DNA of 64,000 nucleotides from Smithellaceae bacterium (lineage in GTDB: Bacteria > Desulfobacterota > Syntrophia > Syntrophales > Smithellaceae). A program made the position numbers and the translations under genes. Below are positions 1 through 64,000 of this stretch, in pieces. Location: the NCBI GenBank assembly GCA_030690945.1, contig JAUYFM010000033.1, positions 1 to 64,000 on the forward strand, given 5' to 3'. Each line of letters begins with the position of its first letter. Position 1 is the stretch's first letter. Under the pieces are notes generated by a model. The model was given only the letters and a program-made list of their open reading frames with translations, was not told the origin of the DNA and did not search any database.

Positions 1-126
1 GGCGTTCCCGAGGATGGCCTCGATATGGCCGCCTTCCATGCCATCTGCGATACGGCGGCCCTCTTCAACGCCCGGCCAGTGGGAGACCCCGGTGAAGTGG
101 CTGCGCTGTATAAATCATTGTATTAA
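1..126 (+). CDS. Iron-containing alcohol dehydrogenase, C-terminal end (partial)
   Basis: The frame is open from the first base and ends in TAA after 41 codons. The peptide has the usual tail of group III iron alcohol dehydrogenases: a short helix, then a segment containing NARPVGDPGEVAALYKSLY, which matches the family's common ending (NPRPVT...ALYR). The iron ligands lie upstream and outside the window, so substrate cannot be judged. It is collinear with the sulfur island. Family members such as the sulfoacetaldehyde reductase SarD interconvert sulfoacetaldehyde and isethionate, so a link is possible but not shown. A strong hairpin follows the stop codon. Confidence 0.6.
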   Translation, partial: GVPEDGLDMAAFHAICDTAALFNARPVGDPGEVAALYKSLY

Positions 127-141
127 TCCTGCCGGAAACGG

Positions 142-181
142 TATCGCCATCCTGATGGATAGTCGAATCAGGATGGCGATA
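142..181. terminator. Strong hairpin between convergent genes
   Basis: A perfect 15-base inverted repeat (142-156 pairs with 167-181) with a 10-base loop lies between the end of the iron alcohol dehydrogenase and the end of the - strand LysR gene. It is followed by GTCTTTG rather than a clean T run, so it may end transcription from either side only partly. Confidence 0.6.
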
Positions 182-236
182 GTCTTTGCACGAAGGGTGT
201 TTGTAAATACTTCTGCTGTGAACGGACTGTGCGACC

Positions 237-1121
237 CTATCTGCTCTCGTTCAGAATTGAAAGGAAAGCTTTCAGAAGCGCCGTGCGGTATTCGCCATTT
301 CTGGTTAGGATGATCAGGTTTCTTCGTAAATCAAGGGTGGTGTGCACTTCCGTAAGCCACTCATGAGAAAGCTCTCTAGCCACCGCCATTTTTGAAAGAC
401 AACTTACGCCTAAGCCTGCTTCAACGGCTTTCTTGATGGCCTCCGTGTGCCCAAGCTCCATGGATATGGTGCAGTTGATGCCTTTCTTCTTCAGCGCGGA
501 TTCAAATATCTCTCTGGTTCCGGATCCCTTTTCCCGCATGATCCATTGCGCTTTTTCCAGCATAGCCTTGGATGCTTTTTTTTGCATTGTCCAGGGGTGC
601 CTCTTTCCGACGACCACAACAAGCTCATCGTTCCTCCATTGTGTTGAGTGAAGCGAGCCGACATGGGAAGGTCCCTCGATAATTCCCATGTCCAACGCAC
701 CGGTTTCCACTGCATGCTCGATCTGGTCGGTATTGCCGACCTGCAGCCAGGCTTTGGCACGAGGATAGTTCCGGGTGAAGTCCCCAACGATCGTAGGAAG
801 AATATAGTTGCCAACTGTGGTGCTGGCCCCCACTTTCAATACGCCTATCGGCTCACCGACGGATTCAATCAGCAACTGCTCTATCGTGCCAACCTGCCGC
901 AGCACGTCCTGCGCCTGAGACAAAATCAGACGCCCCCGGTCATTGAGCAGTAACCGTCTGCCGCGGCGCTCAAAAAGGGGCGCGGCGGCAAATTTCTCCA
1001 ATTCGGCAATAGCCATGCTGACTGCCGATTGGGTGATGAACAACTGTTCGCCGGCTTTCGTAACATGCCGGCCACTGGCAACCTTTTCGAAAATCTCCAA
1101 CTGTCTCAGGGTAATTGTCAT
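237..1121 (-). CDS. LysR-type regulator, YeiE-like
   Basis: A 294-residue LysR regulator with an N-terminal winged helix-turn-helix (residues about 3-62; QLFITQSAVSMAIAELEKF is the recognition region) and a periplasmic-binding-protein-like effector domain (about 90-290). The segments GASTTVGNYILP and REKGSGTREIFE are typical of the YeiE/CbbR/CysB-related group. YeiE of Cronobacter is reported to bind sulfite and to control a YeiH-type exporter. Here a yeiH homologue is divergently transcribed from the same intergenic region, next to the dsr operon. That context makes a sulfite or sulfur-anion sensor likely by inference. Its start lies 10 bases from the conserved regulatory segment at 1132-1197, so autoregulation is probable. 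Confidence 0.85.
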   Translation of the reverse strand: MTITLRQLEIFEKVASGRHVTKAGEQLFITQSAVSMAIAELEKFAAAPLFERRGRRLLLNDRGRLILSQAQDVLRQVGTIEQLLIESVGEPIGVLKVGASTTVGNYILPTIVGDFTRNYPRAKAWLQVGNTDQIEHAVETGALDMGIIEGPSHVGSLHSTQWRNDELVVVVGKRHPWTMQKKASKAMLEKAQWIMREKGSGTREIFESALKKKGINCTISMELGHTEAIKKAVEAGLGVSCLSKMAVARELSHEWLTEVHTTLDLRRNLIILTRNGEYRTALLKAFLSILNESR

Positions 1122-1131
1122 GCCTAGCCTC

Positions 1132-1197
1132 TCATTAATAATACTGATGATTATTGTAAGAATAATGAATTTTTATTTATCATTAAAAAGATATATC
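1132..1197. promoter_or_regulatory. Putative LysR operator/promoter of lysR and yeiH
   Basis: An AT-rich segment between the divergent lysR and yeiH genes. It aligns without gaps to 2487-2552 upstream of dsrA, with about 53 of 66 bases identical. It contains the inverted pair ATAAT/ATTAT around ACTGATG, which suits a LysR-type T-N11-A site. A TATATC hexamer at its right end could serve as a -10 element. The function is inferred from duplication and position. Confidence 0.6.
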
Positions 1198-1230
1198 CTG
1201 CAAGCAGTAAAATTCAGCAGGGCAATTCAA

Positions 1231-1290
1231 TCAACACCTCGCGAGCTCTCTGCGGAGAATTAACGCTCGTCCCGCAGCAGCGGGATTAAC
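1231..1290 (+). repeat. Dispersed palindromic repeat, family A, short copy
   Basis: This copy shares both ends with the longer copies at 26556 and 45192: the left end TCAACaCCTCGCGAGCT and the right end GGAGAATTAACGCTCGTCCC followed by GCAGCAGCGGGATTAA. It lacks about 40 central bases. The right end forms the hairpin CCCGC-agca-GCGGG. It lies in the yeiH leader, between the regulatory segment and the ribosome binding site. Confidence 0.75.
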
Positions 1291-1339
1291 GGCGCTGCAG
1301 GATGAATAGCCCTTTCCATATACACAGGAGAAAGCAATT

Positions 1340-2446
1340 ATGCGTCTGATAACAACAAGATGGAATAAGGTCACCCGGGGATCGAGTCCTATATGGAAGG
1401 GTCTACTCTTAGCTATCGGCGTTGCCGTAGTCGCTCGGTTACTGCATAAGCTAATCCCGGGGCCAATGTTGAACAAAGCGATCAGCGATATATTAATGGC
1501 GGTTGTACTAGGGCTTTTCATCCGAAATGCTCTCCGTGTTTCCGGGAGCTGCGAAGCAGGAATCAAATTTGCCCTGGAACATGTACTGCGTTTCGGAATC
1601 ATTCTCCTCGGTTTGCGCCTGAGCCTGCAGGATGTAGCGGCAACCGGCGGCGCGGCAGTGTTACTTGTTTTCACATGTATTGCGGTTGCGCTGTCAACGG
1701 CATACATTATCGGCCACCTGTTTAAAATCCCGCCCCGCCTCACGGCACTAATCGGAGTCGGAACCTCCATCTGCGGCAATACCGCCATCGTGGCAACTGC
1801 GCCCGCCATCGGGGCAAAGGAGGAGGAAGTCAGCTTCGCTGTCGCCGTTATCACACTCTTCGGTCTGATTGCAGTCATTATCTACCCGATGATAGGACAC
1901 ACCCTGGGATTGAGCGATACCGCTTTCGGGCTGTGGGCAGGCACCGCTGTCAACGACACATCACAGGTTGTGGCCGTCGGGTCTGCGTATAGTCAAACCG
2001 CGCTGAATGTTGCCACGATTGTGAAGTTGATGCGCAATACCATCATGGCGCCCCTTATCATCATGATCAGCCTGCTCCTGAACAACAAGATGACTTCGGA
2101 GGGCTCCTCCTTACCATCGACCGTTCCACGCGGAGGTATCCTGATCCCTTGGTTCGTGATTGGCTTCTTGACCATGTCGCTCATACGCACCATCGGCATC
2201 AGCACCGGTATTCTGCCACAGGACATCAACCGGCCGGGCACATTGCAAATGGCTGCGTTCGCACTCAAGGGTTTTGACGAGGCAGCAAAGTTCGCGATTC
2301 TCACCGCTCTTGCGGGCGTCGGTTTGGGCACGCGGCTTCAGGTCGTACTCAAGATTGGCCTGAAACCGTTCACATTAGGTCTGTGCGTTTCAGTTGTTCT
2401 CTCGATCGCCAGTCTGAGCCTGATTATGCTCTTTGGAATGGGATAA
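1340..2446 (+). CDS. yeiH: YeiH-family putative sulfur-anion transporter
   Basis: A 368-residue integral membrane protein of the UPF0324/YeiH family, annotated as putative sulfate exporters, with about ten hydrophobic segments. Family features visible are the GIILLGLRLSL segment, the GTSICGNTAIVATAPAI loop and the WAGTAVNDTSQVVAVG segment. An AGGAG ribosome site precedes ATG. It is divergent from the YeiE-like regulator and directly upstream of dsrA, the same regulator/transporter pairing as yeiE-yeiH in enterobacteria. Near a sulfite-producing and sulfite-consuming pathway, a role in sulfite export or relief is likely, but the transported ion is not established here. Confidence 0.85.
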   Translation: MRLITTRWNKVTRGSSPIWKGLLLAIGVAVVARLLHKLIPGPMLNKAISDILMAVVLGLFIRNALRVSGSCEAGIKFALEHVLRFGIILLGLRLSLQDVAATGGAAVLLVFTCIAVALSTAYIIGHLFKIPPRLTALIGVGTSICGNTAIVATAPAIGAKEEEVSFAVAVITLFGLIAVIIYPMIGHTLGLSDTAFGLWAGTAVNDTSQVVAVGSAYSQTALNVATIVKLMRNTIMAPLIIMISLLLNNKMTSEGSSLPSTVPRGGILIPWFVIGFLTMSLIRTIGISTGILPQDINRPGTLQMAAFALKGFDEAAKFAILTALAGVGLGTRLQVVLKIGLKPFTLGLCVSVVLSIASLSLIMLFGMG

Positions 2447-2486
2447 ATACGGCAGGTTCACAGGGGCAATCACCCTGTCCAGTCTT

Positions 2487-2552
2487 TCATGAATAATACT
2501 GATTAATATTATCAAAATTATAAATTGTTATTTATTATTAAAATGTCATATA
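2487..2552 (+). promoter_or_regulatory. Putative dsr operon promoter with duplicated LysR operator
   Basis: An ungapped near-copy of the lysR-yeiH intergenic segment (1132-1197), placed about 95 bases before the dsrA start. A candidate sigma-70 promoter lies in it: TTGTTA at 2525-2530 and TATAAT at 2549-2554, spaced 18 bases apart. A short hairpin (ACAGGG/CCCTGT, 2460-2478) just upstream may separate this transcript from yeiH. Function is inferred. Confidence 0.6.
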
Positions 2553-2647
2553 ATAAAAAAAATAAAGTCCGGTAAGGCAGGTCTTCGTCGGAATTTTATT
2601 CGGGCTTTAGGACCGAAAAAATGAACGGTATTGAGAGGAGGAAAATC

Positions 2648-3838
2648 ATGGCAAAATCAGATACCCCCCTTCTGGATGAACTGGAAAAGGGAAAGTGGCC
2701 AAGCTTTGTAAAAGACATGAAGCAAGCGGCACAAAAGAGTCCCATGGCCGAGGATCTCCTCCGCCAGTTGGAACTTTCTTATAAAGACAAAATCGGTCAT
2801 TGGAAGCATGGGGGTATTGTCGGCGTCAAGGGCTACGGTGCCGGCGTCATCGGGCGCTATTCGGATCGACCCGATCTGTTCCCCAATGTTCAGGCCTTTC
2901 ACACCATGAGGGTCAATCACCCCACAGGGTGGTTCTACAAGACGGATGCCCTGCGCAACCTCTGTGATGTCTGGGACAAACACGGCAGCAGTCTCACCAA
3001 TATGCACGGCGCAACGGGAGATGTCATTCTGCTGGGCACGAAAACCGAGCACCTTCAATCCTGTTTTGATGACCTTTCCGCGGCCGGTTTTGACCTTGGC
3101 GGCTCCGGCTCCGCCCTCCGGACACCCAGCGCCTGCGTCGGACCGGGACGTTGCGAATGGGCTTGCGTTGATAGTCTCGATGTTTGTTACAACCTCACCA
3201 TGCACTACCAGGATAAGATGCACCGTCCCATGTTTCCCTATAAATTCAAGATCAAGGTATCGGCCTGCGCCAATGATTGCGTCGCCTCCATCGCCCGGTC
3301 GGATTTTTCCGTCATCGGGACCTGGAAAGGAGACATTCAGATTAACCAGAAGGAAGTTCTCGCCTACGCCGTATCAGCCATCAATATTCAGACGGAAGTT
3401 TGTGACCTCTGCCCGACGAAGTGTATGGAATGGAACGGAAAAGAACTGAAGATATATAATGAGGACTGCACCCGCTGTATGCACTGCATCAACCTGATGT
3501 CGAAAGCCCTGCGGCCGGGCAAGGAGAGGGGCGCGACCATCCTCGTCGGTGGCAAGGCGCCTATTGTGCAAGGGGCTCTTCTTTCCTGGGTCATCGTGCC
3601 GTTTATGAAATTGGAACCGCCTTACACGGAACTCAAAGACTTGATTGACCGCATCCAGGATTGGTGGGACGAGCATGGCAAGTCCAGGGAAAGATTGGGC
3701 GAGTTAATCACGCGCCTGGGCATGAGGGTATTCCTGCGGGCCGTAGGCCTGCCCGCCGTTCCCCAGATGGTTAAAGCTCCCCGAACCAATCCGTATGTAT
3801 TCTTCTGGCCTGAAGAAATTCAAAAGGAGGTGAAGTAA
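2648..3838 (+). CDS. dsrA: Dissimilatory sulfite reductase, alpha subunit
   Basis: A 396-residue DsrA. With DsrB it forms the alpha2beta2 siroheme enzyme that reduces sulfite by four electrons and passes the sulfur to DsrC as a trisulfide. Visible features are the siroheme/[4Fe-4S] cysteines C163-x5-C169 and C207-x3-C211, the segment NMHGATGD, and an inserted ferredoxin domain (C252, C255, C259 and C274, C277, C280). The ATG at 2648 is chosen over an in-frame one at 2621 because GAGGAGG sits at the right distance before it and [20 protein letters not shown] is a typical DsrA N-terminus. It is first in a long + strand operon. The presence of DsrD marks it as reductive type. Confidence 0.98.
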
Positions 3839-3839
3839 G

Positions 3840-4901
3840 ATGGCAAAAACAGACATTGGTCCCCCTGACTATAAAACCATGCTGCCACCCGTCATTCAGC
3901 GAAATTACGGAAAATGGCTCTATCATGAAATTCTCAAACCGGGCGTGCTCATGCACGTTGCGGAATCCGGAGAGGCGCTCTATACTGTGCGCGCCGGATC
4001 ACCGCGACTGGTTTCGACGGATCACATCCGGGAAATCTGCGACATCGCGGAGAAATATTGCGACGGTTACCTGCGCTTTACGAGCCGTAACAATATTGAA
4101 TTTCTTCTGGACGACAAGGATAAAGTCGAGCCCCTGATTGCCGAACTGGCCACGCGCAACTATCCTGTCGGCGGCACCGGACACTCCATCTCGAACATCG
4201 TCCACACCCAGGGCTGGGTCCACTGCCACACCCCCGCCACCGATGCCTCGGGACCCGTCAAGGCCCTCATGGATGAGATCTATGAGTATTTCGTAACCTC
4301 AACCTTGCCGGCCCATGTCCGGATTGCCCTGGCCTGCTGCCTGAACATGTGCGGCGCCGTGCACTGCTCCGACATCGCCATTCTGGGTATTCACCGCACA
4401 GTGCCTAAGGTGGACAACACCCGCGTACCGAACATGTGTGAAATCCCGTCCACGGTAGCTTCCTGCCCCACAGGCGCCATCCGGGGTGATATGAAGAACA
4501 AAACCATCACCGTCAATGACGAGAAGTGCATGTATTGCGGAAACTGTTATACCGTTTGTCCGGCCATGCCGATTGCCGATCCCGAAAACGACGGAATATC
4601 CATCTGGGTCGGAGGCAAAGTCTCCAACGCCCGAAGCGCTCCTAAGTTTTCCAAGCTGGCAATTCCTTTTCTTCCCAACAACCCGCCGCGCTGGCCGGAG
4701 GTTGTGGATGCCGTGAAGAACATCATCGAAGTCTATGCAAGCCACGCCCGAAAGCATGAACGGGTCGGCGAATGGATCGATCGCGTCGGCTGGGAGCGGT
4801 TCTTCACCCTGACAGGCATTCCGTTTACGGACAAGCATATCGACGATTTCGATATGGCAACGGAAACATTCCGAACATCTACGCAGTTCAAATGGGGGTG
4901 A
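3840..4901 (+). CDS. dsrB: Dissimilatory sulfite reductase, beta subunit
   Basis: A 353-residue DsrB that begins one base after the dsrA stop and uses a near-perfect AAGGAGGTG site inside the dsrA end. It carries the catalytic siroheme cluster in this enzyme family. The [11 protein letters not shown] cysteine region is near residues 166-176, and a ferredoxin domain with CPTGAI and [12 protein letters not shown] follows near 205-245. Length and cysteine spacing are normal, and nothing appears damaged. Confidence 0.98.
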
Positions 4902-4903
4902 AC

Positions 4904-5143
4904 ATGAGCGAGGACTTGAAAAAACAGATCGTCGACCTTTTTCACGAAAAATCCAAGGGTGACAAAAAGATGTTTTACATCCGGGACGTCACCAAATGGC
5001 TCCCCGACGTGGACCGGCATACCATTCATGATGCCGTGAAAGTACTGCTCGATGAGGGCGCGCTGGTGTACTGGTCAAGTGGCAGCTCAACATATCTCGT
5101 GCTGGCCGAATTCTTTCCGAAAGAAGAAGGATCGCGCTCTTAA
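4904..5143 (+). CDS. dsrD: DsrD, allosteric activator of DsrAB
   Basis: A 79-residue winged-helix protein starting MSEDLKKQIVDLFHEKSKG, with the conserved segment YIRDVTKWLPD. The start at 4904 lies just after the dsrB stop, with a GGGGGTG ribosome site. DsrD has been described as an activator of DsrAB in sulfate reducers. It is found with reductive, not oxidative, dsr systems, so it indicates that this operon reduces sulfite. Confidence 0.95.
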   Translation: MSEDLKKQIVDLFHEKSKGDKKMFYIRDVTKWLPDVDRHTIHDAVKVLLDEGALVYWSSGSSTYLVLAEFFPKEEGSRS

Positions 5144-5158
5144 AATAGGTAATGGACC

Positions 5159-6598
5159 ATGAACCGATCCTGCCCACGTCTGATTGTGGCCGCCCTGCGG
5201 GGTGGTGCGGGAAAGACCACACTTTCCGTCGCCATGGCCGTTGCCTGGCAAAAGCAAGGCATTCCGGTCGTGCCTTTCAAAAAGGGACCGGATTATATCG
5301 ACGCGGCCTGGCTTTCCCTGGCGGCATCTCGTCCCTGTTACAATCTGGATACCTATCTGATGGGTTCCGGTGAGGTCGTCCGCTCTTTTTCACGTCATGC
5401 CGCAGAAGGCGCCGTTTCCCTCATTGAAGGCAACCGGGGACTCTTTGACGGAGTCAATGCCGCGGGGGAATTCAGCACAGCCGAACTGGCCAAGCTCCTC
5501 AATGCACCCGTCATTCTGGTTGTGGACTGCGATAAAGTAACACGAACAGCGGCTGCCATGGTCATGGGCTGCAAGAGTCTTGATCCCGACGTCGATATCC
5601 GGGGCGTCATCCTGAGCCGGGTGAACGGTAGCCGTCATGCGGCCGTTATCCGGCAGTCCATTGAGGAATATGCCGGACTTCCCATCTATGGCACTGTGCC
5701 ACGGATGACGGATCTTCCCTTTACGGATCGGCACCTGGGATTAATCCCACCCCAGGAGCACGACCGCATTGAGCGCGCCCTGGACAGGGCGGGCGTTATC
5801 GCCCAGGACTACCTGGACATTCCAGGACTTCTGAATGTTGCCGAAAGTGCGGCGCCCTGGAGTGTTGATGCATTTCCCAATCCAGCCAACCCCGATCAAA
5901 GAGGTGAAGAGCCTGTCACAATCGGCGTGATCAAAGATGCCGCCTTTCAGTTTTATTATTCCGAAAATTTGGAGGCCCTGAGCGATCGGGGCGCAAAAAT
6001 TGTGGAGATCAGCGCCCTTGATGAAAAAAGCCTCCCGGACGTAGATGCCTTATACATCGGCGGTGGTTTTCCCGAAACCCAGGCCGGTCGCCTCGCCCAA
6101 AACGATGCTTTCCGCGGTTCCCTGAAAGCGGCGGCCGAAGCAGGTCTGCCGATTTACGCTGAATGCGGAGGCTTCATTTACCTGGGTGAATCTCTGACCA
6201 TCGGCGATAAACATTATCCGATGGTCGGCGCGCTGCCCGTTGCCTTCGGTATGGAAAAGCGGCTGCAGGGCCACGGATACACGACCTTGACCGTGGATCA
6301 GGAAAACCATTTTTTCCCCGTCGGCACGAAGATCAGAGGCCACGAGTTTCATTATTGCAGAATCCTGTCCCAAAAGGAAGACGACGCTCATACGGCCTAC
6401 CACGTCCTGCGAGGGACAGGAATGGATGGCCAGCGCGACGGCCTGTGCAGAAAAAATATCCTGGCGGGTTTCACCCACCTGCACGCACTGGGAACACCCC
6501 AATGGGCCGAGGCTCTCATCGGCGCAGCCAGGCAATATCGTAGCGCCGAACAAAACAAGGCGGCTTGTCCCCCTTCGCGCCACCTCGAGGGTGGTTGA
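5159..6598 (+). CDS. dsrN: DsrN, siroheme amidase (CbiA/CobB family)
   Basis: A 479-residue glutamine-dependent amidotransferase related to cobyrinate a,c-diamide synthase. The N-terminal P-loop ATP domain has ALRGGAGKTT at residues 12-21. The C-terminal class I glutaminase domain has its nucleophile in YAECGGF (Cys about 336). A second segment, GHEFHYC, is usual for CbiA. In dsr operons this protein is thought to amidate siroheme for DsrAB. It sits between dsrD and dsrC on the same transcript. A run of eight G follows its stop at 6604-6611. Confidence 0.92.
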   Translation: MNRSCPRLIVAALRGGAGKTTLSVAMAVAWQKQGIPVVPFKKGPDYIDAAWLSLAASRPCYNLDTYLMGSGEVVRSFSRHAAEGAVSLIEGNRGLFDGVNAAGEFSTAELAKLLNAPVILVVDCDKVTRTAAAMVMGCKSLDPDVDIRGVILSRVNGSRHAAVIRQSIEEYAGLPIYGTVPRMTDLPFTDRHLGLIPPQEHDRIERALDRAGVIAQDYLDIPGLLNVAESAAPWSVDAFPNPANPDQRGEEPVTIGVIKDAAFQFYYSENLEALSDRGAKIVEISALDEKSLPDVDALYIGGGFPETQAGRLAQNDAFRGSLKAAAEAGLPIYAECGGFIYLGESLTIGDKHYPMVGALPVAFGMEKRLQGHGYTTLTVDQENHFFPVGTKIRGHEFHYCRILSQKEDDAHTAYHVLRGTGMDGQRDGLCRKNILAGFTHLHALGTPQWAEALIGAARQYRSAEQNKAACPPSRHLEGG

Positions 6599-6689
6599 AA
6601 AAGGGGGGGGACCATAAAGGGCACCATGAACACAGGGCTTTAGAACACATGAAAATTGAGTAATTTTAAATACAGCAGGAGGTTTTAGA

Positions 6690-7010
6690 ATGCCACAAAT
6701 TGAATTAGCAGGAAAAAAGTACGAAGTGGATGAAGACGGATTTCTTCAGGAACTCGATAAATGGAATGAAGAGTTCGCACAGGCTTACGCACACACAGAG
6801 GACATTGAAGGGACGCTCACGGAAGAACATTGGAAACTCATCAATTATCTGCGGAATTATTATCAGCAGTTCGGCATCGCGCCGATGATCCGAAAAATCT
6901 GTAAAGACCTGGGGATCGACATGAAGAAGCTCTATGAGCTCTTTCCGACCGGACCGGCCAAAGGCGCCTGCAAGCTGGCGGGCCTTTCAAAACCGACGGG
7001 GTGCGTATAA
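6690..7010 (+). CDS. dsrC: DsrC sulfur carrier
   Basis: A 106-residue DsrC with the full C-terminal arm: Cys94 and the penultimate Cys105 are separated by exactly ten residues and the protein ends PTGCV. These two cysteines carry the trisulfide made by DsrAB, which DsrMKJOP then reduces. The start follows an ideal CAGGAGG site. It is embedded between dsrN and the first dsrM-like gene. Having both cysteines identifies a true DsrC and not a TusE or a regulatory homologue. Confidence 0.98.
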   Translation: MPQIELAGKKYEVDEDGFLQELDKWNEEFAQAYAHTEDIEGTLTEEHWKLINYLRNYYQQFGIAPMIRKICKDLGIDMKKLYELFPTGPAKGACKLAGLSKPTGCV

Positions 7011-7038
7011 TTTCTCCATCTGAAAAAAAGGAGAAGCC

Positions 7039-7980
7039 ATGGAAACGCTGATTATCTATCTGACCTATATAGCCTACGTGTTCATCGTTGCGGTGTACAC
7101 GATCAAGGTAGTGGGATGGCTGAGGATGCCGCCGCACATCCGGTGGGATCTTTACCCTGTGATCCATGAAAAGCATTACCACTATGGCGGTTCCTATTAC
7201 GAACAACAGGAATGGTGGACAAAGCCCCGTCCCAAAAATCGCTGGCGAAGCCTTTTGTATTCGTTAAAAGACAATTTATACATGGGCCAGTACTATAAAA
7301 GCAAACCCCTCTACTGGCTGTTTCTTCTACCGTGGCACCTGGGATTCATTCTCATTATTACATTCCATATCCTCTGCTTCTTTGCAGCCACGGCCATGCT
7401 CGGAGGATTGGATATCGGAGCTGCCTCAGGTCAACTCGCGGGGGTGGCGTTTTACTATCTCCTGCTTGTAACAGGAGGGATCGCTTTCGTGACGGGAACA
7501 TTCGGGAGTATCGGCATGGGAATTATCCGTTTGGCCGACCGTTCTTTGAGGAAATACTCCATGCCGATGAATTTTTTCAATTATCTCTTCTTCCTGGTTG
7601 TCTACGGCAGCGGCCTTTTTGCCTGGCTAGTCCTGGATCCAACCCTGGATGAATACCGCACGTACTGGTTGGGGCTGATCACTCTGTCCCCGCCTGTGCT
7701 TCACCCGATGACATTACTGCATATCATCCTGTTCGATATCTTCCTCATCTATCTGCCGTTTACCCGTTCGACGCACTACATCACGCGAATACTTGCTTAT
7801 TTCTTCATCCGCTGGGATGACGAGCCGAATCAGCGTGGCAGTAAGATGGAGGGGCAGATCAATGCTCTCCTGGCACAGAAAGTTTCCTGGGAAGGACCGC
7901 ATATCGCAACGGGAAAGACCTGGGTTGAGGTGGCCATAGAACCGGGATTCCCCGATGCGAAAAAAGATCATAAAGGATAG
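7039..7980 (+). CDS. DsrM-like membrane b-type cytochrome (extra copy)
   Basis: A 313-residue membrane protein with about five to six hydrophobic segments, resembling the NarI/DsrM/HdrE cytochrome b family that oxidises quinol. Histidines lie in the membrane segments (for example LPWHLGF and ITFHILCF). It has a distinctive soluble N-terminal loop rich in His and Tyr after the first helix. It is paired with the dsrK-like gene 3 bases downstream. It is more divergent than the second dsrM at 9579, which is the canonical one. It probably forms a second MK-type quinone/heterodisulfide module; its partner substrate is unknown. Confidence 0.8.
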   Translation: METLIIYLTYIAYVFIVAVYTIKVVGWLRMPPHIRWDLYPVIHEKHYHYGGSYYEQQEWWTKPRPKNRWRSLLYSLKDNLYMGQYYKSKPLYWLFLLPWHLGFILIITFHILCFFAATAMLGGLDIGAASGQLAGVAFYYLLLVTGGIAFVTGTFGSIGMGIIRLADRSLRKYSMPMNFFNYLFFLVVYGSGLFAWLVLDPTLDEYRTYWLGLITLSPPVLHPMTLLHIILFDIFLIYLPFTRSTHYITRILAYFFIRWDDEPNQRGSKMEGQINALLAQKVSWEGPHIATGKTWVEVAIEPGFPDAKKDHKG

Positions 7981-7983
7981 TCA

Positions 7984-9588
7984 ATGAATAAGATGATCCA
8001 TATTAAAGATTTCAGCCGCCCCGGCGGACAATTAACGGAGATAGATCCCGCGGAGCTTATGCCCCTGCCGCCGCCATACGATAAGATGGAGAAAGCGCCG
8101 ATTAGACAGCTCACGGATGACCAACGCAAGCGTATGGATGCGTCGCTCGACGGCATCGTCGCTATCGGCCTTACTCCGCCTGCAACCCCGGAGGAGGAGA
8201 AGGCTTTCATTGAAAAATTCCTTGCCGGTCTGGAAAAACTCTTCACGGTAGAAAATAACTGGACGTTTCTCCAGCCGCTTGTCCATACGCTGGATTACTG
8301 CGTAAAGTGTCAAGTTTGCTCGGACGCCTGCCCGACATACGAGGCCAGCGGCCATCAGGAGATCTATCGCCCTACGATGCGACCGGAGATTCTCCGCAGA
8401 ATCATCAGCACTTACATCAAAAAGGAAAATTCCCTGTTAAGAAAGTTTAAGGACAGCGATATCGATCTTAACTGGCAGACACTGGCAAGGCTTGCGGAGC
8501 TTGCCTACAGGTGCACTCTCTGCAGGCGTTGCGCTCAAGTCTGTCTCTTGGGTTGCGATAACGCGCTCATCAGCAGGGAGATACGGAAAATATTCAGCCA
8601 GCAGATGGGAATCGCCCCCAAGGAGATCCACGAGAAGGGTTCCGTCCAGCAGCTCAAAGTCGGTTCCTCGACGGGGATGACGCCTGCGGCCCTGAGGAAT
8701 GTTTTGGAGTTTGCCGAAGAGGAAATCGAGGAGAAGACGGGCCGGAAGATCAAGATTCCTGTGGACAAGAAAGGGGCGGATATGCTTCTCATCCACAACG
8801 CCGGTGAATTCCTGGCCTGGCCGGAAAACCTGGAGGCTTTTGCCATCATTCTGGATGCCGCCGGTGTGGACTGGACAATCTCCTCCGAGATTACCGGTTA
8901 CGACTCCGTGAATTACGGCGTCTGGTACGACGACTTCCAGTTCGCCCGGGTGGCTATTCGCCAGTCCCAGGTAGCAAAAAATCTGAGTGTCCGCAAGATC
9001 TCCCTGGGGGAATGCGGCCATGCTCATAAGGCGGGTATCGTTATTGCCGACCGTGTTCTCACGGGCGACCTCAACATCCCCAGGGAAAGTATCCTTCCGC
9101 TTTTGGAAGATATCGTTTTAAGCGGAAAGATTAAGCTGGATCCCAGCCGAAATAATTTCCCCGTAACGCTCCATGATCCATGCAACATGGTCAGACTGAT
9201 GGGCATCGTTAAGCCGCAACGGCGGATTCTGGAGAAGATCTGCCCGCAATTCCGGGAAATGACGCCCCACGGTGTTGAAAATTATTGCTGCGGTGGTGGA
9301 AGCGGTTTCGCCATCACGCAATCGACTAATTTCCCCGATTGGCGTTCCGCCGTTTCCGGGCGGATGAAACTCAAACAGATTCTTGATGCCTTCCAGGATG
9401 TTCCCGGGGCGGAAATCAAGAAGTATGTCTGCGCACCTTGTTCGAATTGCAAAGGTCAGTTCCGCGACATGTTCGAATATTATGGCGTCTGGAAAAAATC
9501 AGGGATTCTCTATGGTGGATTGGTGGAGTTGATCGTCAACGCCATGGTGGATATAGAAAAACCCTTTATTCAGTGGGAATGGCATTGA
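7984..9588 (+). CDS. DsrK/HdrD-like iron-sulfur protein (extra copy)
   Basis: A 534-residue HdrD-family protein. It has two ferredoxin-type motifs (C106, C109, C112, C116 and C177, C180, C183, C187). The C-terminal CCG domain is complete: C400, C435-C436, and CAPC at 483-486. The second ferredoxin motif reads CTLCRRCAQVCLLGC, with Leu where Pro is usual and a further Cys. Unlike canonical DsrK, it keeps the CxxC that completes the noncubane cluster site in HdrD. That suggests a thiol-disulfide or trisulfide reductase that works with the preceding cytochrome. DsrC is a plausible substrate, but this is inference. Confidence 0.85.
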   Translation: MNKMIHIKDFSRPGGQLTEIDPAELMPLPPPYDKMEKAPIRQLTDDQRKRMDASLDGIVAIGLTPPATPEEEKAFIEKFLAGLEKLFTVENNWTFLQPLVHTLDYCVKCQVCSDACPTYEASGHQEIYRPTMRPEILRRIISTYIKKENSLLRKFKDSDIDLNWQTLARLAELAYRCTLCRRCAQVCLLGCDNALISREIRKIFSQQMGIAPKEIHEKGSVQQLKVGSSTGMTPAALRNVLEFAEEEIEEKTGRKIKIPVDKKGADMLLIHNAGEFLAWPENLEAFAIILDAAGVDWTISSEITGYDSVNYGVWYDDFQFARVAIRQSQVAKNLSVRKISLGECGHAHKAGIVIADRVLTGDLNIPRESILPLLEDIVLSGKIKLDPSRNNFPVTLHDPCNMVRLMGIVKPQRRILEKICPQFREMTPHGVENYCCGGGSGFAITQSTNFPDWRSAVSGRMKLKQILDAFQDVPGAEIKKYVCAPCSNCKGQFRDMFEYYGVWKKSGILYGGLVELIVNAMVDIEKPFIQWEWH

Positions 9589-10583
9589 ACGCAATGAAGA
9601 ACATCAGCATATCACTGATTGCCGTTTTAATCCTGGCGGCACTCCCCACAGGCTTGTCCACACTCGGCTTATCCGGCCTCATAACGAACATCCTGCCGTA
9701 TGTCGCCATAGCCGTTTTTCTGATCGGCTTCGTCTTTCGTATTCTCTTGTGGGCCAAATCACCCGTCCCCTTCCGCATTCCTACGACTTGCGGCCAGGGG
9801 AAATCGCTGCCCTGGATCAAGTCCAATCCGGTAGAAAGCCCGGCAGGGTATTGGGGTGTGATTGCAAGAATGGCCCAGGAAATATTCCTGTTTCGGTCGC
9901 TCTTCCGGAATACGGACGTGGCGATTGTTGACGGACGGCCCGTTTACGGCAGTGCCAAATGGCTCTGGTTTTGTGGTCTTCTGTTCCACTGGTCGTTGCT
10001 GATTATCGTGCTTCGACACCTGCGCTTTTTCGTCGAACCGATCGCCCCCTGGATTGGCGCTCTCTCCGCTCTGGACGGATTCTTCGAGATCGGCATCCCA
10101 ACTCTTTATCTGAGCGATGCCGCCATCCTCGTTGGGCTGACATTCCTTTTTCTGCGCCGGGTGGTTGTCCCGCAGGTGCGTTATATCTCCTTGTTCACCG
10201 ATTATTTTTCACTGCTGCTGATCGCCGGCGTCGTAAGCACAGGCCTCCTGATGAGGCACTTTTCCCCCGCCGATCTCAACGCGGTAAAAACCATGGCAAT
10301 GGGCTGGGTGACCTTTTCGCCCGTTGTTCCTCAGGGGATCAACCCTGTTTTTTACATCCACCTGTGCTTCGTCTTCGTCCTTCTGGCCTGGTTTCCCGCA
10401 AGCAAGCTGATGCACGCCGGAGGTGTCTTTCTCAGCCCGACCCGCAACCTGGCCAACGACAGCCGGATGCGACGGCATATCAATCCCTGGAATGCCCCCG
10501 TCAAAGTTCATACCTATGAAGAATACGAAGATGAGTTCCGGGACAAAATGAAGGCATCGGGATTACCCGTGGAAAAGGAGTAG
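9579..10583 (+). CDS. dsrM: DsrM, membrane cytochrome b of DsrMKJOP
   Basis: The canonical DsrM of about 334 residues, with five or more membrane helices and conserved segments such as FRIPTTCGQGKSLPWI, GLLFHWSLLIIVLRHLRFF and NPVFYIHLCFVFVLLAWFP. It oxidises menaquinol and passes electrons to DsrK. The start is uncertain. ATG at 9579 overlaps the preceding gene by 10 bases, and ATG at 9594 is also possible; upstream in-frame sequence is only overlap with the previous gene. It is followed two bases later by dsrK. Confidence 0.92.
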   Translation: MALNAMKNISISLIAVLILAALPTGLSTLGLSGLITNILPYVAIAVFLIGFVFRILLWAKSPVPFRIPTTCGQGKSLPWIKSNPVESPAGYWGVIARMAQEIFLFRSLFRNTDVAIVDGRPVYGSAKWLWFCGLLFHWSLLIIVLRHLRFFVEPIAPWIGALSALDGFFEIGIPTLYLSDAAILVGLTFLFLRRVVVPQVRYISLFTDYFSLLLIAGVVSTGLLMRHFSPADLNAVKTMAMGWVTFSPVVPQGINPVFYIHLCFVFVLLAWFPASKLMHAGGVFLSPTRNLANDSRMRRHINPWNAPVKVHTYEEYEDEFRDKMKASGLPVEKE

Positions 10584-10585
10584 CC

Positions 10586-12181
10586 GTGTCGTTTGCCAAG
10601 ATACCCAAACCGGATCAGTTGATCAAAATCCGCTACGCGCCACCCGAGACGGCCTGGATGAACACACCTGTCGATTTTCGTCCTGGAACGTGGAGCTACA
10701 GCGGGGCTGCGAAAAACCTGACCTATCTGGACCTTCCGAACCCGCGAGCCTGGCAGCCCGCGGACGAAGACTGGAAACTGCCGGACAACTGGCAGGCCAT
10801 TATCTTAAACGGTATGAAGGAGCGCCTGGAAAAACATCGCTCCTTCCGCCTCTTCATGGACGTCTGTGTCCGGTGCGGCGCCTGTGCCGATAAATGCCAT
10901 TTCTATATCGGCTCCGGCGATCCGAAAAACATGCCGGTGCTGCGGGCTGAACTTTTGCGCTCCGTTTATCGCCGCTACTTTACGACGTCGGGTAAGGTTT
11001 TCGGTAAACTCGCCGGCGCCCGCGACCTGACCGTCGACGTTTTGAAAGAATGGTTTTACTACTTCTATCAATGCACGGAGTGCCGCCGGTGTTCAGTCTT
11101 CTGCCCCTTCGGCATCGACCAGGCGGAGATCACGATGATGGGCCGGGAACTTCTCAATCTTGTGGGGTGCAACATCAACTGGGTTATCGAACCTGCGGCT
11201 AACTGTTTCCGGACGGGCAATCACCTGGGCATTCAGCCCGGCGGCATCAAGGACATGCTCGAATTCATGGCCGACGACATCGAAGACCGGACGGGTATCC
11301 GGGTAAACGTGCCCATCAATAAGAAAGGCGCCGATATTCTCTTTGTCACACCGTCAGGCGATTACTTTGCCGATCCGGGGACGTTTACCTGCATGGGTTA
11401 CCTGATGCTCTTCCACGAGATCGGCCTGAATTATACCTTCAGCACCTACGCCTCCGAAGGAGGAAACTTCGGTCTTTTCACGTCCGCTGAAATGGTCAAG
11501 CGCCTCAACGCCAAGATCTACGCTGAAGCAAAACGGCTCGGCGTCAAGTGGATTCTGGGCGGTGAATGCGGCCACATGTGGCGGGTCATTCACCAGTACA
11601 TGGACACGATGAACGGCCCCGCCGATTTTCTTCAGGAACCGATCTCTCCCATCACGGGAACCCGCTTCGAAAATGCCCGCGCCACGAAGATGGTCCATAT
11701 CACGGAATTTACCGCCGACCTCATCCGGAATGGAAAGCTGAAACTCGATCCCCAAAGAAACGACCATATCAGGCTTACCTTTCACGATTCATGCAATCCC
11801 GCACGGGCCATGGGGCTTTTCGAAGAACCGAGGTATATCATTCAAAAAACCTGCAATCATTTCTTTGAAATGGCTGAAGATACCATCCGGGAAAAGACTT
11901 TATGCTGCGGCGCCGGCGCGGGTCTCGGAAATGATGAAAACATGGAGATGCGGATGCGCGGTGGCATGCCGAGGGCCATGGCCGTGAAAAAGGTTGTGGA
12001 AAAGCACGATGTGAATCGTCTGGGCTGCATCTGCGCCATTGACCGGGCGACGCTGACGTCGCTCATGGATTACTGGGTGCCGGGGGTGACGGTTATGGGC
12101 GTCCACGAACTTTTAGCCAACGCGCTGGTCATGACGGGAGAAAAGGAACGAACGACGGATTTGAGGGGCGACAACATTTAG
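10586..12181 (+). CDS. dsrK: DsrK, catalytic iron-sulfur subunit of DsrMKJOP
   Basis: A 531-residue canonical DsrK. The N-terminus and first ferredoxin region match the family closely (FMDVCVRCGACADKCHFYIG, C94-C104). The second motif is CTECRRCSVFCP (C163-C173). The C-terminal cluster site has C403 and C440-C441 but then CICAIDR (C481, C483) in place of CxxC, as is usual in DsrK. It receives electrons from DsrM and is thought to reduce the DsrC trisulfide on the cytoplasmic side. A palindromic element separates its stop from dsrJ. Confidence 0.95.
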   Translation: MSFAKIPKPDQLIKIRYAPPETAWMNTPVDFRPGTWSYSGAAKNLTYLDLPNPRAWQPADEDWKLPDNWQAIILNGMKERLEKHRSFRLFMDVCVRCGACADKCHFYIGSGDPKNMPVLRAELLRSVYRRYFTTSGKVFGKLAGARDLTVDVLKEWFYYFYQCTECRRCSVFCPFGIDQAEITMMGRELLNLVGCNINWVIEPAANCFRTGNHLGIQPGGIKDMLEFMADDIEDRTGIRVNVPINKKGADILFVTPSGDYFADPGTFTCMGYLMLFHEIGLNYTFSTYASEGGNFGLFTSAEMVKRLNAKIYAEAKRLGVKWILGGECGHMWRVIHQYMDTMNGPADFLQEPISPITGTRFENARATKMVHITEFTADLIRNGKLKLDPQRNDHIRLTFHDSCNPARAMGLFEEPRYIIQKTCNHFFEMAEDTIREKTLCCGAGAGLGNDENMEMRMRGGMPRAMAVKKVVEKHDVNRLGCICAIDRATLTSLMDYWVPGVTVMGVHELLANALVMTGEKERTTDLRGDNI

Positions 12182-12191
12182 AAATCCCCCC

Positions 12192-12319
12192 TCACCCTAA
12201 CCCTCTACCCTGAAGGGCACACGTCCCGCAAGGGGAGAGGGGACAATGCTGATGATTGACTTGTCTCCCCTCCCTCGCGTGCCCTTCAGGGTATGAGGGG
12301 AGGGGCAGGGGGAGGGTGA
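12192..12319. repeat. Large imperfect palindrome inside the dsr operon
   Basis: Inverted arms lie between dsrK and dsrJ. The outer pair is TCACCCT/AGGGTGA at 12192-12198 and 12313-12319. The inner perfect 15-base arm TACCCTGAAGGGCAC lies at 12206-12220, with its complement at 12279-12293. A nested stem (GGGGACAA with TTGTCTCCCC) fills the centre. The right half shares its core (GCGTGcCCTTCAGGgTATG) with a piece of the repeat at 63188. It looks like an inserted REP- or MITE-like element. In RNA it would fold into a long hairpin between the two cistrons. Confidence 0.75.
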
Positions 12320-12380
12320 AAGCATAACAAAATAAATTTGCGAGAATGGCAAATTAGATTTTAGGCGGGATGCATTGAAG

Positions 12381-12785
12381 ATGAAAAAAAATAAATGGGG
12401 CTTAATCATATTGGGACTTGTGATCTTTATCATCGTGATCACTTTCCCCTTCTGGTACGGCAAAGGGAAAACATCCCCGGCACCAACGCTGAGCCTCGAT
12501 ACGCCCGCCATTGCGCAATTGAAAGAAAAGCGCTGCGTGGAAGACACATCGTTCATGCGCGAAAGCCATATGAAGTTCCTCGGCACCTGGCGCGACGGAG
12601 CTGTCCGCGAAGGAAAGCGTCTTCACACGGCACGCGACGGACGTGTTTTCGAGGTAAGCCTTTCCGGCACCTGCCTGAAATGCCACAGCAACAAGGAACA
12701 GTTCTGCGACCGGTGCCACAACTATCTGGGCGCCAAGCCTTCCTGCTTCAGTTGCCATAACATTCCCGGGGAGGTAAAAAAATGA
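12381..12785 (+). CDS. dsrJ: DsrJ, triheme cytochrome c
   Basis: A 134-residue protein with one N-terminal membrane helix (about 6-26) and three heme-binding CxxCH motifs: CLKCH (98-102), CDRCH (109-113) and CFSCH (122-126). This is the DsrJ pattern of a membrane-anchored periplasmic triheme cytochrome in the DsrMKJOP complex. The ATG at 12381 is preferred over an in-frame TTG six bases upstream. It overlaps dsrO by four bases. Confidence 0.93.
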   Translation: MKKNKWGLIILGLVIFIIVITFPFWYGKGKTSPAPTLSLDTPAIAQLKEKRCVEDTSFMRESHMKFLGTWRDGAVREGKRLHTARDGRVFEVSLSGTCLKCHSNKEQFCDRCHNYLGAKPSCFSCHNIPGEVKK

Positions 12786-13570
12786 CGACGAACCGCAGAG
12801 AATTTTTGAAAATAGCGGGGGTGTCCACACTCTCCCTGATCGCGCCTGCAATCGTCTGCCCGGCCTGGGCCAAAGACAAAATTATCCCCGTAAGCAATTC
12901 CCCGGAGGCCTTGTCACCATCAAAGGCTCTCACGGCCAAACGCTGGGCGATGGCCATAGATGCTTCAAAATGCCCCGCTGATTGCGTGGATTGCATCGCA
13001 GCGTGTCACGCAACACACAACGTCCCCGGTTTCGGCAACCCCAAGGACGAGGTCAAATGGATCTGGCAAGAAAAGTTTGCCGCCGCCTTTCCCAATGAGA
13101 GCCATGCGTATCTTAGGGAATCTCTCCAAAAGCAGCAATTGCCTGTTTTGTGCAACCATTGCGCCAATCCGCCCTGTGTCCGGGTTTGCCCTACGAAGGC
13201 CACGTTCCAGAGGCACGACGGCATCGTGATGATGGACTATCACCGCTGCATCGGTTGCAGGCTTTGCATGGCCGCCTGTCCCTACGGCGCAAGAAGCATG
13301 AACTACCGGGACCCCCGGCCTTTTATCGCCAGAATAAACCCGGATTACCCGACGCGAACCAAAGGCGTTGTGGAGAAATGCAACTTCTGCCAGGAAAGGC
13401 TGGCCAAAGGCCTTGGGCCTGCCTGCGTTGTGGCCTGTAAGGAAAAGGCCCTGGTTTTCGGAGATATGGAAAATCCCCAATCGGAAATCCGTCTTCTCCT
13501 GGAAAAACGTTTTAACCTGCTGAGGCGTGCAAGCCTAGGAACTAAGCCGCAGATTTATTATATTTTATGA
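12782..13570 (+). CDS. dsrO: DsrO, periplasmic ferredoxin subunit
   Basis: A 262-residue protein with a twin-arginine signal (NRREFLK at residues 4-10, then a hydrophobic core ending near PAWA). A ferredoxin region follows with several four-cysteine groups, such as CPADCVDCIAAC, CNHCANPPCVRVCP, CIGCRLCMAACP and CNFCQERL, enough for four [4Fe-4S] clusters. DsrO moves electrons on the periplasmic face between DsrP and DsrJ. It starts inside the end of dsrJ (ATGA overlap). Confidence 0.95.
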   Translation: MTTNRREFLKIAGVSTLSLIAPAIVCPAWAKDKIIPVSNSPEALSPSKALTAKRWAMAIDASKCPADCVDCIAACHATHNVPGFGNPKDEVKWIWQEKFAAAFPNESHAYLRESLQKQQLPVLCNHCANPPCVRVCPTKATFQRHDGIVMMDYHRCIGCRLCMAACPYGARSMNYRDPRPFIARINPDYPTRTKGVVEKCNFCQERLAKGLGPACVVACKEKALVFGDMENPQSEIRLLLEKRFNLLRRASLGTKPQIYYIL

Positions 13571-13577
13571 GGATATT

Positions 13578-14738
13578 ATGCTGGAAAAATCTCTGAAAGG
13601 CAGCCGCGGATACTGGATCTGGATCATCTTTTTACTGATTGTCGCCGCGATCGGGTTTTTCTTCTACCTTCGCCAGTTGGATTATGGGTTAGGCGTCACG
13701 GGGATGAGCCGGGACGTGTCTTGGGGGCTTTATATCGCCCAGTTCACCTTCCTGGTCGGCATTGCGGCTTCGGCGGTCATGCTCGTTCTTCCGTATTATC
13801 TTCATGACTACAAGGCCTTCGGAAAAATCACCGTCCTGGGTGAATTTCTGGCCGTTGCCGCCGTTATCATGTGCGTACTCTTTGTCTTCGTTGATCTCGG
13901 CCAACCCTCCCGTGTGATGAACGTCCTCTTGCATCCGTCGCCAACCTCGATTCTTTTCTGGGACATGATCGTCCTTTCCGGCTATCTCCTGATCAATATT
14001 TTTACCGGTTGGGTCATTCTGACCTGCAATCGCAAAGAAGTCCCGCCACCCGGCTGGGTCAAGCCGCTGATCTATCTCTCGATCCCCTGGGCCATCAGCA
14101 TCCACACGGTAACCGCTTTTATTTATGCCGGTCTTCCGGGAAGAAGCTTCTGGCTGACGGCGATTATGGCCCCCCGCTTTCTGGCCTCCGCCTTTGCCTC
14201 CGGCCCCGCCCTCTTGATTATCTTCTGCCTGATCTTAAAACGTTACGGGCGTTTTGACGCAGGCGAAAAAGCGATTCAGGCCCTCTCCAAGATCGTGGCC
14301 TATGCCCTCGCGACAAGCATCTTCTTTGTCCTTGTGGAACTGTTCACCGCCTTTTACAGCCAGATTCCGGAACAGGCCCAGCACTTTCTTTATCTTTTCA
14401 CTGGTCTGGAAGGCCACACGAAACTCGTTCCCTGGATGTGGACATCCGCAGTTCTTGCCTTTGCCGCCCTGGGAATGCTGATCATCCCGCCAATCCGCCG
14501 CAACGATGGATGGCTCGCCGTAGCCTGCGTTTTTGTGTTTGTTTCGCTCTGGATTGAGAAGGGCCTCGGTCTGGTCGTGACCGGTTTTATCCCCTCGCCA
14601 TTGGAGACCATCACCGAATACGTTCCGACGGGAGCGGAAATCGCCATCACCCTCGGTGTTTGGGCGATTGGATTCATGATTTTGACGATCCTTTATAGGA
14701 TATTTATTACCGTGCACGACGAAAAGGAAAACCCATGA
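13578..14738 (+). CDS. dsrP: DsrP, NrfD-type membrane subunit
   Basis: A 386-residue polytopic protein of the NrfD/PsrC family with about ten membrane helices. The segments SRDVSWGLYIAQFTFLVG and PSRVMNVLLHPSPTSILFWD are typical of DsrP. It exchanges electrons with the quinone pool and forms the second membrane part of DsrMKJOP. Its last codons overlap the start of the next gene (ATGA), so that gene is translationally coupled to the dsr operon. Confidence 0.95.
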   Translation: MLEKSLKGSRGYWIWIIFLLIVAAIGFFFYLRQLDYGLGVTGMSRDVSWGLYIAQFTFLVGIAASAVMLVLPYYLHDYKAFGKITVLGEFLAVAAVIMCVLFVFVDLGQPSRVMNVLLHPSPTSILFWDMIVLSGYLLINIFTGWVILTCNRKEVPPPGWVKPLIYLSIPWAISIHTVTAFIYAGLPGRSFWLTAIMAPRFLASAFASGPALLIIFCLILKRYGRFDAGEKAIQALSKIVAYALATSIFFVLVELFTAFYSQIPEQAQHFLYLFTGLEGHTKLVPWMWTSAVLAFAALGMLIIPPIRRNDGWLAVACVFVFVSLWIEKGLGLVVTGFIPSPLETITEYVPTGAEIAITLGVWAIGFMILTILYRIFITVHDEKENP

Positions 14739-16432
14739 ATGATAAGAAGAGGATCATTGTCATCGGGGCCTCCGCTTGCGGTGCGAAAGCCGCATCGCGC
14801 ATAAAACGGCTCCGTCCCGACTATGCCGTTACCATCCTGGACCAGGGGCAGTACATTTCCTATGCCGCCTGTGGTATCCCGTATTATCTTTCCGGGAAAG
14901 TCCGCGATCTGGACGACCTGCTGAAAACCACATACGGCAGAATCCGCGATGTGCAATATTTCAAAGATCTGAAGGATATTACAATTCACACGAACGTAAG
15001 GGTCCTCGATATCGACAGGAGCGCCCGCAGGGTCGGTGCAACAAACATGAGCACCGGCGAATCTCTCTCCTTCGAATATGACACGCTGGTCCTAGCAGCG
15101 GGCGCATCGCCGAAGATGCCCCCGATTCCGGGATCGAATCTAAAGGGGGTATACCACTTGACCCGCATGGAAGACGCAGCGGCAATCGCCCAGGAGATTC
15201 ACGATCACGTGCATGGTTCCGCCGTGATCGTCGGTGGGGGATTTATCGGCGTCGAGGCCGCCGAGGCACTGATCCTCAAGAAATGGAACGTGACGCTGCT
15301 GGAACGCGAAAGCCAGCTCTTTCCGGGAATGCTCGACTTCGAAATTTCAGCGCTGATCCAGGAACATTTTTATGAGAACAGGGTGGATTCGGAATTCAAC
15401 GCCGAAATCATTTCCTTCGAGGGAGAGGAAGGGAAGATTAACAAGGTCATCACCAAAAATAACGAATATCGCGCCGATATAGTCATTGTCGCAACAGGCC
15501 TCAGACCCAATACGGCGATTGCGGAGGCAGCCGGCCTTGCGTTGGGGGATACCCGGGCGCTCAAGGTCAATGCACTCATGCAGACCAGTGATCCGGCCAT
15601 TTATGCCGGTGGGGATATGGTCGAAAACAAGCATATTATTACGGGAAAACCGTGTTACATTCCCCTCGGTTCCACTGCAAACAAACACGGCCGGGTCATT
15701 GCCGACAATATCTGCGGCATGAATTCGAAGTTTCCCGGCATACAGGGCACTTTCGTGTGCAAAGCGTTTGAATACAATGTAGGTTCCACCGGTATCACGG
15801 AGACACAGGCAAAGCAGATGGGATTGGATGCCTTCGCCCTTTCTGTCTGTGGATTCGATAAGGCCCATTATTACCCCGACAGTCAAATCATGGCGTTGAA
15901 AATCATATTTGAAAATGGCACCCACAGGCTTTTGGGTCTGCAGGCCGTGGGAAAAGGCGATGTCGCCCGCCGTATTGATGTGGCCGCTACGGCCATGCGT
16001 CTCGATGCAACCCTTCAGGATATCATTTATTTGGATATGGCCTATGCCCCTCCATTTTCACCGGCTCTGGATGTCTTTGTCACCGCTCTCAATGTTGCAG
16101 AAAATGTGAACTCTGGTATACTGAAACCAATAACAGTTATGGAGGCCAAGAGACTTCTGGACCATGAAGACGCTGTGTTGATGGTGGACGTCAGATCGGA
16201 TTTGGAATTTCGGCGCGCGCATGTCGAGCATCCCAAGGTCATCAATATTCCCCTCGACGAACTGCATCAAAAAATTGACGAACTACCGAGGGATAAGAAA
16301 ATCATTTGTACCTGCCAGCTCGGGCTGAGGGGTTTTTCGGCCCAAAGAATCCTGGACGCGGCCGGTTTCCCCGACGTCTGCACTCTCGAAGGCGGCCTGT
16401 TCCTCTGGCCATGGAAAGAAGACATGATATGA
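14735..16432 (+). CDS. CoA-disulfide/persulfide reductase with C-terminal rhodanese domain
   Basis: A 565-residue fusion. Residues 1-445 are a FAD- and NAD(P)-dependent disulfide reductase of the CoA-disulfide reductase group, with GASACGAKAASR for FAD and the single redox cysteine in SYAACGIPYY (Cys46). Residues about 465-560 are a rhodanese domain with its active cysteine near 527 in CQLGLRG. This layout is that of CoADR-RHD and of the NADH-dependent persulfide/polysulfide reductase Npsr. Start overlap with dsrP ties it to sulfite respiration. It could recycle persulfide or trisulfide thiols or supply sulfide from S0; the role here is inferred. Confidence 0.88.
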   Translation: MNDKKRIIVIGASACGAKAASRIKRLRPDYAVTILDQGQYISYAACGIPYYLSGKVRDLDDLLKTTYGRIRDVQYFKDLKDITIHTNVRVLDIDRSARRVGATNMSTGESLSFEYDTLVLAAGASPKMPPIPGSNLKGVYHLTRMEDAAAIAQEIHDHVHGSAVIVGGGFIGVEAAEALILKKWNVTLLERESQLFPGMLDFEISALIQEHFYENRVDSEFNAEIISFEGEEGKINKVITKNNEYRADIVIVATGLRPNTAIAEAAGLALGDTRALKVNALMQTSDPAIYAGGDMVENKHIITGKPCYIPLGSTANKHGRVIADNICGMNSKFPGIQGTFVCKAFEYNVGSTGITETQAKQMGLDAFALSVCGFDKAHYYPDSQIMALKIIFENGTHRLLGLQAVGKGDVARRIDVAATAMRLDATLQDIIYLDMAYAPPFSPALDVFVTALNVAENVNSGILKPITVMEAKRLLDHEDAVLMVDVRSDLEFRRAHVEHPKVINIPLDELHQKIDELPRDKKIICTCQLGLRGFSAQRILDAAGFPDVCTLEGGLFLWPWKEDMI

Positions 16433-16580
16433 TTTGGTCAGGACAGATTGCAGCCTGCAAGGTATGGACAGGTCTTCTCCGGTTGCATGGACATTCCGCA
16501 CACATTCGGGACGTATTCAGCAGAGGGAGCAACCGATGAGAGCAGGAAAGTTTGATACCTAAAAATCAATGGAGTGTTCA

Positions 16581-17780
16581 TTGAAGATTCTAGTCTTAAA
16601 TTGCGGCAGTTCATCGCTTAAATACAAACTCTTTGAGCTGGGGGACAACAACGTCCTGGCCCAGGGGCAGGCGGACCGTATCGGCATGACCGACGCCGTC
16701 TTTCAACATGATGCGCAAGGGCACGAAACCTTTCTGAACAAAAAACCGCTCGCCAATCATCACGAAGCCGTGCATGCTCTGTTGACCCATCTTGTCGACG
16801 GTCAGCAGGGAATTATGACGGAGATGAGCGAAATTGGCGGCGTCGGACACCGGGTGGTTCACGGCGGAGAACATTTCCGCACCTCCGTTGTCGTTGATCC
16901 CGCAATACGGGAAATCCTCGAGACAACCAAGAAACTCGCCCCGCTCCATAACCCGCCGAACCTCATGGGAATTGATGTCTGCACAAGCCTTATGCCCGGC
17001 GTACCCCAGGTGGCTGTCTTCGACACAGCTTTCCACCAGACCATGCCGGCGTATGCATACACCTACGCGATCCCTTATCATTACTACATAGAGGATCATG
17101 TCCGCCGCTACGGCTTCCACGGCATCTCACATCGTTATGTAGCCTGCCGGACGGCGGAAATCCTGGGGAAGAATATGGAGGCGTTGAGGATCATCACCTG
17201 CCATCTCGGAGCAGGCTCGAGTCTCTGCGCTGTGGCGGCAGGAAAATCCCTGGATACCTCCATGGGTTTTACACCTTTGTCGGGTCTCGTTATGGGGACA
17301 CGCTCGGGTGATATCGATCCGGCGCTTGTTTCCTTCCTTGTGGAGAAGGAGCAGAGTTCTCTGACGCAGGTAATGGACATGCTGAATCGCGAGAGCGGCG
17401 TTTTCGGCATCTCCGGCATATCGCCCGATTTTCGCGATCTGGAAAAGGAAGCCTCGCTCGGCAATGAGCGGGCACGTCTGGCGCTTGATGCCTATGCCTA
17501 TAGTGTGGCCAAGGGGATTGGTTCCCTGATTCCGGCCGCAGGCGGTCTTGATGTTCTTGTCTTTACCGCGGGGGTCGGCGAACACTCACCAAACATGCGG
17601 CGGCGGATCTGCGCATTTCTTTCCTGGCTGGGCATTTCCCTGGATGAAGAGAAGAATCTGAACGGCATTCTTGAAGAGGATATCTCCCTGTCCGGGACAA
17701 AGGTAAAAATTCTCGTCGTTCCAACGGATGAGGAAAAAATGATCGCCGAGGAAACTCGGGCGGTTTTGCAAAAACAATAA
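16581..17780 (+). CDS. ackA: Acetate kinase
   Basis: A 399-residue acetate kinase from the TTG at 16581. Here [18 protein letters not shown] aligns with the usual family start and GGAG lies seven bases before. An in-frame ATG at 16569 would add four residues. Family motifs are visible: [48 protein letters not shown] and [10 protein letters not shown]. It makes ATP and acetate from acetyl phosphate. No phosphotransacetylase is nearby; the next gene, xsc, makes acetyl phosphate directly, so the two form a substrate-level phosphorylation pair. Confidence 0.96.
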
Positions 17781-17805
17781 CGTTAAACAGACTGGAGGTT
17801 TTAAA

Positions 17806-19566
17806 ATGAAAAAAGTAAAAATGACACCCAGCGAAGCGATTGTCGAGACATTGCTGGCGGAAGGGGTGGATCACGTATGCGGCATAGTGGGTTCCGCCTT
17901 TATGGACATGCTCGATCTTTTTCCGGCTGCGGGGATCAAATTTATACCCGTCCGCCATGAACAGAGCGCCGCTCATATGGAAGACGCCTATTGCCGGGTT
18001 TCGGGCCGGTGCGGTGTCGTCACAGGCCAGAACGGCCCCGGCATAACCAATATGGTCACGTCGGTTGCCGCGGCAAACATGGGCCATACGCCCCTAGTCA
18101 TTATTTCCCCGTCGGCGGGGACGCCCACCATCGGCTGGGACGGCTTCCAGGAATGCGACCAGATGTCCGTCTTTAAGGCCGTCACGAAAGCCGTCGTCCG
18201 CGTTCCCCATCCTAAAAGAGCAGCTGATTGTCTGAGAACGGCCTTCCGCATCGCTTATGCCGACCGGGGCGCTGTTCTTTATGATATTCCCCGTGATTAT
18301 TTCTACGGAGAGATCGAAGAAACCATCCTGAAACCCTCCCAATACCGGGTAGATGCCAGGGGATGCGGCTCCATGGAACAATTGAACAGGGCTGCCGAAC
18401 TTCTGTCCAAAGCCAAAAATCCTGTGATCGTTTCCGGCCGTGGGGTCGTCGATGCCAACGCGCTGGACATCGTCAAGGCCATCGCCGAACACCTGACTGC
18501 ACCCGTGGCGGTCACCTATCTCCATAATGACGCCTTCTACGGAAATCATCCTTTATCCATCGGCCCCATCGGCTATATGGGTTCCAAGGCGGCCATGAAG
18601 ACGCTGGCCAAGGCTGACGTCATGCTCGCCATCGGGACAAGGCTTTCCGTCTTCGGAACGCTTCCCCAGTATGACATCAATTATTTCCCGGAGAATGCCA
18701 AGATTATCCAAATCGACATCAATCCCAAACACATTGCCCGAACACACCCCATCGAGGTCGGAATCATCGGCGATGCCAAGGAAGCCACAGTGGAAATCCT
18801 GAAGCGCCTGAAGGCCCTGGACCGAGGCCGCAAGCCCGATGCCAAACGCCTGGCAGCCGTGGCCAGGGAAAAGAAGATCTGGGAAAAAGAGATTGTCGAT
18901 TTAGCCATGGTTGACGGCAATCCCATGAACCCAAGAAGAGTCTTGCTCGAAATCTCCAAAGCTCTGCCGGACAATGCCATCGTGTCCACTGATATCGGCA
19001 ATGTTGCTTCGACAGCCAACAGCTACCTCAAGTTCAACCAGTCGAGACGGCATATCGCCGCCCTGACCTTTGGCAACACCGGATTTGCCTATCCGGCGGC
19101 CCTCGGGGCGCAGATTGCTTGTCCCAAAGCGCCGGTCATCGCTATTGTCGGTGACGGCGCCTGGGGGATGAGTCTCCACGAGGTCAGCACCGCCGTGGAG
19201 CACAATCTGCCCGTTGTGGCCTGTGTTTTCCGGAACATGTGGTGGGGGGCCGAGGCGAAAAACCAGGTGGACTTCTATAACAATCGGTTCGTCGGTGTGG
19301 ACATTCCCACGCCGGAGAGTTTTGTTCCCGTCGCCAAGGCGATGGGAGCCAACGGCGTCCAGGTCAGTCGGCCCGAGGACATCAAGGAAGCCTTTCTGTC
19401 CTGTATCAAAAGCCGCAAGCCCACTGTGCTGGAATTTCTGGTGGACGGTAAGCAATTGGCCCCGCCCTTCAGGAAGGACGCACTGGCGTTGCCGACTCGA
19501 TTCCTGCCCAAGTACGCTCATCTGGATCATCACAACTGGTACAAAGGAGGCGTCAATGATTTATAA
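17806..19566 (+). CDS. xsc: Sulfoacetaldehyde acetyltransferase
   Basis: A 586-residue ThDP enzyme. Xsc converts sulfoacetaldehyde and phosphate to acetyl phosphate and sulfite. Family resemblance is strong at the N-terminus ([35 protein letters not shown]), at [11 protein letters not shown], at [13 protein letters not shown] and at [14 protein letters not shown] near residue 472. The ThDP-activating Glu is in RHEQ (E52) and the Mg/ThDP motif begins GDG near 449. This is closer to Xsc than to acetolactate synthase. It has an AGGAGG-type site, follows ackA by 25 bases, and ends overlapping the SDR gene. Its sulfite product is the DsrAB substrate. Confidence 0.93.
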
Positions 19567-20395
19567 AGACTTGAAAGGAAAAACAGCCATCGTAACGGGG
19601 TCCGGCAAAAAAACCGGCATCGGTTATGCGATTGCGGAAAAACTGGCTGCGGCAGGATGCAACATTATCATTGCCGATCTGGGCAAACCACCCGTGCCGG
19701 GAGAGTCCCTGAAGTCCGCAACGGGTGAAGAAATGGAGGTGATTGCCAAAGAATTGGCGAAGACTTACGGCGTTCGAACATTATCGGTGGCCGTTGATAT
19801 TACGGATGCGAGCGCCATCGGAGCCATGGTGGACACCATCAAAGGCGCCTTCGACCACATTGACATTCTTTGCAACAATGCGGGAGCATCCTTCGGCGTC
19901 CCGAATACAATCCTGAGTTATGACGAAGCGGCCTGGATGAAGACCATCGACGTGAATCTGTTTTCCGTCTTCCGCATCTCGCGGGCCATCATTCCCCTGA
20001 TGACGGGCAAACCGGCAGCCATCATCAATACGGCATCCCGGGCGGGCAAGGTGCCTCCCATCTTCAACAGCGCCTACGCGGTGGCCAAGGCGGGCGTCAT
20101 CATGTTGACCAAAACCATGGCCAAAGAACTGAGCGGCGGCGGAATCCGCGTTAACGCTATCTGCCCGGGACAGATTGCCACGGATCTGGAAAAGTGGCGT
20201 TTTGGTCTGGAAGCGTCATTTTTCGGCACGACTGTTGAGGAGCGGGAAAAGGAAATGTGCAAGACCATTCCCCTGGGATACATCGGTCTTCCGGGGGACG
20301 CCGCCGATCTGGTGGCCTTTCTGGCTTCCGACGCCTCGCGGTATATTACCGGACAGGCCATCAATCTCGATGGCGGTCAGTGCATGGAATTATAA
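19556..20395 (+). CDS. Short-chain dehydrogenase/reductase
   Basis: A 279-residue classical SDR. The start at 19556 has a perfect AAAGGAGG site and overlaps the xsc end by 11 bases. The NAD(P) motif is [10 protein letters not shown] (14-23), NNAG is at 107-110, and the catalytic set is Ser161 and YAVAK with Tyr174 and Lys178. The end, [13 protein letters not shown], is typical. Being coupled to xsc, it may oxidise isethionate, sulfolactate or another hydroxysulfonate toward sulfoacetaldehyde. The family is too broad to fix the substrate from sequence. Confidence 0.88.
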
Positions 20396-20428
20396 CCATA
20401 AAAACATATCGTTTCAGGAGAAGATACT

Positions 20429-22126
20429 ATGGATAAAATTATTGGCGGTAAGCTTGTTGCGGATGCCTTAATCGAGCGGGGCGTCGATTACATTTTTACG
20501 TTGAGTGGCGGGCATATTACGCCCATTTACCAATTTCTGGAAAACACAAGTATCACGATCTTTGACACACGCCATGAACAGGCGGCCGTCTTCATGGCTG
20601 AAGCCTGGGCCAGGATGAATCGCAAACCGGCAGTGGCGATGGTCACGGCGGGACCGGGATTCACCAATGCCCTCTCCGGTATCGCCAGCGCCAGGCTGTC
20701 CAACGCTCCGGTTATTCTCATTGCCGGCTGCGTGGGGCTCGAGACCGCCGAGAAGCTTGATCTTCAGGATATGACCCAGCTTCCGGTCATCGAACCCATG
20801 GTTAAAAAAGCACTGGTCTGCCATATCCCGGAACGGATTCCTGAATTCATCGACATCGCCTTCCGTACAGCCATGAGCGGCCGACCCGGACCGGTCTATC
20901 TGGAGCTTCCCTGTGATGTCCTGAACGCCACTGTGGACATGACCAAGGTCAAAAAGATGCATACCACGCTCACAACCAAACCCGTTGACCGGGAAAATAC
21001 AAGGAAGGTTGTTGATCTCCTGAAGGCGGCTAAAAATCCCATCGTCATCGGTGGAAGCGGTATATGGTATGCCGATGCGGGAAAAGAGTTTGTTGAGTTC
21101 GTGGAGAAGATAGGGATACCGGCCTTTACAGCGGGAGCGGGACGGGGTGTCTTACCCGATACTCACCCTCTTTGTTTTGAATCATCTCTGGCCATAAGGC
21201 CCGGCGGCGCCATGCTGGCTCTGATGAGTTCCGACCTGGTGCTTTTCTTGGGCGGCAGGCTCAGCCTGTTCTATATTTTCGGAGAAATATTTCCTGCGGC
21301 AGCGAAATTTATCCAGGTCGATATCGCACCGGATGAGATAGGAAGAAACCGCACGGTTGATCTCGGGATCGTCAGTGATACGAAGGCATTCCTGAAGGAG
21401 CTCAACAGTATTCTGGATGAAAAAGCCATCGGCGACAAACTCAAAAAGCAATACCAGCCCTGGGTGGACACGGTCCGAAAGGCGGATTTAGAAGGCAAAG
21501 ACCAGGCCAAAGCCATGTGGGAATGCAATACTCTGCCCATCCACCCGATGCGGCTGGCCAAAGAAGTAAACGATTTTATGAACCGGGAAGATGACATCGT
21601 CGTTGCCGACGGCGGCGATACATCGACTTGGATGGGCATGACCCGGACGGTCAAAAACGGTGGAACCTATCTGGATTACGGTCTTTACGGATGCCTCGCG
21701 GTGGGGCTTCCCTATGCCATTGCGGCCAAGCTGAAGCATCCGGATAAGCGCGTTCTCGCCATTATGGGTGACGGTTCTACCGGCTTTAATTTTATGGAAT
21801 ACCATACCGCCATCCGCAAGAAAATCCCGATTGTCGTGGTCATCGGCAACGATCAGGCCTGGGGCATGATCATGCACAGCCAGCAACTGCGCCTGGGTCA
21901 CAATATCCCGAACGGGACTGAGCTGGGCTGGGTCGATTACCATAAGATGGTTGAGGTCATGGGCGGCTTTGGCATCTGTGTGGAGAAACCGGAAGATATT
22001 CGACCGGCACTGGAAGCAGCTTTTGCTTCCGGAAAGACAGCCTGCGTCAACGTCAAGGTAGATCCGGCCATCATCAGTCCGGGCAGCGTGGCTCTCGCCA
22101 ATCTTGGCGGATACAAAAGCAGTTGA
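20429..22126 (+). CDS. ThDP-dependent enzyme, acetolactate synthase/benzaldehyde lyase-like
   Basis: A 565-residue ThDP enzyme with the three-domain layout of acetolactate synthase. The catalytic Glu is in DTRHEQ (E50) and the ThDP motif starts GDGS at 447. The segments LSGGHITPIYQFLE and NGTELGWVDYHKMVE recall benzaldehyde lyase and acyloin lyases rather than amino-acid-pathway synthases, and no small regulatory subunit gene follows. In this operon it could decarboxylate sulfopyruvate to sulfoacetaldehyde, or cleave or form a C-C bond in a sulfo-acyloin. Both are hypotheses. It is clearly not a duplicate of Xsc. Confidence 0.82.
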   Translation: MDKIIGGKLVADALIERGVDYIFTLSGGHITPIYQFLENTSITIFDTRHEQAAVFMAEAWARMNRKPAVAMVTAGPGFTNALSGIASARLSNAPVILIAGCVGLETAEKLDLQDMTQLPVIEPMVKKALVCHIPERIPEFIDIAFRTAMSGRPGPVYLELPCDVLNATVDMTKVKKMHTTLTTKPVDRENTRKVVDLLKAAKNPIVIGGSGIWYADAGKEFVEFVEKIGIPAFTAGAGRGVLPDTHPLCFESSLAIRPGGAMLALMSSDLVLFLGGRLSLFYIFGEIFPAAAKFIQVDIAPDEIGRNRTVDLGIVSDTKAFLKELNSILDEKAIGDKLKKQYQPWVDTVRKADLEGKDQAKAMWECNTLPIHPMRLAKEVNDFMNREDDIVVADGGDTSTWMGMTRTVKNGGTYLDYGLYGCLAVGLPYAIAAKLKHPDKRVLAIMGDGSTGFNFMEYHTAIRKKIPIVVVIGNDQAWGMIMHSQQLRLGHNIPNGTELGWVDYHKMVEVMGGFGICVEKPEDIRPALEAAFASGKTACVNVKVDPAIISPGSVALANLGGYKSS

Positions 22127-22197
22127 GGTATGGGTTATTACAACGCAACCAAAGAAAGCGAAATGGTATAACCTTTTAAATCAGGTAAGGAGGTCCC

Positions 22198-23493
22198 ATG
22201 AATAACGTTACAGCACCCAGGGAATATAAGTTGTCAAAGCGCAGCTCCTATTATATCTTCGCGCTGCTGTTTCTGCTGTATTTCTTCGATTATGTGGATC
22301 GAACGATCGTGACATCCCTTGCTCCTTTTATTCAAAAGGAGTGGGGCCTTACGGACACACAGTCCGGCTTGCTCATGTCGGTCGTCTACTGGTCCATCGT
22401 CGTCTTTGTCTTTCCCGTTTCGATCCTCGTGGATCGCTGGAGCCGGAAAAAGACCATTGGCGTTATGGCCCTTTTCTGGACTGCCGCTACGATAGCCTGC
22501 GCTTTCACTAAAACCTTTCCCCAGTTGCTGGTGGCCCGCTCCGCCATCGGGATTGGCGAGGCCGGATATGCCCCCGCCGGTACGGCCATGCTTTCCGGTT
22601 TGTTTCCTCCGGAAAAACGTTCCCGCATGATGGGTCTCTGGAATATTTCTATTCCACTGGGCATCGCCGTCGGGATTGGCCTCGGCGGTTTCATAGCCAC
22701 ACATTGGGGCTGGCGGCATGCCTTCGGCCTGGTGGCGATTCCCGGGGCAATCGTGGCCATTCTTTTTTTCTTCGTCAAGGATTATAAAACGGTGGACCTG
22801 GTCAAAACCGATACGCGCAATACCGGTCAAAACCCGGTCAAGATGACTAAGATGGATATCTTCCGGGAATTTATTCATACCCCTTCTCTGATTTTCACCA
22901 ATCTCGGGTTTGTCGGTTGCGTGTTTGCTAACAATGCGATCATCTTCTGGCTTCCCTCTTATTTGCACCGTACGACAGGTGTCTCCATCAGTGAGGCCGG
23001 CATGAAAACGAGTGTGCTCATGATCCTGGCGCTCATCGGCCTGCCTCTGGGAGGATGGTTGGCCGATATGTGGTTTAAGAAACGGGTGACAGCGAGGCTG
23101 CTGTTTCCCGCGATTACGACAGCCCTCAATGCCATCTTCATCTTTATCGCTATTTCCTTCCTTCAGGGACAGGCGCAATATCTGACGCTGATCGGAATGG
23201 GCATTCTGGCTTCCGCATTCGCCCCGGCGGCCATCATCGCCACGCAGGAGGTGATTCACCCGGGCCTTCGGGCAATTTCCTACTCCGTTTGCGTCGTTGT
23301 TCAAAATCTCCTGGGGGCCTCCCTGGCGCCCATTGTGATCGGGAAGATATCCGACCTCTATGGTATCCAGGTGGCTATGTCTATTCTGCCCGTTTTCCTT
23401 GTGGCCTCGGCCCTGTTGTTTTTTGCCGGATCTTTTTTTTACAAGAAGGATCTGGATAATGTGCAAAAGATCACTTTGGAATGTGAGGACTGA
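22198..23493 (+). CDS. MFS transporter
   Basis: A 431-residue major facilitator protein with twelve predicted helices. An N-terminal signature segment, DYVDRTIVTSLAPFIQKEW, is followed by the loop DRWSRKKTIG between helices 2 and 3. It resembles organic-anion and spinster-like members. A TAAGGAGG site precedes its ATG. Lying between catabolic genes of the same strand, it is the best candidate for uptake of the sulfonate substrate. No TRAP or ABC sulfonate system is present in the window. Confidence 0.85.
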   Translation: MNNVTAPREYKLSKRSSYYIFALLFLLYFFDYVDRTIVTSLAPFIQKEWGLTDTQSGLLMSVVYWSIVVFVFPVSILVDRWSRKKTIGVMALFWTAATIACAFTKTFPQLLVARSAIGIGEAGYAPAGTAMLSGLFPPEKRSRMMGLWNISIPLGIAVGIGLGGFIATHWGWRHAFGLVAIPGAIVAILFFFVKDYKTVDLVKTDTRNTGQNPVKMTKMDIFREFIHTPSLIFTNLGFVGCVFANNAIIFWLPSYLHRTTGVSISEAGMKTSVLMILALIGLPLGGWLADMWFKKRVTARLLFPAITTALNAIFIFIAISFLQGQAQYLTLIGMGILASAFAPAAIIATQEVIHPGLRAISYSVCVVVQNLLGASLAPIVIGKISDLYGIQVAMSILPVFLVASALLFFAGSFFYKKDLDNVQKITLECED

Positions 23494-23511
23494 AATAAGG
23501 AAAGAAAATCT

Positions 23512-24534
23512 ATGAAAGCTGTTGTATTTCGTAAAGACAAAGGACTCGTCTATGAAGAGGTTCCCGACTACCAGCTCACGCCCGATGAGGTATTGGTCCG
23601 CGTGGCCAATACCGGCTTTTGCGGTTCCGATCATTCTTTGGTAGCAGGTGGGCTCGTACCCGATGGTTACATCCTGGGGCATGAAATCAGCGGCGTAGTC
23701 GTTGACAAAGGCGCCGACGCGGGGGGGGCTGTCTTGGGCCAGAGAGTCTGTATTCGTCCCACTTACTGCGGACAGTGCGCCAATTGTATCAATGGCAAGC
23801 CGCATCTCTGCCGGGTTCATAGGCGAACCGCGGGAATCGGCGACTTACCCGGCGGCTTTGCCGAGTATGTCAAAGTGTATCCACAAATGCTGATTCCCAT
23901 CCCCGAAGGCGTCGATTCCCGCAATGCGGCGCTCGCCGAAACTTTTGCCTCCGCCCTGCATGCTATTCATTGCACAGGAGAGAAGACGGGTTCCGCACTG
24001 GTGATGGGAGGCGGCCCTATCGGTCTGTCTGCCGTCCGAATCCTCAAAGTTCTCGGCTATGGTCCGATAGTGCTTTTTGAACCGGTGAAGGAAAAGCGGG
24101 ATATCGCTCTTCTCTATGGCGCCGATCATGCTTTCGATCCGCGCGAAAAGGATGTGGATCAGCAAGTCATGGCGATTGTTTCGGGTGGTTTTCATAAGAC
24201 GTTCGAATGTTCCGGTGTCAAGGCCAATGTCGATCGCGCCATCCAACTGGCCGCGGATGGCGGACAAGTATGCATTGTGAGTGTTATCTTCACACCACTC
24301 ACCATTGCCGCGCCCTTCCTTATTAATTTCAAGGAAGTCCGTCTGACGGCGTCCATCTCCAATACACACCAGGAAAATATCCAGTGCCTCACGTGGATGG
24401 CGGCGGGAACTCTGGACGCAAAACCGCTCATTTCCGATTGCGAACCTCTGGAGCGTTTACCTGTTATTTATCGTGACAGAATTGATACTGGTCTGGCCAT
24501 AAAAGTGCTGCTGCGGATTGGCGAGGAATTCTAG
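23512..24534 (+). CDS. Zinc-dependent alcohol dehydrogenase (MDR family)
   Basis: A 340-residue medium-chain dehydrogenase. Catalytic zinc ligands are Cys37 (CGSD) and His57-Glu58 (GHE). The structural zinc site is Cys86, 89, 92 and 100 (CGQCANCINGKPHLC). The nucleotide fold is at VMGGGPIGLSAVRI. It resembles sorbitol, butanediol and threonine dehydrogenases. It is last in the apparent catabolic operon, 18 bases after the MFS gene. A polyol-type or acyloin-type sulfonate is a possible substrate. Confidence 0.87.
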   Translation: MKAVVFRKDKGLVYEEVPDYQLTPDEVLVRVANTGFCGSDHSLVAGGLVPDGYILGHEISGVVVDKGADAGGAVLGQRVCIRPTYCGQCANCINGKPHLCRVHRRTAGIGDLPGGFAEYVKVYPQMLIPIPEGVDSRNAALAETFASALHAIHCTGEKTGSALVMGGGPIGLSAVRILKVLGYGPIVLFEPVKEKRDIALLYGADHAFDPREKDVDQQVMAIVSGGFHKTFECSGVKANVDRAIQLAADGGQVCIVSVIFTPLTIAAPFLINFKEVRLTASISNTHQENIQCLTWMAAGTLDAKPLISDCEPLERLPVIYRDRIDTGLAIKVLLRIGEEF

Positions 24535-24563
24535 GATTCCAGTGAAGTGTCTCATGGTAATCT

Positions 24564-24639
24564 TGTCCTATCGACCAGCGGGAGATATCTGGTGTTCTCT
24601 TACGATCATTAAGATTTCTCGCTTCGCTTCGAAATGACA
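24564..24639. repeat. TGTCAT-type inverted-end element, copy 1
   Basis: A 76-base element with imperfect terminal inverted repeats (TGTCCTATCGA and, at the other end, TCGAAATGACA). It carries the core AAGATTTCTCGCTTCGCTTC, which recurs in reverse orientation at 60527. It lies just after the zinc dehydrogenase stop. It looks like a MITE or REP-like sequence. Confidence 0.7.
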
Positions 24640-24666
24640 TATTGTCTGGATATTGGAAAGCTGAAT

Positions 24667-24951
24667 ATGAATGAACAATTTGAACTTCTCTACGGCTTCA
24701 TCCATTGTCGCGGGAAAACAGCCTATTGCGCAGGATTTGTGGATACGAAAGAGGAAGCCGAAGCGTGGGTCCAGAACCATCGGGAAGGACTATCCCCGAA
24801 GGTGAGCATACCTCCCGAAGATCCCATTCGCTATTGCAAAGTCGCCTGGTGCCCCTTTAAGAAGCAGAAACCGTGGTTTGCCTTCGTAAATCAGGGATTT
24901 TATACCCCTGAATTATTTGACTTTAAAAACACTCAAATTGAAAACCTTTGA
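24667..24951 (+). CDS. Small hypothetical protein
   Basis: An open frame of 94 residues from the ATG at 24667 (MNEQFELLYGFIHCRGKTAY). It has no membrane segment or recognised domain. It contains three cysteines and an acidic patch, DTKEEAEAWVQNHREG. The composition looks like a real globular protein, but the ribosome site is weak and the start is uncertain. I do not recognise the family. Confidence 0.5.
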   Translation: MNEQFELLYGFIHCRGKTAYCAGFVDTKEEAEAWVQNHREGLSPKVSIPPEDPIRYCKVAWCPFKKQKPWFAFVNQGFYTPELFDFKNTQIENL

Positions 24952-25014
24952 ACAGGCCAATGCGATTCGTATTGCATCTTCAGGCTTTTTTATAGATTCC
25001 CCGTTGAACTTCGG

Positions 25015-26265
25015 TTACGACTCAGAATAAATCCTGTTTTTCCCGTTCTTTTTTCCCTGGTACATGAGCTGGTCAACCCGGTGCACAAAAGCCTTCATGT
25101 CTTCCTGTGGCTTGTACTGCCCAAGCCCTATGCTCACCGTCACATGGACGTCCCGGCCCGGCGCCGGGGAAAAAGTCTCCTTCCTGAGCTCCGTCCGGAT
25201 TCTTTCCGCGGTGAACGCGCCGTCCGCGCTGATTGTCATGGGCAGCAGAATCGTAAATTCCTCGCCGCCGTAACGATAGGCGGAATCCGTCTCCCTCAGG
25301 CATCGTTTCACCACCTGGCCAAGTCGCGTCAAGACCCTGTCCCCCTCGACATGGCCGTACGCGTCATTGAATGCCTTGAAATCGTCGAGATCAAGCAGAA
25401 GGAGGGTTAAAGGCAGTTCATATCGGCTCGATCGCTCTAATTCGATTTTAAGCTGAGCGTAAAAATGCCGGGAATTGTAGCACTGGGTAAGCTCATCAAC
25501 AATACTGAGCTCCTGGTATCTCTTTTCGCTCTCCTGAAGCGCCTCTTCGGCCTGCTTGCGTTCGGTGATGTCTCGAGAAACACCCCGAAATCCGATTGGC
25601 TTGCCTTTTGCGTCTCGAATAAGGGATGCTGACAATTCGTTAAAATGCCGCCTCCCGTCCCTGTTTATAAATTGTCCCGGAAATCGTTTAACCGGCTTTC
25701 CTGTTTTATAAATATTGATGAAGATCTCATATAAGTTCTTCGCTGCTGCTTCATCACTATATTGCCGGTAGTTCATGCCGATTAGTTCCTCGCGGGAATA
25801 GCCCAAATCCCGGCACTCCGCATCATTGACAAAGGTAAAGTTGCCGGCCAGATCAACTTCAAAATAGCCCTCGTCAATATCTTCCAAGATCGTGCGGTAT
25901 CTTTCTTCACTCTTTTGCAGTTGTTCTTGCGCCTGCTTACGCTCGGTGATGTCACGGGCCACCGACTGAAAACCTTTAACGTTGCCATCTTCCACAATCA
26001 ACTGAGTATTTTGCCCAAGCCACACCTCATGGCCATCCTTCGCTCTAATGCGAAGTTCTGAATAGGTATTATGAAGCCCCTTTACGAACTGACGACCGAA
26101 TAACTTCATGGCTTCGTCGCGCATGTCCGGGTGGATTAATACCGGATAATGCATCCCAACAGCTTCCTCTTGTTCGTATCCTGTAATTCTTAGCGCCGCC
26201 GGATTCACGAAGGTGAAGTAGCCATTTTCGTCCGTCCTGTAAACGAGGTCACTCGCATTATCCAC
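25015..26265 (-). CDS. Diguanylate cyclase with two PAS domains
   Basis: At least 416 residues: PAS domains at about 1-110 and 125-235, a short coiled linker, then a GGDEF domain with YRYGGEEF (active GGEEF site) that makes c-di-GMP. The GTG at 26265 cuts into the first PAS domain. The same frame runs upstream without an ATG. It reads IKDQTKTKQALIQELASLRQ from 26370, where an ATT follows a GGGGGA ribosome-like site. Since related proteins begin MKDQ..., the true start is probably that ATT, or an ATG was lost. The GGDEF half is a close paralogue of the protein at 36727. Confidence 0.85.
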   Translation of the reverse strand: MDNASDLVYRTDENGYFTFVNPAALRITGYEQEEAVGMHYPVLIHPDMRDEAMKLFGRQFVKGLHNTYSELRIRAKDGHEVWLGQNTQLIVEDGNVKGFQSVARDITERKQAQEQLQKSEERYRTILEDIDEGYFEVDLAGNFTFVNDAECRDLGYSREELIGMNYRQYSDEAAAKNLYEIFINIYKTGKPVKRFPGQFINRDGRRHFNELSASLIRDAKGKPIGFRGVSRDITERKQAEEALQESEKRYQELSIVDELTQCYNSRHFYAQLKIELERSSRYELPLTLLLLDLDDFKAFNDAYGHVEGDRVLTRLGQVVKRCLRETDSAYRYGGEEFTILLPMTISADGAFTAERIRTELRKETFSPAPGRDVHVTVSIGLGQYKPQEDMKAFVHRVDQLMYQGKKNGKNRIYSES

Positions 26266-26555
26266 GAAGGCCCGATACCACTCCTCACACTCCCGTCGCT
26301 TCTGCTCTAATTGCCTTAGAGAAGCCAGTTCCTGGATCAGTGCCTGCTTTGTCTTGGTTTGATCTTTAATAGGGTTTTCCCCCGTGTTTAGATGATCGGT
26401 GCGGTTGCGATGGTAATGAGAGATGAGCTATGCGTGGTTGAGAGTCCTCAGTCAAAACCGCAAAAATAAAAGGCACTAACTGGAGGGGAAAGTCAAGGGA
26501 TTTTTGCCGATAAAAGCAGATTGCCGGTTAAAATCTTGAACTTTTTAGCCCGAGA

Positions 26556-26658
26556 TCAACCACCTCGCGAGCTCGCTGTCGAGGTATGAAATGAACGTCA
26601 TTATATCGCGAGCAAGCTCGCGGAGAATTGACGCTCGTCCCGCAACAGCGGGATTAAA
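26556..26658 (+). repeat. Dispersed palindromic repeat, family A, full copy
   Basis: A 103-base copy containing three possible stems: ACCTCG with CGAGGT, CGCGAGC-AA-GCTCGCG, and CCCGC with GCGGG. It is the same family as 1231 and 45192. It lies upstream of the ion channel gene, and the + strand reading frame that begins inside it is not the real start of that gene. Confidence 0.8.
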
Positions 26659-26800
26659 ATTGTGTGGATCAGGAAGAAATCAGCAGCAAGGTCCGAATAT
26701 AAAACCCCGCAATGACTGCCTGTTATTCCTGTTTGACAACATACCGCTCTTTTGGTACCTTTCCACACCGGTGACATCCCCATTCGAGGAGCCATACAAC

Positions 26801-28132
26801 ATGAAGGTACCCTTGATTTCCCATGACAGCAGAGTGAAGATTGGCTGGGACCTTCTGATGGTCATTGCTGTCTTCGCTTCAAGCCTCATCATCCCCTATC
26901 GGATGGTGTCAGGTCATGACCCCACGGATTTCCTTTATTGGTTGATTACCATCATTTTCTGCATGGATATCATCCTCATTTTCAACACCGAAGTGAAAAT
27001 CGGTGTGAATGTATTGACTGACCGGAAATCCGTGGCAAAACAATATCTCACCACCTGGTTTTTCCTCGACCTCCTCGCAGCGCTTCCCCTTGCCCCCCTG
27101 TTTGCGTTGGTCACGCCCCATGATGTTTCGGGAACGCTGGTCTATCAAATCATGATGCTCTTCAGGCTGTTCCGGCTTCTGAAGCTGGTTAAAATTTCCA
27201 CGACGTTCAAGGCGCTCAAAGAACTCATCGACATCCCGCCCGCACTCATGCGCCTGATCGTATTCCTCTTCTGGTTCGCGCTCATCGCGCATTTCATGTC
27301 CCTGGGCTGGATTGCCATCGGAGCCAGCGAGGTAGAACGGTCTTTCGGAGACCAATACATCCGTGCCCTCTACTGGTGCATTACCACCATCGCGACCATA
27401 GGATATGGCGACTACTATCCCAACCATGACAGCAACCTCCAAATCATCTACACGATCATTGTCCAGATCATCGGAGTAGGCATGTTCGGCTACATCATCG
27501 GCAACGTGGCCACACTCATTGTCAATATCGACACAGCACGCGCGGACTTCCATGCCAAGATGGAAGCAGTCCGCAACTATATGCGCATCAAGCAGATACC
27601 CTCGCCTATACAAGACCGCGTCAAGAACTATTACAACTACCTGTGGGAGACGCGGCAAGGGATCACCAACGTCGATTTCATATTGACTCTTCCCCAGACC
27701 CTACGCCTGGAAATATCCCTGTATCTCAACAGGGGTATCCTTGAAAAAGTCTCGCTCTTCAAGGGTGCGGATGAGGTGTTCATCCACGAGGTCATTGAGG
27801 AGCTCGAACCCCTGGTTTTCCTTCCGGGAGATTTCGTGATCCGGCAGGGGGAATTTGGGGATTGCATGTACTTTCTCAGCACAGGAAGCGTGGAAGTGAT
27901 TGTCAACAAAAAACAGGTGGCCGTACTGACAGAGGGCTCGCCCTTCGGGGAAACGGCGCTCATCCAGAATGAGAAGCGCAATGCCTCCATCAAAGCCATC
28001 TCTTATTGCGATGTCTACAGGCTTTCCCAGCACAGTTTTGAACAACTGAGAAAAAAATACCCCGAATTCGACAAACGGGTCTCTGAAATCTCTGTGGAAC
28101 GCCAAAAAGCCTTGGAAAACAAGACCTCATAA
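26801..28132 (+). CDS. Cyclic-nucleotide-gated potassium channel homologue
   Basis: A 443-residue protein. Six membrane helices include an S4-like charged segment (FRLFRLLKLVKISTTFKAL) and a pore with the K+ filter TIGYGD. A C-linker and a cyclic nucleotide-binding domain follow (about residues 315-430; PFGETALIQNEKRNAS is the phosphate-binding cassette). It resembles eukaryotic KCNH/CNG and bacterial CNG-type channels. The ATG at 26801 has GAGGA ten bases before. A longer frame from 26591 starts in a repeat and is rejected. The ligand could be cAMP or cGMP. Confidence 0.9.
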   Translation: MKVPLISHDSRVKIGWDLLMVIAVFASSLIIPYRMVSGHDPTDFLYWLITIIFCMDIILIFNTEVKIGVNVLTDRKSVAKQYLTTWFFLDLLAALPLAPLFALVTPHDVSGTLVYQIMMLFRLFRLLKLVKISTTFKALKELIDIPPALMRLIVFLFWFALIAHFMSLGWIAIGASEVERSFGDQYIRALYWCITTIATIGYGDYYPNHDSNLQIIYTIIVQIIGVGMFGYIIGNVATLIVNIDTARADFHAKMEAVRNYMRIKQIPSPIQDRVKNYYNYLWETRQGITNVDFILTLPQTLRLEISLYLNRGILEKVSLFKGADEVFIHEVIEELEPLVFLPGDFVIRQGEFGDCMYFLSTGSVEVIVNKKQVAVLTEGSPFGETALIQNEKRNASIKAISYCDVYRLSQHSFEQLRKKYPEFDKRVSEISVERQKALENKTS

Positions 28133-28137
28133 AGCGA

Positions 28138-28596
28138 TTTGTTGGCTTCCTGACGTGGAATAGGCGTAGCGGACACCTATTGACATTGGTAGAGGCCATC
28201 CGTATACTAAGATTAACACGATCAAGGTGCTGCAATGCTCGGGTTAAATTGTGTATCTGGATTTAAATGAAAGTTACATCGTTTCACTTGGAGGTAAAAC
28301 AAAAAAGCATTGTGAGATATTGGCAGTTGTGATGACCTGCTGAAAGATCATTTAATAAGCTGACTACAGCTTATAAGCAAAGAAGCAAGCATTGCAGCAC
28401 TCTTTGATATTGTCTTTGAGCTCTTTGAAAGATGTAGAAAATAGTCGAGACTCTGCGATGTGCGTATTGAGTCTATTCTACTGGATGTTAACGACAAATA
28501 ATCCTAGGGTCTTCGTGGTGATTATCACCCTTTTAGACCAGGTCTTAAATGATGGACTCCAGTAAAAAGACAAGACGGCATATGTGGATCTCGTCT
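28138..28596 (+). other. 459-base gap without a recognisable gene
   Basis: No frame longer than about 30 codons with a plausible start is visible on either strand. It is bounded on the right by a + strand terminator (28597-28637), which suggests that some + strand transcript passes through. It may hold a decayed gene or an untranslated RNA; neither is supported by a specific motif. Confidence 0.3.
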
Positions 28597-28637
28597 AGCC
28601 TCTCGCAAGAAATATCATTCTTCGAGGGGCTTTTTTT
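28597..28637 (+). terminator. Rho-independent terminator
   Basis: A stem AGCCTCTCG/CGAGGGGCT (one G-T pair) with a 14-base loop, followed by seven T. It is oriented for + strand transcripts that come through the gene-free stretch after the channel gene. Confidence 0.7.
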
Positions 28638-28641
28638 ATTA

Positions 28642-29745
28642 CTAAGGTAATTCAAGTTTAAAGCCTTTTTCCTGAAACAACCTCAGGCAGGCGTCAACAA
28701 TGGCCTCATCGTAGAGGATCCCTTTGTTGGTTTCAATTTCGTTTAAGGCATTTGCTATGCCGAGGGGAAGCCTGTAGGGTCGGTGAGAGGCCATGGATTC
28801 CACCACGTCAGCTATCCCGATAATTCGGGCTTCCAGAAGAATTTGGTCACCTGGTAGGCTGTTGGGATAACCCGAACCGTCCATCCTTTCGTGATGCTGC
28901 AGAACAATTGCCGCAATAGGGTGTTGGTATTCTATATCCTTCAAAATCTCGTAGCCAGCTTGGGAATGGTCTCTCAAAACGCCTAATTCGTTCTGGCTTA
29001 TACGGCCCGGCCTGCTCAAGAACTCGGCGGGTACATATATTTTCCCCAAATCATGGAGAAGGCCGGCAATCTCGATTGCCTTCAATGTATCGTCGCCTAA
29101 TCCCATTTCTCTGGCAATGGCAATGGCTAATTGAGTGACTCGCTTCTGATGGCCTGAAGTATAGGGATCTCTTATCTCTATGGCCTTGGAGAGTGCATGG
29201 GTGGTTCCGTCCATGACGCGTAAAAGATCATCATAGGCTTTTTTCAGGTTTTCCGTCCTCTCCTGAACCTTTTTCTCCAGTTCGTCATTCAATTCCTGTA
29301 AGGCATTCTCAGCATTCTTCCGGGCTGTGATGTCGGTGCCAATGCAGAGGAACTCGGTGACCCGACCGCTATCATCAATGATAGCCCTATTTGTCCAGAG
29401 CACCCATACCCTGGTTCCATTCATTCGGATATGCTCATTTTCATCAATGATGTGTCGTTCAGGATACAGTAAGGTGTCCTCTAGGAGTTCGATAAGGTTT
29501 CTTCCGGATGATTCCACTTCCGGCATAATGGTGGCGATAATATCTTTCCCAATGATGTCCTCTTTTTGATAGCCAAAAAATCTCTGACCGTAATCGTTTA
29601 TGAAGGTCACTCTTCCAGTGATATCTACACGTATTATTATGCTGTTTACCAATTCAACCAACTGCCGGTATTCAGCTTCGCTTTTTTTCAGGGCTTCTTC
29701 AAGGCCAAGGCCACGTGTCTTTGGTATTGGTTTCCGATTTTTCAT
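28642..29745 (-). CDS. PAS and HD-GYP domain protein, putative c-di-GMP phosphodiesterase
   Basis: 367 residues: an N-terminal PAS domain (about 22-145), a coiled coil (145-175), and an HD-GYP domain with GLLHDLGKIYVP, HHERMDGSGYP and DVVESMASHRPY. All metal-binding His/Asp positions expected for HD-GYP seem to be present. It would hydrolyse c-di-GMP in response to a PAS-sensed signal, opposing the two diguanylate cyclases in this window. It has no membrane segment. Confidence 0.9.
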   Translation of the reverse strand: MKNRKPIPKTRGLGLEEALKKSEAEYRQLVELVNSIIIRVDITGRVTFINDYGQRFFGYQKEDIIGKDIIATIMPEVESSGRNLIELLEDTLLYPERHIIDENEHIRMNGTRVWVLWTNRAIIDDSGRVTEFLCIGTDITARKNAENALQELNDELEKKVQERTENLKKAYDDLLRVMDGTTHALSKAIEIRDPYTSGHQKRVTQLAIAIAREMGLGDDTLKAIEIAGLLHDLGKIYVPAEFLSRPGRISQNELGVLRDHSQAGYEILKDIEYQHPIAAIVLQHHERMDGSGYPNSLPGDQILLEARIIGIADVVESMASHRPYRLPLGIANALNEIETNKGILYDEAIVDACLRLFQEKGFKLELP

Positions 29746-29811
29746 AGATTACAATTCATATAAATGATGTAAATAGTGTGTGTTACTGGTCGAAATCTGA
29801 GAGAGTTTTAA

Positions 29812-29844
29812 GAAACAAGATTAGCTTCCTGAAATTCTTGTTTC
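29812..29844. other. Nine-base perfect hairpin in the gap before an outer-membrane protein
   Basis: GAAACAAGA at 29812-29820 pairs with TCTTGTTTC at 29836-29844. It is followed on the + strand by a T-rich stretch. It lies upstream of both divergent genes and so could be an operator or a weak terminator. Confidence 0.35.
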
Positions 29845-29948
29845 TCTATTCTTTTATTTTTTGCTATACCACAATCGTTAATATTGTAATATAATATTAA
29901 TGGCTGTGCAGGCGTTTTTCATTATGGATCCAGAAAAGGAGAAAAAGA

Positions 29949-31430
29949 ATGAAGGCAAACAGTTTGTCAGTGGTTACAGCATTGCTGATCATTTTGCTTT
30001 TGGCCACCCCTTCTATGGCCTGGCAGGGCAGAATGGCAGGTATGGGTGATGCCAATGGCTTAATTGAAGACGAGTCGGATTATCTGATTCATCCGGCAAC
30101 CATCGCCGCAGGCTCAGGACTGAACTTCTATGGAAATTACCGCCTGACCTATAACAAAACAACAAAATGGGATTACAGCATAAGCTCCCCCGCTTTAAGT
30201 GTAACTTATCCTTTCTCTACCAGTGGCCATTCCTGGAAAAACGAAGGCCAGTTGGGTGCAGCTTTCACCCTGGGTGCGGGCCGGATGGGCGTGTTTTTTG
30301 ATTACACAGGCATCAACGGAAACTACAGCGGCGACCAAAGCTATACCGGTTTCTGGTATAATGGTTATGCCACTTATGATTTCAGCAACAAAATTAACGA
30401 TTTTGCATTGAAGGTGATCTATGGCTTGCCGGTTCAAACCATGAAACTGGGCGCCGAATTCCAGATGGTTTACCGCAATGAAGAGCAAGAAACCAATTGG
30501 CGTGATGCAGGGAATTTCTTCAAGAATTATCTCTGGTCGGCGGAAGACTATCTGGAGAACAACCTTAATCCCTTTATGATTCCCTATCAGTCGAAATACT
30601 GGGAAGCGCAGGGTAAAGTTTCTGTTGCCGGCTCCATGGGCCCGGCAAAATACGCATTCACTCTTAAAGGGGGAATACCCTTCGCTTCTGATAATAAGTT
30701 CGATAGAGTTGGTTCTTTATCTTATACGATAGAGGGGAAGGTTAAAGGTTTCAAGGCCGGTGGCGATTTCTGGCTGAGAGTGCCGCTCTATGACCGCATG
30801 GTTCTGCCTTTTGTTGTAAGTGCGGGATATAAAACTATCAAGAGAGACGGCGTGTTCAATGCCCAATTGCCCTGGATTGTCACCTATGAACACGAGACAA
30901 AAGACATCTTTGTAAAAGTCGGTGGTGGTGTGGATTTTACGCCGGCTAACGGCACAAAAGTGGCTGCCGGTCTTTACTATGATTTTATCCGCACCAACCA
31001 GAATCTTCATGCCTCTGATACAAATTTACCCACTTTTTATGTGGATGAATATACCGATATGCCGAAATATACTGAGCATCGTTTGACTCTGAAAACTCTG
31101 GCGGAAAAAGAACTATCATCCATGATCATCCTGCGTGGTGGGTTCAATGTGTTCTATGGTATGGTTAAGAGTGATTATGCTTATTCAGCCTATGACAATT
31201 TCGGTCCTTTCAGCCCCTTCAATATGTCCACCAGCGGATCGAATGTGGGCGTGAATGTTTCCGCCGGTGCGACAGTCAGGCTCGACAAAGTCAGCCTTGA
31301 ACCCTTCATCAATGCTGGATACGTGAAGTATAAGACCAGCGGCGACGGAACAGTTGGCTTGTTCGCGACAGAAGCGGAATTCAACAAGGATGACTGGCTT
31401 ATCGGTGGCGGTTTGTCAGTAAAATTCTAA
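29949..31430 (+). CDS. Putative outer-membrane beta-barrel protein
   Basis: 493 residues with a Sec signal peptide (hydrophobic 8-22, cleavage near SMA-WQG). The mature chain has alternating hydrophobic strands, rich in Gly, Tyr and Phe, and it ends in a strand closing GGGLSVKF with a C-terminal Phe, as in outer-membrane porin-like proteins. Ribosome site AAAGGAG precedes ATG. No specific family is recognised and no substrate can be assigned. Confidence 0.75.
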   Translation: MKANSLSVVTALLIILLLATPSMAWQGRMAGMGDANGLIEDESDYLIHPATIAAGSGLNFYGNYRLTYNKTTKWDYSISSPALSVTYPFSTSGHSWKNEGQLGAAFTLGAGRMGVFFDYTGINGNYSGDQSYTGFWYNGYATYDFSNKINDFALKVIYGLPVQTMKLGAEFQMVYRNEEQETNWRDAGNFFKNYLWSAEDYLENNLNPFMIPYQSKYWEAQGKVSVAGSMGPAKYAFTLKGGIPFASDNKFDRVGSLSYTIEGKVKGFKAGGDFWLRVPLYDRMVLPFVVSAGYKTIKRDGVFNAQLPWIVTYEHETKDIFVKVGGGVDFTPANGTKVAAGLYYDFIRTNQNLHASDTNLPTFYVDEYTDMPKYTEHRLTLKTLAEKELSSMIILRGGFNVFYGMVKSDYAYSAYDNFGPFSPFNMSTSGSNVGVNVSAGATVRLDKVSLEPFINAGYVKYKTSGDGTVGLFATEAEFNKDDWLIGGGLSVKF

Positions 31431-31539
31431 GTTCGGGTTTAAAAGAATTTTGATAATTTAGACCAGGTCATTTTCATAAACTCACCTCATCAGAAAGTGA
31501 GCAATTATCATAAGATATTTTGTCAAATATTGGCTTCCG

Positions 31540-31953
31540 GTGATTCTCTGGATGGGAATTATCTTTTGGATGTCAACCGGAATGCTCTCGTCAGATCAAA
31601 CTTCTCGGATTATTGTTCCTGCCCTGAATTTCCTTTTTCCAGGTCTTGCACCGCATCAGTTAGACATAATCCATGGACTGCTTAGAAAAACAGGACACGT
31701 CACTGAATATTTTCTTCTGGGGATTCTTTTCTTTCGAGCCTTTCGTGGCCACGCTATTCAACAGTGGCACCCAAGATGGACAATATATGCAATGATGGGA
31801 ATTGTATTATATGCGTTGAGTGATGAATTCCATCAATCATTTGTTTCTTCAAGATCTGCTTCTCTTATTGATGTTGGCATTGATTCAACCGGAGGTATTC
31901 TCTCACAGATAGTGATCATACTTAGATGGAAAATAATGAGACATTTGGGATGA
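31540..31953 (+). CDS. VanZ-like membrane protein
   Basis: 137 residues from the GTG at 31540, with four membrane segments and the VanZ-family features KTGHVTEYFLLG and SDEFHQSFVSSRSASLIDVGID. The family's usual N-terminus (RYFVKYWLPVILW) reads through upstream to a TGA at 31498 without an ATG, so a non-standard start around 31504 is possible. The function of the family is not settled beyond a link to teicoplanin resistance. Confidence 0.78.
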   Translation: MILWMGIIFWMSTGMLSSDQTSRIIVPALNFLFPGLAPHQLDIIHGLLRKTGHVTEYFLLGILFFRAFRGHAIQQWHPRWTIYAMMGIVLYALSDEFHQSFVSSRSASLIDVGIDSTGGILSQIVIILRWKIMRHLG

Positions 31954-32068
31954 GCGGATACTTTGCTGCATTTACTTATCCACAACGCACGTTATCGAAT
32001 TAATTTTACCCATTTGCATATTGACAGCCTGATTAAAATAAAGGTAATGTAGTGCAAAATTTCCCCAA

Positions 32069-32166
32069 GGAAGTGCCAAGGTCACTGGTGGGCCTCCTGG
32101 ACTTCAAATCCAGTGTGGGGCGCTAGAACCGTCCCAGGTGAGTTCGATTCTCATGCACTTCCGCCA
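32069..32166 (+). tRNA. selC: tRNA-Sec (anticodon UCA)
   Basis: A 98-base tRNA with an 8-base acceptor stem (GGAAGTGC with GCACTTCC), G73 and an encoded CCA. The anticodon stem is CTGGA/TCCAG, with loop CTTCAAA and anticodon TCA at 32104-32106. It has a long variable arm and a T arm with GTTCGATTC. Length and the extended acceptor stem fit selenocysteine tRNA rather than a suppressor or Ser tRNA. No selenoprotein or selAB gene is evident in the window. Confidence 0.95.
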
Positions 32167-32221
32167 TTTTATTAGCTAATCAAATGCTAGGCGTCTCGGA
32201 ATGGACAAGGGCCAAAGTGAT

Positions 32222-32395
32222 ATGTTAAAAACCGCACTGCAAGTGATTGCAGTCCTATGTCTGGTCTTGATCTTCTCAATGATCTTTCATAAAGCTTTTG
32301 CCGATATCTCTGATCTTGCGCAGCAATATTCCGGCAGTGAGTTCTGGGCAGCCCTGGCCTGGAAAGTAATTTGGAACATAGCGTCGGGTAGTTAA
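32222..32395 (+). CDS. Possible small membrane protein
   Basis: A 57-residue frame beginning MLKTALQVIAVLCLVLIF with a hydrophobic N-terminal helix, then an amphipathic tail. It lies 55 bases after tRNA-Sec. The hydrophobic start is protein-like, but the ribosome site is poor and no family is recognised. Confidence 0.35.
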   Translation: MLKTALQVIAVLCLVLIFSMIFHKAFADISDLAQQYSGSEFWAALAWKVIWNIASGS

Positions 32396-32578
32396 GTCGC
32401 CGCCTAAACCTTCGCAGCAGGCGGCTGAGCTCAAACCGTGCATCTTCCATATCATAATCGAGTACCTACTAACAAACGATTCAGGTTAGTAAAAAATATG
32501 CATTACAATTTGAATTGTGGTCTTAGGATGTTCTGAACTTCCCACACGTTGCTGCGTAAGTCATTGTGTGATTTCTCT

Positions 32579-33868
32579 TTATGTTGAGGGGGCCGGAGAA
32601 TCCTTTCGTTTCGAGAGCAGGGCCATGGCAATAAAGGCAACTGCATAAGAGAGCAAAAAAACGATAAGAAGCTTTCGATAAGCGTCGAAGCTGTAGCTGC
32701 CCGCGCCGGTTGAAATGGCGCTGTTCAGCAAGAAGCCCGTAAGCGGCATGTAAACGGCGCTTCCGAAAAAGCTGGCGGTGTTCATCAGCCCTGTTGCCGT
32801 TCCCATCAGCCAGGAGGGAAAAAGATCCCGGGTTATAGCAAAGGACAAAGGAAGCGAACCTCCGGCGATCAGGCCGAAAAAGAAAAAAAGCGGCACCACG
32901 ATCACCAGATGTTCCCGTTCCTTTAGAAAGATCAAAAGAAGCCACATGAGAATGCTTAATCCCAAGCCCCAGAGAAGGGTCTTTTTCCTATTCAGATTCA
33001 GCTTGTCGATCATGAATCCGACGGATGACCCTCCTATGGCAAAGCCCAGAGGCAACGCCATGAGCATCCCTCCTGCGCGCACCCGATCCAGGCTGAACAC
33101 GTCCATCAGATAGGGAATGGCCCAAAGCCCTTGAAAAGCAAGGGAAGCACCGAAAATAAGAAAAGTTGCAAAGAAAAGCAAACAGAAATCCGGATTTCCG
33201 AAAACAGTAACCAATCTCTTTGAAAGGCGGATTTCTTGACCGGGCTTGAGAATGGCCCTGTCTTCGTCGGTGCAGACTGGCCATCCCTTGTCTTCCGGTG
33301 AATCACGTACAATGATCCAGGTGAGAATCGCGAGTGACACGGAAAGGAGGCCGATTGCCACAAAGGATCCCCTCCATCCAAGGAATACAACCAAATAGGT
33401 GAGCGGAAGGGCAGCGGCAAGACCACCGATACCGCCTATGGTAATCATGACGCCCGTGAGACTGGCGAACTGGTTTGCCGGATACCATCGAGAGAATACT
33501 TTGAGAGCGGGGATGAAAACCCCGGCCAATCCTGCGCCGATGAGCAACCGTCCCAGGACAGCTATGGTTGCATTGGGCGCCAGCGCGAAAATGATAGAAC
33601 CTGCGGCAGAGACGAAAAAGAGCAAGGCCATCACCTTTCTCGGGCCTGTGGTGTCAGAAAGGTAGCCCACAATCGGTTGCATTGCTGCGTAAAGATAAAA
33701 GTAGGACGAGGCGATAACACCAAGGGTAACCGCATCGGCGTGAAGCGATAAAACCAAATCACGGGCAATAACGGTAGGCGATAGCCGGTGTAGACAAACG
33801 AAGAAATAAAGAATAGCGATGATAATCAATATGGCCCAACGGTAGATTTTAAAAGCCTTCATGGTCAT
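32579..33868 (-). CDS. MFS transporter
   Basis: A 429-residue twelve-helix major facilitator protein with DTTGPRKVMAL between helices 2 and 3 and GRLLIGAGLAGVFIPAL in helix 4. It resembles anion:cation or nitrate/sugar-phosphate type members. ATG codons at 33868 and 33862 are both possible. It is monocistronic on the - strand and has no contextual clue to substrate. Confidence 0.85.
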   Translation of the reverse strand: MTMKAFKIYRWAILIIIAILYFFVCLHRLSPTVIARDLVLSLHADAVTLGVIASSYFYLYAAMQPIVGYLSDTTGPRKVMALLFFVSAAGSIIFALAPNATIAVLGRLLIGAGLAGVFIPALKVFSRWYPANQFASLTGVMITIGGIGGLAAALPLTYLVVFLGWRGSFVAIGLLSVSLAILTWIIVRDSPEDKGWPVCTDEDRAILKPGQEIRLSKRLVTVFGNPDFCLLFFATFLIFGASLAFQGLWAIPYLMDVFSLDRVRAGGMLMALPLGFAIGGSSVGFMIDKLNLNRKKTLLWGLGLSILMWLLLIFLKEREHLVIVVPLFFFFGLIAGGSLPLSFAITRDLFPSWLMGTATGLMNTASFFGSAVYMPLTGFLLNSAISTGAGSYSFDAYRKLLIVFLLSYAVAFIAMALLSKRKDSPAPST

Positions 33869-34177
33869 TTATCATTCCCAGCTCGTTCGGCGGTATGGGT
33901 GGTCTTTCACCGATTTTTGATTGTAAAGAGGACACCGTCTTTATCAATCATCATGCCCCTTTCGTTTTGGCAGTAGCCTGTTTTTCGATCAACTCTCGAA
34001 AACTCGGTGGTTCAACTGAGTACATGTACCACAAGTTAAGTTAGAGTTCAGCTATTTTTAAAGTATTACGATCTGTAATAAACACAATTCAATCTCATGT
34101 TTTGTGGTTAAGTTTTCTTGACATGCCAGACAGAATTTCTTATACATAATCATTCAATCGCGAGGTTTTTATCAAGA
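33869..34177. other. 309-base intergenic region
   Basis: A divergent, AT-rich gap between the MFS gene and the SH3 protein. No gene, repeat or clear hairpin is visible; it must hold both promoters. Confidence 0.5.
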
Positions 34178-34750
34178 ATGAAAACTTCAGATTCTGTTGA
34201 GTACGAAAAAACAACCCAAACCGTTGAACCAGGGATAGGTTCAAAACAAGAAAGTACGGTTAACACGTGCAAGAGATGTGGTGCCGAAATATCAAATGAA
34301 CGTATATTATGTCTTGAATGTGATGCAAAATTACAAGATGCTTCAAAAAAATTAAGTCAGCAAAATAGAAACGTGCCATCTGTAGTTGTCATTATTTCAC
34401 TGGTTGTTCTATTTTTAACTGCAATTATTATTGGTTCTTTATTTAAGGCTAATAAAAGCACACAAACATCAAATACCTCTGCTCCGATAAAAATTGTAAC
34501 GAAACCAGCAGTACAAAATGCTTATGTTAATGCTAAATCTCTAAATCTGCGTGAAGCACCAAACACTGAATCGGTGATTTTGGGCCGATATACTCGGAAT
34601 AGGCACTTAATCATTGTTGGGGAAATCGGTGATTGGTACAGAGTTATCATCGAGGATAAAGAAGGCTATATGATAAAAGACGCTATTGGTAAGGGGGCAA
34701 TACCACCTATTAGTTCCCTACAGACCACCAAGAAGGGATCGTCTCGATAA
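34178..34750 (+). CDS. Zinc-ribbon, membrane-anchored SH3 domain protein
   Basis: 190 residues: a zinc ribbon (CKRCGAEI...CLECDAKL, about 28-46), a single membrane helix (about 62-82), and a bacterial SH3 domain (about 110-170) with NLREAPNTESVILG and GDWYRVI. The ATG at 34178 is preferred to 34118 because GAGG lies upstream and the added residues look like non-coding translation. It probably sits in the inner membrane with the SH3 domain outside, binding peptidoglycan or a ligand. Confidence 0.75.
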   Translation: MKTSDSVEYEKTTQTVEPGIGSKQESTVNTCKRCGAEISNERILCLECDAKLQDASKKLSQQNRNVPSVVVIISLVVLFLTAIIIGSLFKANKSTQTSNTSAPIKIVTKPAVQNAYVNAKSLNLREAPNTESVILGRYTRNRHLIIVGEIGDWYRVIIEDKEGYMIKDAIGKGAIPPISSLQTTKKGSSR

Positions 34751-35072
34751 AAGCATATCCTCTTTCTTCCTATCCATTTTTTTCAACCTAGCACAAATGA
34801 GTCATGGTTGGAAAAATAGCATAATCAATTGGCCGGGGACTTCCCCTCAAAGTATCCCTCCGTATGCTGAGGTTCTGCTAAATGCTGAGGCCAAGCGAAT
34901 CATTTCATGTTTTGCTGCTGTTCTTTCCTCTTAATCAAACATCATGTTATTAAAGGATAATCCAGAATTCTGATTTTCATCCGGCTATTGGCCGATTATT
35001 TGCAGCTATTAAGCAACTGCTATGCATTAGTCTAATGGATAACTTCTTAGTAATCGTACAAACGGAGGTGAT
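34751..35072. other. 322-base gap without a gene
   Basis: No convincing frame. AGGAGGT-like bases lie at the right end only, serving the TPR gene. Confidence 0.5.
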
Positions 35073-35864
35073 ATGCCCAAAATTATCGTTGCCATTTTTC
35101 TTGTTTTAACATTTCTTTGTTCCTGCTCAAATTTAAACAATGCTGCCAAACTGAAACCTGGTGATGCCTATAAACCGAAACCTGATGATGCTATTAAACT
35201 GAAACCCGATGATGCCATTGCTTACAGCAACAGGGGGATTGCTTACAATAACCGCGGCCAGTATCAGCGTGCCATTGATGAATATAACGAGGCCATACGT
35301 CTGAAACCGGATTTAGCTGAGGTTTACAGCAACAGGGGAATTGCCTACGCCAAACTCGGCCAATATCAGCGTGCCATTGATGATTATAACGAGGCTGCAC
35401 GCCTGAAACCGGATTTAGCCGAGGTTTACAGCAACAGGGGAATTGCTTACGCTAAACTCGACCAGTACCAGCGTGCCATTAATGATTATAACGAGGCCAT
35501 CCGCCTGAACCCAGATTTATCCGAAGCATACAACAACAAGGGAAATGCTTACAATCACCTCGGTCAGTATCAGCATGCCATTGACGATTTTAGCAAGGCC
35601 ATCAAACTGAAACCAAAAGATGCCACACTCTACTACAACAGGGGAATTGCTTACGATAACCTTGGCAAGTTGCAGCGTGCCATCGAAGATTTTAACGAGG
35701 CCATCCGTCTGAGGCCTGCGGATGCCTTGCACTACACCAACCGGGCGGGTGCTTATTTTATGCAGGGCAACAAAAAGCTTTTCTGCCGTGATATACAAAA
35801 AGCTTGTACATTGGGAGATTGCAAATTGTTGGAAATGGCTAAAGGCAAGCGTTATTGCCCTTGA
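35073..35864 (+). CDS. TPR-repeat lipoprotein
   Basis: 263 residues with a lipoprotein signal (lipobox LCSC, Cys at about 17) and five to six consecutive tetratricopeptide repeats of 34 residues, each with the pattern Y-NRG-AY-LGQY-RAI-Y-EAI-LKP. Adjacent repeats are nearly identical at the DNA level (35220-35720), indicating recent internal duplication. A short repeat KLKPGDAYKPKPDDAIKL precedes them. It is likely an outer-membrane or periplasmic scaffold. Confidence 0.85.
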   Translation: MPKIIVAIFLVLTFLCSCSNLNNAAKLKPGDAYKPKPDDAIKLKPDDAIAYSNRGIAYNNRGQYQRAIDEYNEAIRLKPDLAEVYSNRGIAYAKLGQYQRAIDDYNEAARLKPDLAEVYSNRGIAYAKLDQYQRAINDYNEAIRLNPDLSEAYNNKGNAYNHLGQYQHAIDDFSKAIKLKPKDATLYYNRGIAYDNLGKLQRAIEDFNEAIRLRPADALHYTNRAGAYFMQGNKKLFCRDIQKACTLGDCKLLEMAKGKRYCP

Positions 35865-35865
35865 T

Positions 35866-36054
35866 TCAGTGGAGAGCTGTAAAACTAGATTGCAGGTCAA
35901 CAATCCCGACCTGATCATTGAATCACCCTTCGAAGTCTGGATGGACATATTGACAAAAAAAGCGGATGGTCAGAAAATGTTCATGGAAAAGAAATATACA
36001 ACCAAAGGCGACATTTCAACCCTCATGCGAATGAGAGAGTTCTTTGGAAATTGA
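35866..36054 (+). pseudogene. Remnant of an SCP2-type sterol-carrier domain
   Basis: The frame reads IIESPFEVWMDILTKKADGQ, then a segment containing TTKGDISTLMRMREFFG. This is the C-terminal half of an SCP2 domain (compare the usual E-PFEVW-DI-GK-DGQQMF...KGD--LL--M---F). There is no start codon or N-terminal half. It begins right after the TPR gene stop in another frame, which suggests a deletion fused the ends of two genes. Confidence 0.55.
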
Positions 36055-36183
36055 CGGATTCTTTGAAACAAGTAACTCATCTATTCCGTCACCGCAATTG
36101 AGATATGATTAGTGAAAACGCATAATCCATGCAGCCCCGGCTGTGCCAAAATGTTTCAAGCACTACCGATTCGAAATAGGCTA

Positions 36184-36681
36184 CTATCGCCCACGGTCAT
36201 TACCTCTATCTTGGTATCTCTTTACATCGTCAGTGTCTGAAGGGGGATATATCACTACTTTCCCCTCTTCTTTTATTTTAATGCCAATGATGAGGCCGAG
36301 CATGGAGTACCATTCACCTATTTTATGGCCATGATTATCTAATATATCAAAACCATGAGGTCTCTGAAAGCAGCACTCCATCAATCTCCTTTGCATATTT
36401 GAGACAAGTTCCGATATTATTTCTTGTTTCGAATCTATTTTCTTCCACAGATCCTCATCGCTACCAATGATATAATTTTTTTTCAGTCCGAAAATCGCTA
36501 CGGGATATACATCAGATCCACTTAAAAAATAGTTATAATCGTTATGGATAACAAATTTTTCAAAATGGCCGGTTGCCGTAGCGCTCGGTTCAAAGCTGCC
36601 CATGTTTTTTAACAGCGTTCCCGTGCAGCCCATAAAAACCCCTATGAACATGACAGCCAAAATCATTTCGTATTTACGCAT
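36184..36681 (-). CDS. Putative lipoprotein
   Basis: 165 residues with a lipoprotein signal (VFMGC lipobox, Cys about 19). The rest is soluble, with HFEKFVIHNDYNYFLSG and a Lys/Asp-rich tail. An AAGGAG-like site precedes ATG. No family is recognised. It lies downstream of the diguanylate cyclase at 36727 in the opposite order and may be independent. Confidence 0.7.
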   Translation of the reverse strand: MRKYEMILAVMFIGVFMGCTGTLLKNMGSFEPSATATGHFEKFVIHNDYNYFLSGSDVYPVAIFGLKKNYIIGSDEDLWKKIDSKQEIISELVSNMQRRLMECCFQRPHGFDILDNHGHKIGEWYSMLGLIIGIKIKEEGKVVIYPPSDTDDVKRYQDRGNDRGR

Positions 36682-36726
36682 ATGAAAACTCCTTAGTTGT
36701 TGAGGTGAGGGTTACCCGTCGAACTG

Positions 36727-38151
36727 TCATTGATGCCATGATTCAGAATAAACCATGTTTTTCCCGTTCTTTTTTCCTTGGTACATGAGCTGGTCAACCC
36801 GGTGAACGAAAACCTTCATGTCTTCCTGTGGCTTGTACTGTCCGATCCCTATGCTCACCGTCACATGGACGTCCTGACCCGGCGCCTGAGAAAAGATCTC
36901 ATCCTTGAATTCCATCCGGATTCTTTCCGCGGTTACGGCGCCATCCGCGCTGGTTGTCATCGGCAGTAAGATCGTAAACTCCTCGCCGCCATAACGATAG
37001 GCGGAATCTGTCTGGCGCAGGCATCGTTTGACCACCTGGCCGAGTCGCGACAAGACTTGGTCTCCTTCGACATGGCCGTAGGTGTCGTTGAATACCTTGA
37101 AATCATCGAGATCGAGAAGCAGCAGGGTCAGAGGCTGTCCATAGCGGTCTACCCTGTCAATCTCCATCCTGAGCTGATTATAAAAATGCCGGGAATTGTA
37201 AAGCTGGGTAAGGTCATCGACGATACTGAGTTCTCGGTATCTTTTTTCACTCTCCCGCAGCGCCTCTTCGGCCTGCCTGCGTTCGGTGACATCACTCACG
37301 AAATTCAGAGTGGCGGGTTTCCCCAGCCAGTTTATCAAAACGGAATTCAGTTCTACCCACCTGATGTTGCCTTCCCGGCCATTGATAACTCGAAAAGAAT
37401 AGACGTTAGGAGTCTCCTCGCCCTTCATGCGTCTGACATGCCGGTCGATAACCATATCCCTGTCATCCTGATGAATAAACTCAGTAAATGATTTTGATAC
37501 GAGTTCCTCACCTGAATAACCCATTATCATGACGGTCATCGGATTGACGAATACCAGCTTGCCATCCAGAGCCACAAAAATGGCCTCGTTAGCATTCTCG
37601 ATAAGGTTGCGATATTTCTCTTCGCTATCCCTTAAGGCTTCCTCCGCCTTTTTGCGCTCAGATATATCAATGCCGACCCCCACGAAAAAATTAGGGGCCT
37701 CCTCATCAAACATCACGCCCTGACCATGCCATTGAACAAGATAGGTCCTGCCGGATTTACTTCTAATCTGGTTTTCATTGACCGTCTTTTTTTCTTCCCG
37801 AATAATTTCCCGGAAGACCCCTGTGAGCATACCACGTTCTTCTTCAGGCACAAAAGTCGTCAGATAGTCGGTCCCCCTAATTTCCTCTGTTGTATATTCG
37901 AGGGCTTTCAACAACGCCTGATTCATCATCATGACTTTTCCATCAAAACCAATAGCCACGATAAATGCCGGGGAGGTGTCAAGAAGTAACTGAGCGAATT
38001 TCTGCTCCCTGCGGATCTTGGCTTCGCTCTTGATCAGCGCCTGCTCTGTCCGCTTGCGCTCGCCTTCCGAATGCTCCAGATCTTGAATTCTCCGCTTTAA
38101 TAATGAATTCTCTTCAATTAGTTCTTGATATGGTTTGGATGGATCATGCAT
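36727..38151 (-). CDS. Diguanylate cyclase with two PAS domains
   Basis: 474 residues from the ATG at 38151, which has AGGGGG a few bases before it. A coiled N-terminus (1-45) leads to PAS domains at about 50-170 and 180-300, then a GGDEF domain with YRYGGEEF. The RxxD-type I-site is not evident. The GGDEF half and its linker (ESEKRY-ELSIVD) are close to the protein at 25015 over roughly 170 residues, while the PAS halves differ. The pair are therefore paralogues with swapped sensor regions. Confidence 0.9.
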   Translation of the reverse strand: MHDPSKPYQELIEENSLLKRRIQDLEHSEGERKRTEQALIKSEAKIRREQKFAQLLLDTSPAFIVAIGFDGKVMMMNQALLKALEYTTEEIRGTDYLTTFVPEEERGMLTGVFREIIREEKKTVNENQIRSKSGRTYLVQWHGQGVMFDEEAPNFFVGVGIDISERKKAEEALRDSEEKYRNLIENANEAIFVALDGKLVFVNPMTVMIMGYSGEELVSKSFTEFIHQDDRDMVIDRHVRRMKGEETPNVYSFRVINGREGNIRWVELNSVLINWLGKPATLNFVSDVTERRQAEEALRESEKRYRELSIVDDLTQLYNSRHFYNQLRMEIDRVDRYGQPLTLLLLDLDDFKVFNDTYGHVEGDQVLSRLGQVVKRCLRQTDSAYRYGGEEFTILLPMTTSADGAVTAERIRMEFKDEIFSQAPGQDVHVTVSIGIGQYKPQEDMKVFVHRVDQLMYQGKKNGKNMVYSESWHQ

Positions 38152-38377
38152 CTGATGCCCCCTGCTGCGATGAACGATGCGTACTGAAAACAAAAATGGA
38201 TGGTATTATACGAACCATATTTAATCGCAGATAAGCTATCGGATGCCCATTGAGATGTCAATTGGAATATCGTCCGTGCACTTTGAGCTTGTTTTCTTAC
38301 TTTCTATTCAGTATTAATAATTATTGTCATAATTCCCGAACGATGAAGAAAATTTCGGGGGCAATAGGAATCGCATC

Positions 38378-39262
38378 ATGAAGGATATGAAAAAGCATTA
38401 TCGTGAGATCCAAAAAGTTCTTTGGCTTGTATTGGTTTTGAACTGGGCGGTCGCAGCCGCCAAAATAATTTATGGATACATGACCGGCTCGACCAGTATG
38501 ACCGCCGACGGTTTCCATTCTCTGGCCGACGGGACATCGAATATTATTGGTCTCATCGGGATTCATTTCTGCTCACAGCCGACGGATGAGGACCATCCTT
38601 ACGGTCATAAAAAATATGAGACGCTTTTTGCCATGGGTATCGCCGCCATGCTGCTTATCGTGGCCTTTAATCTGGGCAAAGCGGGCATTGGCCGGATTAT
38701 CAACCCTGTCGTTCCCCAAGTGGATTTTCTCAGTTTTGTGATCATGATTATTACCGTGACAGTCAATATTACGGTAATGATTTATGAATACCGACGAGGG
38801 AAACAAATGCAAAGTGATATTCTGATTGTCGATTCGATGCACACCCGGGCCGATATATTTACATCCCTTTCGGTGATTGTGGCGCTGGTCTGTGTAAAAT
38901 TGGGTTTCCCGATAGTTGATCCGTTTATTACGCTGCTTATTTCGGGATTTATCGCCTATTCCGCGTTCATTATCATACGGCAGGAGTCGGGGATATTATG
39001 CGATGCCGCCGCGATAACCGATAAACAGAAGATTGAAGCCGTTGTGCTTCGAATTAAGGGCGTTAAAAGCTGCCACAAGATTCGCACCCGCGGCCGTCCC
39101 GATGACGTGTATCTCGACCTTCATATCCAGATTGAAGTGGATATGAAGATAGGGGATTCACATCAACTAACGCATATAATCCAAAAAGAGATCATGAATG
39201 CGTTCCCGCAGATTGTCGATGTGCTTGTTCATCTGGAACCCAAATCGGGCTTATGCAGGTGA
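38378..39262 (+). CDS. Cation diffusion facilitator
   Basis: A 294-residue CDF transporter with six membrane helices and a cytoplasmic C-terminal domain. Metal-binding candidates lie in TADGFHSLADG (helix II) and DSMHTRADIFTS (helix V), the latter with the H-x3-D pattern. It exports divalent metals such as Zn, Fe or Mn by proton exchange. The upstream leader holds no recognised metal riboswitch. Confidence 0.9.
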   Translation: MKDMKKHYREIQKVLWLVLVLNWAVAAAKIIYGYMTGSTSMTADGFHSLADGTSNIIGLIGIHFCSQPTDEDHPYGHKKYETLFAMGIAAMLLIVAFNLGKAGIGRIINPVVPQVDFLSFVIMIITVTVNITVMIYEYRRGKQMQSDILIVDSMHTRADIFTSLSVIVALVCVKLGFPIVDPFITLLISGFIAYSAFIIIRQESGILCDAAAITDKQKIEAVVLRIKGVKSCHKIRTRGRPDDVYLDLHIQIEVDMKIGDSHQLTHIIQKEIMNAFPQIVDVLVHLEPKSGLCR

Positions 39263-39274
39263 CACAACAAATAC

Positions 39275-40189
39275 CTATCGGCTGCTCTTGGATTTCAGTC
39301 TCATCCATCGGGAGGCAACGATTGTTGTCAAATTGGCGATGGTCCCCAACAGGCGGCGCTGTTCCGGGAAAAGATCTTTAGAATCGCATAAAATCCCCAG
39401 GACGCCGATAATTCCCTCAAGAGATTGCATAGGAATGAAATAGAAGGGCGTATTTGCACAGGTAAGGGTTCCCGCTCCTGAAACCTCTCCATTGTTCAAA
39501 GTCCAGTTGGCCGCGGCATTTTCTTTTTCCGTGATTTCCAAGTCAACGCTGCTTTTTGCCCAGACATTGAGGCTTCCATCGTCTTCCCGGAAAAAGACCA
39601 AGGCCGGCGTGTCGAAAATCGTCTTGACATACTTTAAGGCAAGCTGCCCCAGTTGGCTGAACACCCTTGTCCGCAGCGATTCCGTGATGTTTTGGGTTAA
39701 AGTACTCTCTTCGATAGGGGTCAGGAGGAGAAAATCTCTGCTCATCTCTTCGATAAGGGAAACTCGGTCCAGTCTCCTTTTCAGAAAGGCGTACTGACGG
39801 CGGACAATATTAATGAGATAGGTAATCAGGGCGGCGATGCCGAAATAGACGGTGACATTATAGATGTCCTGGGGTTTGGAGATATGCAGGGAATAGAACG
39901 GCTCCACAAAACCGAAATTGAAGATGAAGAAACCGGCAGTAAAAGATAAAACCGCCGCCCAGGGTCCAAAATAAATCACCCCGACGATGGTTGGCACCAA
40001 ATAAACAAAAACCAGAGAAGACGGTTGAATGATGTGTTCCAGAAAGACATTGATCACGGTCGTCAGGATCAACATTACCAGAATTATCAGGAACTGCCTT
40101 AGTTTTTTTAAGTTTCCTTTGCGAATGCCTTTCCCCTTATCGACAAACGGCTCTGAACCCTGACTCTGATCAATTTTTTGCATAATCAT
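39275..40189 (-). CDS. DUF4118 membrane protein with GAF-like domain
   Basis: About 304 residues. Four membrane helices match the KdpD-type DUF4118 module (FGPWAAVLSFTAGFFIFNFGF followed by a segment reading PFYSLHIS). A GAF-like domain fills the C-terminal half. The histidine kinase core of KdpD is absent. The ATG at 40189 has AGGGG just upstream and is preferred to 40231. It may be a sensory membrane protein that signals through protein contact. The function is not known. Confidence 0.78.
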   Translation of the reverse strand: MIMQKIDQSQGSEPFVDKGKGIRKGNLKKLRQFLIILVMLILTTVINVFLEHIIQPSSLVFVYLVPTIVGVIYFGPWAAVLSFTAGFFIFNFGFVEPFYSLHISKPQDIYNVTVYFGIAALITYLINIVRRQYAFLKRRLDRVSLIEEMSRDFLLLTPIEESTLTQNITESLRTRVFSQLGQLALKYVKTIFDTPALVFFREDDGSLNVWAKSSVDLEITEKENAAANWTLNNGEVSGAGTLTCANTPFYFIPMQSLEGIIGVLGILCDSKDLFPEQRRLLGTIANLTTIVASRWMRLKSKSSR

Positions 40190-40327
40190 TTGTCCCCTAT
40201 CATATTTGAATGACCATGACCGATGACCCAACGAATCTGCAATATTACGTTAATACTTGTATCAATAAAGATCAAGAGCTTTTGCCTATTTTGGAACTCT
40301 TTCGATTATAAGTAAAAAATGGTTTTT

Positions 40328-40942
40328 TTAGTTAAGTTTCAGCAAATCTTCCGGTTGATCAAAGAGATAGTCGGGTTGAGAGGCGGCCATTTTTTCTTTG
40401 CTGTGCCATCCCCAGGTCACGCCCCCTGTTTTAACACCGGCTTGTTTGCCTTCCTTGATATCGCCGGTCGTGTCGCCGATGTAATAAATATCCTGAAGCG
40501 TGGCGTTATATTTTTCGATAACATGAAGAATCTTGTCTTTTTTGCTGAGCATGAAATCCGAGCCCAGAACTTCCGAAAAAATCCCGTTGAAATCATAGAG
40601 GCGCAGCGCTTCGGTAATGGTCAGTGTATCGTTGGAGGAAATAACGATCATGGAATGATTTTTCGCAAGCTCGTGTAAAACCGGCCGGATTGCGTCAAAA
40701 GGTTTCATTTCGGCGTAATTGACCTTCGATAGAATATCCACGGAGGCGGCCATAAACTTTCCCAGGTCCACGCCTTTTTGCACAAGGGATTCGTAAAAAT
40801 TCCCTTCGAACAGTTCCAGAAATTCCTCCCGGCCTCTTGTTAGGGGCTGATTGATAACTTTCAGACAATCCGTCACCGTTTTTTCGTAAACGTCAAGTGA
40901 ATCCACCAGAACGCCGTCAAAATCAAAGAGCAAAAATTTCAT
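40328..40942 (-). CDS. HAD-family phosphatase
   Basis: A 204-residue HAD hydrolase of the phosphoglycolate phosphatase/beta-phosphoglucomutase type, with motif I DFDGVLVDS, motif II VISSN and motif III/IV in YIGDTTGDIKEGKQAGV. It begins two bases after mtnA, so it is likely co-transcribed with it. A role in dephosphorylating a side product of that pathway is possible. Confidence 0.85.
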   Translation of the reverse strand: MKFLLFDFDGVLVDSLDVYEKTVTDCLKVINQPLTRGREEFLELFEGNFYESLVQKGVDLGKFMAASVDILSKVNYAEMKPFDAIRPVLHELAKNHSMIVISSNDTLTITEALRLYDFNGIFSEVLGSDFMLSKKDKILHVIEKYNATLQDIYYIGDTTGDIKEGKQAGVKTGGVTWGWHSKEKMAASQPDYLFDQPEDLLKLN

Positions 40943-40944
40943 TT

Positions 40945-41991
40945 TTAGATAATTCCTTTGCGCAAACGAGCTATTGAACGGCCGATCGGTCTGGTCAAAA
41001 TACCCTTTTCCGTGATGATTGCCGAAATCAATTTGGATGGCGTAACATCAAACGCCGGATTGTAAACCTTCGTTCCCCGAGGCGCCGCCTGGACGCCGCG
41101 AAAGCACGTCACTTCATCGGCTTGCCTTTCTTCAATGGGAATTGCCGCACCCGTCTTGAGAGAAAAATCAAACGTGGAAAGAGGTGCTGCGATATAAAAA
41201 GGAATCCGGTGCGCTTTCGCTAAAACGGCCAGTGAATAGGTGCCGATTTTGTTGGCCGTATCCCCGTTTGCCGCGATGCGGTCCGCACCGACAATGATCT
41301 TATCAATTTTACCCTGCTGCATCAGAAATCCCGCCATATTGTCCGTGATTAAGGTGGCGGGAATTTTTTCCTTCTTCATTTCCCAGGCTGTAAGCCTTGC
41401 TCCCTGCAAGACAGGCCGTGTTTCATCCACATAGATATGCAGTTTCTTGCCCTGCTCACAGGCCGCGCGAATCACGCCCAGCGCCGTACCGTAACCGGCT
41501 GTCGCCAGCGCGCCGGCGTTGCAATGCGTCAGGATGTTATCGCCGTCGGTAAAGAGTTTGCTGCCGTGCCGGCCCATTTGCCTGTTGATGTTGATATCTT
41601 CGGCGCAAATCCGTTTGGCTTCTTTCACCAATTCAGCGGCCAGGTTTTGCTTTCCGGAAAGGATTGCGTCGTCCAGATGTTGCTTCATCCGTTCCAGCGC
41701 CCAGAAAAGATTACGCGCAGTCGGACGGGCTTTTGCAATTTCATCACAAATTGCATTAAATTTTTTTTGGAATTTTTCGGACGGCTCTCCCGCCAATACC
41801 TGCGCGCCCAGCGCCGCACCCATGGCGGCGGTAACCCCAATGGCCGGTGCGCCACGCACGGTTAAATCTTTGATGGCGGCAATCACCTGCCGGTAATTCG
41901 AACAGACCACCTGCCGTTCGGTTAGCGGCAGAGCCTTCTGATCAATCATTACCACGGTGTTATTTTTCCAGAAGACTGTTCTAATCATCAT
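40945..41991 (-). CDS. mtnA: Methylthioribose-1-phosphate isomerase
   Basis: A 348-residue MtnA/eIF2B-alpha-like isomerase. Signature segments are [16 protein letters not shown], the catalytic Cys in [14 protein letters not shown] (about 160) and the catalytic Asp in [13 protein letters not shown] (about 240). It converts methylthioribose-1-phosphate to the ribulose form in methionine or DHAP-type salvage. Other salvage genes are not in the window. It overlaps gatB by the ATGA at its start. Confidence 0.95.
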
Positions 41992-43418
41992 CCGGCAAGC
42001 ATCTTTTTGAGCAGGTCGTTGACCAGTTGTGGATTAGCCTTGCCCTGGGTCGCCTTCATCACCTGGCCGACAAAGAATCCGAAGAGCTTTTCCTTGCCGC
42101 CCCGGTAATCTTTGAGTTGATTGGGACTGGCTTCGATGATCGCACTGATGGTCTTGATAAGTTCGCCTTCATCGGTAATCTGCACCAGGCCTTTTTCCTT
42201 AATGATATCCTGCGGCGGCTTGCCTGTTTTATACATATCATCAATAACGTCTTTGGCCATTTTGCCGCTGATTGCGCCTTCTTCAATCAACGTGATCATG
42301 TCGGCAAGCGATTTGGCAGAAATCGGACATTGGCGGATATCGCGTTTTTCCTCATTGAGAAAACGCAGCACATCGCCCATCACCCAGTTGCTGACCTGTT
42401 TTGGTTTGCCGCAAAGCTTGACCACGTCTTCGTAATACAGGGCCAGTGCTTTATCGGCGGTCAGCACGCCCGCGTCGTAAGCGGGAATCTGATAGTCTTT
42501 CACGAATCGTTCGCGTTTAACCAGCGGCAGCTCCGGCAGTTCTTCACGGATTCGGGCAATCCAGGTCTCATCCACCATCACCGGCACCAGGTCGGGATCG
42601 GGAAAATAGCGGTAGTCGTGCGCTTCTTCCTTGCTGCGCATGGGATTGGTCACGCCCTGCGCGTCGTCCCACAATCGCGTTTCCTGAACGATTTTCTGGC
42701 CGTTTTCCACCAGATACTGCTGGCGCTTGACTTCATATTCCAGGGCACGCTGCACGTTGCGGAAGGAGTTCATGTTCTTGAGTTCCGCCCGTGTACCAAA
42801 TTCCTTCTGGCCCTTGGGCCGGATCGACACGTTGGCATCGCAACGGAAAGAACCCTCTTCCATGTTGCCATCACAGATTTCGAGATACACCAGAATTTCG
42901 TGCAGGCGCTTGAGATAATCCGCCGCCTCTTCCGGCGAGCGCATATCCGGTTCGCTGACGATTTCAATAAGCGGCACACCGGTGCGGTTCAAATCCACGT
43001 AGCTGACAGGATTATTTTCATCATGCATCAGCTTGCCGGCGTCTTCTTCCATGTGAATCCGGGTGATACCGATCTTTTTTTGCTCTCCGTTTATCTCAAG
43101 TAATATGTAGCCGTGCTCAGCCAGTGGATAGGCAAATTGTGAAATCTGATAGCCCTTGGGCAGATCGGGATAAAAATAGTTTTTCCGGGCGAAGCTGTTG
43201 GATGGATTGATGGTGCAATTGGTGGCGAGCGCCATCTTCATGCCGTATTCGACCACTTTTTTATTGAGCACCGGCAAAACGCCGGGCATGCCCAGGCAGA
43301 CCGGACAGGCATGGCTGTTGGGCGTCCCCCCGAATTTTGTGGAACAATTGCAGAATATTTTGGTGTCCGTGAGCATTTGGGCGTGGACTTCCAGCCCGAT
43401 GACTGTTTCAAATTCCAT
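41988..43418 (-). CDS. gatB: Asp-tRNA(Asn)/Glu-tRNA(Gln) amidotransferase subunit B
   Basis: 476 residues starting [15 protein letters not shown] at 43418, sharing one base with the gatA stop. The frame extends upstream through gatA sequence, but that part is antisense-like and rejected. GatB's N-terminal kinase-like domain carries the zinc cysteines (CNCSTKFGG...CPVC), and the C-terminal helical and tail domain ([18 protein letters not shown]) is complete. It works with GatA and GatC to make Gln-tRNA(Gln) and/or Asn-tRNA(Asn). Confidence 0.97.
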
Positions 43419-44875
43419 TATAACGTCGGTCTCCTTTTTTCTATGGCTGCGTTTTTCTCGTAAGTCGAGGCAATTTGTAATAGTTTTCCTTCCTCGAAAT
43501 GACCGGCCAGAAACTGCACACCGATCGGCAAGCCGGCGGCAGTGAATCCGCACGGCACGGAGATGCCCGGAATGCCGGCTAAGTTTGTCGAGATCGTGAA
43601 GATATCGGACAGATACATTTGCAGTGGATCATCCGTTTTCTCGCCGATTTTAAACGCGGGCGTCGGCGTGGTGGGTGTGAGAATCACATCGCATTGCTGG
43701 AAAGCTTCGTCAAAATCGCGGCGGATGAGCGCCCGCACCTGCGAGGCTTTGCCGTAGTAAGCGTCGTAATAACCGGCGGACAAGGCGTAGGTGCCGATCA
43801 TGATGCGGCGTTTGACTTCCGCGCCAAATCCCTGCCGGCGTGTCTTTGTATACATTTCCATCAGGTCGCGCGCGTCCGCTGTTCGTAAACCATATTTCAC
43901 GCCGTCATAACGCGCCAAATTGGAAGACGCCTCGGCCGGAGCGATAATGTAATAGACGGCCAGGCAATACTGCGTGTGCGGAAGCGTTATATCCACAATC
44001 TTCCCGCCGCACTTTTCCACAACAGCTATCGCTTTTTGAACGGCGGCGGCAACTTCCGGGTCAATGCCTTCAACAAAATATTCCTTGGGAATGCCGACTT
44101 TCCAACCCTTGATGTCGCCGCCGATAAACCGGCGGTAGTCGGGCACTTCCGTTTTTACCGATGTTGACTCTTTCGGATCGTAACCCGCCAGAACATTCAT
44201 CATGATGGCGCAGTCTTCCACGTCTTTGGTAAAGGGACCGATCTGATCCAGCGAGGACGCAAATGCAATCAACCCGAAACGCGAAACCCGTCCGTAGGTG
44301 GGTTTCATACCCACAACGCCGCACAGCGCCGCCGGTTGGCGGATCGATCCGCCGGTATCGGAGCCGATCGACGCGATGCATTCATCCGCGGCAACGGCTG
44401 TGGCCGACCCGCCGCTGGAACCGCCGGGAATGCGTTCCAAATCCCACGGATTGTGCGTCGGACCGAAATACGATGTTTCGGTCGATGACCCCATCGCAAA
44501 TTCGTCCATATTGGCCTTGCCCACAAACACGGCCCCCGCGGCGGAGAGCTTTTCCACAACCGTCGCGTTGTATGGTGGAACAAAGTTATGCAGGATGTGC
44601 GAGCCACACGTGGTCGTAATGCCTTTTGTACAGACAATATCTTTAAGCGCGACAGGAATGCCCGTCAAGGGTTGAAGGTCGCCTTTCTTAATATTCTCAT
44701 CAGCTTTGGCCGCGGCCGCCAGGGCTTCTTCCTTCATCAGGCGGATGTAAGAATGCACCCGTTCCTCCACCGCATTGATTCGTGAAAAAACGGACTCGGT
44801 AATCTGCATGGCCGACACATCGCCGTTTTTAATTTTTTCCTGCAATTCATGAATGGTTAATGAATATAACTCCAT
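43418..44875 (-). CDS. gatA: Asp-tRNA(Asn)/Glu-tRNA(Gln) amidotransferase subunit A
   Basis: A 485-residue amidase-signature protein. The Ser-cisSer-Lys triad region is visible: LKDI near residue 78, [15 protein letters not shown], and [16 protein letters not shown] near 170. It hydrolyses glutamine to supply ammonia to GatB. It is part of gatC-gatA-gatB-mtnA on the - strand. Confidence 0.97.
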
Positions 44876-44892
44876 AAACTCCTCTTATCTTT

Positions 44893-45192
44893 TCAATCTA
44901 TTACTTTCGGAACTCTAAAAAACTCTCCGCGTGCGTCCGGCGCGTTGGCCAGCGCCCTTTGCGTCCCGAGAGATTCCGCTACCTTGTCTTCACGAAAAGC
45001 GTTGGTGACGGCAATGGCATGGCTCATCGGCGCGACGCCCGTCGTATCCAGCTCATTGAGCTTATCGATATAAAGCAAAATATCGTTGAGCTGAGCGGTA
45101 AACTTTTCCTTTTCCTGATTCGTAACTTCCAAACGCGCTAATTTAGCAACGTATTCAACATTCTGTGTAGTGAGTTTCAAAATCCCCTCCAT
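44893..45192 (-). CDS. gatC: Asp-tRNA(Asn)/Glu-tRNA(Gln) amidotransferase subunit C
   Basis: A GatC of about 95-99 residues with VEYVAKLARLEVTNQEKEKF and the C-terminal EFFRVPKVID. The start is ambiguous: ATG at 45192 lies on the very edge of a repeat element, while TTG at 45180 gives the more typical N-terminus but has its GGAGGGG only three bases before. The protein is complete either way. Confidence 0.92.
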   Translation of the reverse strand: MEGILKLTTQNVEYVAKLARLEVTNQEKEKFTAQLNDILLYIDKLNELDTTGVAPMSHAIAVTNAFREDKVAESLGTQRALANAPDARGEFFRVPKVID

Positions 45193-45291
45193 CAACCACC
45201 TCGCAGCAAGCTGTCAAGGTATGAAATGAACGTCATTATATCGCAGCAAGCTGCGGAGAATTAACGCTCGTCCCGCCAAAGCGGGATTAAA
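45192..45291 (+). repeat. Dispersed palindromic repeat, family A, full copy
   Basis: A 100-base copy of the same family as 26556, with the stems shortened in step: CGCAGC-AA-GCTGCG here where the other copy has CGCGAGC-AA-GCTCGCG. It fills the whole gap between gatC and the deacetylase gene. Its left edge meets the gatC ATG and its right edge contains the deacetylase stop codon (TTA on the + strand at 45287-45289). Confidence 0.8.
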
Positions 45292-46342
45292 AAACATTCC
45301 AATAGGGCCGCATAACGTCAATCACCGATTTGATGACCGGTTTATTTTCATCATCGGCTGCCTGTTCCATGGCGTCAAGCTTTTTGTCCGTCCAATGCGT
45401 TTCATCGAACATCTCTTCGAGTGTCGCCTTAACTGATCGGGCCAGTCCCATGATATGATAACCGCCTTCCAGCACCGCCACGACCCTTCCTGCACAATAT
45501 TTATCCGCAATATTGAGCAATACACGTGCCATGGCGGCAAAGCCTTCCGGCGTGACGCGCATCGAGCCCATCGGATCTTGATAGTAGGTGTCAAAACCCG
45601 CCGAGACGAGAATTAACTCCGGATCAAACGCCTGTGCAATCGGTTCCAGAACTCTGCGAAACGCCGAAATGAACGTCCCGTTAACCGCACCCGGTCTGAG
45701 CGGTACATTCACCGTATAACCCAAAGCCTGACCTGAACCGATCTCATGCAAGCTTCCCGTACCCGGATAATGCGGATACTGATGCGTGGAAAAATACAGC
45801 ACCCGCCGGTCGGAATAAAAAATATTCTGCGTACCGTTGCCATGATGCAAATCCCAATCGACAATCAGGATTTTTTTGAGGCCGTGCTTTTTCATCGCGT
45901 GCCTGGCGCCGATGGCAACATTATTAAAAACACAAAAACCGGCGGAGTTTTCCGCGTCCGCGTGATGGCCGGGCGGTCGCACCAGGGCAAAAGCGTTATC
46001 CACTCGGCCATCCATGACACCGTCAATGGCGTTACATAAGCCGCCTACCGCCAGTTTGGCAATTTCATAAGTGTCCGGGCCGGCAATGGTATCGGAATCG
46101 AGAAAGACACAGTCCTTTCCGGCAGTGCCGGCAATGTGGTCAATATAGGATGACGTATGGACGTAAGCGATTTCGTCATAACTTGCCTCGCGAGGCTCGA
46201 TATCCTCATACTTCCAGGACATGTGGGGATTATCCAGCATTTCATAAATAGACGCCAACCGCTGCGAACTCTCCGGATGCGAAGCTCCGGAAGCGTGCTT
46301 CAAGTAACGGCTATCTTTAACAATTCCAGTTCTTCGAGACAC
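45287..46342 (-). CDS. Histone-deacetylase/acetoin-utilisation family protein
   Basis: A 351-residue member of the arginase/deacetylase fold. Catalytic residues are in RPPGHHADAENSAGFCVFNN and the zinc site in VDWDLHHGNGTQ, with a later Asp in LVSAGFDTYYQDPMG. Bacterial members deacetylate polyamines, acetylated lysine or unknown amides. Its stop codon lies inside the repeat at 45192-45291. Confidence 0.93.
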   Translation of the reverse strand: MSRRTGIVKDSRYLKHASGASHPESSQRLASIYEMLDNPHMSWKYEDIEPREASYDEIAYVHTSSYIDHIAGTAGKDCVFLDSDTIAGPDTYEIAKLAVGGLCNAIDGVMDGRVDNAFALVRPPGHHADAENSAGFCVFNNVAIGARHAMKKHGLKKILIVDWDLHHGNGTQNIFYSDRRVLYFSTHQYPHYPGTGSLHEIGSGQALGYTVNVPLRPGAVNGTFISAFRRVLEPIAQAFDPELILVSAGFDTYYQDPMGSMRVTPEGFAAMARVLLNIADKYCAGRVVAVLEGGYHIMGLARSVKATLEEMFDETHWTDKKLDAMEQAADDENKPVIKSVIDVMRPYWNVF

Positions 46343-46467
46343 ACGCGCCTTCTTTCAAAAAAATGCTTTAGAATTGCTGGTCGTGTATCATAAATGATTT
46401 TAAAGAGCAAATGGTTCGACGGGAGGCGTGAAGTGTGAAGCGCATGGCGTGAGCATAGGGAACGGTA

Positions 46468-46773
46468 TTAACATTTCAGAAAGACCTTGAACAGATAGCC
46501 TGTTTGATACAAGTCCTCTTCCTGCGGGACGGGAAAACCATAGGCCGTGCTTTGATTGTCGTTCAATGTATCTTCGGAAGCAAGATATGAGGAAAGATGC
46601 GAAAAGGAAACCGAAGGTTCCTCGACCATCTTATCAACGGTTATTTGGATTTCAGACTCTGCCGGTTTCATGCTTACACACGTCCTTGCTTTAAGGCAAC
46701 CATTGACAATCATCAGACAAGCCAATATAAGAAGCAGTCCGTTTAGGGCAGCAGAATGACTTAAATATTTCAT
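46468..46773 (-). CDS. Small putative lipoprotein
   Basis: 101 residues with a hydrophobic signal and lipobox-like VNGC (Cys about 26). The rest has no recognised domain. It is divergent from the lipoprotein-type Ppx/GppA gene by 20 bases, which leaves little room for two promoters. Confidence 0.5.
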   Translation of the reverse strand: MKYLSHSAALNGLLLILACLMIVNGCLKARTCVSMKPAESEIQITVDKMVEEPSVSFSHLSSYLASEDTLNDNQSTAYGFPVPQEEDLYQTGYLFKVFLKC

Positions 46774-46793
46774 ATCGTCAAGGGCTACGATCC

Positions 46794-47840
46794 ATGCATA
46801 AGAAAAAATTTAAGGGGTGGTCTTATTTTACTCCAGCGCGATTTTATCGAGTCGCTTTTGTTTTATGCGTCGTTTTATTAAGCGGATGCGCGTCTGTTGG
46901 AGAGCGGATCTGTATTGAGCATCGGACGGCATTCGATATCGGTTCCGCAACCATGAAAATGAAAACCGCCAAGGTGAACAAATGCCGCGAGACCCCTGTC
47001 GAGATCATCCGGCAAAAAGAAGTCAAAGTTTCTTTTGCTGAAAACACCCGGAATCATTTATTAAGCCGCGATATTCAAAACATCGGAATAGAACAATTAA
47101 AGATCCTGAAAAAAGAGGCGATGACGCAAGGCGCGCAAACCTTCGCGGGCGTCGCCACGGCGGCATTTCGGCAGGCGGACAATACGCCCCACTTTCTTGC
47201 GGAAATAAAAGCTGAGACGGGGATAAACGTCAGGATGATTTCACAGGATGAAGAAGCTGTTTTAGGTTATAAGGCAGCGACAGCGAATACCAAAAACCCG
47301 TCGGGAAATATCGTCGTCTGGGACATTGGCGGCCATTCCATGCAGATGATCATGAAGCACAGAGATCAGAATTACCGTGTGTATCGCGGGCGCCTGGCCT
47401 CCCTGTCTTTTAAAAATCAAATCATCGAAAAAATACAGCGTCGTGCCGACGACAGACAGGCTTCGCCCAATCCCATCGGCAGGCAGAATCTGATCGCAGC
47501 CCTCGAGATCGCCATGAATGCCGCGGCGGATGTCCCGGACGAGATCAAAAATTCTATTCGTCAAACGGGAGCAACCATCATCGGCATCGGCGGCGTACAC
47601 AATCAGAGCGTTCGAAAACAGGTAGGGGAGAATTCTGCTTACCGTCGCGAAGATCTCGCCAACGTCTTGAAGGATAAACTCGATTTAACCGATATACAAA
47701 TAGGCGGTCATTACGCGGATACGGACGTTTCCAACTTGATATTAGTCTTGGGTTTCATGAAAAAGCTGGATATAGAGGAGGTTCATCTGACGGATGTGAA
47801 TCTGACGGATGGCATCTTGATCGATCCGGCTTTTTGGTAA
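46794..47840 (+). CDS. Ppx/GppA-fold protein with lipoprotein signal
   Basis: 348 residues. The N-terminus is a lipoprotein signal (VVLLSGCASVGE, Cys about 32). The mature part is an actin-like ASKHA fold of the exopolyphosphatase/GppA type: RTAFDIGSATMKMK, a middle GVATAAFRQADN, VVWDIGGHSMQM and GATIIGIGGVHN. Normal Ppx/GppA proteins are cytoplasmic, so a lipid-anchored copy is unusual. The GGGS-type phosphate loop is GGHS here. It probably acts in or outside the membrane on an unknown polyphosphate or nucleotide. Confidence 0.78.
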   Translation: MHKKKFKGWSYFTPARFYRVAFVLCVVLLSGCASVGERICIEHRTAFDIGSATMKMKTAKVNKCRETPVEIIRQKEVKVSFAENTRNHLLSRDIQNIGIEQLKILKKEAMTQGAQTFAGVATAAFRQADNTPHFLAEIKAETGINVRMISQDEEAVLGYKAATANTKNPSGNIVVWDIGGHSMQMIMKHRDQNYRVYRGRLASLSFKNQIIEKIQRRADDRQASPNPIGRQNLIAALEIAMNAAADVPDEIKNSIRQTGATIIGIGGVHNQSVRKQVGENSAYRREDLANVLKDKLDLTDIQIGGHYADTDVSNLILVLGFMKKLDIEEVHLTDVNLTDGILIDPAFW

Positions 47841-47868
47841 ATATTGTTTTTTTAAAGGAGAAAAATTT

Positions 47869-48405
47869 GTGGCAGAAGAAACAAAGGAAAAATGGCTGAA
47901 TTATCTTGCGCTGACAACGGTCATCTTCGCGGTTTGCGCAACCCTTTCCACGTTTAAAGGAGCGGGCTATTCGACAAAATCGGTGCTTTCACAAACACAG
48001 GCGGCCAACCAGTGGGCGTATTATCAGGCCAAAAGCGTTAAGGGGTACCTGTATGAAATCCAACGTGAATCTTTAGAGTTAGAAATAAAGAAAGACAACG
48101 GTAAAGCGTCAAAATCAGTTGCCGGCGAGTACGAAAAGAAAATAGCGCTTTATACGCAAAAAATTAAAAAATACGATGGTGAAAAAGCGGAGATCTTCAA
48201 AGAGGCAAAACGGCTGGAGGCGCAAAGAGACGAAGCGCAGAAGCATTCCGGCATTTTCGGCATCGCCGTCATCTTTCTGCAAATTGCCATTCTGCTTTCA
48301 TCCATCGCGGCATTGATGAAAAAGAAGCTGGTCTGGCTGGCTGGCGCCGCCTCAGGAACAGTCGGGGTGGTTTATTTTGCCAACGGCTTTTTGCTGTTTT
48401 TCTAA
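47869..48405 (+). CDS. DUF4337 membrane protein
   Basis: 178 residues from a GTG at 47869 with AAAGGAG before it. Two to three membrane helices flank a charged coiled-coil middle (about 60-120). The conserved motif QTQAANQWAYYQAKSVKGYL is typical of DUF4337 proteins, whose role is unknown. It follows the lipoprotein Ppx-like gene by 28 bases and may be co-transcribed. Confidence 0.85.
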   Translation: MAEETKEKWLNYLALTTVIFAVCATLSTFKGAGYSTKSVLSQTQAANQWAYYQAKSVKGYLYEIQRESLELEIKKDNGKASKSVAGEYEKKIALYTQKIKKYDGEKAEIFKEAKRLEAQRDEAQKHSGIFGIAVIFLQIAILLSSIAALMKKKLVWLAGAASGTVGVVYFANGFLLFF

Positions 48406-48493
48406 ACCGGGAAGAAATGCACTGTCACAGATCAATGCTGCGCTCCCTGCTCTTGGAGCGAGGCGCGAAAGTGGAATGAAATGAAGAGTTGTA

Positions 48494-48528
48494 AAAAGCC
48501 GCGCTGAAATTTCAGCACGGCTTTTTTA
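48494..48528. terminator. Bidirectional terminator
   Basis: Stem AAGCCGcGCTGAAA with TTTCAGCaCGGCTT, with T runs on the + strand and A runs before it, so it can work for both converging genes (DUF4337 and the DegT aminotransferase). Confidence 0.85.
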
Positions 48529-48576
48529 ATCCTCCCTGACCCTCCTTTCAAAAAGGAGGGAAGTTTATATTGTTTT

Positions 48577-49779
48577 CTATATATTCTTTGCCGCGCTCTC
48601 AATTGCCTTTTGGATCGTGTCGAGTCTTTCGGGGCTCATTTTCACAGAGATACCCATCACCAGTGTGCGGCTTAAAATATCTTCCGCAAAGGGAATGCTC
48701 TTGCGGGAATACTTGACCTTCCCTTTATAGGACTTATCCTTGAACGGATACTTCTTGGAGTTGGCCGTGGAAAACGCCAGAAAATGTTCCCAGTTGGGAA
48801 CATAGTGCCACTTATTATTCTTATAGCAGGTCGTATCGAGGCCTCCGGCGGAAAGCAATTTCTGGAACTTTAGCGCCGCTTTTTCTTCCGGTAGATTGAA
48901 GGCTAAAAACGTTGCGGAATCGCCTTCCGGATCCGGCAGTGTGCGGAAATTAACCCACGGCACCTGCGCCAGAGTGTCTTTAATGATCTTCTTGTTTTTC
49001 TTCTGCTCGGCCATGATGTAGTCGAGCTTGCGTAACTGCGCCAGGCCCAAAGCGCCCTGCAGTTCATTCATCCGATAGTTGAAGCCGAGAATGGTACGGC
49101 CTTCCAGCGCGCGGCTGACTTTGGGATTATGATCATGGCCGTGATCATGATACCATTCCGAACGGAGATACAAATCCTTCTTGTTGGAAATCACCATACC
49201 GCCTTCGCCGGTCGTTACGGTTTTATAATAATCGAAACTGAAAATTCCCATATCGCCGAAACCGCCCAGCTTCTTGCCTTTGAAGCTTGCGCCGCAGCCT
49301 TGAGCGTTGTCTTCCAGCACCAGCAATTTATTCTTACGGGCGATTTTGACAATTTTATCAATTTTGGCCGACGAACCGCACATATGAACGGGAATGATCG
49401 CTTTGGTGTATTTGGTCATCTTTTTTTCAATTTCGTTGGGATCAAAATTGAGCGTGTCATCGATATCACACATCACCGGAATCGCGCCGACTTCCAGAAC
49501 CGCTTCATAGGAGGCTAAAAACGTGAAGGCCGGCACCAGAACTTCATCGCCGGGTCCCACATCCATTGCCGCCAAGGCCACTTTGAGCGCGGACGAACCG
49601 GACGTCACACCCAACGCAAATTTCACGCCGCAGTATTTGGCAAATTCTTCTTCAAACTGGCGAACCTTGAAAACGCCTTTTCTTTCCTTGTCAAATCCGT
49701 ATCGCATCAGGACGCCGGTTTCCAGCACATCCATCACTTCTTTAATTTCTTCCTGACCAATCAGTTCAGCTCCTGCCAT
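48577..49779 (-). CDS. DegT/DnrJ/EryC1-family PLP aminotransferase
   Basis: A 400-residue sugar-aminotransferase-fold protein. The PLP lysine is in FDYYKTVTTGEGGM, and the helix TSGSSALKVAL binds the phosphate. These enzymes aminate keto-sugars for cell-surface glycans. No other sugar genes are adjacent. It is paired on the - strand with an iron alcohol dehydrogenase. Confidence 0.9.
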   Translation of the reverse strand: MAGAELIGQEEIKEVMDVLETGVLMRYGFDKERKGVFKVRQFEEEFAKYCGVKFALGVTSGSSALKVALAAMDVGPGDEVLVPAFTFLASYEAVLEVGAIPVMCDIDDTLNFDPNEIEKKMTKYTKAIIPVHMCGSSAKIDKIVKIARKNKLLVLEDNAQGCGASFKGKKLGGFGDMGIFSFDYYKTVTTGEGGMVISNKKDLYLRSEWYHDHGHDHNPKVSRALEGRTILGFNYRMNELQGALGLAQLRKLDYIMAEQKKNKKIIKDTLAQVPWVNFRTLPDPEGDSATFLAFNLPEEKAALKFQKLLSAGGLDTTCYKNNKWHYVPNWEHFLAFSTANSKKYPFKDKSYKGKVKYSRKSIPFAEDILSRTLVMGISVKMSPERLDTIQKAIESAAKNI

Positions 49780-49800
49780 ATATTCCTCCTTAACGTATTT

Positions 49801-49828
49801 GTAGGGAACGGTCGCGACCGTTCCCTAC
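49801..49828. repeat. Perfect 28-base palindrome
   Basis: The half-site GTAGGGAACGGTCG is followed by its exact reverse complement, in the 74-base gap between two - strand genes. The same half-sites bound a longer element at 63188-63254. On the + strand a T run follows. Confidence 0.85.
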
Positions 49829-49853
49829 GCATTTTTTCCAGGGTCAATTTCTT

Positions 49854-51011
49854 TTAATACGCTTCCGCGTAAATTGCGATCATATCTTCTTTTGTCATCT
49901 TGCGGGGATTGTTTTCCAGCGGTCTTGCAACCGTCATGGCTATATCCGCCAACGCCGGAAAATCTTTTTCCTCAACGCCGAAATCCCGAATCGAGGAGTC
50001 AACGCCGCAATCTTCAATCAGGGCTTCAACCGCATCCACCGCCAGATAAGCGGCTTCGCGGGCGGGCAGTCCTTCCGTACATTCTCCCATCGCGTCGGCG
50101 ACATCGGCGAATTTTTCCAGGGCGCCGGGCAAATTAAACGCCATGACCGGCGGCAGCAGCATCGTGTTGGCCAGACCGTGGCCGACACCGTATTTGCCGC
50201 CCAGTGGATAAGACAAAGAATGGACGGCGGTGACGCCCGCGTTGGCAAGTCCGATGCCCGCGTACAGGCTGCCCAGCAGCATCCGTTCGCGCGCGGCAAT
50301 GTTTTTGCCGTCATGCACACAGGTGCGCAGATTTTCGGCGATCAGTGAGATGGCTTCCAGCGAAAACAGTTCACTCATCGGCGACGAGTTGATTGAGGTG
50401 TAGGATTCAATCGCGTGGCACAAAGCATCCAGGCCGGTCTGCGCCGTGGGCGCGGGCGGCAGCGTAAGCGTCAGTTCCGGATCCAAGAGAGCCAGTTCGG
50501 GATAAAGATAAGGGCTGTTCATGCCTTCTTTCTTTTTCAGATTCTTGCGAACAAACACGGCGGTAAACGTTACTTCACTGCCGGTGCCGGCGGTGGTGGG
50601 AATCATGATTTTGGGCAGGCCGGCCTTCGGGATTTTATTCAACCCCAGATAATCCGTGGCGGCGCCTTTATTGGTGGCGATGACGGCGATGGCCTTGGCC
50701 ACGTCCATCGCGGAGCCGCCGCCGATGCCGATTACGATATCGCATTTATCTTTGACAGCCAGCGCCGCGCCTTCATCCGCCAGTTCGATGCGGGGCTCCG
50801 GTTCCACCTTATCAAAAACAGTGAACTTGATACCCTCGGATACCAGAATGCTGGCGATTCTTTCCTGCAATCCCGTTTTAGCCAGGTTTTTATCGATAAC
50901 AATCAATGGATTTTGCGCGTGATGCTCTTTAACATGGCTGGCAAGCGTTAAAATTGATCCGTTGCCGAAAACAATCTTTTTGGCGCCGGTAAAAGAAAAT
51001 ATTTTCCTCAT
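49854..51011 (-). CDS. Iron-containing alcohol dehydrogenase
   Basis: A 385-residue group III alcohol dehydrogenase. The NAD region is GIGGGSAMDVAKAIAV. Iron ligands lie in DALCHAIESY and in HSLSYPLGGKYGVGHGLAN. The C-terminus (NPRKMTKEDMIAIYAEAY) resembles the partial protein at position 1. It could act on lactaldehyde, butanol, or a similar alcohol; context (a DegT aminotransferase) does not decide. Confidence 0.93.
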   Translation of the reverse strand: MRKIFSFTGAKKIVFGNGSILTLASHVKEHHAQNPLIVIDKNLAKTGLQERIASILVSEGIKFTVFDKVEPEPRIELADEGAALAVKDKCDIVIGIGGGSAMDVAKAIAVIATNKGAATDYLGLNKIPKAGLPKIMIPTTAGTGSEVTFTAVFVRKNLKKKEGMNSPYLYPELALLDPELTLTLPPAPTAQTGLDALCHAIESYTSINSSPMSELFSLEAISLIAENLRTCVHDGKNIAARERMLLGSLYAGIGLANAGVTAVHSLSYPLGGKYGVGHGLANTMLLPPVMAFNLPGALEKFADVADAMGECTEGLPAREAAYLAVDAVEALIEDCGVDSSIRDFGVEEKDFPALADIAMTVARPLENNPRKMTKEDMIAIYAEAY

Positions 51012-51097
51012 AATAAACGACCTCCATCGTTATGGGTTGGGATTTGGCTACTCTGTACATTTCAAGGTTTTCCTATCACGCCAAATCAAACCTAAAG

Positions 51098-51838
51098 TCA
51101 AGTATTTTTGTGGTGTGCATACCATTCCAGTTGCCGGCAGATGCCGCGGATGATTTTCACTTCCCGCGATAAAAGACCGGAGCGGGAGAAAAAGCGGCGC
51201 AAATCCAGCATCCAGTATTCCGGGTTTTCCGGATTCAAAAAACCTATTTTGCCGAGCAAATCTTTGATTTGTTGATACATGCCTTCCGTCTCGGATGATA
51301 ACGCCAATTTGGGTGTCGCCTCCGCCGGGGTACCTGCTGCCGACGACGCGATAAAGATTTCATAGCAGAGAATCATCACGGCCTGGGAGAGATTAAGCGA
51401 GGTGAATTCGCGCGATGTCGGAATCGTCACAACGCTATGACACAAACGCAGTTGATCATTGGCGAGACCCGTGTCTTCAGGGCCGAATAAAAGCGCAATT
51501 TTGTTTTTTTGCGAAAGATCGGCAATGTTTTGCGCCGCCGCTCGCGGCGATACAAAAGGCCCGCGGGCCTTGCCCATACGGGCGGTGGTGCCCACGATGT
51601 AATTAAAGCCGCCGAGCGCCTCTTCGATGCTTTCAAAATACTGGATTTGATCTAAAACATCAGCCGCCAGATGCGTGGAGCGCTGCTCCATTTCCTCGCG
51701 GTCGTAATCCGCAGTTCCCACAACGACGATCTTGCTGATGCCCATATTCTTTGCAGCCCGCGCCACCGATCCGATATTGCCCGAATACTTGGGTTTATAT
51801 AAAACAATACTGATGTTTTTCGTTTTGGCTTTCAACAT
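51098..51838 (-). CDS. SpoU/TrmJ-family RNA 2'-O-methyltransferase
   Basis: A 246-residue SPOUT methyltransferase of the TrmJ type, with N-terminal motif KYSGNIGSVARAAKNMG, motif 2 ALLFGPEDTGLAND and motif 3 TSREFTSLNLSQAVMI. TrmJ methylates position 32 of tRNAs. A C-terminal helical extension of about 80 residues is present, as in the family. Confidence 0.88.
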   Translation of the reverse strand: MLKAKTKNISIVLYKPKYSGNIGSVARAAKNMGISKIVVVGTADYDREEMEQRSTHLAADVLDQIQYFESIEEALGGFNYIVGTTARMGKARGPFVSPRAAAQNIADLSQKNKIALLFGPEDTGLANDQLRLCHSVVTIPTSREFTSLNLSQAVMILCYEIFIASSAAGTPAEATPKLALSSETEGMYQQIKDLLGKIGFLNPENPEYWMLDLRRFFSRSGLLSREVKIIRGICRQLEWYAHHKNT

Positions 51839-51884
51839 AATTTCCTTTCATATCATCCAAAAGGCGGTGGCGTAATCCTTATCT

Positions 51885-52107
51885 GTCATTGCGAACGCAC
51901 GGCAGTGCGTGTGGCAATCCCATGGTTACGACAGTTTACGTAGCACATTTATAAATCAGTGATTAACGAAATGCACGAACAATTTATGATTAATGATACA
52001 ACAGGATTTCAATCACACGAACGCCAAAGCTCACGGGTAGGCGTGTGTACACCCCTACCCCGTGGAATTCAAGGTATTAAGATTCCTCACATACGTTCGG
52101 AATGACA
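51885..52107. repeat. Element with TGTCATT inverted ends
   Basis: About 223 bases bounded by TGTCATTGCGAACG on the left and CGTTCGGAATGACA on the right. An inner palindrome (ACGGCAGTGCGT region) lies at the left. No reading frame exists inside. It belongs to a common class of short repeats with TGTCATT ends. The gap from 51839 to 52206 holds nothing else that I can identify. Confidence 0.65.
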
Positions 52108-52206
52108 ATTGTTATAATTACGACACAGTCTCTCAAGGGAGAGGGAATTAAAGCAAAAGTTTCTTTCTCGATCAAACTGGCTACTTCGGCAGCCCAGTGG
52201 CGAGGC

Positions 52207-52902
52207 TTACCCTACCCAGGACGAGCGATCTTCAAAAACAAGGTTTCCAAAACTTGCCGGATCGTGAAAGTTTCGCTCTGAAAGCGGCAGCCAGGAAACC
52301 CAGTGGGGATGGGAGGTTTCGTTGCCGCATTTATAAAAATTGGCCCGCCAGGTTTGACCTTTGATGGTTTCCAGGACCCCGATATACTTTTCCAGCACGG
52401 CAAGGGGGACTGAGAATTCCAGAGTCCAGACAAGCGGGTGGAAAATTTCCGGTTCGACGATGGCAGGCAGACTGGCGAAGCGCCGGATTTGCCCGTCATC
52501 ATCCGGTGTCAGAGGCGCGGATTGTTTGAGCCGTCCCTCGACGCGCTCCGGGTTTGTCACATAAGACGCTAATAGCGCGCCACCGCAATTAAACTCGAAA
52601 TTAAAATACCCAAGGCCTTCTTTCGGCTGCACAAAAAATTCCACACAACTGTCTTTCCAGACATCGCTTTGAAACTTAGTATGGGCACTGAGCACATACT
52701 GATCCTCCACACGGAAAATTCCATAAATATTTTGCTCATCATACAGCAGCTTACATTGTGTACGCGGTCGGTGATCGCTTCCTTCTGGACGGAAACAGCC
52801 CACGGACAAAGGTTGCGTATGTCGCCAGAAGGCGCCATCCCAAAGTCCCTGCATTTCCGGAAGCTGTCTTGTGAATAGAATTTTGTAATATGGAATACTC
52901 AT
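52207..52902 (-). CDS. CBM9-like carbohydrate-binding domain protein
   Basis: A 231-residue protein of the carbohydrate-binding family 9-like group. Conserved segments are WKDSCVEFFVQPKEGLGYFNFEFN and WRANFYKCGNETSHPHWVSW. It has no signal peptide, so it appears cytoplasmic. These single-domain proteins are common in anaerobes and have no firm function. Confidence 0.82.
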   Translation of the reverse strand: MSIPYYKILFTRQLPEMQGLWDGAFWRHTQPLSVGCFRPEGSDHRPRTQCKLLYDEQNIYGIFRVEDQYVLSAHTKFQSDVWKDSCVEFFVQPKEGLGYFNFEFNCGGALLASYVTNPERVEGRLKQSAPLTPDDDGQIRRFASLPAIVEPEIFHPLVWTLEFSVPLAVLEKYIGVLETIKGQTWRANFYKCGNETSHPHWVSWLPLSERNFHDPASFGNLVFEDRSSWVG

Positions 52903-52949
52903 AAATTTATCGTTTGCGGTGATGACTGTTTTTTGCTATTTCCCCAAAT

Positions 52950-53612
52950 ATGAATTCGGATATGCTCTTACTTCAGCAAGGCGCCAGACTCCTGGGTGTC
53001 GAATTGGGCGAAAAAGAAATCGCCTTATTTGATCTTTATCAAAGCGAGCTCTTAAAATGGAATGCCAAAACCAACTTGATATCTGAAAAAACGGCAGGAG
53101 AAATTGTCACCCGCCACTTTCTGGATTCGCTTTCCGCCGCGCCATTTATCACCAAGCCTCAGTCCCGTCTGATCGACATCGGCTGCGGCGCTGGTTTTCC
53201 CGGCATTCCTCTAAAAATCGTCCTGCCGTCTATACAACTATCCCTTCTGGAAACCAATCGCAAAAAAGTGTCTTTTTTAAAGCACATCATTCGCTCCCTG
53301 AACCTTGACCAGACACAAACACTTCATGACCGGACGGAAAATGTTGTCCGGACGGAAACGTGGAAGGAAAAATTCGATGTGGTTATTTCCCGGGCTGCGC
53401 TTAAACTGCCCGATTTGCTGCCGCTGGGAGACTATTTTCTCGCCCCGGACGGGTTGTTGATAACTTTAAAAGGGCCGGATGTTTCCGCTGAATTGGACGC
53501 GGCCTTGACTGGTGGAAATGAATCTAAAATATATCAAGTATTTCAATATGATATAATTATGCCACTTTTAGGTCCGCCGCGAAAAATTATTATCTTCCAA
53601 AAGGCAAAATAA
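52950..53612 (+). CDS. rsmG: 16S rRNA m7G527 methyltransferase
   Basis: A 220-residue RsmG/GidB with the SAM motif IDIGCGAGFPGIPLKI (about 71-86) and the family segment KWNAKTNLI. It methylates G527 of 16S rRNA. The order rsmG-parA-parB-dnaA is a common origin-region arrangement. Confidence 0.95.
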   Translation: MNSDMLLLQQGARLLGVELGEKEIALFDLYQSELLKWNAKTNLISEKTAGEIVTRHFLDSLSAAPFITKPQSRLIDIGCGAGFPGIPLKIVLPSIQLSLLETNRKKVSFLKHIIRSLNLDQTQTLHDRTENVVRTETWKEKFDVVISRAALKLPDLLPLGDYFLAPDGLLITLKGPDVSAELDAALTGGNESKIYQVFQYDIIMPLLGPPRKIIIFQKAK

Positions 53613-53702
53613 AGTAAAAAAGCCTTCTAAAAACCCATTTTTTATGTTAGTCCTTGCTCAGGTTTTTCCAAAAGGAATCTTCGGAAGACTTACACATAAA
53701 TA

Positions 53703-54470
53703 ATGAATAAAATCATATGCATCGCAAATCAAAAAGGCGGCGTCGGTAAAACGACGACAGCTATTAATTTATCCGCCTCTCTGGCCGCGGCAAATAAGAA
53801 AACGTTGCTCATTGACGCTGACTCGCAGGGCAACTCTACCAGCGGTCTCGGTATCGACAGAGTACGCTATGATAAAGCGAATTTTTATCATGCCATGATC
53901 GGGCAGGTCACCTTGGATTCGGTTATTGTGCAGACGGCTCTCCCCAGTCTGGAAATGATTCCGTCCAACCAGGATCTGATTGGTCTGGAAGTCGAATTTG
54001 TTCACCTGGAGGACCGTGAAGTCCGTTTGCGTCAGATATTAAAATCGCTGGACAGGGCCTACGACTTTATAGTAATTGATTGCCCGCCGTCACTTGGCTT
54101 CATGACGGTCAACGCTCTCGTCGCGGCAGACTCTTTGATAGTTCCCCTACAGTGTGAGTATTTTGCCATGGAAGGATTGGGATACTTACTCAACACCGTG
54201 AAATTAGTAAAAGCTAACTTAAATCCGGAATTAGCCTTAGGCGGCATTTTATTGACGATGTTCGATGTGCGCAATTCATTGTCACATCGCGTGATGGAAG
54301 ATGTCCGCAAACATCTGGGCAATAAGGTTTTTAAAACGATCATTCCGCGCAATGTGCGGCTTTCGGAAAGCCCCAGTCACGGTTTGCCTATAATTCTTTA
54401 TGATATCAAATCGCGCGGAGCGGTTGCCTATATGGAGCTGGCACGGGAAATTCTTCAGGGGGAAAGATAA
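53703..54470 (+). CDS. parA: Chromosome partitioning ATPase ParA (Soj)
   Basis: 255 residues with the deviant Walker A motif KGGVGKTT (about 11-18), the switch DCPPSLG and a Walker-type segment LLIDADSQGN. It segregates the origin with ParB and parS sites. The next gene starts at the next base after its stop codon. Confidence 0.96.
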   Translation: MNKIICIANQKGGVGKTTTAINLSASLAAANKKTLLIDADSQGNSTSGLGIDRVRYDKANFYHAMIGQVTLDSVIVQTALPSLEMIPSNQDLIGLEVEFVHLEDREVRLRQILKSLDRAYDFIVIDCPPSLGFMTVNALVAADSLIVPLQCEYFAMEGLGYLLNTVKLVKANLNPELALGGILLTMFDVRNSLSHRVMEDVRKHLGNKVFKTIIPRNVRLSESPSHGLPIILYDIKSRGAVAYMELAREILQGER

Positions 54471-55328
54471 ATGGCGCAAAAAAAAGACGCGCTGGGTAAA
54501 GGGCTTGGCGCTATTTTCTCGGATCTGCTCGACAGTGATACCGGTAAGAAAATAACCGCCAACAGCTGCGGAATTGAGGAGTTACGTCCGAATCAATACC
54601 AGCCCCGTAAGAATTTTAACGACGAAGAACAAAAGAAACTGGTCGCTTCCATCAAGCAAAGCGGCATCATTCAGCCGATTGTTGTCCGCAAGGCTGATTC
54701 CGGATATGAAATTATCGCCGGAGAAAGACGCTGGCGCGCCGCACAGGCGGCAGGCCTGAAGGATGTGCCAATTGTTATTCGGAAAGCTTCCGACAAAGAG
54801 GCCGCTGAATTATCCTTGATTGAAAATCTGCTGCGCGAAGAGCTCAATCCCCTGGAAGAAGCGGGCGCTTATGTGACGTTGATCGAAAAATTTAATCTGT
54901 CCCAGGAAGAAATATCCACCCGAGTCGGTAAAGACCGTTCGACAATCGCCAACACGGTCCGACTTTTAAAGCTGCCGGCCAAAGCCAAAACCGCCCTGAT
55001 GGAAAAAAAAATCACATCGGGACACGCGCGCAGCATTTTGGCGCTGACGTCACAAGAAGAACAAATGGCGGCCCTGGATATTATTTTGAAGCGGGGGCTC
55101 AACGTCCGGGAAACTGAAAAGTTAATTAATAAGTTAAAACAAAAACATGAGGAAAAAAAGATCGTTGTTAAAGATCGTTTTATGGCGGATCTGGAAAAGT
55201 CATTGACGACAAAATGTATGGCCCGGGTGCAACTTAAAGGTTCATCCAAAAAAGGCACAATTGAAATTACCTACACCTCCATGGATGAGTTGAACCGTCT
55301 GGCGCGTTACCTTCTGGATGAATTGTAA
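54471..55328 (+). CDS. parB: Chromosome partitioning protein ParB
   Basis: 285 residues. The N-terminal CTP-binding/ParB domain has the segments LRPNQYQPRKNF and IIAGERRWRAAQ. A helix-turn-helix with VGKDRSTIANTVRLL follows and a C-terminal dimer domain completes it. It binds parS sites. I did not find an obvious 16-base parS palindrome near the operon. Confidence 0.96.
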   Translation: MAQKKDALGKGLGAIFSDLLDSDTGKKITANSCGIEELRPNQYQPRKNFNDEEQKKLVASIKQSGIIQPIVVRKADSGYEIIAGERRWRAAQAAGLKDVPIVIRKASDKEAAELSLIENLLREELNPLEEAGAYVTLIEKFNLSQEEISTRVGKDRSTIANTVRLLKLPAKAKTALMEKKITSGHARSILALTSQEEQMAALDIILKRGLNVRETEKLINKLKQKHEEKKIVVKDRFMADLEKSLTTKCMARVQLKGSSKKGTIEITYTSMDELNRLARYLLDEL

Positions 55329-55400
55329 TCGATGAATTGTAATCAAGGTTATTAAAACTTATCAACAATTGTTGATAGCATTGTTTATAAAAGGTTTATA
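55329..55400 (+). promoter_or_regulatory. dnaA promoter region with DnaA-box-like sites
   Basis: A near-palindromic pair: TTATCAACA at 55359-55367 and TGTTGATAG at 55370-55378 (reverse strand CTATCAACA). Both are one or two bases from TTATCCACA. They probably allow DnaA autoregulation, and may be part of the origin. Confidence 0.55.
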
Positions 55401-56759
55401 ATGGAATCTGTTTGGGATAAAGCCACTAAAATCATTCAGGAAAAAGTATCAAAGCAGAATTTTGATACCTGGATAAAGCCTATCAAAATCGTGGTGATGG
55501 AAGATAAATGTGTCCAATTGGCCGTCCCCAATAAATTTTTTAAGGACTGGCTGATGGATAATTATTTATCCCTGATTAAAAACTCTCTGCACAGTGTAGT
55601 CGGTATCAGTGTTGATATTGATTTTATATTGAGTAAAGATAAGGAAAAAAAGCAGGAAGCTGCCATACTGCCTTTCGAGCAGGGCCAAAATCATCACGAG
55701 TCTGCTCCGGTTGCCAGGAATAAAAATATTTCCTTTTTAAACAGCAATTATACGTTCGACCGATTTGTGATCGGCCCATCCAACCAGTTTGCTCATGCCG
55801 CCTCCATCGCCGTGGCCAAGCAGCCGGCAAAAAATTATAACCCTCTTTTTATTTACGGCGGTTCAGGTTTAGGAAAAACTCATCTGCTCAATGCGATTGG
55901 TCTGATGACAAACGCATCTCATCCTGATTTAAATGTCATGTATGTCTCGGCGGAAGCCTTTATGAATGAAATGATTAATTCGATCCGTTATGATCGGATG
56001 CCAAAATTTCGTGAAAAATACCGTAATATCGGCTGTCTTTTAATTGACGATATTCAGTTTTTGGCGGGCAAGGACAGAACCCAGGAAGAATTTTTTCATA
56101 CATTCAATACTCTACACGATTCCGGTAAGCAAATTGTCGTCACCAGCGACAAATTTCCAAAAGACATCCCTAATTTAGAGGGAAGATTGCGATCCCGGTT
56201 TGAGTGGGGATTGATAGCCGATATTCAACTACCCGAAATAGAAACAAAAATTGCGATTATCGAAAAGAAAATGCAGGAAAGTAAACTTGAATTATCACCT
56301 GCCGTTGCTCATTATATCGCTTCCAATGTCGAGTCTAATATTAGAGAATTGGAAGGTTTTTTGATCCGCATTTCCGCCTATTCCTCTCTCACTAATAGAG
56401 AAATTGATTTGGATTTGGTGAAGGAGGTGCTGAAAAAACTGGTTAAACATAATAATAAAGAAGAAGTTAGTGTGGAAGAAATTATTAAAGTGGTCGCAGG
56501 TCGAATGAATATAAAAATTGCGGATATTAAAGCCCATAATAAAAATAAAAATCTCGTTTTAGCCAGGCAAATATCTATGTATCTCGCCAGGAAATTAACA
56601 AATTTCTCCTACCCGGATATTGGTCAAAAAATTGGCGGCCGTGATCATTCAACTGTGATTTACGCTAATAATAAAATTATAAACATAATAGACTCCGATT
56701 TAAATTTTAAAAAGATGGTTCAGGATATTGAAGACAGTGTTATCAATAAAACGTCGTAG
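55401..56759 (+). CDS. dnaA: Chromosomal replication initiator DnaA
   Basis: A 452-residue DnaA. Domain I is at 1-80 and a short linker follows. The AAA+ domain has Walker A GGSGLGKTHLL (about 152) and Walker B CLLIDDIQFL. The C-terminal DNA-binding domain carries GGRDHSTVIYA. The gene is more AT-rich than the dsr region upstream, as is usual near the origin. Confidence 0.98.
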   Translation: MESVWDKATKIIQEKVSKQNFDTWIKPIKIVVMEDKCVQLAVPNKFFKDWLMDNYLSLIKNSLHSVVGISVDIDFILSKDKEKKQEAAILPFEQGQNHHESAPVARNKNISFLNSNYTFDRFVIGPSNQFAHAASIAVAKQPAKNYNPLFIYGGSGLGKTHLLNAIGLMTNASHPDLNVMYVSAEAFMNEMINSIRYDRMPKFREKYRNIGCLLIDDIQFLAGKDRTQEEFFHTFNTLHDSGKQIVVTSDKFPKDIPNLEGRLRSRFEWGLIADIQLPEIETKIAIIEKKMQESKLELSPAVAHYIASNVESNIRELEGFLIRISAYSSLTNREIDLDLVKEVLKKLVKHNNKEEVSVEEIIKVVAGRMNIKIADIKAHNKNKNLVLARQISMYLARKLTNFSYPDIGQKIGGRDHSTVIYANNKIINIIDSDLNFKKMVQDIEDSVINKTS

Positions 56760-56913
56760 GGATTTAAACATTTCTTCCACAGGGTTTATAAGTAAAGAGG
56801 ATTGAAATAATACTAAAAAATATAGTAATCAACATATCCACAAGGCTTATTACTAATACTAATTATTTATATTAAAGAGAAAAAATAAAAAAGAAATAAT
56901 ATAATGGGAGGCG
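56760..56913 (+). other. Candidate replication origin (oriC) region between dnaA and dnaN
   Basis: 154 AT-rich bases with DnaA-box-like sites (ATATCCACA near 56837; TTCCACAGG near 56775) and a long A/T stretch (56870-56905) that could be the unwinding element. The dnaA-dnaN gap is a usual oriC location. Not every box is a perfect consensus. Confidence 0.55.
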
Positions 56914-56916
56914 ATG

Positions 56917-58029
56917 ATGGAATTTAAAATCAATAGAAATACCTTTTTGGATGGTATTCAAAAAACCTTAGGTATTGTCGAGAAAAAGACAACAACACCC
57001 ATTTTAAATAACGTGCTTTTAAAAACAGAGCACAACAAACTGAAAATTATTGCTACGGATCGTGAGATTAGCCTTATTTCTGATTATGACGCGGATATAG
57101 CGGAAAAAGGTGAAATTACACTGTCTGCTAAAAAACTTTACGAGATGGTCAGAGAAATTCAGGGAGATATTATTCATTTTACAAAAAGCGCTAATAATAT
57201 CGTCAAAGTGACGTGTCAAAGGGCTGTTTATAAAATACCAGGGCTTTCCGCGGATGATTTTCCCAGTGTTGCGGACAGCGAGAATGTACAGTTTTTTAAC
57301 ATTCCCGGATCAGCCATTAAGGATTTAATCAATAAAACATCTTTTGCGATGGCTTTTGATGAAAGTAGAAAGAATTTAAATGGTGTTTTACTGGAAACAA
57401 CTTCTGACGGAACGACTCATATCTGGCGGATGGTGGCAACGGACGGGCACAGGCTGGCGGTTGCCAAAACCAATACTGCGGAGCCCTGTCCCGAGATGAC
57501 CAAAGGGATTATCATTCCTCGTAAAGGATTAATGGAAATAAAAAAATTAACAGATGTTCATGAAAATGTCAGCGTCGGCATTCATAAGAATATGTTTGTG
57601 GTGAAAACAGAGAATACTGTTCTAAAAGTCAATCTGGTGGATGCTGATTATCCTGATTATAAAAGAGTAATCCCCGCAGAAAAAGGCGTGAGCGTGACCT
57701 TGGATAAAGAATTGTTTCTTCATGCTTTAAAAAGAATGAATGTTGTTTCTTCAGAACGTTACAGTGGTGTGATTATATCTTTTACATCCGGAAAAATGAC
57801 TCTTAATTCAACAAACTTGGATGTTGGTGAAGCGACAGAAGAAATCGACATTGGTTATACTGGGGAAGATATGGATGTTGGGTTCAATGTGAATTATGTT
57901 ATTGATGCCGTTTCAGTGATATCTATGGAAAATATTATCATGGAAGTAGGGGCTGGATTAAAACCAACCTTAATCAAACCGGCAGAAGGCGATAATTATT
58001 TATGTATTGTTATGCCGTTAAAAATATAA
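56917..58029 (+). CDS. dnaN: DNA polymerase III sliding clamp
   Basis: A 370-residue beta clamp starting MEFKINRNTFLDGIQKTLG, with the three-fold repeated clamp structure. The segment ATDGHRLAVAKT is in the middle domain, and it ends YLCIVMPLKI. Two ATG codons abut (56914 and 56917), and the GGGAGG spacing favours the second. Confidence 0.96.
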   Translation: MEFKINRNTFLDGIQKTLGIVEKKTTTPILNNVLLKTEHNKLKIIATDREISLISDYDADIAEKGEITLSAKKLYEMVREIQGDIIHFTKSANNIVKVTCQRAVYKIPGLSADDFPSVADSENVQFFNIPGSAIKDLINKTSFAMAFDESRKNLNGVLLETTSDGTTHIWRMVATDGHRLAVAKTNTAEPCPEMTKGIIIPRKGLMEIKKLTDVHENVSVGIHKNMFVVKTENTVLKVNLVDADYPDYKRVIPAEKGVSVTLDKELFLHALKRMNVVSSERYSGVIISFTSGKMTLNSTNLDVGEATEEIDIGYTGEDMDVGFNVNYVIDAVSVISMENIIMEVGAGLKPTLIKPAEGDNYLCIVMPLKI

Positions 58030-58071
58030 AAAATTTATTGGATGGAAAATTAGAAACAGGAATGGGGTTAA

Positions 58072-60498
<2,427 letters not shown>

Positions 60499-60526
60499 GA
60501 AGTTTTATAGAAAAATTTATTCAATA

Positions 60527-60612
60527 TGTCATTTCGAAGCGAAGCGAGAAATCTTAATAATTAAGACGAAACACAAGATATCTCATCCGCCGTCGGCGGA
60601 TTCGATATGACA
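60527..60612. repeat. TGTCAT-type inverted-end element, copy 2
   Basis: 86 bases with ends TGTCATTTCGAA and TTCGATATGACA. The core GAAGCGAAGCGAGAAATCTT is the reverse complement of the core at 24564. The centre differs. It sits in the gyrB-gyrA gap, upstream of the hairpin at 60622. Confidence 0.7.
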
Positions 60613-60621
60613 AATCATTTC

Positions 60622-60642
60622 AACCGGCCATTTTGGCCGGTT
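60622..60642 (+). other. Hairpin between gyrB and gyrA
   Basis: AACCGGCC-attt(t)-GGCCGGTT is a perfect 8-base stem about 30 bases before the gyrA start. The T tail is poor (TTGTG), so it is more likely to affect translation or transcript processing than to terminate fully. Confidence 0.55.
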
Positions 60643-60672
60643 TGTGTAACTCCAAGAGAGGAAGTATAAAAA

Positions 60673-63180
60673 ATGGAACGTGATATCCACCACAAGCAAA
60701 CCTTGGTGAATATAGAAGATGAAATGAAGAAATCCTACATGGATTACGCCATGAGCGTCATCATCGGCCGGGCACTCCCCGATGTGCGCGACGGCCTCAA
60801 ACCCGTGCATCGCCGCATTTTATATTCCATGTATGAAACAGGCTACCGCCACAATAAACCCTATAAAAAATGCGCCCGCATCGTCGGTGATATCATGGGT
60901 AAATATCATCCGCACGGCGATACGGCGATCTATGACACGCTGGTGCGTATGGCGCAGGATTTTTCTCTGCGCTACATGCTGGTGGATGGGCAGGGTAACT
61001 TCGGTTCGATTGACGGCGATCCTCCGGCCGCCATGCGTTATACGGAAAGCCGCCTGGCGCGCATTTCCGAAGAAGTGATGGCCGATCTGGAAAAAGACAC
61101 GGTCGATTACGTGCCCAACTATGATGAATCCCTGATGGAGCCGTCGCTTCTGGCGACGCGCCTTCCGCTCTTGCTGCTCAACGGGTCATCGGGTATCGCC
61201 GTCGGGATGGCGACCAATATTCCGCCGCACAATTTGACGGAAATAATCAATGGTACCATCGCACTCATCAACAATCCAAAAATGATTATTGAAGAACTGA
61301 TGAAGCATATTCACGGGCCGGATTTCCCGACCGCCGGATTCATCAATGGCCGTGAAGGCATTTTATCGGCATACAAAACAGGGCGCGGCGTTATCCGGCT
61401 GCGGGCGCGGGCGCTGATTGAAAAGAATGCCCGTAATGATAGGGAGAGCATCGTCGTTACGGAACTGCCCTATCAGGTCAACAAGGCCACCTTGATTGAA
61501 AAAATAGCCGAACTGGTGCGCGACAAGAAAGTTGGCGGTATATCGGATTTGCGTGATGAATCAGACCGCGAAGGCATCCGCGTGGTGATCGACCTCAAAC
61601 GTGACGAAAATTCCGCGATTATTCTCAATCAGCTCTATAAATACACGCAAATGGAAACATCGTTCGGCATCATTATGCTGGCGATCTCCGAAAACCGTCC
61701 GTATGTTTTCAATCTCAAAGAGGTGCTGGAGAAATTCGTTGCCTTCCGGCAGGAAATCGTCGTCCGCCGCACAAAGTTTGAACTGGCTCGCGCCAAAGAA
61801 CGGGCCCATATTTTAGAAGGCTATATCATTGCCTTAAACAACATTGATGAAATTATCAAAGTGATCAAGGCATCGAAAAACGCCAACGAAGCTGCGGTGG
61901 CGTTATGCGCGAAGTTCAGCCTGTCCGAGATTCAGGCCAAGGCCATTCTGGAGATGAGACTGCAACGCCTGACGGGGCTGGAAAGAGAAAAGATTGATGC
62001 GGAATATGTGGAAGTCACGGCATTAATTGCTCATCTGGCCGGTATCCTGGCCGATCCTCAGAAAGTTTTGCAGGTCATTATCCAAGAACTCACAGAAATC
62101 AGAGATAAGTACGGCGACGAGCGCCGGACGGAAATTGTTGCCAGCACCGAAGACATCAACATTGAAGACTTGATCGTCGAAGAAGACGTGGTGGTCACCA
62201 TATCTCATACCGGATACATTAAACGCAACGCGGTCAGTCTCTACAAGAGTCAGCACCGCGGCGGGCGCGGCAAGGTTGGTATGGGCACCAAGGAAGAAGA
62301 TTTTGTAGAAAAAATATTTATTGCTTCCACGCATCATTACCTCTTGGTCTTCACCAACATGGGAAAGGTGTATTGGTTAAAAGTATACCAGATTCCGCAG
62401 GCCGGCCGTGCCGCCAAAGGCAAGGCGATGGTCAATCTGGTTAATCTGGCCCCCGGCGAAAAGGTCACCGCGACATTGCCGGTGAAGGAATTTGTTGCCG
62501 ACAAATTTATCATTATGGTCACCAAAAAAGGCATCGTTAAAAAAACGGATCTGGCCGCTTATTCCAATCCGCGCGCCGGTGGCATCATTGCCATTTCCAT
62601 TGACGAGGGCGATGAGCTGGTGGATGTCCAGTTGACCATGGGCAATCAGGATGTGTTTTTAGGAACACGCTTAGGCATGGCGATTCGTTTCAACGAAGAC
62701 GACGTGCGGGATATGGGTCGAACCGCCCGTGGCGTACGCGGCATTAATCTGGATGAAGGCGACGACGTCATCGGCGTGGAAATTCCCGCGCAGGGCACGT
62801 TCATGCTGACCATATCGGAAAACGGTTATGGGAAATGCACGCCGATTGATGAATATCGGGTGCAGACCCGCGGCGGCAAAGGTACCATCAACCTGAAAAC
62901 GGTGGCCAAGATCGGCAATGTCTCCGGCGTCTTGCAGGTTCAGGGCGAAGAGAACATCATGCTTATCAGCAATGCCGGCAAGGTGATCCGGCTGAAGGTG
63001 CAGGAGGTCCCGATAAATCATCGTGTGACCCAGGGCGTCAAACTCATTGATCTGGAGCCGGAAGAAAAACTCGTCGGCGTCGCCCGCACAACGCAGGAAG
63101 CCGAAGGCCCGGATGACGGCGCAAACGGTGATGATGAGACGGATGTGACAACAGAAGAAAACGGCACACCGGAAGAATAG
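60673..63180 (+). CDS. gyrA: DNA gyrase subunit A
   Basis: 835 residues. The catalytic Tyr is in [10 protein letters not shown] (about 122), the winged helix and tower follow, and the C-terminal beta-pinwheel contains the GyrA box-like segment [12 protein letters not shown]. The acidic C-terminal tail ([16 protein letters not shown]) is common. It starts with an AGAGAGGAAG site. Confidence 0.98.
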
Positions 63181-63187
63181 AAAATTT

Positions 63188-63254
63188 GTAGGGAATGGTC
63201 GCGACCACCCACGCGTGACCTTCAGGTTATGCGGGTGGCAAGACCGTTCCCTAC
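63188..63254. repeat. Interrupted copy of the GTAGGGAACGG palindrome
   Basis: Ends GTAGGGAAtGGTCGCGACC and GACCGTTCCCTAC match the 28-base palindrome at 49801. The centre (about 35 bases) has its own arms CCACCC/GGGTGG and the core GCGTGaCCTTCAGGtTATG, also seen at 12278. It is a composite, likely inserted, repeat. Confidence 0.75.
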
Positions 63255-63372
63255 AACTACGAAGGCTGTTCATTTGCCCGACAGGAAGTAAAAAAGTACC
63301 CTCAAAATCATAAAAAACGGACCCGGTATTTGCTGATAATAAACAGTAAAGGCTGCTCCGGACCAGCTTTTT

Positions 63373-63470
63373 GTTACACCCCTGGTCGCCGGTCCTTGCA
63401 ATTGTCCGGGCGGTAACACCGGCTTTCCCTGCTTGTTCATCTTGTAACATTCAGCTATACTTCCCACATG
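63373..63470 (+). repeat. 98-base direct repeat, left copy
   Basis: Nearly identical to 63901-63999: one indel and about eight substitutions over 98 bases. The two copies flank the rhodanese gene, about 530 bases apart. The sequence includes GGTCGCCGGTCCTTGCA and GTAACACCGGCTTTCC and can form GC-rich stems. Its meaning is unknown. Confidence 0.8.
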
Positions 63471-63523
63471 GAAAAATAAAAACTATTTGACAGTTGTTAC
63501 TGTATAAAAAACGGAGGGAGGAT

Positions 63524-63868
63524 ATGAAAAAAACATGGCTGTTCTTAATTATAATAATGATCACCGGTTTTGCATCAACTGTATCAGGTAATGGTAGGGC
63601 AATGCCTGTAATCATTGATGTTCGCACAAATATGGAGTATGCGATGGGACATCTGGAAGGTGCCATCAACATTCCCCATGATGAGATCGGGCGAAAAATC
63701 GGTTCTTTTGTCCAGGACAAGTCGCAGAAGATATACGTGTATTGTCGCACCGGGCGACGGTCGAAAATAGCCAAAGAATCACTCGAAAAACTCGGATATA
63801 ACAATGTAGTCGATCTGAGAACTCTCAAAGATGCAGCCAATAGTCTGAGTAGCAAGATTGTTCAATAA
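63524..63868 (+). CDS. Exported rhodanese-domain protein
   Basis: 114 residues: a Sec signal peptide (1-21, hydrophobic, cleavage near VSG-NG) and a single rhodanese domain with the active loop CRTGRRS. It probably handles sulfane sulfur or thiosulfate in the periplasm. The ATG has a GGAGGGAGG site. It lies between two copies of the direct repeat and outside the dsr island. Confidence 0.9.
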   Translation: MKKTWLFLIIIMITGFASTVSGNGRAMPVIIDVRTNMEYAMGHLEGAINIPHDEIGRKIGSFVQDKSQKIYVYCRTGRRSKIAKESLEKLGYNNVVDLRTLKDAANSLSSKIVQ

Positions 63869-63900
63869 ACTTTGAGGGATACCAACCGGTTGATTTCGTC

Positions 63901-63999
63901 GTTACACCCCCTGGTCGCCGGTCCTTGCAGTAGTCCGGGTGGTAACACCGGCTTTCCTTACTTGTTCATCTTGTAACATTCAGCTATACTTCCCTCATG
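63901..63999 (+). repeat. 98-base direct repeat, right copy
   Basis: The second copy of the repeat at 63373, ending at the window edge. The sequence beyond is not visible, so further copies may follow. Confidence 0.8.
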
Positions 64000-64000
64000 A

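Follow-up and report, generated by a model that had tools for sequence, protein, structure and literature searches.

A LysR-family regulator of the YeiE type probably controls both the anion transporter gene yeiH and the dsr operon through two copies of one operator, and we give this reading a probability of about 0.8. The window analysed is a 64 kb stretch of a Smithellaceae bacterium (Syntrophales) genome, labelled G000, and all coordinates refer to it.

Two copies of one operator precede yeiH and dsrA

In an earlier note on this DNA, bases 1132-1197 and 2487-2552 had been reported to align without gaps at about 53 of 66 positions. The repeat was indeed ungapped, and the exact count was 52 of 66 identities. 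The copies were also located where the note had placed them, the first between the LysR gene and yeiH and the second before dsrA (plus strand). When both intergenic regions were shuffled with dinucleotides preserved (n = 1000), the top 66-nt diagonal had 38 identities, and shuffling of the AT-rich parts alone (n = 5000) gave a maximum of 42 of 66. The features of this region are as follows.

237..1121, minus strand: YeiE-type LysR regulator, 294 aa (Pfam HTH_1 and LysR_substrate)
1133..1200, plus strand: op1, operator/promoter common to LysR and yeiH (68-column ungapped alignment, PWM, models R1 and R2)
1133-1149: op1 upstream box, CATTAATAATACTGATG
1165-1180: op1 second box, ATGAATTTTTATTTAT
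1192-1197: op1 -10-like TATATC, a good -35 being absent
1229..1290, no strand: dispersed-repeat copy in the yeiH leader, outside the switch
1340..2446, plus strand: yeiH-family anion transporter gene (Pfam PF03601)
2459..2487, no strand: probable 5'-end relic of a second LysR copy (repeat extension and comparison with genome G050)
2488..2555, plus strand: op2, second operator copy, 5' of dsrA (PWM, R1, R2, promoter pattern, identity with genome G007)
2488-2504: op2 upstream box, CATGAATAATACTGATT
2520-2535: op2 second box, ATAAATTGTTATTTAT, a perfect dyad
2525-2530 and 2549-2554: op2 -35 TTGTTA and -10 TATAAT (promoter pattern 10/12)

In both op1 and op2, the second box occupies the -35 position, which is the usual layout of the activation site of LysR regulators. 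The flanks of the two copies had been described as unlike, and this held only in part, as a repeat search widened the pair to 1109-1224 and 2464-2579 (116 nt, 71% identity). The left extension of copy 2 (AGGGGCAATCACCCTGTCCAG) is similar to the start of the LysR reading frame (AGGGTAATTGTCATGCCTAG) and therefore looks like the relic of a second LysR copy.

The regulator and its yeiH partner

The LysR protein carries a helix-turn-helix domain (PF00126, E = 5e-18) and a substrate-binding domain (PF03466, E = 2e-46). Among 55 families, its top two matches were the NCBIfam YeiE equivalog NF040889 (270 bits, under the cut-off of 480) and the subfamily NF008095 (252.8 bits, under the cut-off of 281); because it falls under both curated cut-offs, it is labelled here YeiE-type and not YeiE. 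The closest solved structures were 8sbf, 7erp and 8sbh. The Glu of the IEGP motif is kept as E149 and is invariant in seven relatives, its position being occupied by Ser in PDB 7fdf compared with 7erp. The divergent arrangement of LysR and yeiH around a conserved intergenic operator (1122-1339 in the window) was found again in G050, in G007 and at the Geobacter and Seleniivibrio loci.

The yeiH product scored 245.9 bits against PF03601 (cut-off 24.5), which assigns it to the family, and 164.7 bits against TIGR00698, under the cut-off of 232.6. The dispersed repeat in its leader, of about 50-60 nt, occurs at 40 or more places in the genome (40 of 40 scored, out of 84 candidates); it is absent from the leader of genome G046 and is also found near LysR in genome G037 (L174 3658-3708 and 4591-4642).

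Two observations concern LysR proteins in other genomes. Loci L126-L133 and L137-L161 (Thermodesulfobacteria and Desulfobulbaceae) encode LysR proteins 43-51% identical, mostly without a yeiH neighbour in the flanks examined, and at L085 a LysR 88% identical is found in a bin labelled Bacteroidales, probably on a misbinned contig.

The dsr operon and the probable source of sulfite

The genes downstream of op2 were assigned as follows.

2648..3838, plus strand: dsrA (TIGR02064, 562 bits, cut-off 393)
3840..4901, plus strand: dsrB (TIGR02066, 533.7 bits, cut-off 341.5)
4904..5143, plus strand: dsrD, probable start 4904 (Pfam PF08679, E = 1.5e-14)
5159..6598, plus strand: dsrN/cobB-type cobyrinic acid a,c-diamide synthase (TIGR00379, 447.8 bits)
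6690..7010, plus strand: dsrC (PF04358, TIGR03342)
7039..14738, plus strand: genes of a dsrMKJOP-like membrane complex, collinear with dsrAB (first gene scanned, the rest named from position and ORF content)
14735-16432: CoA-disulfide-reductase-like gene
16569-17780: ackA
17806..19566, plus strand: xsc, sulfoacetaldehyde acetyltransferase (TIGR03457, 852 bits, cut-off 676)

With dsrA and dsrB above their cut-offs and dsrD present, the operon is of the reductive type. The first gene of the membrane complex gave a Nitrate_red_gam match and a weak DsrM match. A dsrA start at 2621, in a longer ORF, was considered less likely than the ATG at 2648, which is preceded by AGGAGG (2636-2641). An RNA leader at 2556-2650 was also considered and rejected: the stretch is partly conserved in G007, it folded no better than shuffles (z 0.1 to -1.5), and an Rfam scan of it gave no match above threshold.

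No match to sat, and none to aprA above cut-off, was obtained in G000 or in 19 relatives, which together make up the 20 family genomes with dsrA, and the gene content is therefore not that of sulfate reducers. The xsc gene lies 3' of dsr and ackA in the window, possibly within the dsr transcript, and was above cut-off in 15 of the same 20 genomes. Taken with the lack of sat and of aprA above cut-off, its position downstream of dsr indicates that sulfite probably comes from sulfonates. Sulfoacetaldehyde, cleaved by Xsc, is probably the intracellular source, and sulfite released inside the cell would fit a sulfite-sensing switch on dsr.

Salmonella YeiE binds DNA at the yeiE promoter and switches on yeiH in a sulfite-dependent manner; YeiE also binds sulfite and regulates cysJI (PMC12880088). 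As the window's regulator is nearest to YeiE-type regulators and this activation of yeiH depends on sulfite, sulfite is by analogy its most likely effector. A different effector (sulfide, sulfoacetaldehyde or another oxyanion) acting on the same LysR at op2, or repression of dsr, is possible at rather longer odds. A ligand cannot be read from the sequence of a LysR_substrate domain, and the presence of xsc in the same gene string makes sulfoacetaldehyde a plausible signal, but genomes such as Geobacter conserve both the LysR-yeiH pair and the operator, and the IEGP glutamate is retained; these points favour sulfite. Repression has a precedent in Salmonella YeiE, which keeps its own gene repressed when sulfite is lacking (PMC12880088), whereas a second box overlying the -35 region is consistent with activation.

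Constraint and history of op2

Between the window and G007, which belongs to another genus, op2 was identical at 54 of 56 positions (96%), compared with 60% over the next 20 nt, 66% over the leader, and 54.7% and 69.3% at the four-fold degenerate sites of dsrA and dsrB, respectively. Identity of 96% in op2 against about 55% at the four-fold sites of dsrA implies that op2 is under constraint. The op2 of G007 shares 88% identity with that of the window and 79% with the op1 of its own genome, so that the two copies have been separate since before the lineages split, unless the region was exchanged. As a side observation, the dsrB of G007 (L067 4247-6518) is 97.7% identical to that of the window and its dsrA 87%, in line with the 69% and 55% at four-fold sites, and part of the operon may have been exchanged.

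The arrangement in related genomes suggests how op2 reached its present place. In G050 the order is dsrA, op2, a LysR fragment (residues 1-111), about 18 kb of other sequence, yeiH, op1 and an intact LysR, and the yeiH match of G050 ends at 2458 of the window. The window would thus correspond to the G050 arrangement minus the 18 kb, with the 3' end of yeiH joined to the op2 region near 2458-2476, an order of events that we infer from the comparison. G046 resembles the window, with yeiH reduced to its two ends. In G037, LysR directly faces dsrA across one operator, the only strong site of that genome; this LysR, 96.9% identical, has an intact reading frame, and no yeiH homologue was found there. 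The LysR-yeiH pair of G007 is oriented the opposite way, with op2 before dsrA, and in genomes G005 and G006 LysR faces dsrA and another site precedes yeiH.

The LysR remnant at op2, together with the yeiH stop codon only 41 nt upstream, from which read-through into dsr is possible, could also mean that op2 is an inert relic of the duplication and that dsrA is transcribed from yeiH or from another promoter. This is unlikely, given that op2 was kept across two genera while neighbouring stretches and synonymous sites diverged, that the site persists in G037 and G050 without yeiH directly 5' of dsrA, and that op2 has a perfect dyad as its second box within a 10/12 promoter.

The operator is conserved beyond the window and follows the regulator

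When named bacterial genomes were searched with the LysR alignment, 80 loci were recovered. At the loci of Geobacter, Geomonas, Seleniivibrio and other Desulfuromonadales, the LysR proteins were 50-68% identical and divergent from yeiH wherever the contig was long enough. From the LysR-yeiH intergenic regions, 40 sites, op1 and op2 included, fell into a gap-free alignment of 68 columns with a common layout: CATNAATNNNATTGATG, a spacer of about 15 nt, a second box with ATTTTTATTTATA at its end, and a TATA-like -10. On this alignment, the duplicated segment is more than a repeat within the window: it is the operator of the LysR-yeiH pair, and its conservation extends from Geobacter and Seleniivibrio to the present Syntrophales genome.

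The specificity of the match was assayed with three models. An independent PWM, built from 36 LysR-yeiH sites with none from Syntrophales and with an AT-rich background, scored op1 at 30.1 bits and op2 at 29.6, the third-best place in the 64 kb being at -16.7. R2, a sequence-only model made from 29 of the non-Syntrophales sites, detected op1 (E = 4.2e-6) and op2 (E = 1.4e-4) and nothing else in the window up to E = 10. R1, whose training includes the family's own sites and among them the two of the window, gave E = 5.1e-11 for op1 and 1.8e-9 for op2 over the whole genome, and 0.11 for the next place. A larger regulon was rejected, as the R1 scan revealed no convincing third site in this genome. 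In E. coli, the yeiE-yeiH intergenic DNA was the top matrix match in its 9 kb and in the same orientation, with a low score of -11.8 (next, -33.4).

The linkage of operator and regulator was followed in a family sample of 51 genomes, 20 of them with dsrA, in which a LysR at least 77% identical was present in seven; most of the genomes compared are metagenome assemblies. The operator was found beside dsrA in all seven dsrA-bearing genomes with this LysR and in the dsrA region of none of the 13 without it. The seven belong to two genera and are not independent, so that a Fisher value of 1.3e-5 overstates the evidence. Conservation in relatives had been set beforehand as the test that could refute the proposal of the earlier note, and the segment passed it by tracking the regulator; the prediction of one LysR for both sites also gained support, as in distant lineages, too, the operator separates LysR from yeiH. 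A resemblance due merely to AT-rich promoter sequence, as the 11-14% G+C of the segment might suggest, or to the site of an unrelated regulator is very improbable, since dinucleotide-preserving shuffles reach at most 42 of 66 identities, more than 45 bits separate the two copies from the next site even with an AT-rich background, and the site follows the presence of this LysR.

Among the 13 dsrA-bearing genomes that lack the LysR, most carry a TTGACA-type promoter 5' of dsrA. G005 and G006 have the operator plus a downstream TTGACA-type dsrA promoter, and LysR control may therefore be partial there. No dsrA and LysR as close neighbours were found among 18 other genomes of the phylum with dsrA and a YeiE-like LysR, nor any LysR beside dsrA in the flanks examined at the Desulfobulbaceae and Thermodesulfobacteria loci. 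As far as sampled, the lack of adjacency in the 18 genomes makes the LysR-dsr link lineage-specific and no general rule.

Two minor observations were made in genomes without this LysR. Upstream of dsrA at L069-L080, a conserved promoter-like stretch is found (TTGACA, about 17 nt, GTACNATTCA), which could be the site of another dsr regulator. In G034, a weaker site of 27 bits precedes an orphan yeiH, 75% identical (L175, G034:C1:119500-123000), and the genome lacks a LysR to match it; this may be a decaying regulon.

Relation to known systems

To our knowledge, the regulation of dsrAB is largely unknown. No report of LysR control of dsrAB, of a YeiH-dsr link or of a named regulator at the dsrAB promoter was found in the open-access literature (one library), which agrees with the view of the earlier note that LysR control of dsrAB would be a new link.

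The arrangement is like that of YeiE-YeiH in Salmonella enterica and E. coli, with LysR divergent from yeiH and a common operator region (PMC12880088). The sulfite reductase target reported there is the assimilatory cysJI, whereas here the second operator copy lies at the dissimilatory dsrAB, and the window's LysR is under the curated YeiE cut-off. The YeiE homologue FinR of Pseudomonas aeruginosa is described as binding its own promoter whether or not sulfite is present, with sulfite altering which DNA sites are contacted; no dsr target is reported for it there, unlike what is proposed here (PMC12880088). The Geobacter, Geomonas and Seleniivibrio pairs share the 68-nt footprint, but no dsrA was found in the neighbourhoods examined and their yeiH is just 30-34% identical. 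SoxR and sHdrR of Hyphomicrobium also provide sulfur-responsive transcriptional control of sulfur-compound metabolism, but they are reported to be ArsR-type repressors that sense sulfane sulfur and control sulfur oxidation, not reductive dsrAB (PMC12423496).

Proposed mechanism

In the model that we propose, op1 is the ancient operator of the YeiE-type LysR, located between its own gene and yeiH. The LysR-operator unit would have been duplicated beside dsrA, giving op2, after which the second LysR copy decayed and op2 came to serve as the dsr promoter region. A LysR tetramer would sit on the upstream box (CATNAATNNNATTGATG type); once it has bound effector, it would shift onto the second box (ATNAATNNNNATTTAT type) overlapping the -35 region, and so bring RNA polymerase to the TATA-like -10. 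Most likely the effector would be sulfite freed from sulfoacetaldehyde by Xsc, so that one signal would induce the YeiH transporter along with the Dsr sulfite-reducing system, and LysR would limit its own expression by autoregulation.

We lean, with some reserve, towards a promoter capture, in which the duplicated YeiE-type operator replaced a TTGACA-type dsrAB promoter in sulfonate-using Syntrophales without sulfate-activation genes, so that intracellular sulfite would induce both its own respiratory reductase and a sulfite-resistance transporter. G005 and G006, with operator and TTGACA promoter, would then be intermediate states, and these sister genomes would make this a stepwise case of capture. 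If the mechanism holds, sulfite turns on its own respiration in a group of sulfonate-using anaerobes, and sulfite stress resistance by YeiE-YeiH, studied so far in enteric bacteria, becomes tied to sulfite respiration. With a defined protein, a 68-nt operator and a pathway-derived signal, dsrAB regulation becomes directly testable in vitro.

As a separate observation, a different, distant YeiH-family gene, 27% identical, lies just 5' of dsrA in several LysR-less genomes (L071 3981-4862, L078 2932-3636 and L079 3564-4268, probably also L069 and L070), and the YeiH-dsr link may therefore predate the link with LysR.

Follow-up and report, generated by a model that had tools for sequence, protein, structure and literature searches.

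Which enzyme is encoded by the gene that begins within the last bases of dsrP in the 64,000-nucleotide stretch of Smithellaceae DNA analysed here (hereafter the window), and what would it contribute to a dsr cluster? In the Dsr pathway DsrC releases sulfide and DsrMKJOP passes electrons to DsrC, while the electron donor of DsrAB is given as DsrL or, where DsrL is lacking, as an oxidoreductase described as unknown (passages of PMC10591310), which makes an NADH-linked enzyme encoded among dsr genes a candidate that deserves an assay. The cluster is co-directional and runs dsrABDNC-M2K2-MKJOP, the gene in question, then ackA-xsc, with four more genes in the same direction downstream of xsc:

2621..3838, + strand: dsrA (TIGR02064 562 bits, cut-off 392.85)
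3840..4901, + strand: dsrB (TIGR02066 533.7 bits, cut-off 341.5)
4910..5143, + strand: probable dsrD, from position and conservation, without an NCBIfam match at E <= 1e-10; start provisional
5159..6598, + strand: dsrN / CobB-type a,c-diamide synthase (TIGR00379 447.8 bits, cut-off 261.4)
6690..7010, + strand: dsrC (PF04358 130.6 bits), its product retaining two cysteines in the C-terminus GACKLAGLSKPTGCV
7039..7980, + strand: dsrM2, second DsrM-like membrane protein (Nitrate_red_gam 30.3 bits; DsrM 26.2 bits, below the cut-off of 300)
7984..9588, + strand: dsrK2, second DsrK-like protein (NF045796 327.4 bits, below the cut-off of 400)
9600..10583, + strand: dsrM (NF038037 469.1 bits, cut-off 300); start provisional, the mechanical ORF starting at 9438 and the NF038037 match beginning at its residue 63
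10586..12181, + strand: dsrK (NF045796 739.7 bits, cut-off 400)
12381..12785, + strand: dsrJ, three CxxCH motifs (translation; orthologs in relatives)
12782..13570, + strand: dsrO (NF045797 300.3 bits, cut-off 200)
13578..14738, + strand: dsrP (NF045798 485.4 bits, cut-off 350), its final 4 bases overlapping the start of the next gene
14735..16432, + strand: Npsr-like flavoprotein with C-terminal rhodanese, 565 aa (residues, domain and profile matches), here called the persulfide reductase
16569..17780, + strand: ackA, acetate/propionate kinase (TIGR00016 465.9 bits, cut-off 293.4), 136 bp after the persulfide reductase gene
17806..19566, + strand: xsc, sulfoacetaldehyde acetyltransferase, the probable sulfite source (TIGR03457 852.4 bits, cut-off 676.4)
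19562..20395, + strand: SDR dehydrogenase (profile search, relatives); start provisional
20429..22126, + strand: thiamine-diphosphate enzyme (profile search)
22198..23493, + strand: MFS transporter (profile search)
23512..24534, + strand: zinc-type alcohol dehydrogenase, Tdh-like (profile search)

The ORF of the persulfide reductase gene opens with ATG and has no internal stop. Its ATG, from 14735, shares the bases ATGA with the TGA of dsrP (14736-14738), a gap of -4 bp, as the original prediction had it; the sulfonate module does adjoin, with ackA-xsc directly downstream. The same prediction placed the gene next to dsrC, which in fact lies some 7.7 kb further upstream, at 6690-7010, though still within the co-directional cluster. 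The layout suggests that the persulfide reductase gene is co-transcribed with the dsr genes. A promoter scan found 5 sites against a chance number of 5.0, no excess, whereas terminator-like patterns in the region 13300-20500 numbered 15 against 8.2 in shuffles (sd 2.5). One + strand terminator-like pattern lies inside dsrP (14566-14584) and was counted against the reading favoured below; the same scan found none in 16433-16568, before ackA.

Sulfite at this locus probably comes from sulfonates, since neither sat nor aprA was matched in any of 11 xsc-bearing genomes, the window's genome among them. Across the wider tests, aprA (E <= 1e-50) was matched in 1 of 15 genomes of the order and sat (E <= 1e-20) in 1 of 17, in both cases only in G011, where sat and aprA stand directly 3' of dsrP. 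The slot after dsrP thus seems to carry a sulfite-making module, sat-apr in G011 and ackA-xsc elsewhere. A comparable route is described for taurine respiration in Taurinivorans muris, a member of a different family of bacteria, in which Xsc frees sulfite, AckA makes ATP and DsrAB-DsrC reduces the sulfite (passages of PMC10507020).

With respect to the identity of the enzyme, Pfam matches to Pyr_redox_2, Pyr_redox_dim and, at the C-terminus (residues 470-558), Rhodanese bear out the rhodanese-fused, CoA-disulfide reductase (CoADR)-type protein originally predicted, and the architecture is that of Npsr, an FAD/NAD reductase with a single active-site Cys joined to a C-terminal rhodanese with a Cys. 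The best solved relative is Archaeoglobus fulgidus NoxA-3/Npsr (AfNpsr; 6pfz, 512.8 bits over residues 6-558, full length); other solved matches are Npsr of S. loihica (3nta/3ntd), with the same domain order and catalytic residues, and B. anthracis CoADR-RHD (3icr) and E. faecalis CoAPR (8a56), which likewise combine an FAD reductase with a rhodanese and CoA-carried sulfur. The key residues are Cys46, the loop TTYGRIRD (65-72), Glu190, Cys372, Tyr379/Tyr380, Tyr437 and the rhodanese Cys527. AfNpsr has the same domains, the NADH glutamate, both catalytic cysteines and a similar loop (TTYGAVR, TTYGRIR here), whereas Cys372, Cys525 and Arg191 are present here and not in AfNpsr.

AfNpsr is described as NADH-specific, reducing the persulfides of cysteine, glutathione and CoA as well as polysulfide; of the disulfides whose trial is described in the cited passages none was reduced, and activity on CoA-disulfide was undetectable (PMC7969121). 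This bears directly on the possibility that the present enzyme is a true CoA-disulfide reductase serving thiol balance, an activity that the original prediction had included. The three best NCBIfam names say CoA-disulfide reductase, and Cys46 and the tyrosines are conserved. Nonetheless, the protein scores below the cut-off of all three CoADR models (TIGR03385, 412 against 578.8 bits; NF007123, 374 against 458; NF010037, 253.4 against 394), its closest characterised relative is the AfNpsr just described, and it has the covering loop, which in AfNpsr lies over bound CoA and which is given as absent from CoADR structures (passages of PMC7969121). We consider CoA-disulfide reduction very unlikely. 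Because the three cut-offs are missed and the best solved relative reduces persulfides and polysulfide and not CoA-disulfide, the CoADR name needs changing; sequence comparison indicates persulfide reductase as the likely activity. The predicted NADH link to thiol-bound sulfur is, judged from the relatives, the chemistry of this enzyme family.

Residue conservation was read from an alignment with close orthologs, more distant homologs and three solved relatives. All 11 close orthologs retain C46 and E190, and all 10 that extend far enough retain Y437 and the rhodanese C527. The covering-loop position reads TTYGR[IV]RD in 9 of the 11, TTDGIVRD in L009 and TAYGGIRD in G072. Since S. loihica Npsr lacks the loop in the alignment and most of the aligned homologs outside the close group have an insert of the same length, the loop is not diagnostic of Npsr, nor can it alone group the ortholog clade with AfNpsr. 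In the tree, from which L041 (the same record as L006), L059 and L064-L069 were left out, the 11 close orthologs form one clade with support of 100/100, and AfNpsr joins it at 96/87, at a point where long branches meet. Glu190, the acidic residue at the NADH ribose, is followed by Arg191, where AfNpsr has Met, so the cofactor preference is not certain. Cys372, within SVCGFDKAH[YF]Y and near the active-site tyrosines in sequence, is present in all 11 orthologs; no other alignment row printed has Cys in that column, and six (L090, L099-L101, L103, L108) have one a position earlier.

Whether the setting is peculiar to one genome was the next part of the question. In the order, taken to be Syntrophales, 155 genomes were searched at E <= 1e-180, a threshold that would miss short ortholog fragments at contig ends, and a close ortholog (69% or more identity) was found in 11, including the window's genome. 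In 9 of the 11 (G000, G102, G531, G528, G523, G524, G114, G108, G072) it stands directly 3' of dsrP, with a gap of -4 bp at seven of these loci and +9 bp at two, so that the junction is not a matter of chance. A first contig scan had found dsrP directly upstream in 5 of 5 relatives; these contigs match G102 and G531, G528, G523 and G524 (the last four each sharing a 200-base probe with its contig) and are counted once. The gene after the ortholog is ackA at six of the adjacent loci and xsc at two, the contig ending at the last. Nine species of one order therefore have the gene built into the dsr cluster; the recurrence that the original prediction wanted surveyed is real, and with it the genetic linkage to dsr.

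These counts weigh on another explanation, in which the enzyme is a general reactive-sulfur defence enzyme that is in the operon by history and expressed with Dsr while unconnected to Dsr chemistry. Its presence is patchy and two of the orthologs stand elsewhere in their genomes, and a defence role has a precedent in E. faecalis CoAPR, whose gene lies in a cst-like, persulfide-sensing response operon (passages of PMC9405070), unlike the dsr setting here. Against this, the junction is kept in nine genomes that span two families and whose orthologs are as little as 72% identical, and a distant subfamily has entered dsr separately in G010 (below). We rate this explanation as unlikely. The two orthologs away from dsr are those of G062 and of G068, a genome without an xsc match. 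Near the former are an alcohol dehydrogenase, a GGDEF protein, an alpha/beta hydrolase and an IrrE-type peptidase domain, and near the latter metallophosphoesterase, von Willebrand A and arylsulfotransferase domain matches together with ORFs without matches. As a clue to the role of the enzyme, these surroundings led nowhere.

The association with sulfonate genes was examined among the 119 of the 155 genomes in which dsrP was searched. DsrP exceeded the cut-off in 33, of which 11 bear xsc (8 over cut-off, G072 partial, G114 cut by a contig end, G031 in two pieces). The ortholog occurs in 6 of the 11 dsrP genomes with xsc vs. 1 of the 22 without (Fisher 0.0025), and adjacency to dsrP in 5 of 11 vs. 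0 of 22 (Fisher 0.0019); both values are only descriptive, because kinship was not corrected.

The gene is not found wherever a dsr cluster occurs. In six relatives from the order dsrP stays close to xsc but the gene does not lie between the two: the arrangement is dsrP-ackA-xsc in G062, G014, G003 and G023 and dsrP-xsc in G031, while another dehydrogenase sits between dsrP and ackA-xsc in G007. Only G062 among the six has a close ortholog elsewhere; the rhodanese-fused homologs of G014 and G003 are more distant (38% and 43%). The enzyme is thus accessory and not an obligatory part of dsr. Outside the order, a draw of 395 genomes of the phylum gave 37 genomes whose homolog passes E <= 1e-135, with an identity of 45% or less. 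DsrP is present in 28 of the 37, and the two genes stand side by side in none of the 28. In 5 of these they are on one contig, at ~47 kb or more from each other; some cases may be concealed by contig breaks, and the placement covered homologs at E <= 1e-135. Approached from the other side, dsrP was matched at E <= 1e-100 in 240 of the 395 genomes, and the best 30 of these places, all outside the order, have no such gene in the 1.5 kb downstream (only ~0.7, 0.6 and 1.1 kb in L134, L143 and L147). Five genomes (G475, G404, G144, G300, G275) are common to both sets. As far as examined (0/28, 0/30), the idea that sulfate reducers generally share the adjacency is therefore rejected. A literature search pairing CoADR or Npsr with dsr terms, with subscription literature mostly outside its scope, gave no dsrP link among the matches listed.

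A second route into dsr was found in G010, which belongs to another family of the order. There the gene between dsrC and dsrM2, in the same orientation, encodes a CoADR-rhodanese protein of only 34% identity, and in the tree its subfamily, represented by five members, branches apart from the close-ortholog clade. The subfamily occurs in 6 of the 155 genomes (E <= 1e-190) and is inside dsr only in G010, which from the branching is a separate recruitment of a distant subfamily. In G091 a member (36-37% homolog), cut by the contig end, follows dsrP by ~0.5 kb with other sequence between, and was on these grounds rejected as a further dsrP-CoADR pair; in the other four genomes the 1.5 kb or less covered beside the member contains none of the dsr genes used as queries. 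This one clear case suggests that Dsr may benefit from an enzyme of this type irrespective of the subfamily that provides it.

Taken together, these results lead us to favour, with modest confidence, an NADH-dependent, CoA-assisted persulfide reductase of the Npsr type that acts as an accessory clean-up arm, turning sulfane sulfur that forms near DsrAB/DsrC into H2S. Its chemistry and cofactors are predicted from the relatives, and its physiological substrate and role are what we infer. Sulfur of the Dsr pathway and thiols can give rise to persulfides, polysulfide and CoA-SSH. By analogy with the characterised relatives, the rhodanese C527 would pick up the sulfane sulfur, tightly bound CoA would carry it as CoA-SSH to C46 beside the FAD, and NADH would then reduce it to H2S; in E. 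faecalis CoAPR a swinging-arm mechanism is described in which both cysteines are required (passages of PMC9405070). The host would take sulfite from sulfoacetaldehyde by Xsc and reduce it via DsrAB/DsrC/DsrMKJOP, and with NADH the enzyme would return to H2S the persulfides, polysulfide or CoA-SSH that this pathway gives off around it. Such clean-up would recover sulfur and keep CoA-SSH low near acetyl-phosphate metabolism; an effect of CoASSH on Pta is the subject of a figure in PMC9405070. For the originally suggested protection of CoA from sulfite, nothing was found in favour.

The enzyme might instead act directly on DsrC. The trisulfide of DsrC is a form within the Dsr pathway, and a direct role in sulfite respiration would have the rhodanese Cys accept sulfur from a DsrC persulfide or trisulfide and NADH complete the reduction in the cytoplasm, beside DsrMKJOP. 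The ATGA junction with dsrP at 7 of 9 adjacent loci, the distant subfamily between dsrC and dsrM2 in G010 and the Cys372 common to all 11 orthologs speak for such a role, which we judge unlikely: in six xsc relatives the dsr operon lacks the gene, as do the operons covered outside the order, and the covering loop of AfNpsr limits access and, in the view of its authors, would favour small substrates (passages of PMC7969121). The covering loop present here likewise points to small substrates. DsrL, an NAD(P)H:acceptor oxidoreductase, likewise would tie the nicotinamide pool to Dsr proteins (passages of PMC7596348); it is an iron-sulfur flavoprotein, whereas a Pfam scan at E <= 0.001 found no Fe-S domain in the persulfide reductase.

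In terms of what the locus adds to the accessory clean-up enzyme preferred here, what is new is a genomic variant of an already known kind of enzyme, its gene overlapping dsrP and lying ahead of ackA-xsc (AfNpsr was compared by its protein alone). Npsr has been proposed for sulfur respiration, and its presence in Archaeoglobus, which likewise reduces sulfite and in the cited passages is without S0 respiration, was called anomalous (PMC7969121). The conserved junction with dsrP and ackA-xsc, together with the separate insertion beside dsrC in G010, gives this puzzle a concrete setting with DsrC as a candidate partner, and an enzyme of this type in a dsr cluster points to a possible connection of NADH with sulfite respiration. 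In its strongest form, which we think quite improbable, an NADH-fed branch would exist in which the persulfide reductase takes the sulfane sulfur of DsrC and sets H2S free, NADH from sulfonate oxidation drains into Dsr, and two distantly related subfamilies entered dsr operons independently, the first downstream of dsrP and the second between dsrC and dsrM2. If true, NADH from sulfonate oxidation would feed directly into the Dsr pathway in some organosulfonate-respiring Syntrophales.

Directly 3' of dsrP, the position held by the persulfide reductase in the window has other occupants in related genomes. A sat and aprA module lies there in one genome (G011:C2:46137-51832, locus L089), where other genomes carry ackA-xsc, and this was the only genome of the order tested in which both sat and aprA were present. 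In genome G007 (L081:10899-11960) a Tdh-like dehydrogenase sits between dsrP and ackA-xsc, which is the persulfide reductase slot of other genomes.

After xsc, the window encodes an SDR, a thiamine-diphosphate enzyme, an MFS protein and a zinc dehydrogenase (19562-24534), and the same succession, with the MFS gene variable, was found at loci L006, L008 and L010 and in genomes G108, G062, G014 and G031; at L006 no MFS match was found among the genes after xsc. For G003, G023 and G007, the stretches read showed no such SDR, thiamine-diphosphate enzyme and zinc dehydrogenase set following xsc. In G072 the gene order is different, on contig C80.

The dsr genes of the window also include an additional pair:

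7039-9588, between dsrC and dsrMKJOP, second DsrM-like/DsrK-like pair, scoring under the family cut-offs

Similar pairs occupy the same place at loci L006, L008, L168 and L175 (77-98%), and other relatives have a diverged pair there (about 24-35% and 32-62%).

CoADR-like paralogs without rhodanese occur at G000:C54:42545-43852 (L002) and in other genomes of the order. The active-site Cys position of L002 falls exactly on an in-frame TGA, and among 23 stretches of such paralogs read, this codon was TGA in 18 and Cys in three, with no match in two. The rhodanese-less paralog is read, from sequence, as a likely selenocysteine form; this class is already listed among the selenoproteins tabulated in PMC9312934. 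No SECIS element was shown at L002, because the 71 bases around the TGA folded no better than shuffles (z 0.10).

Upstream, dsrA in the window is preceded by two genes (237-2446), both scoring below cut-offs:

237-1121, minus strand, YeiE-like LysR regulator
1340-2446, plus strand, YeiH-like transporter

YeiE responds to sulfite, and expression may therefore be under sulfite control.
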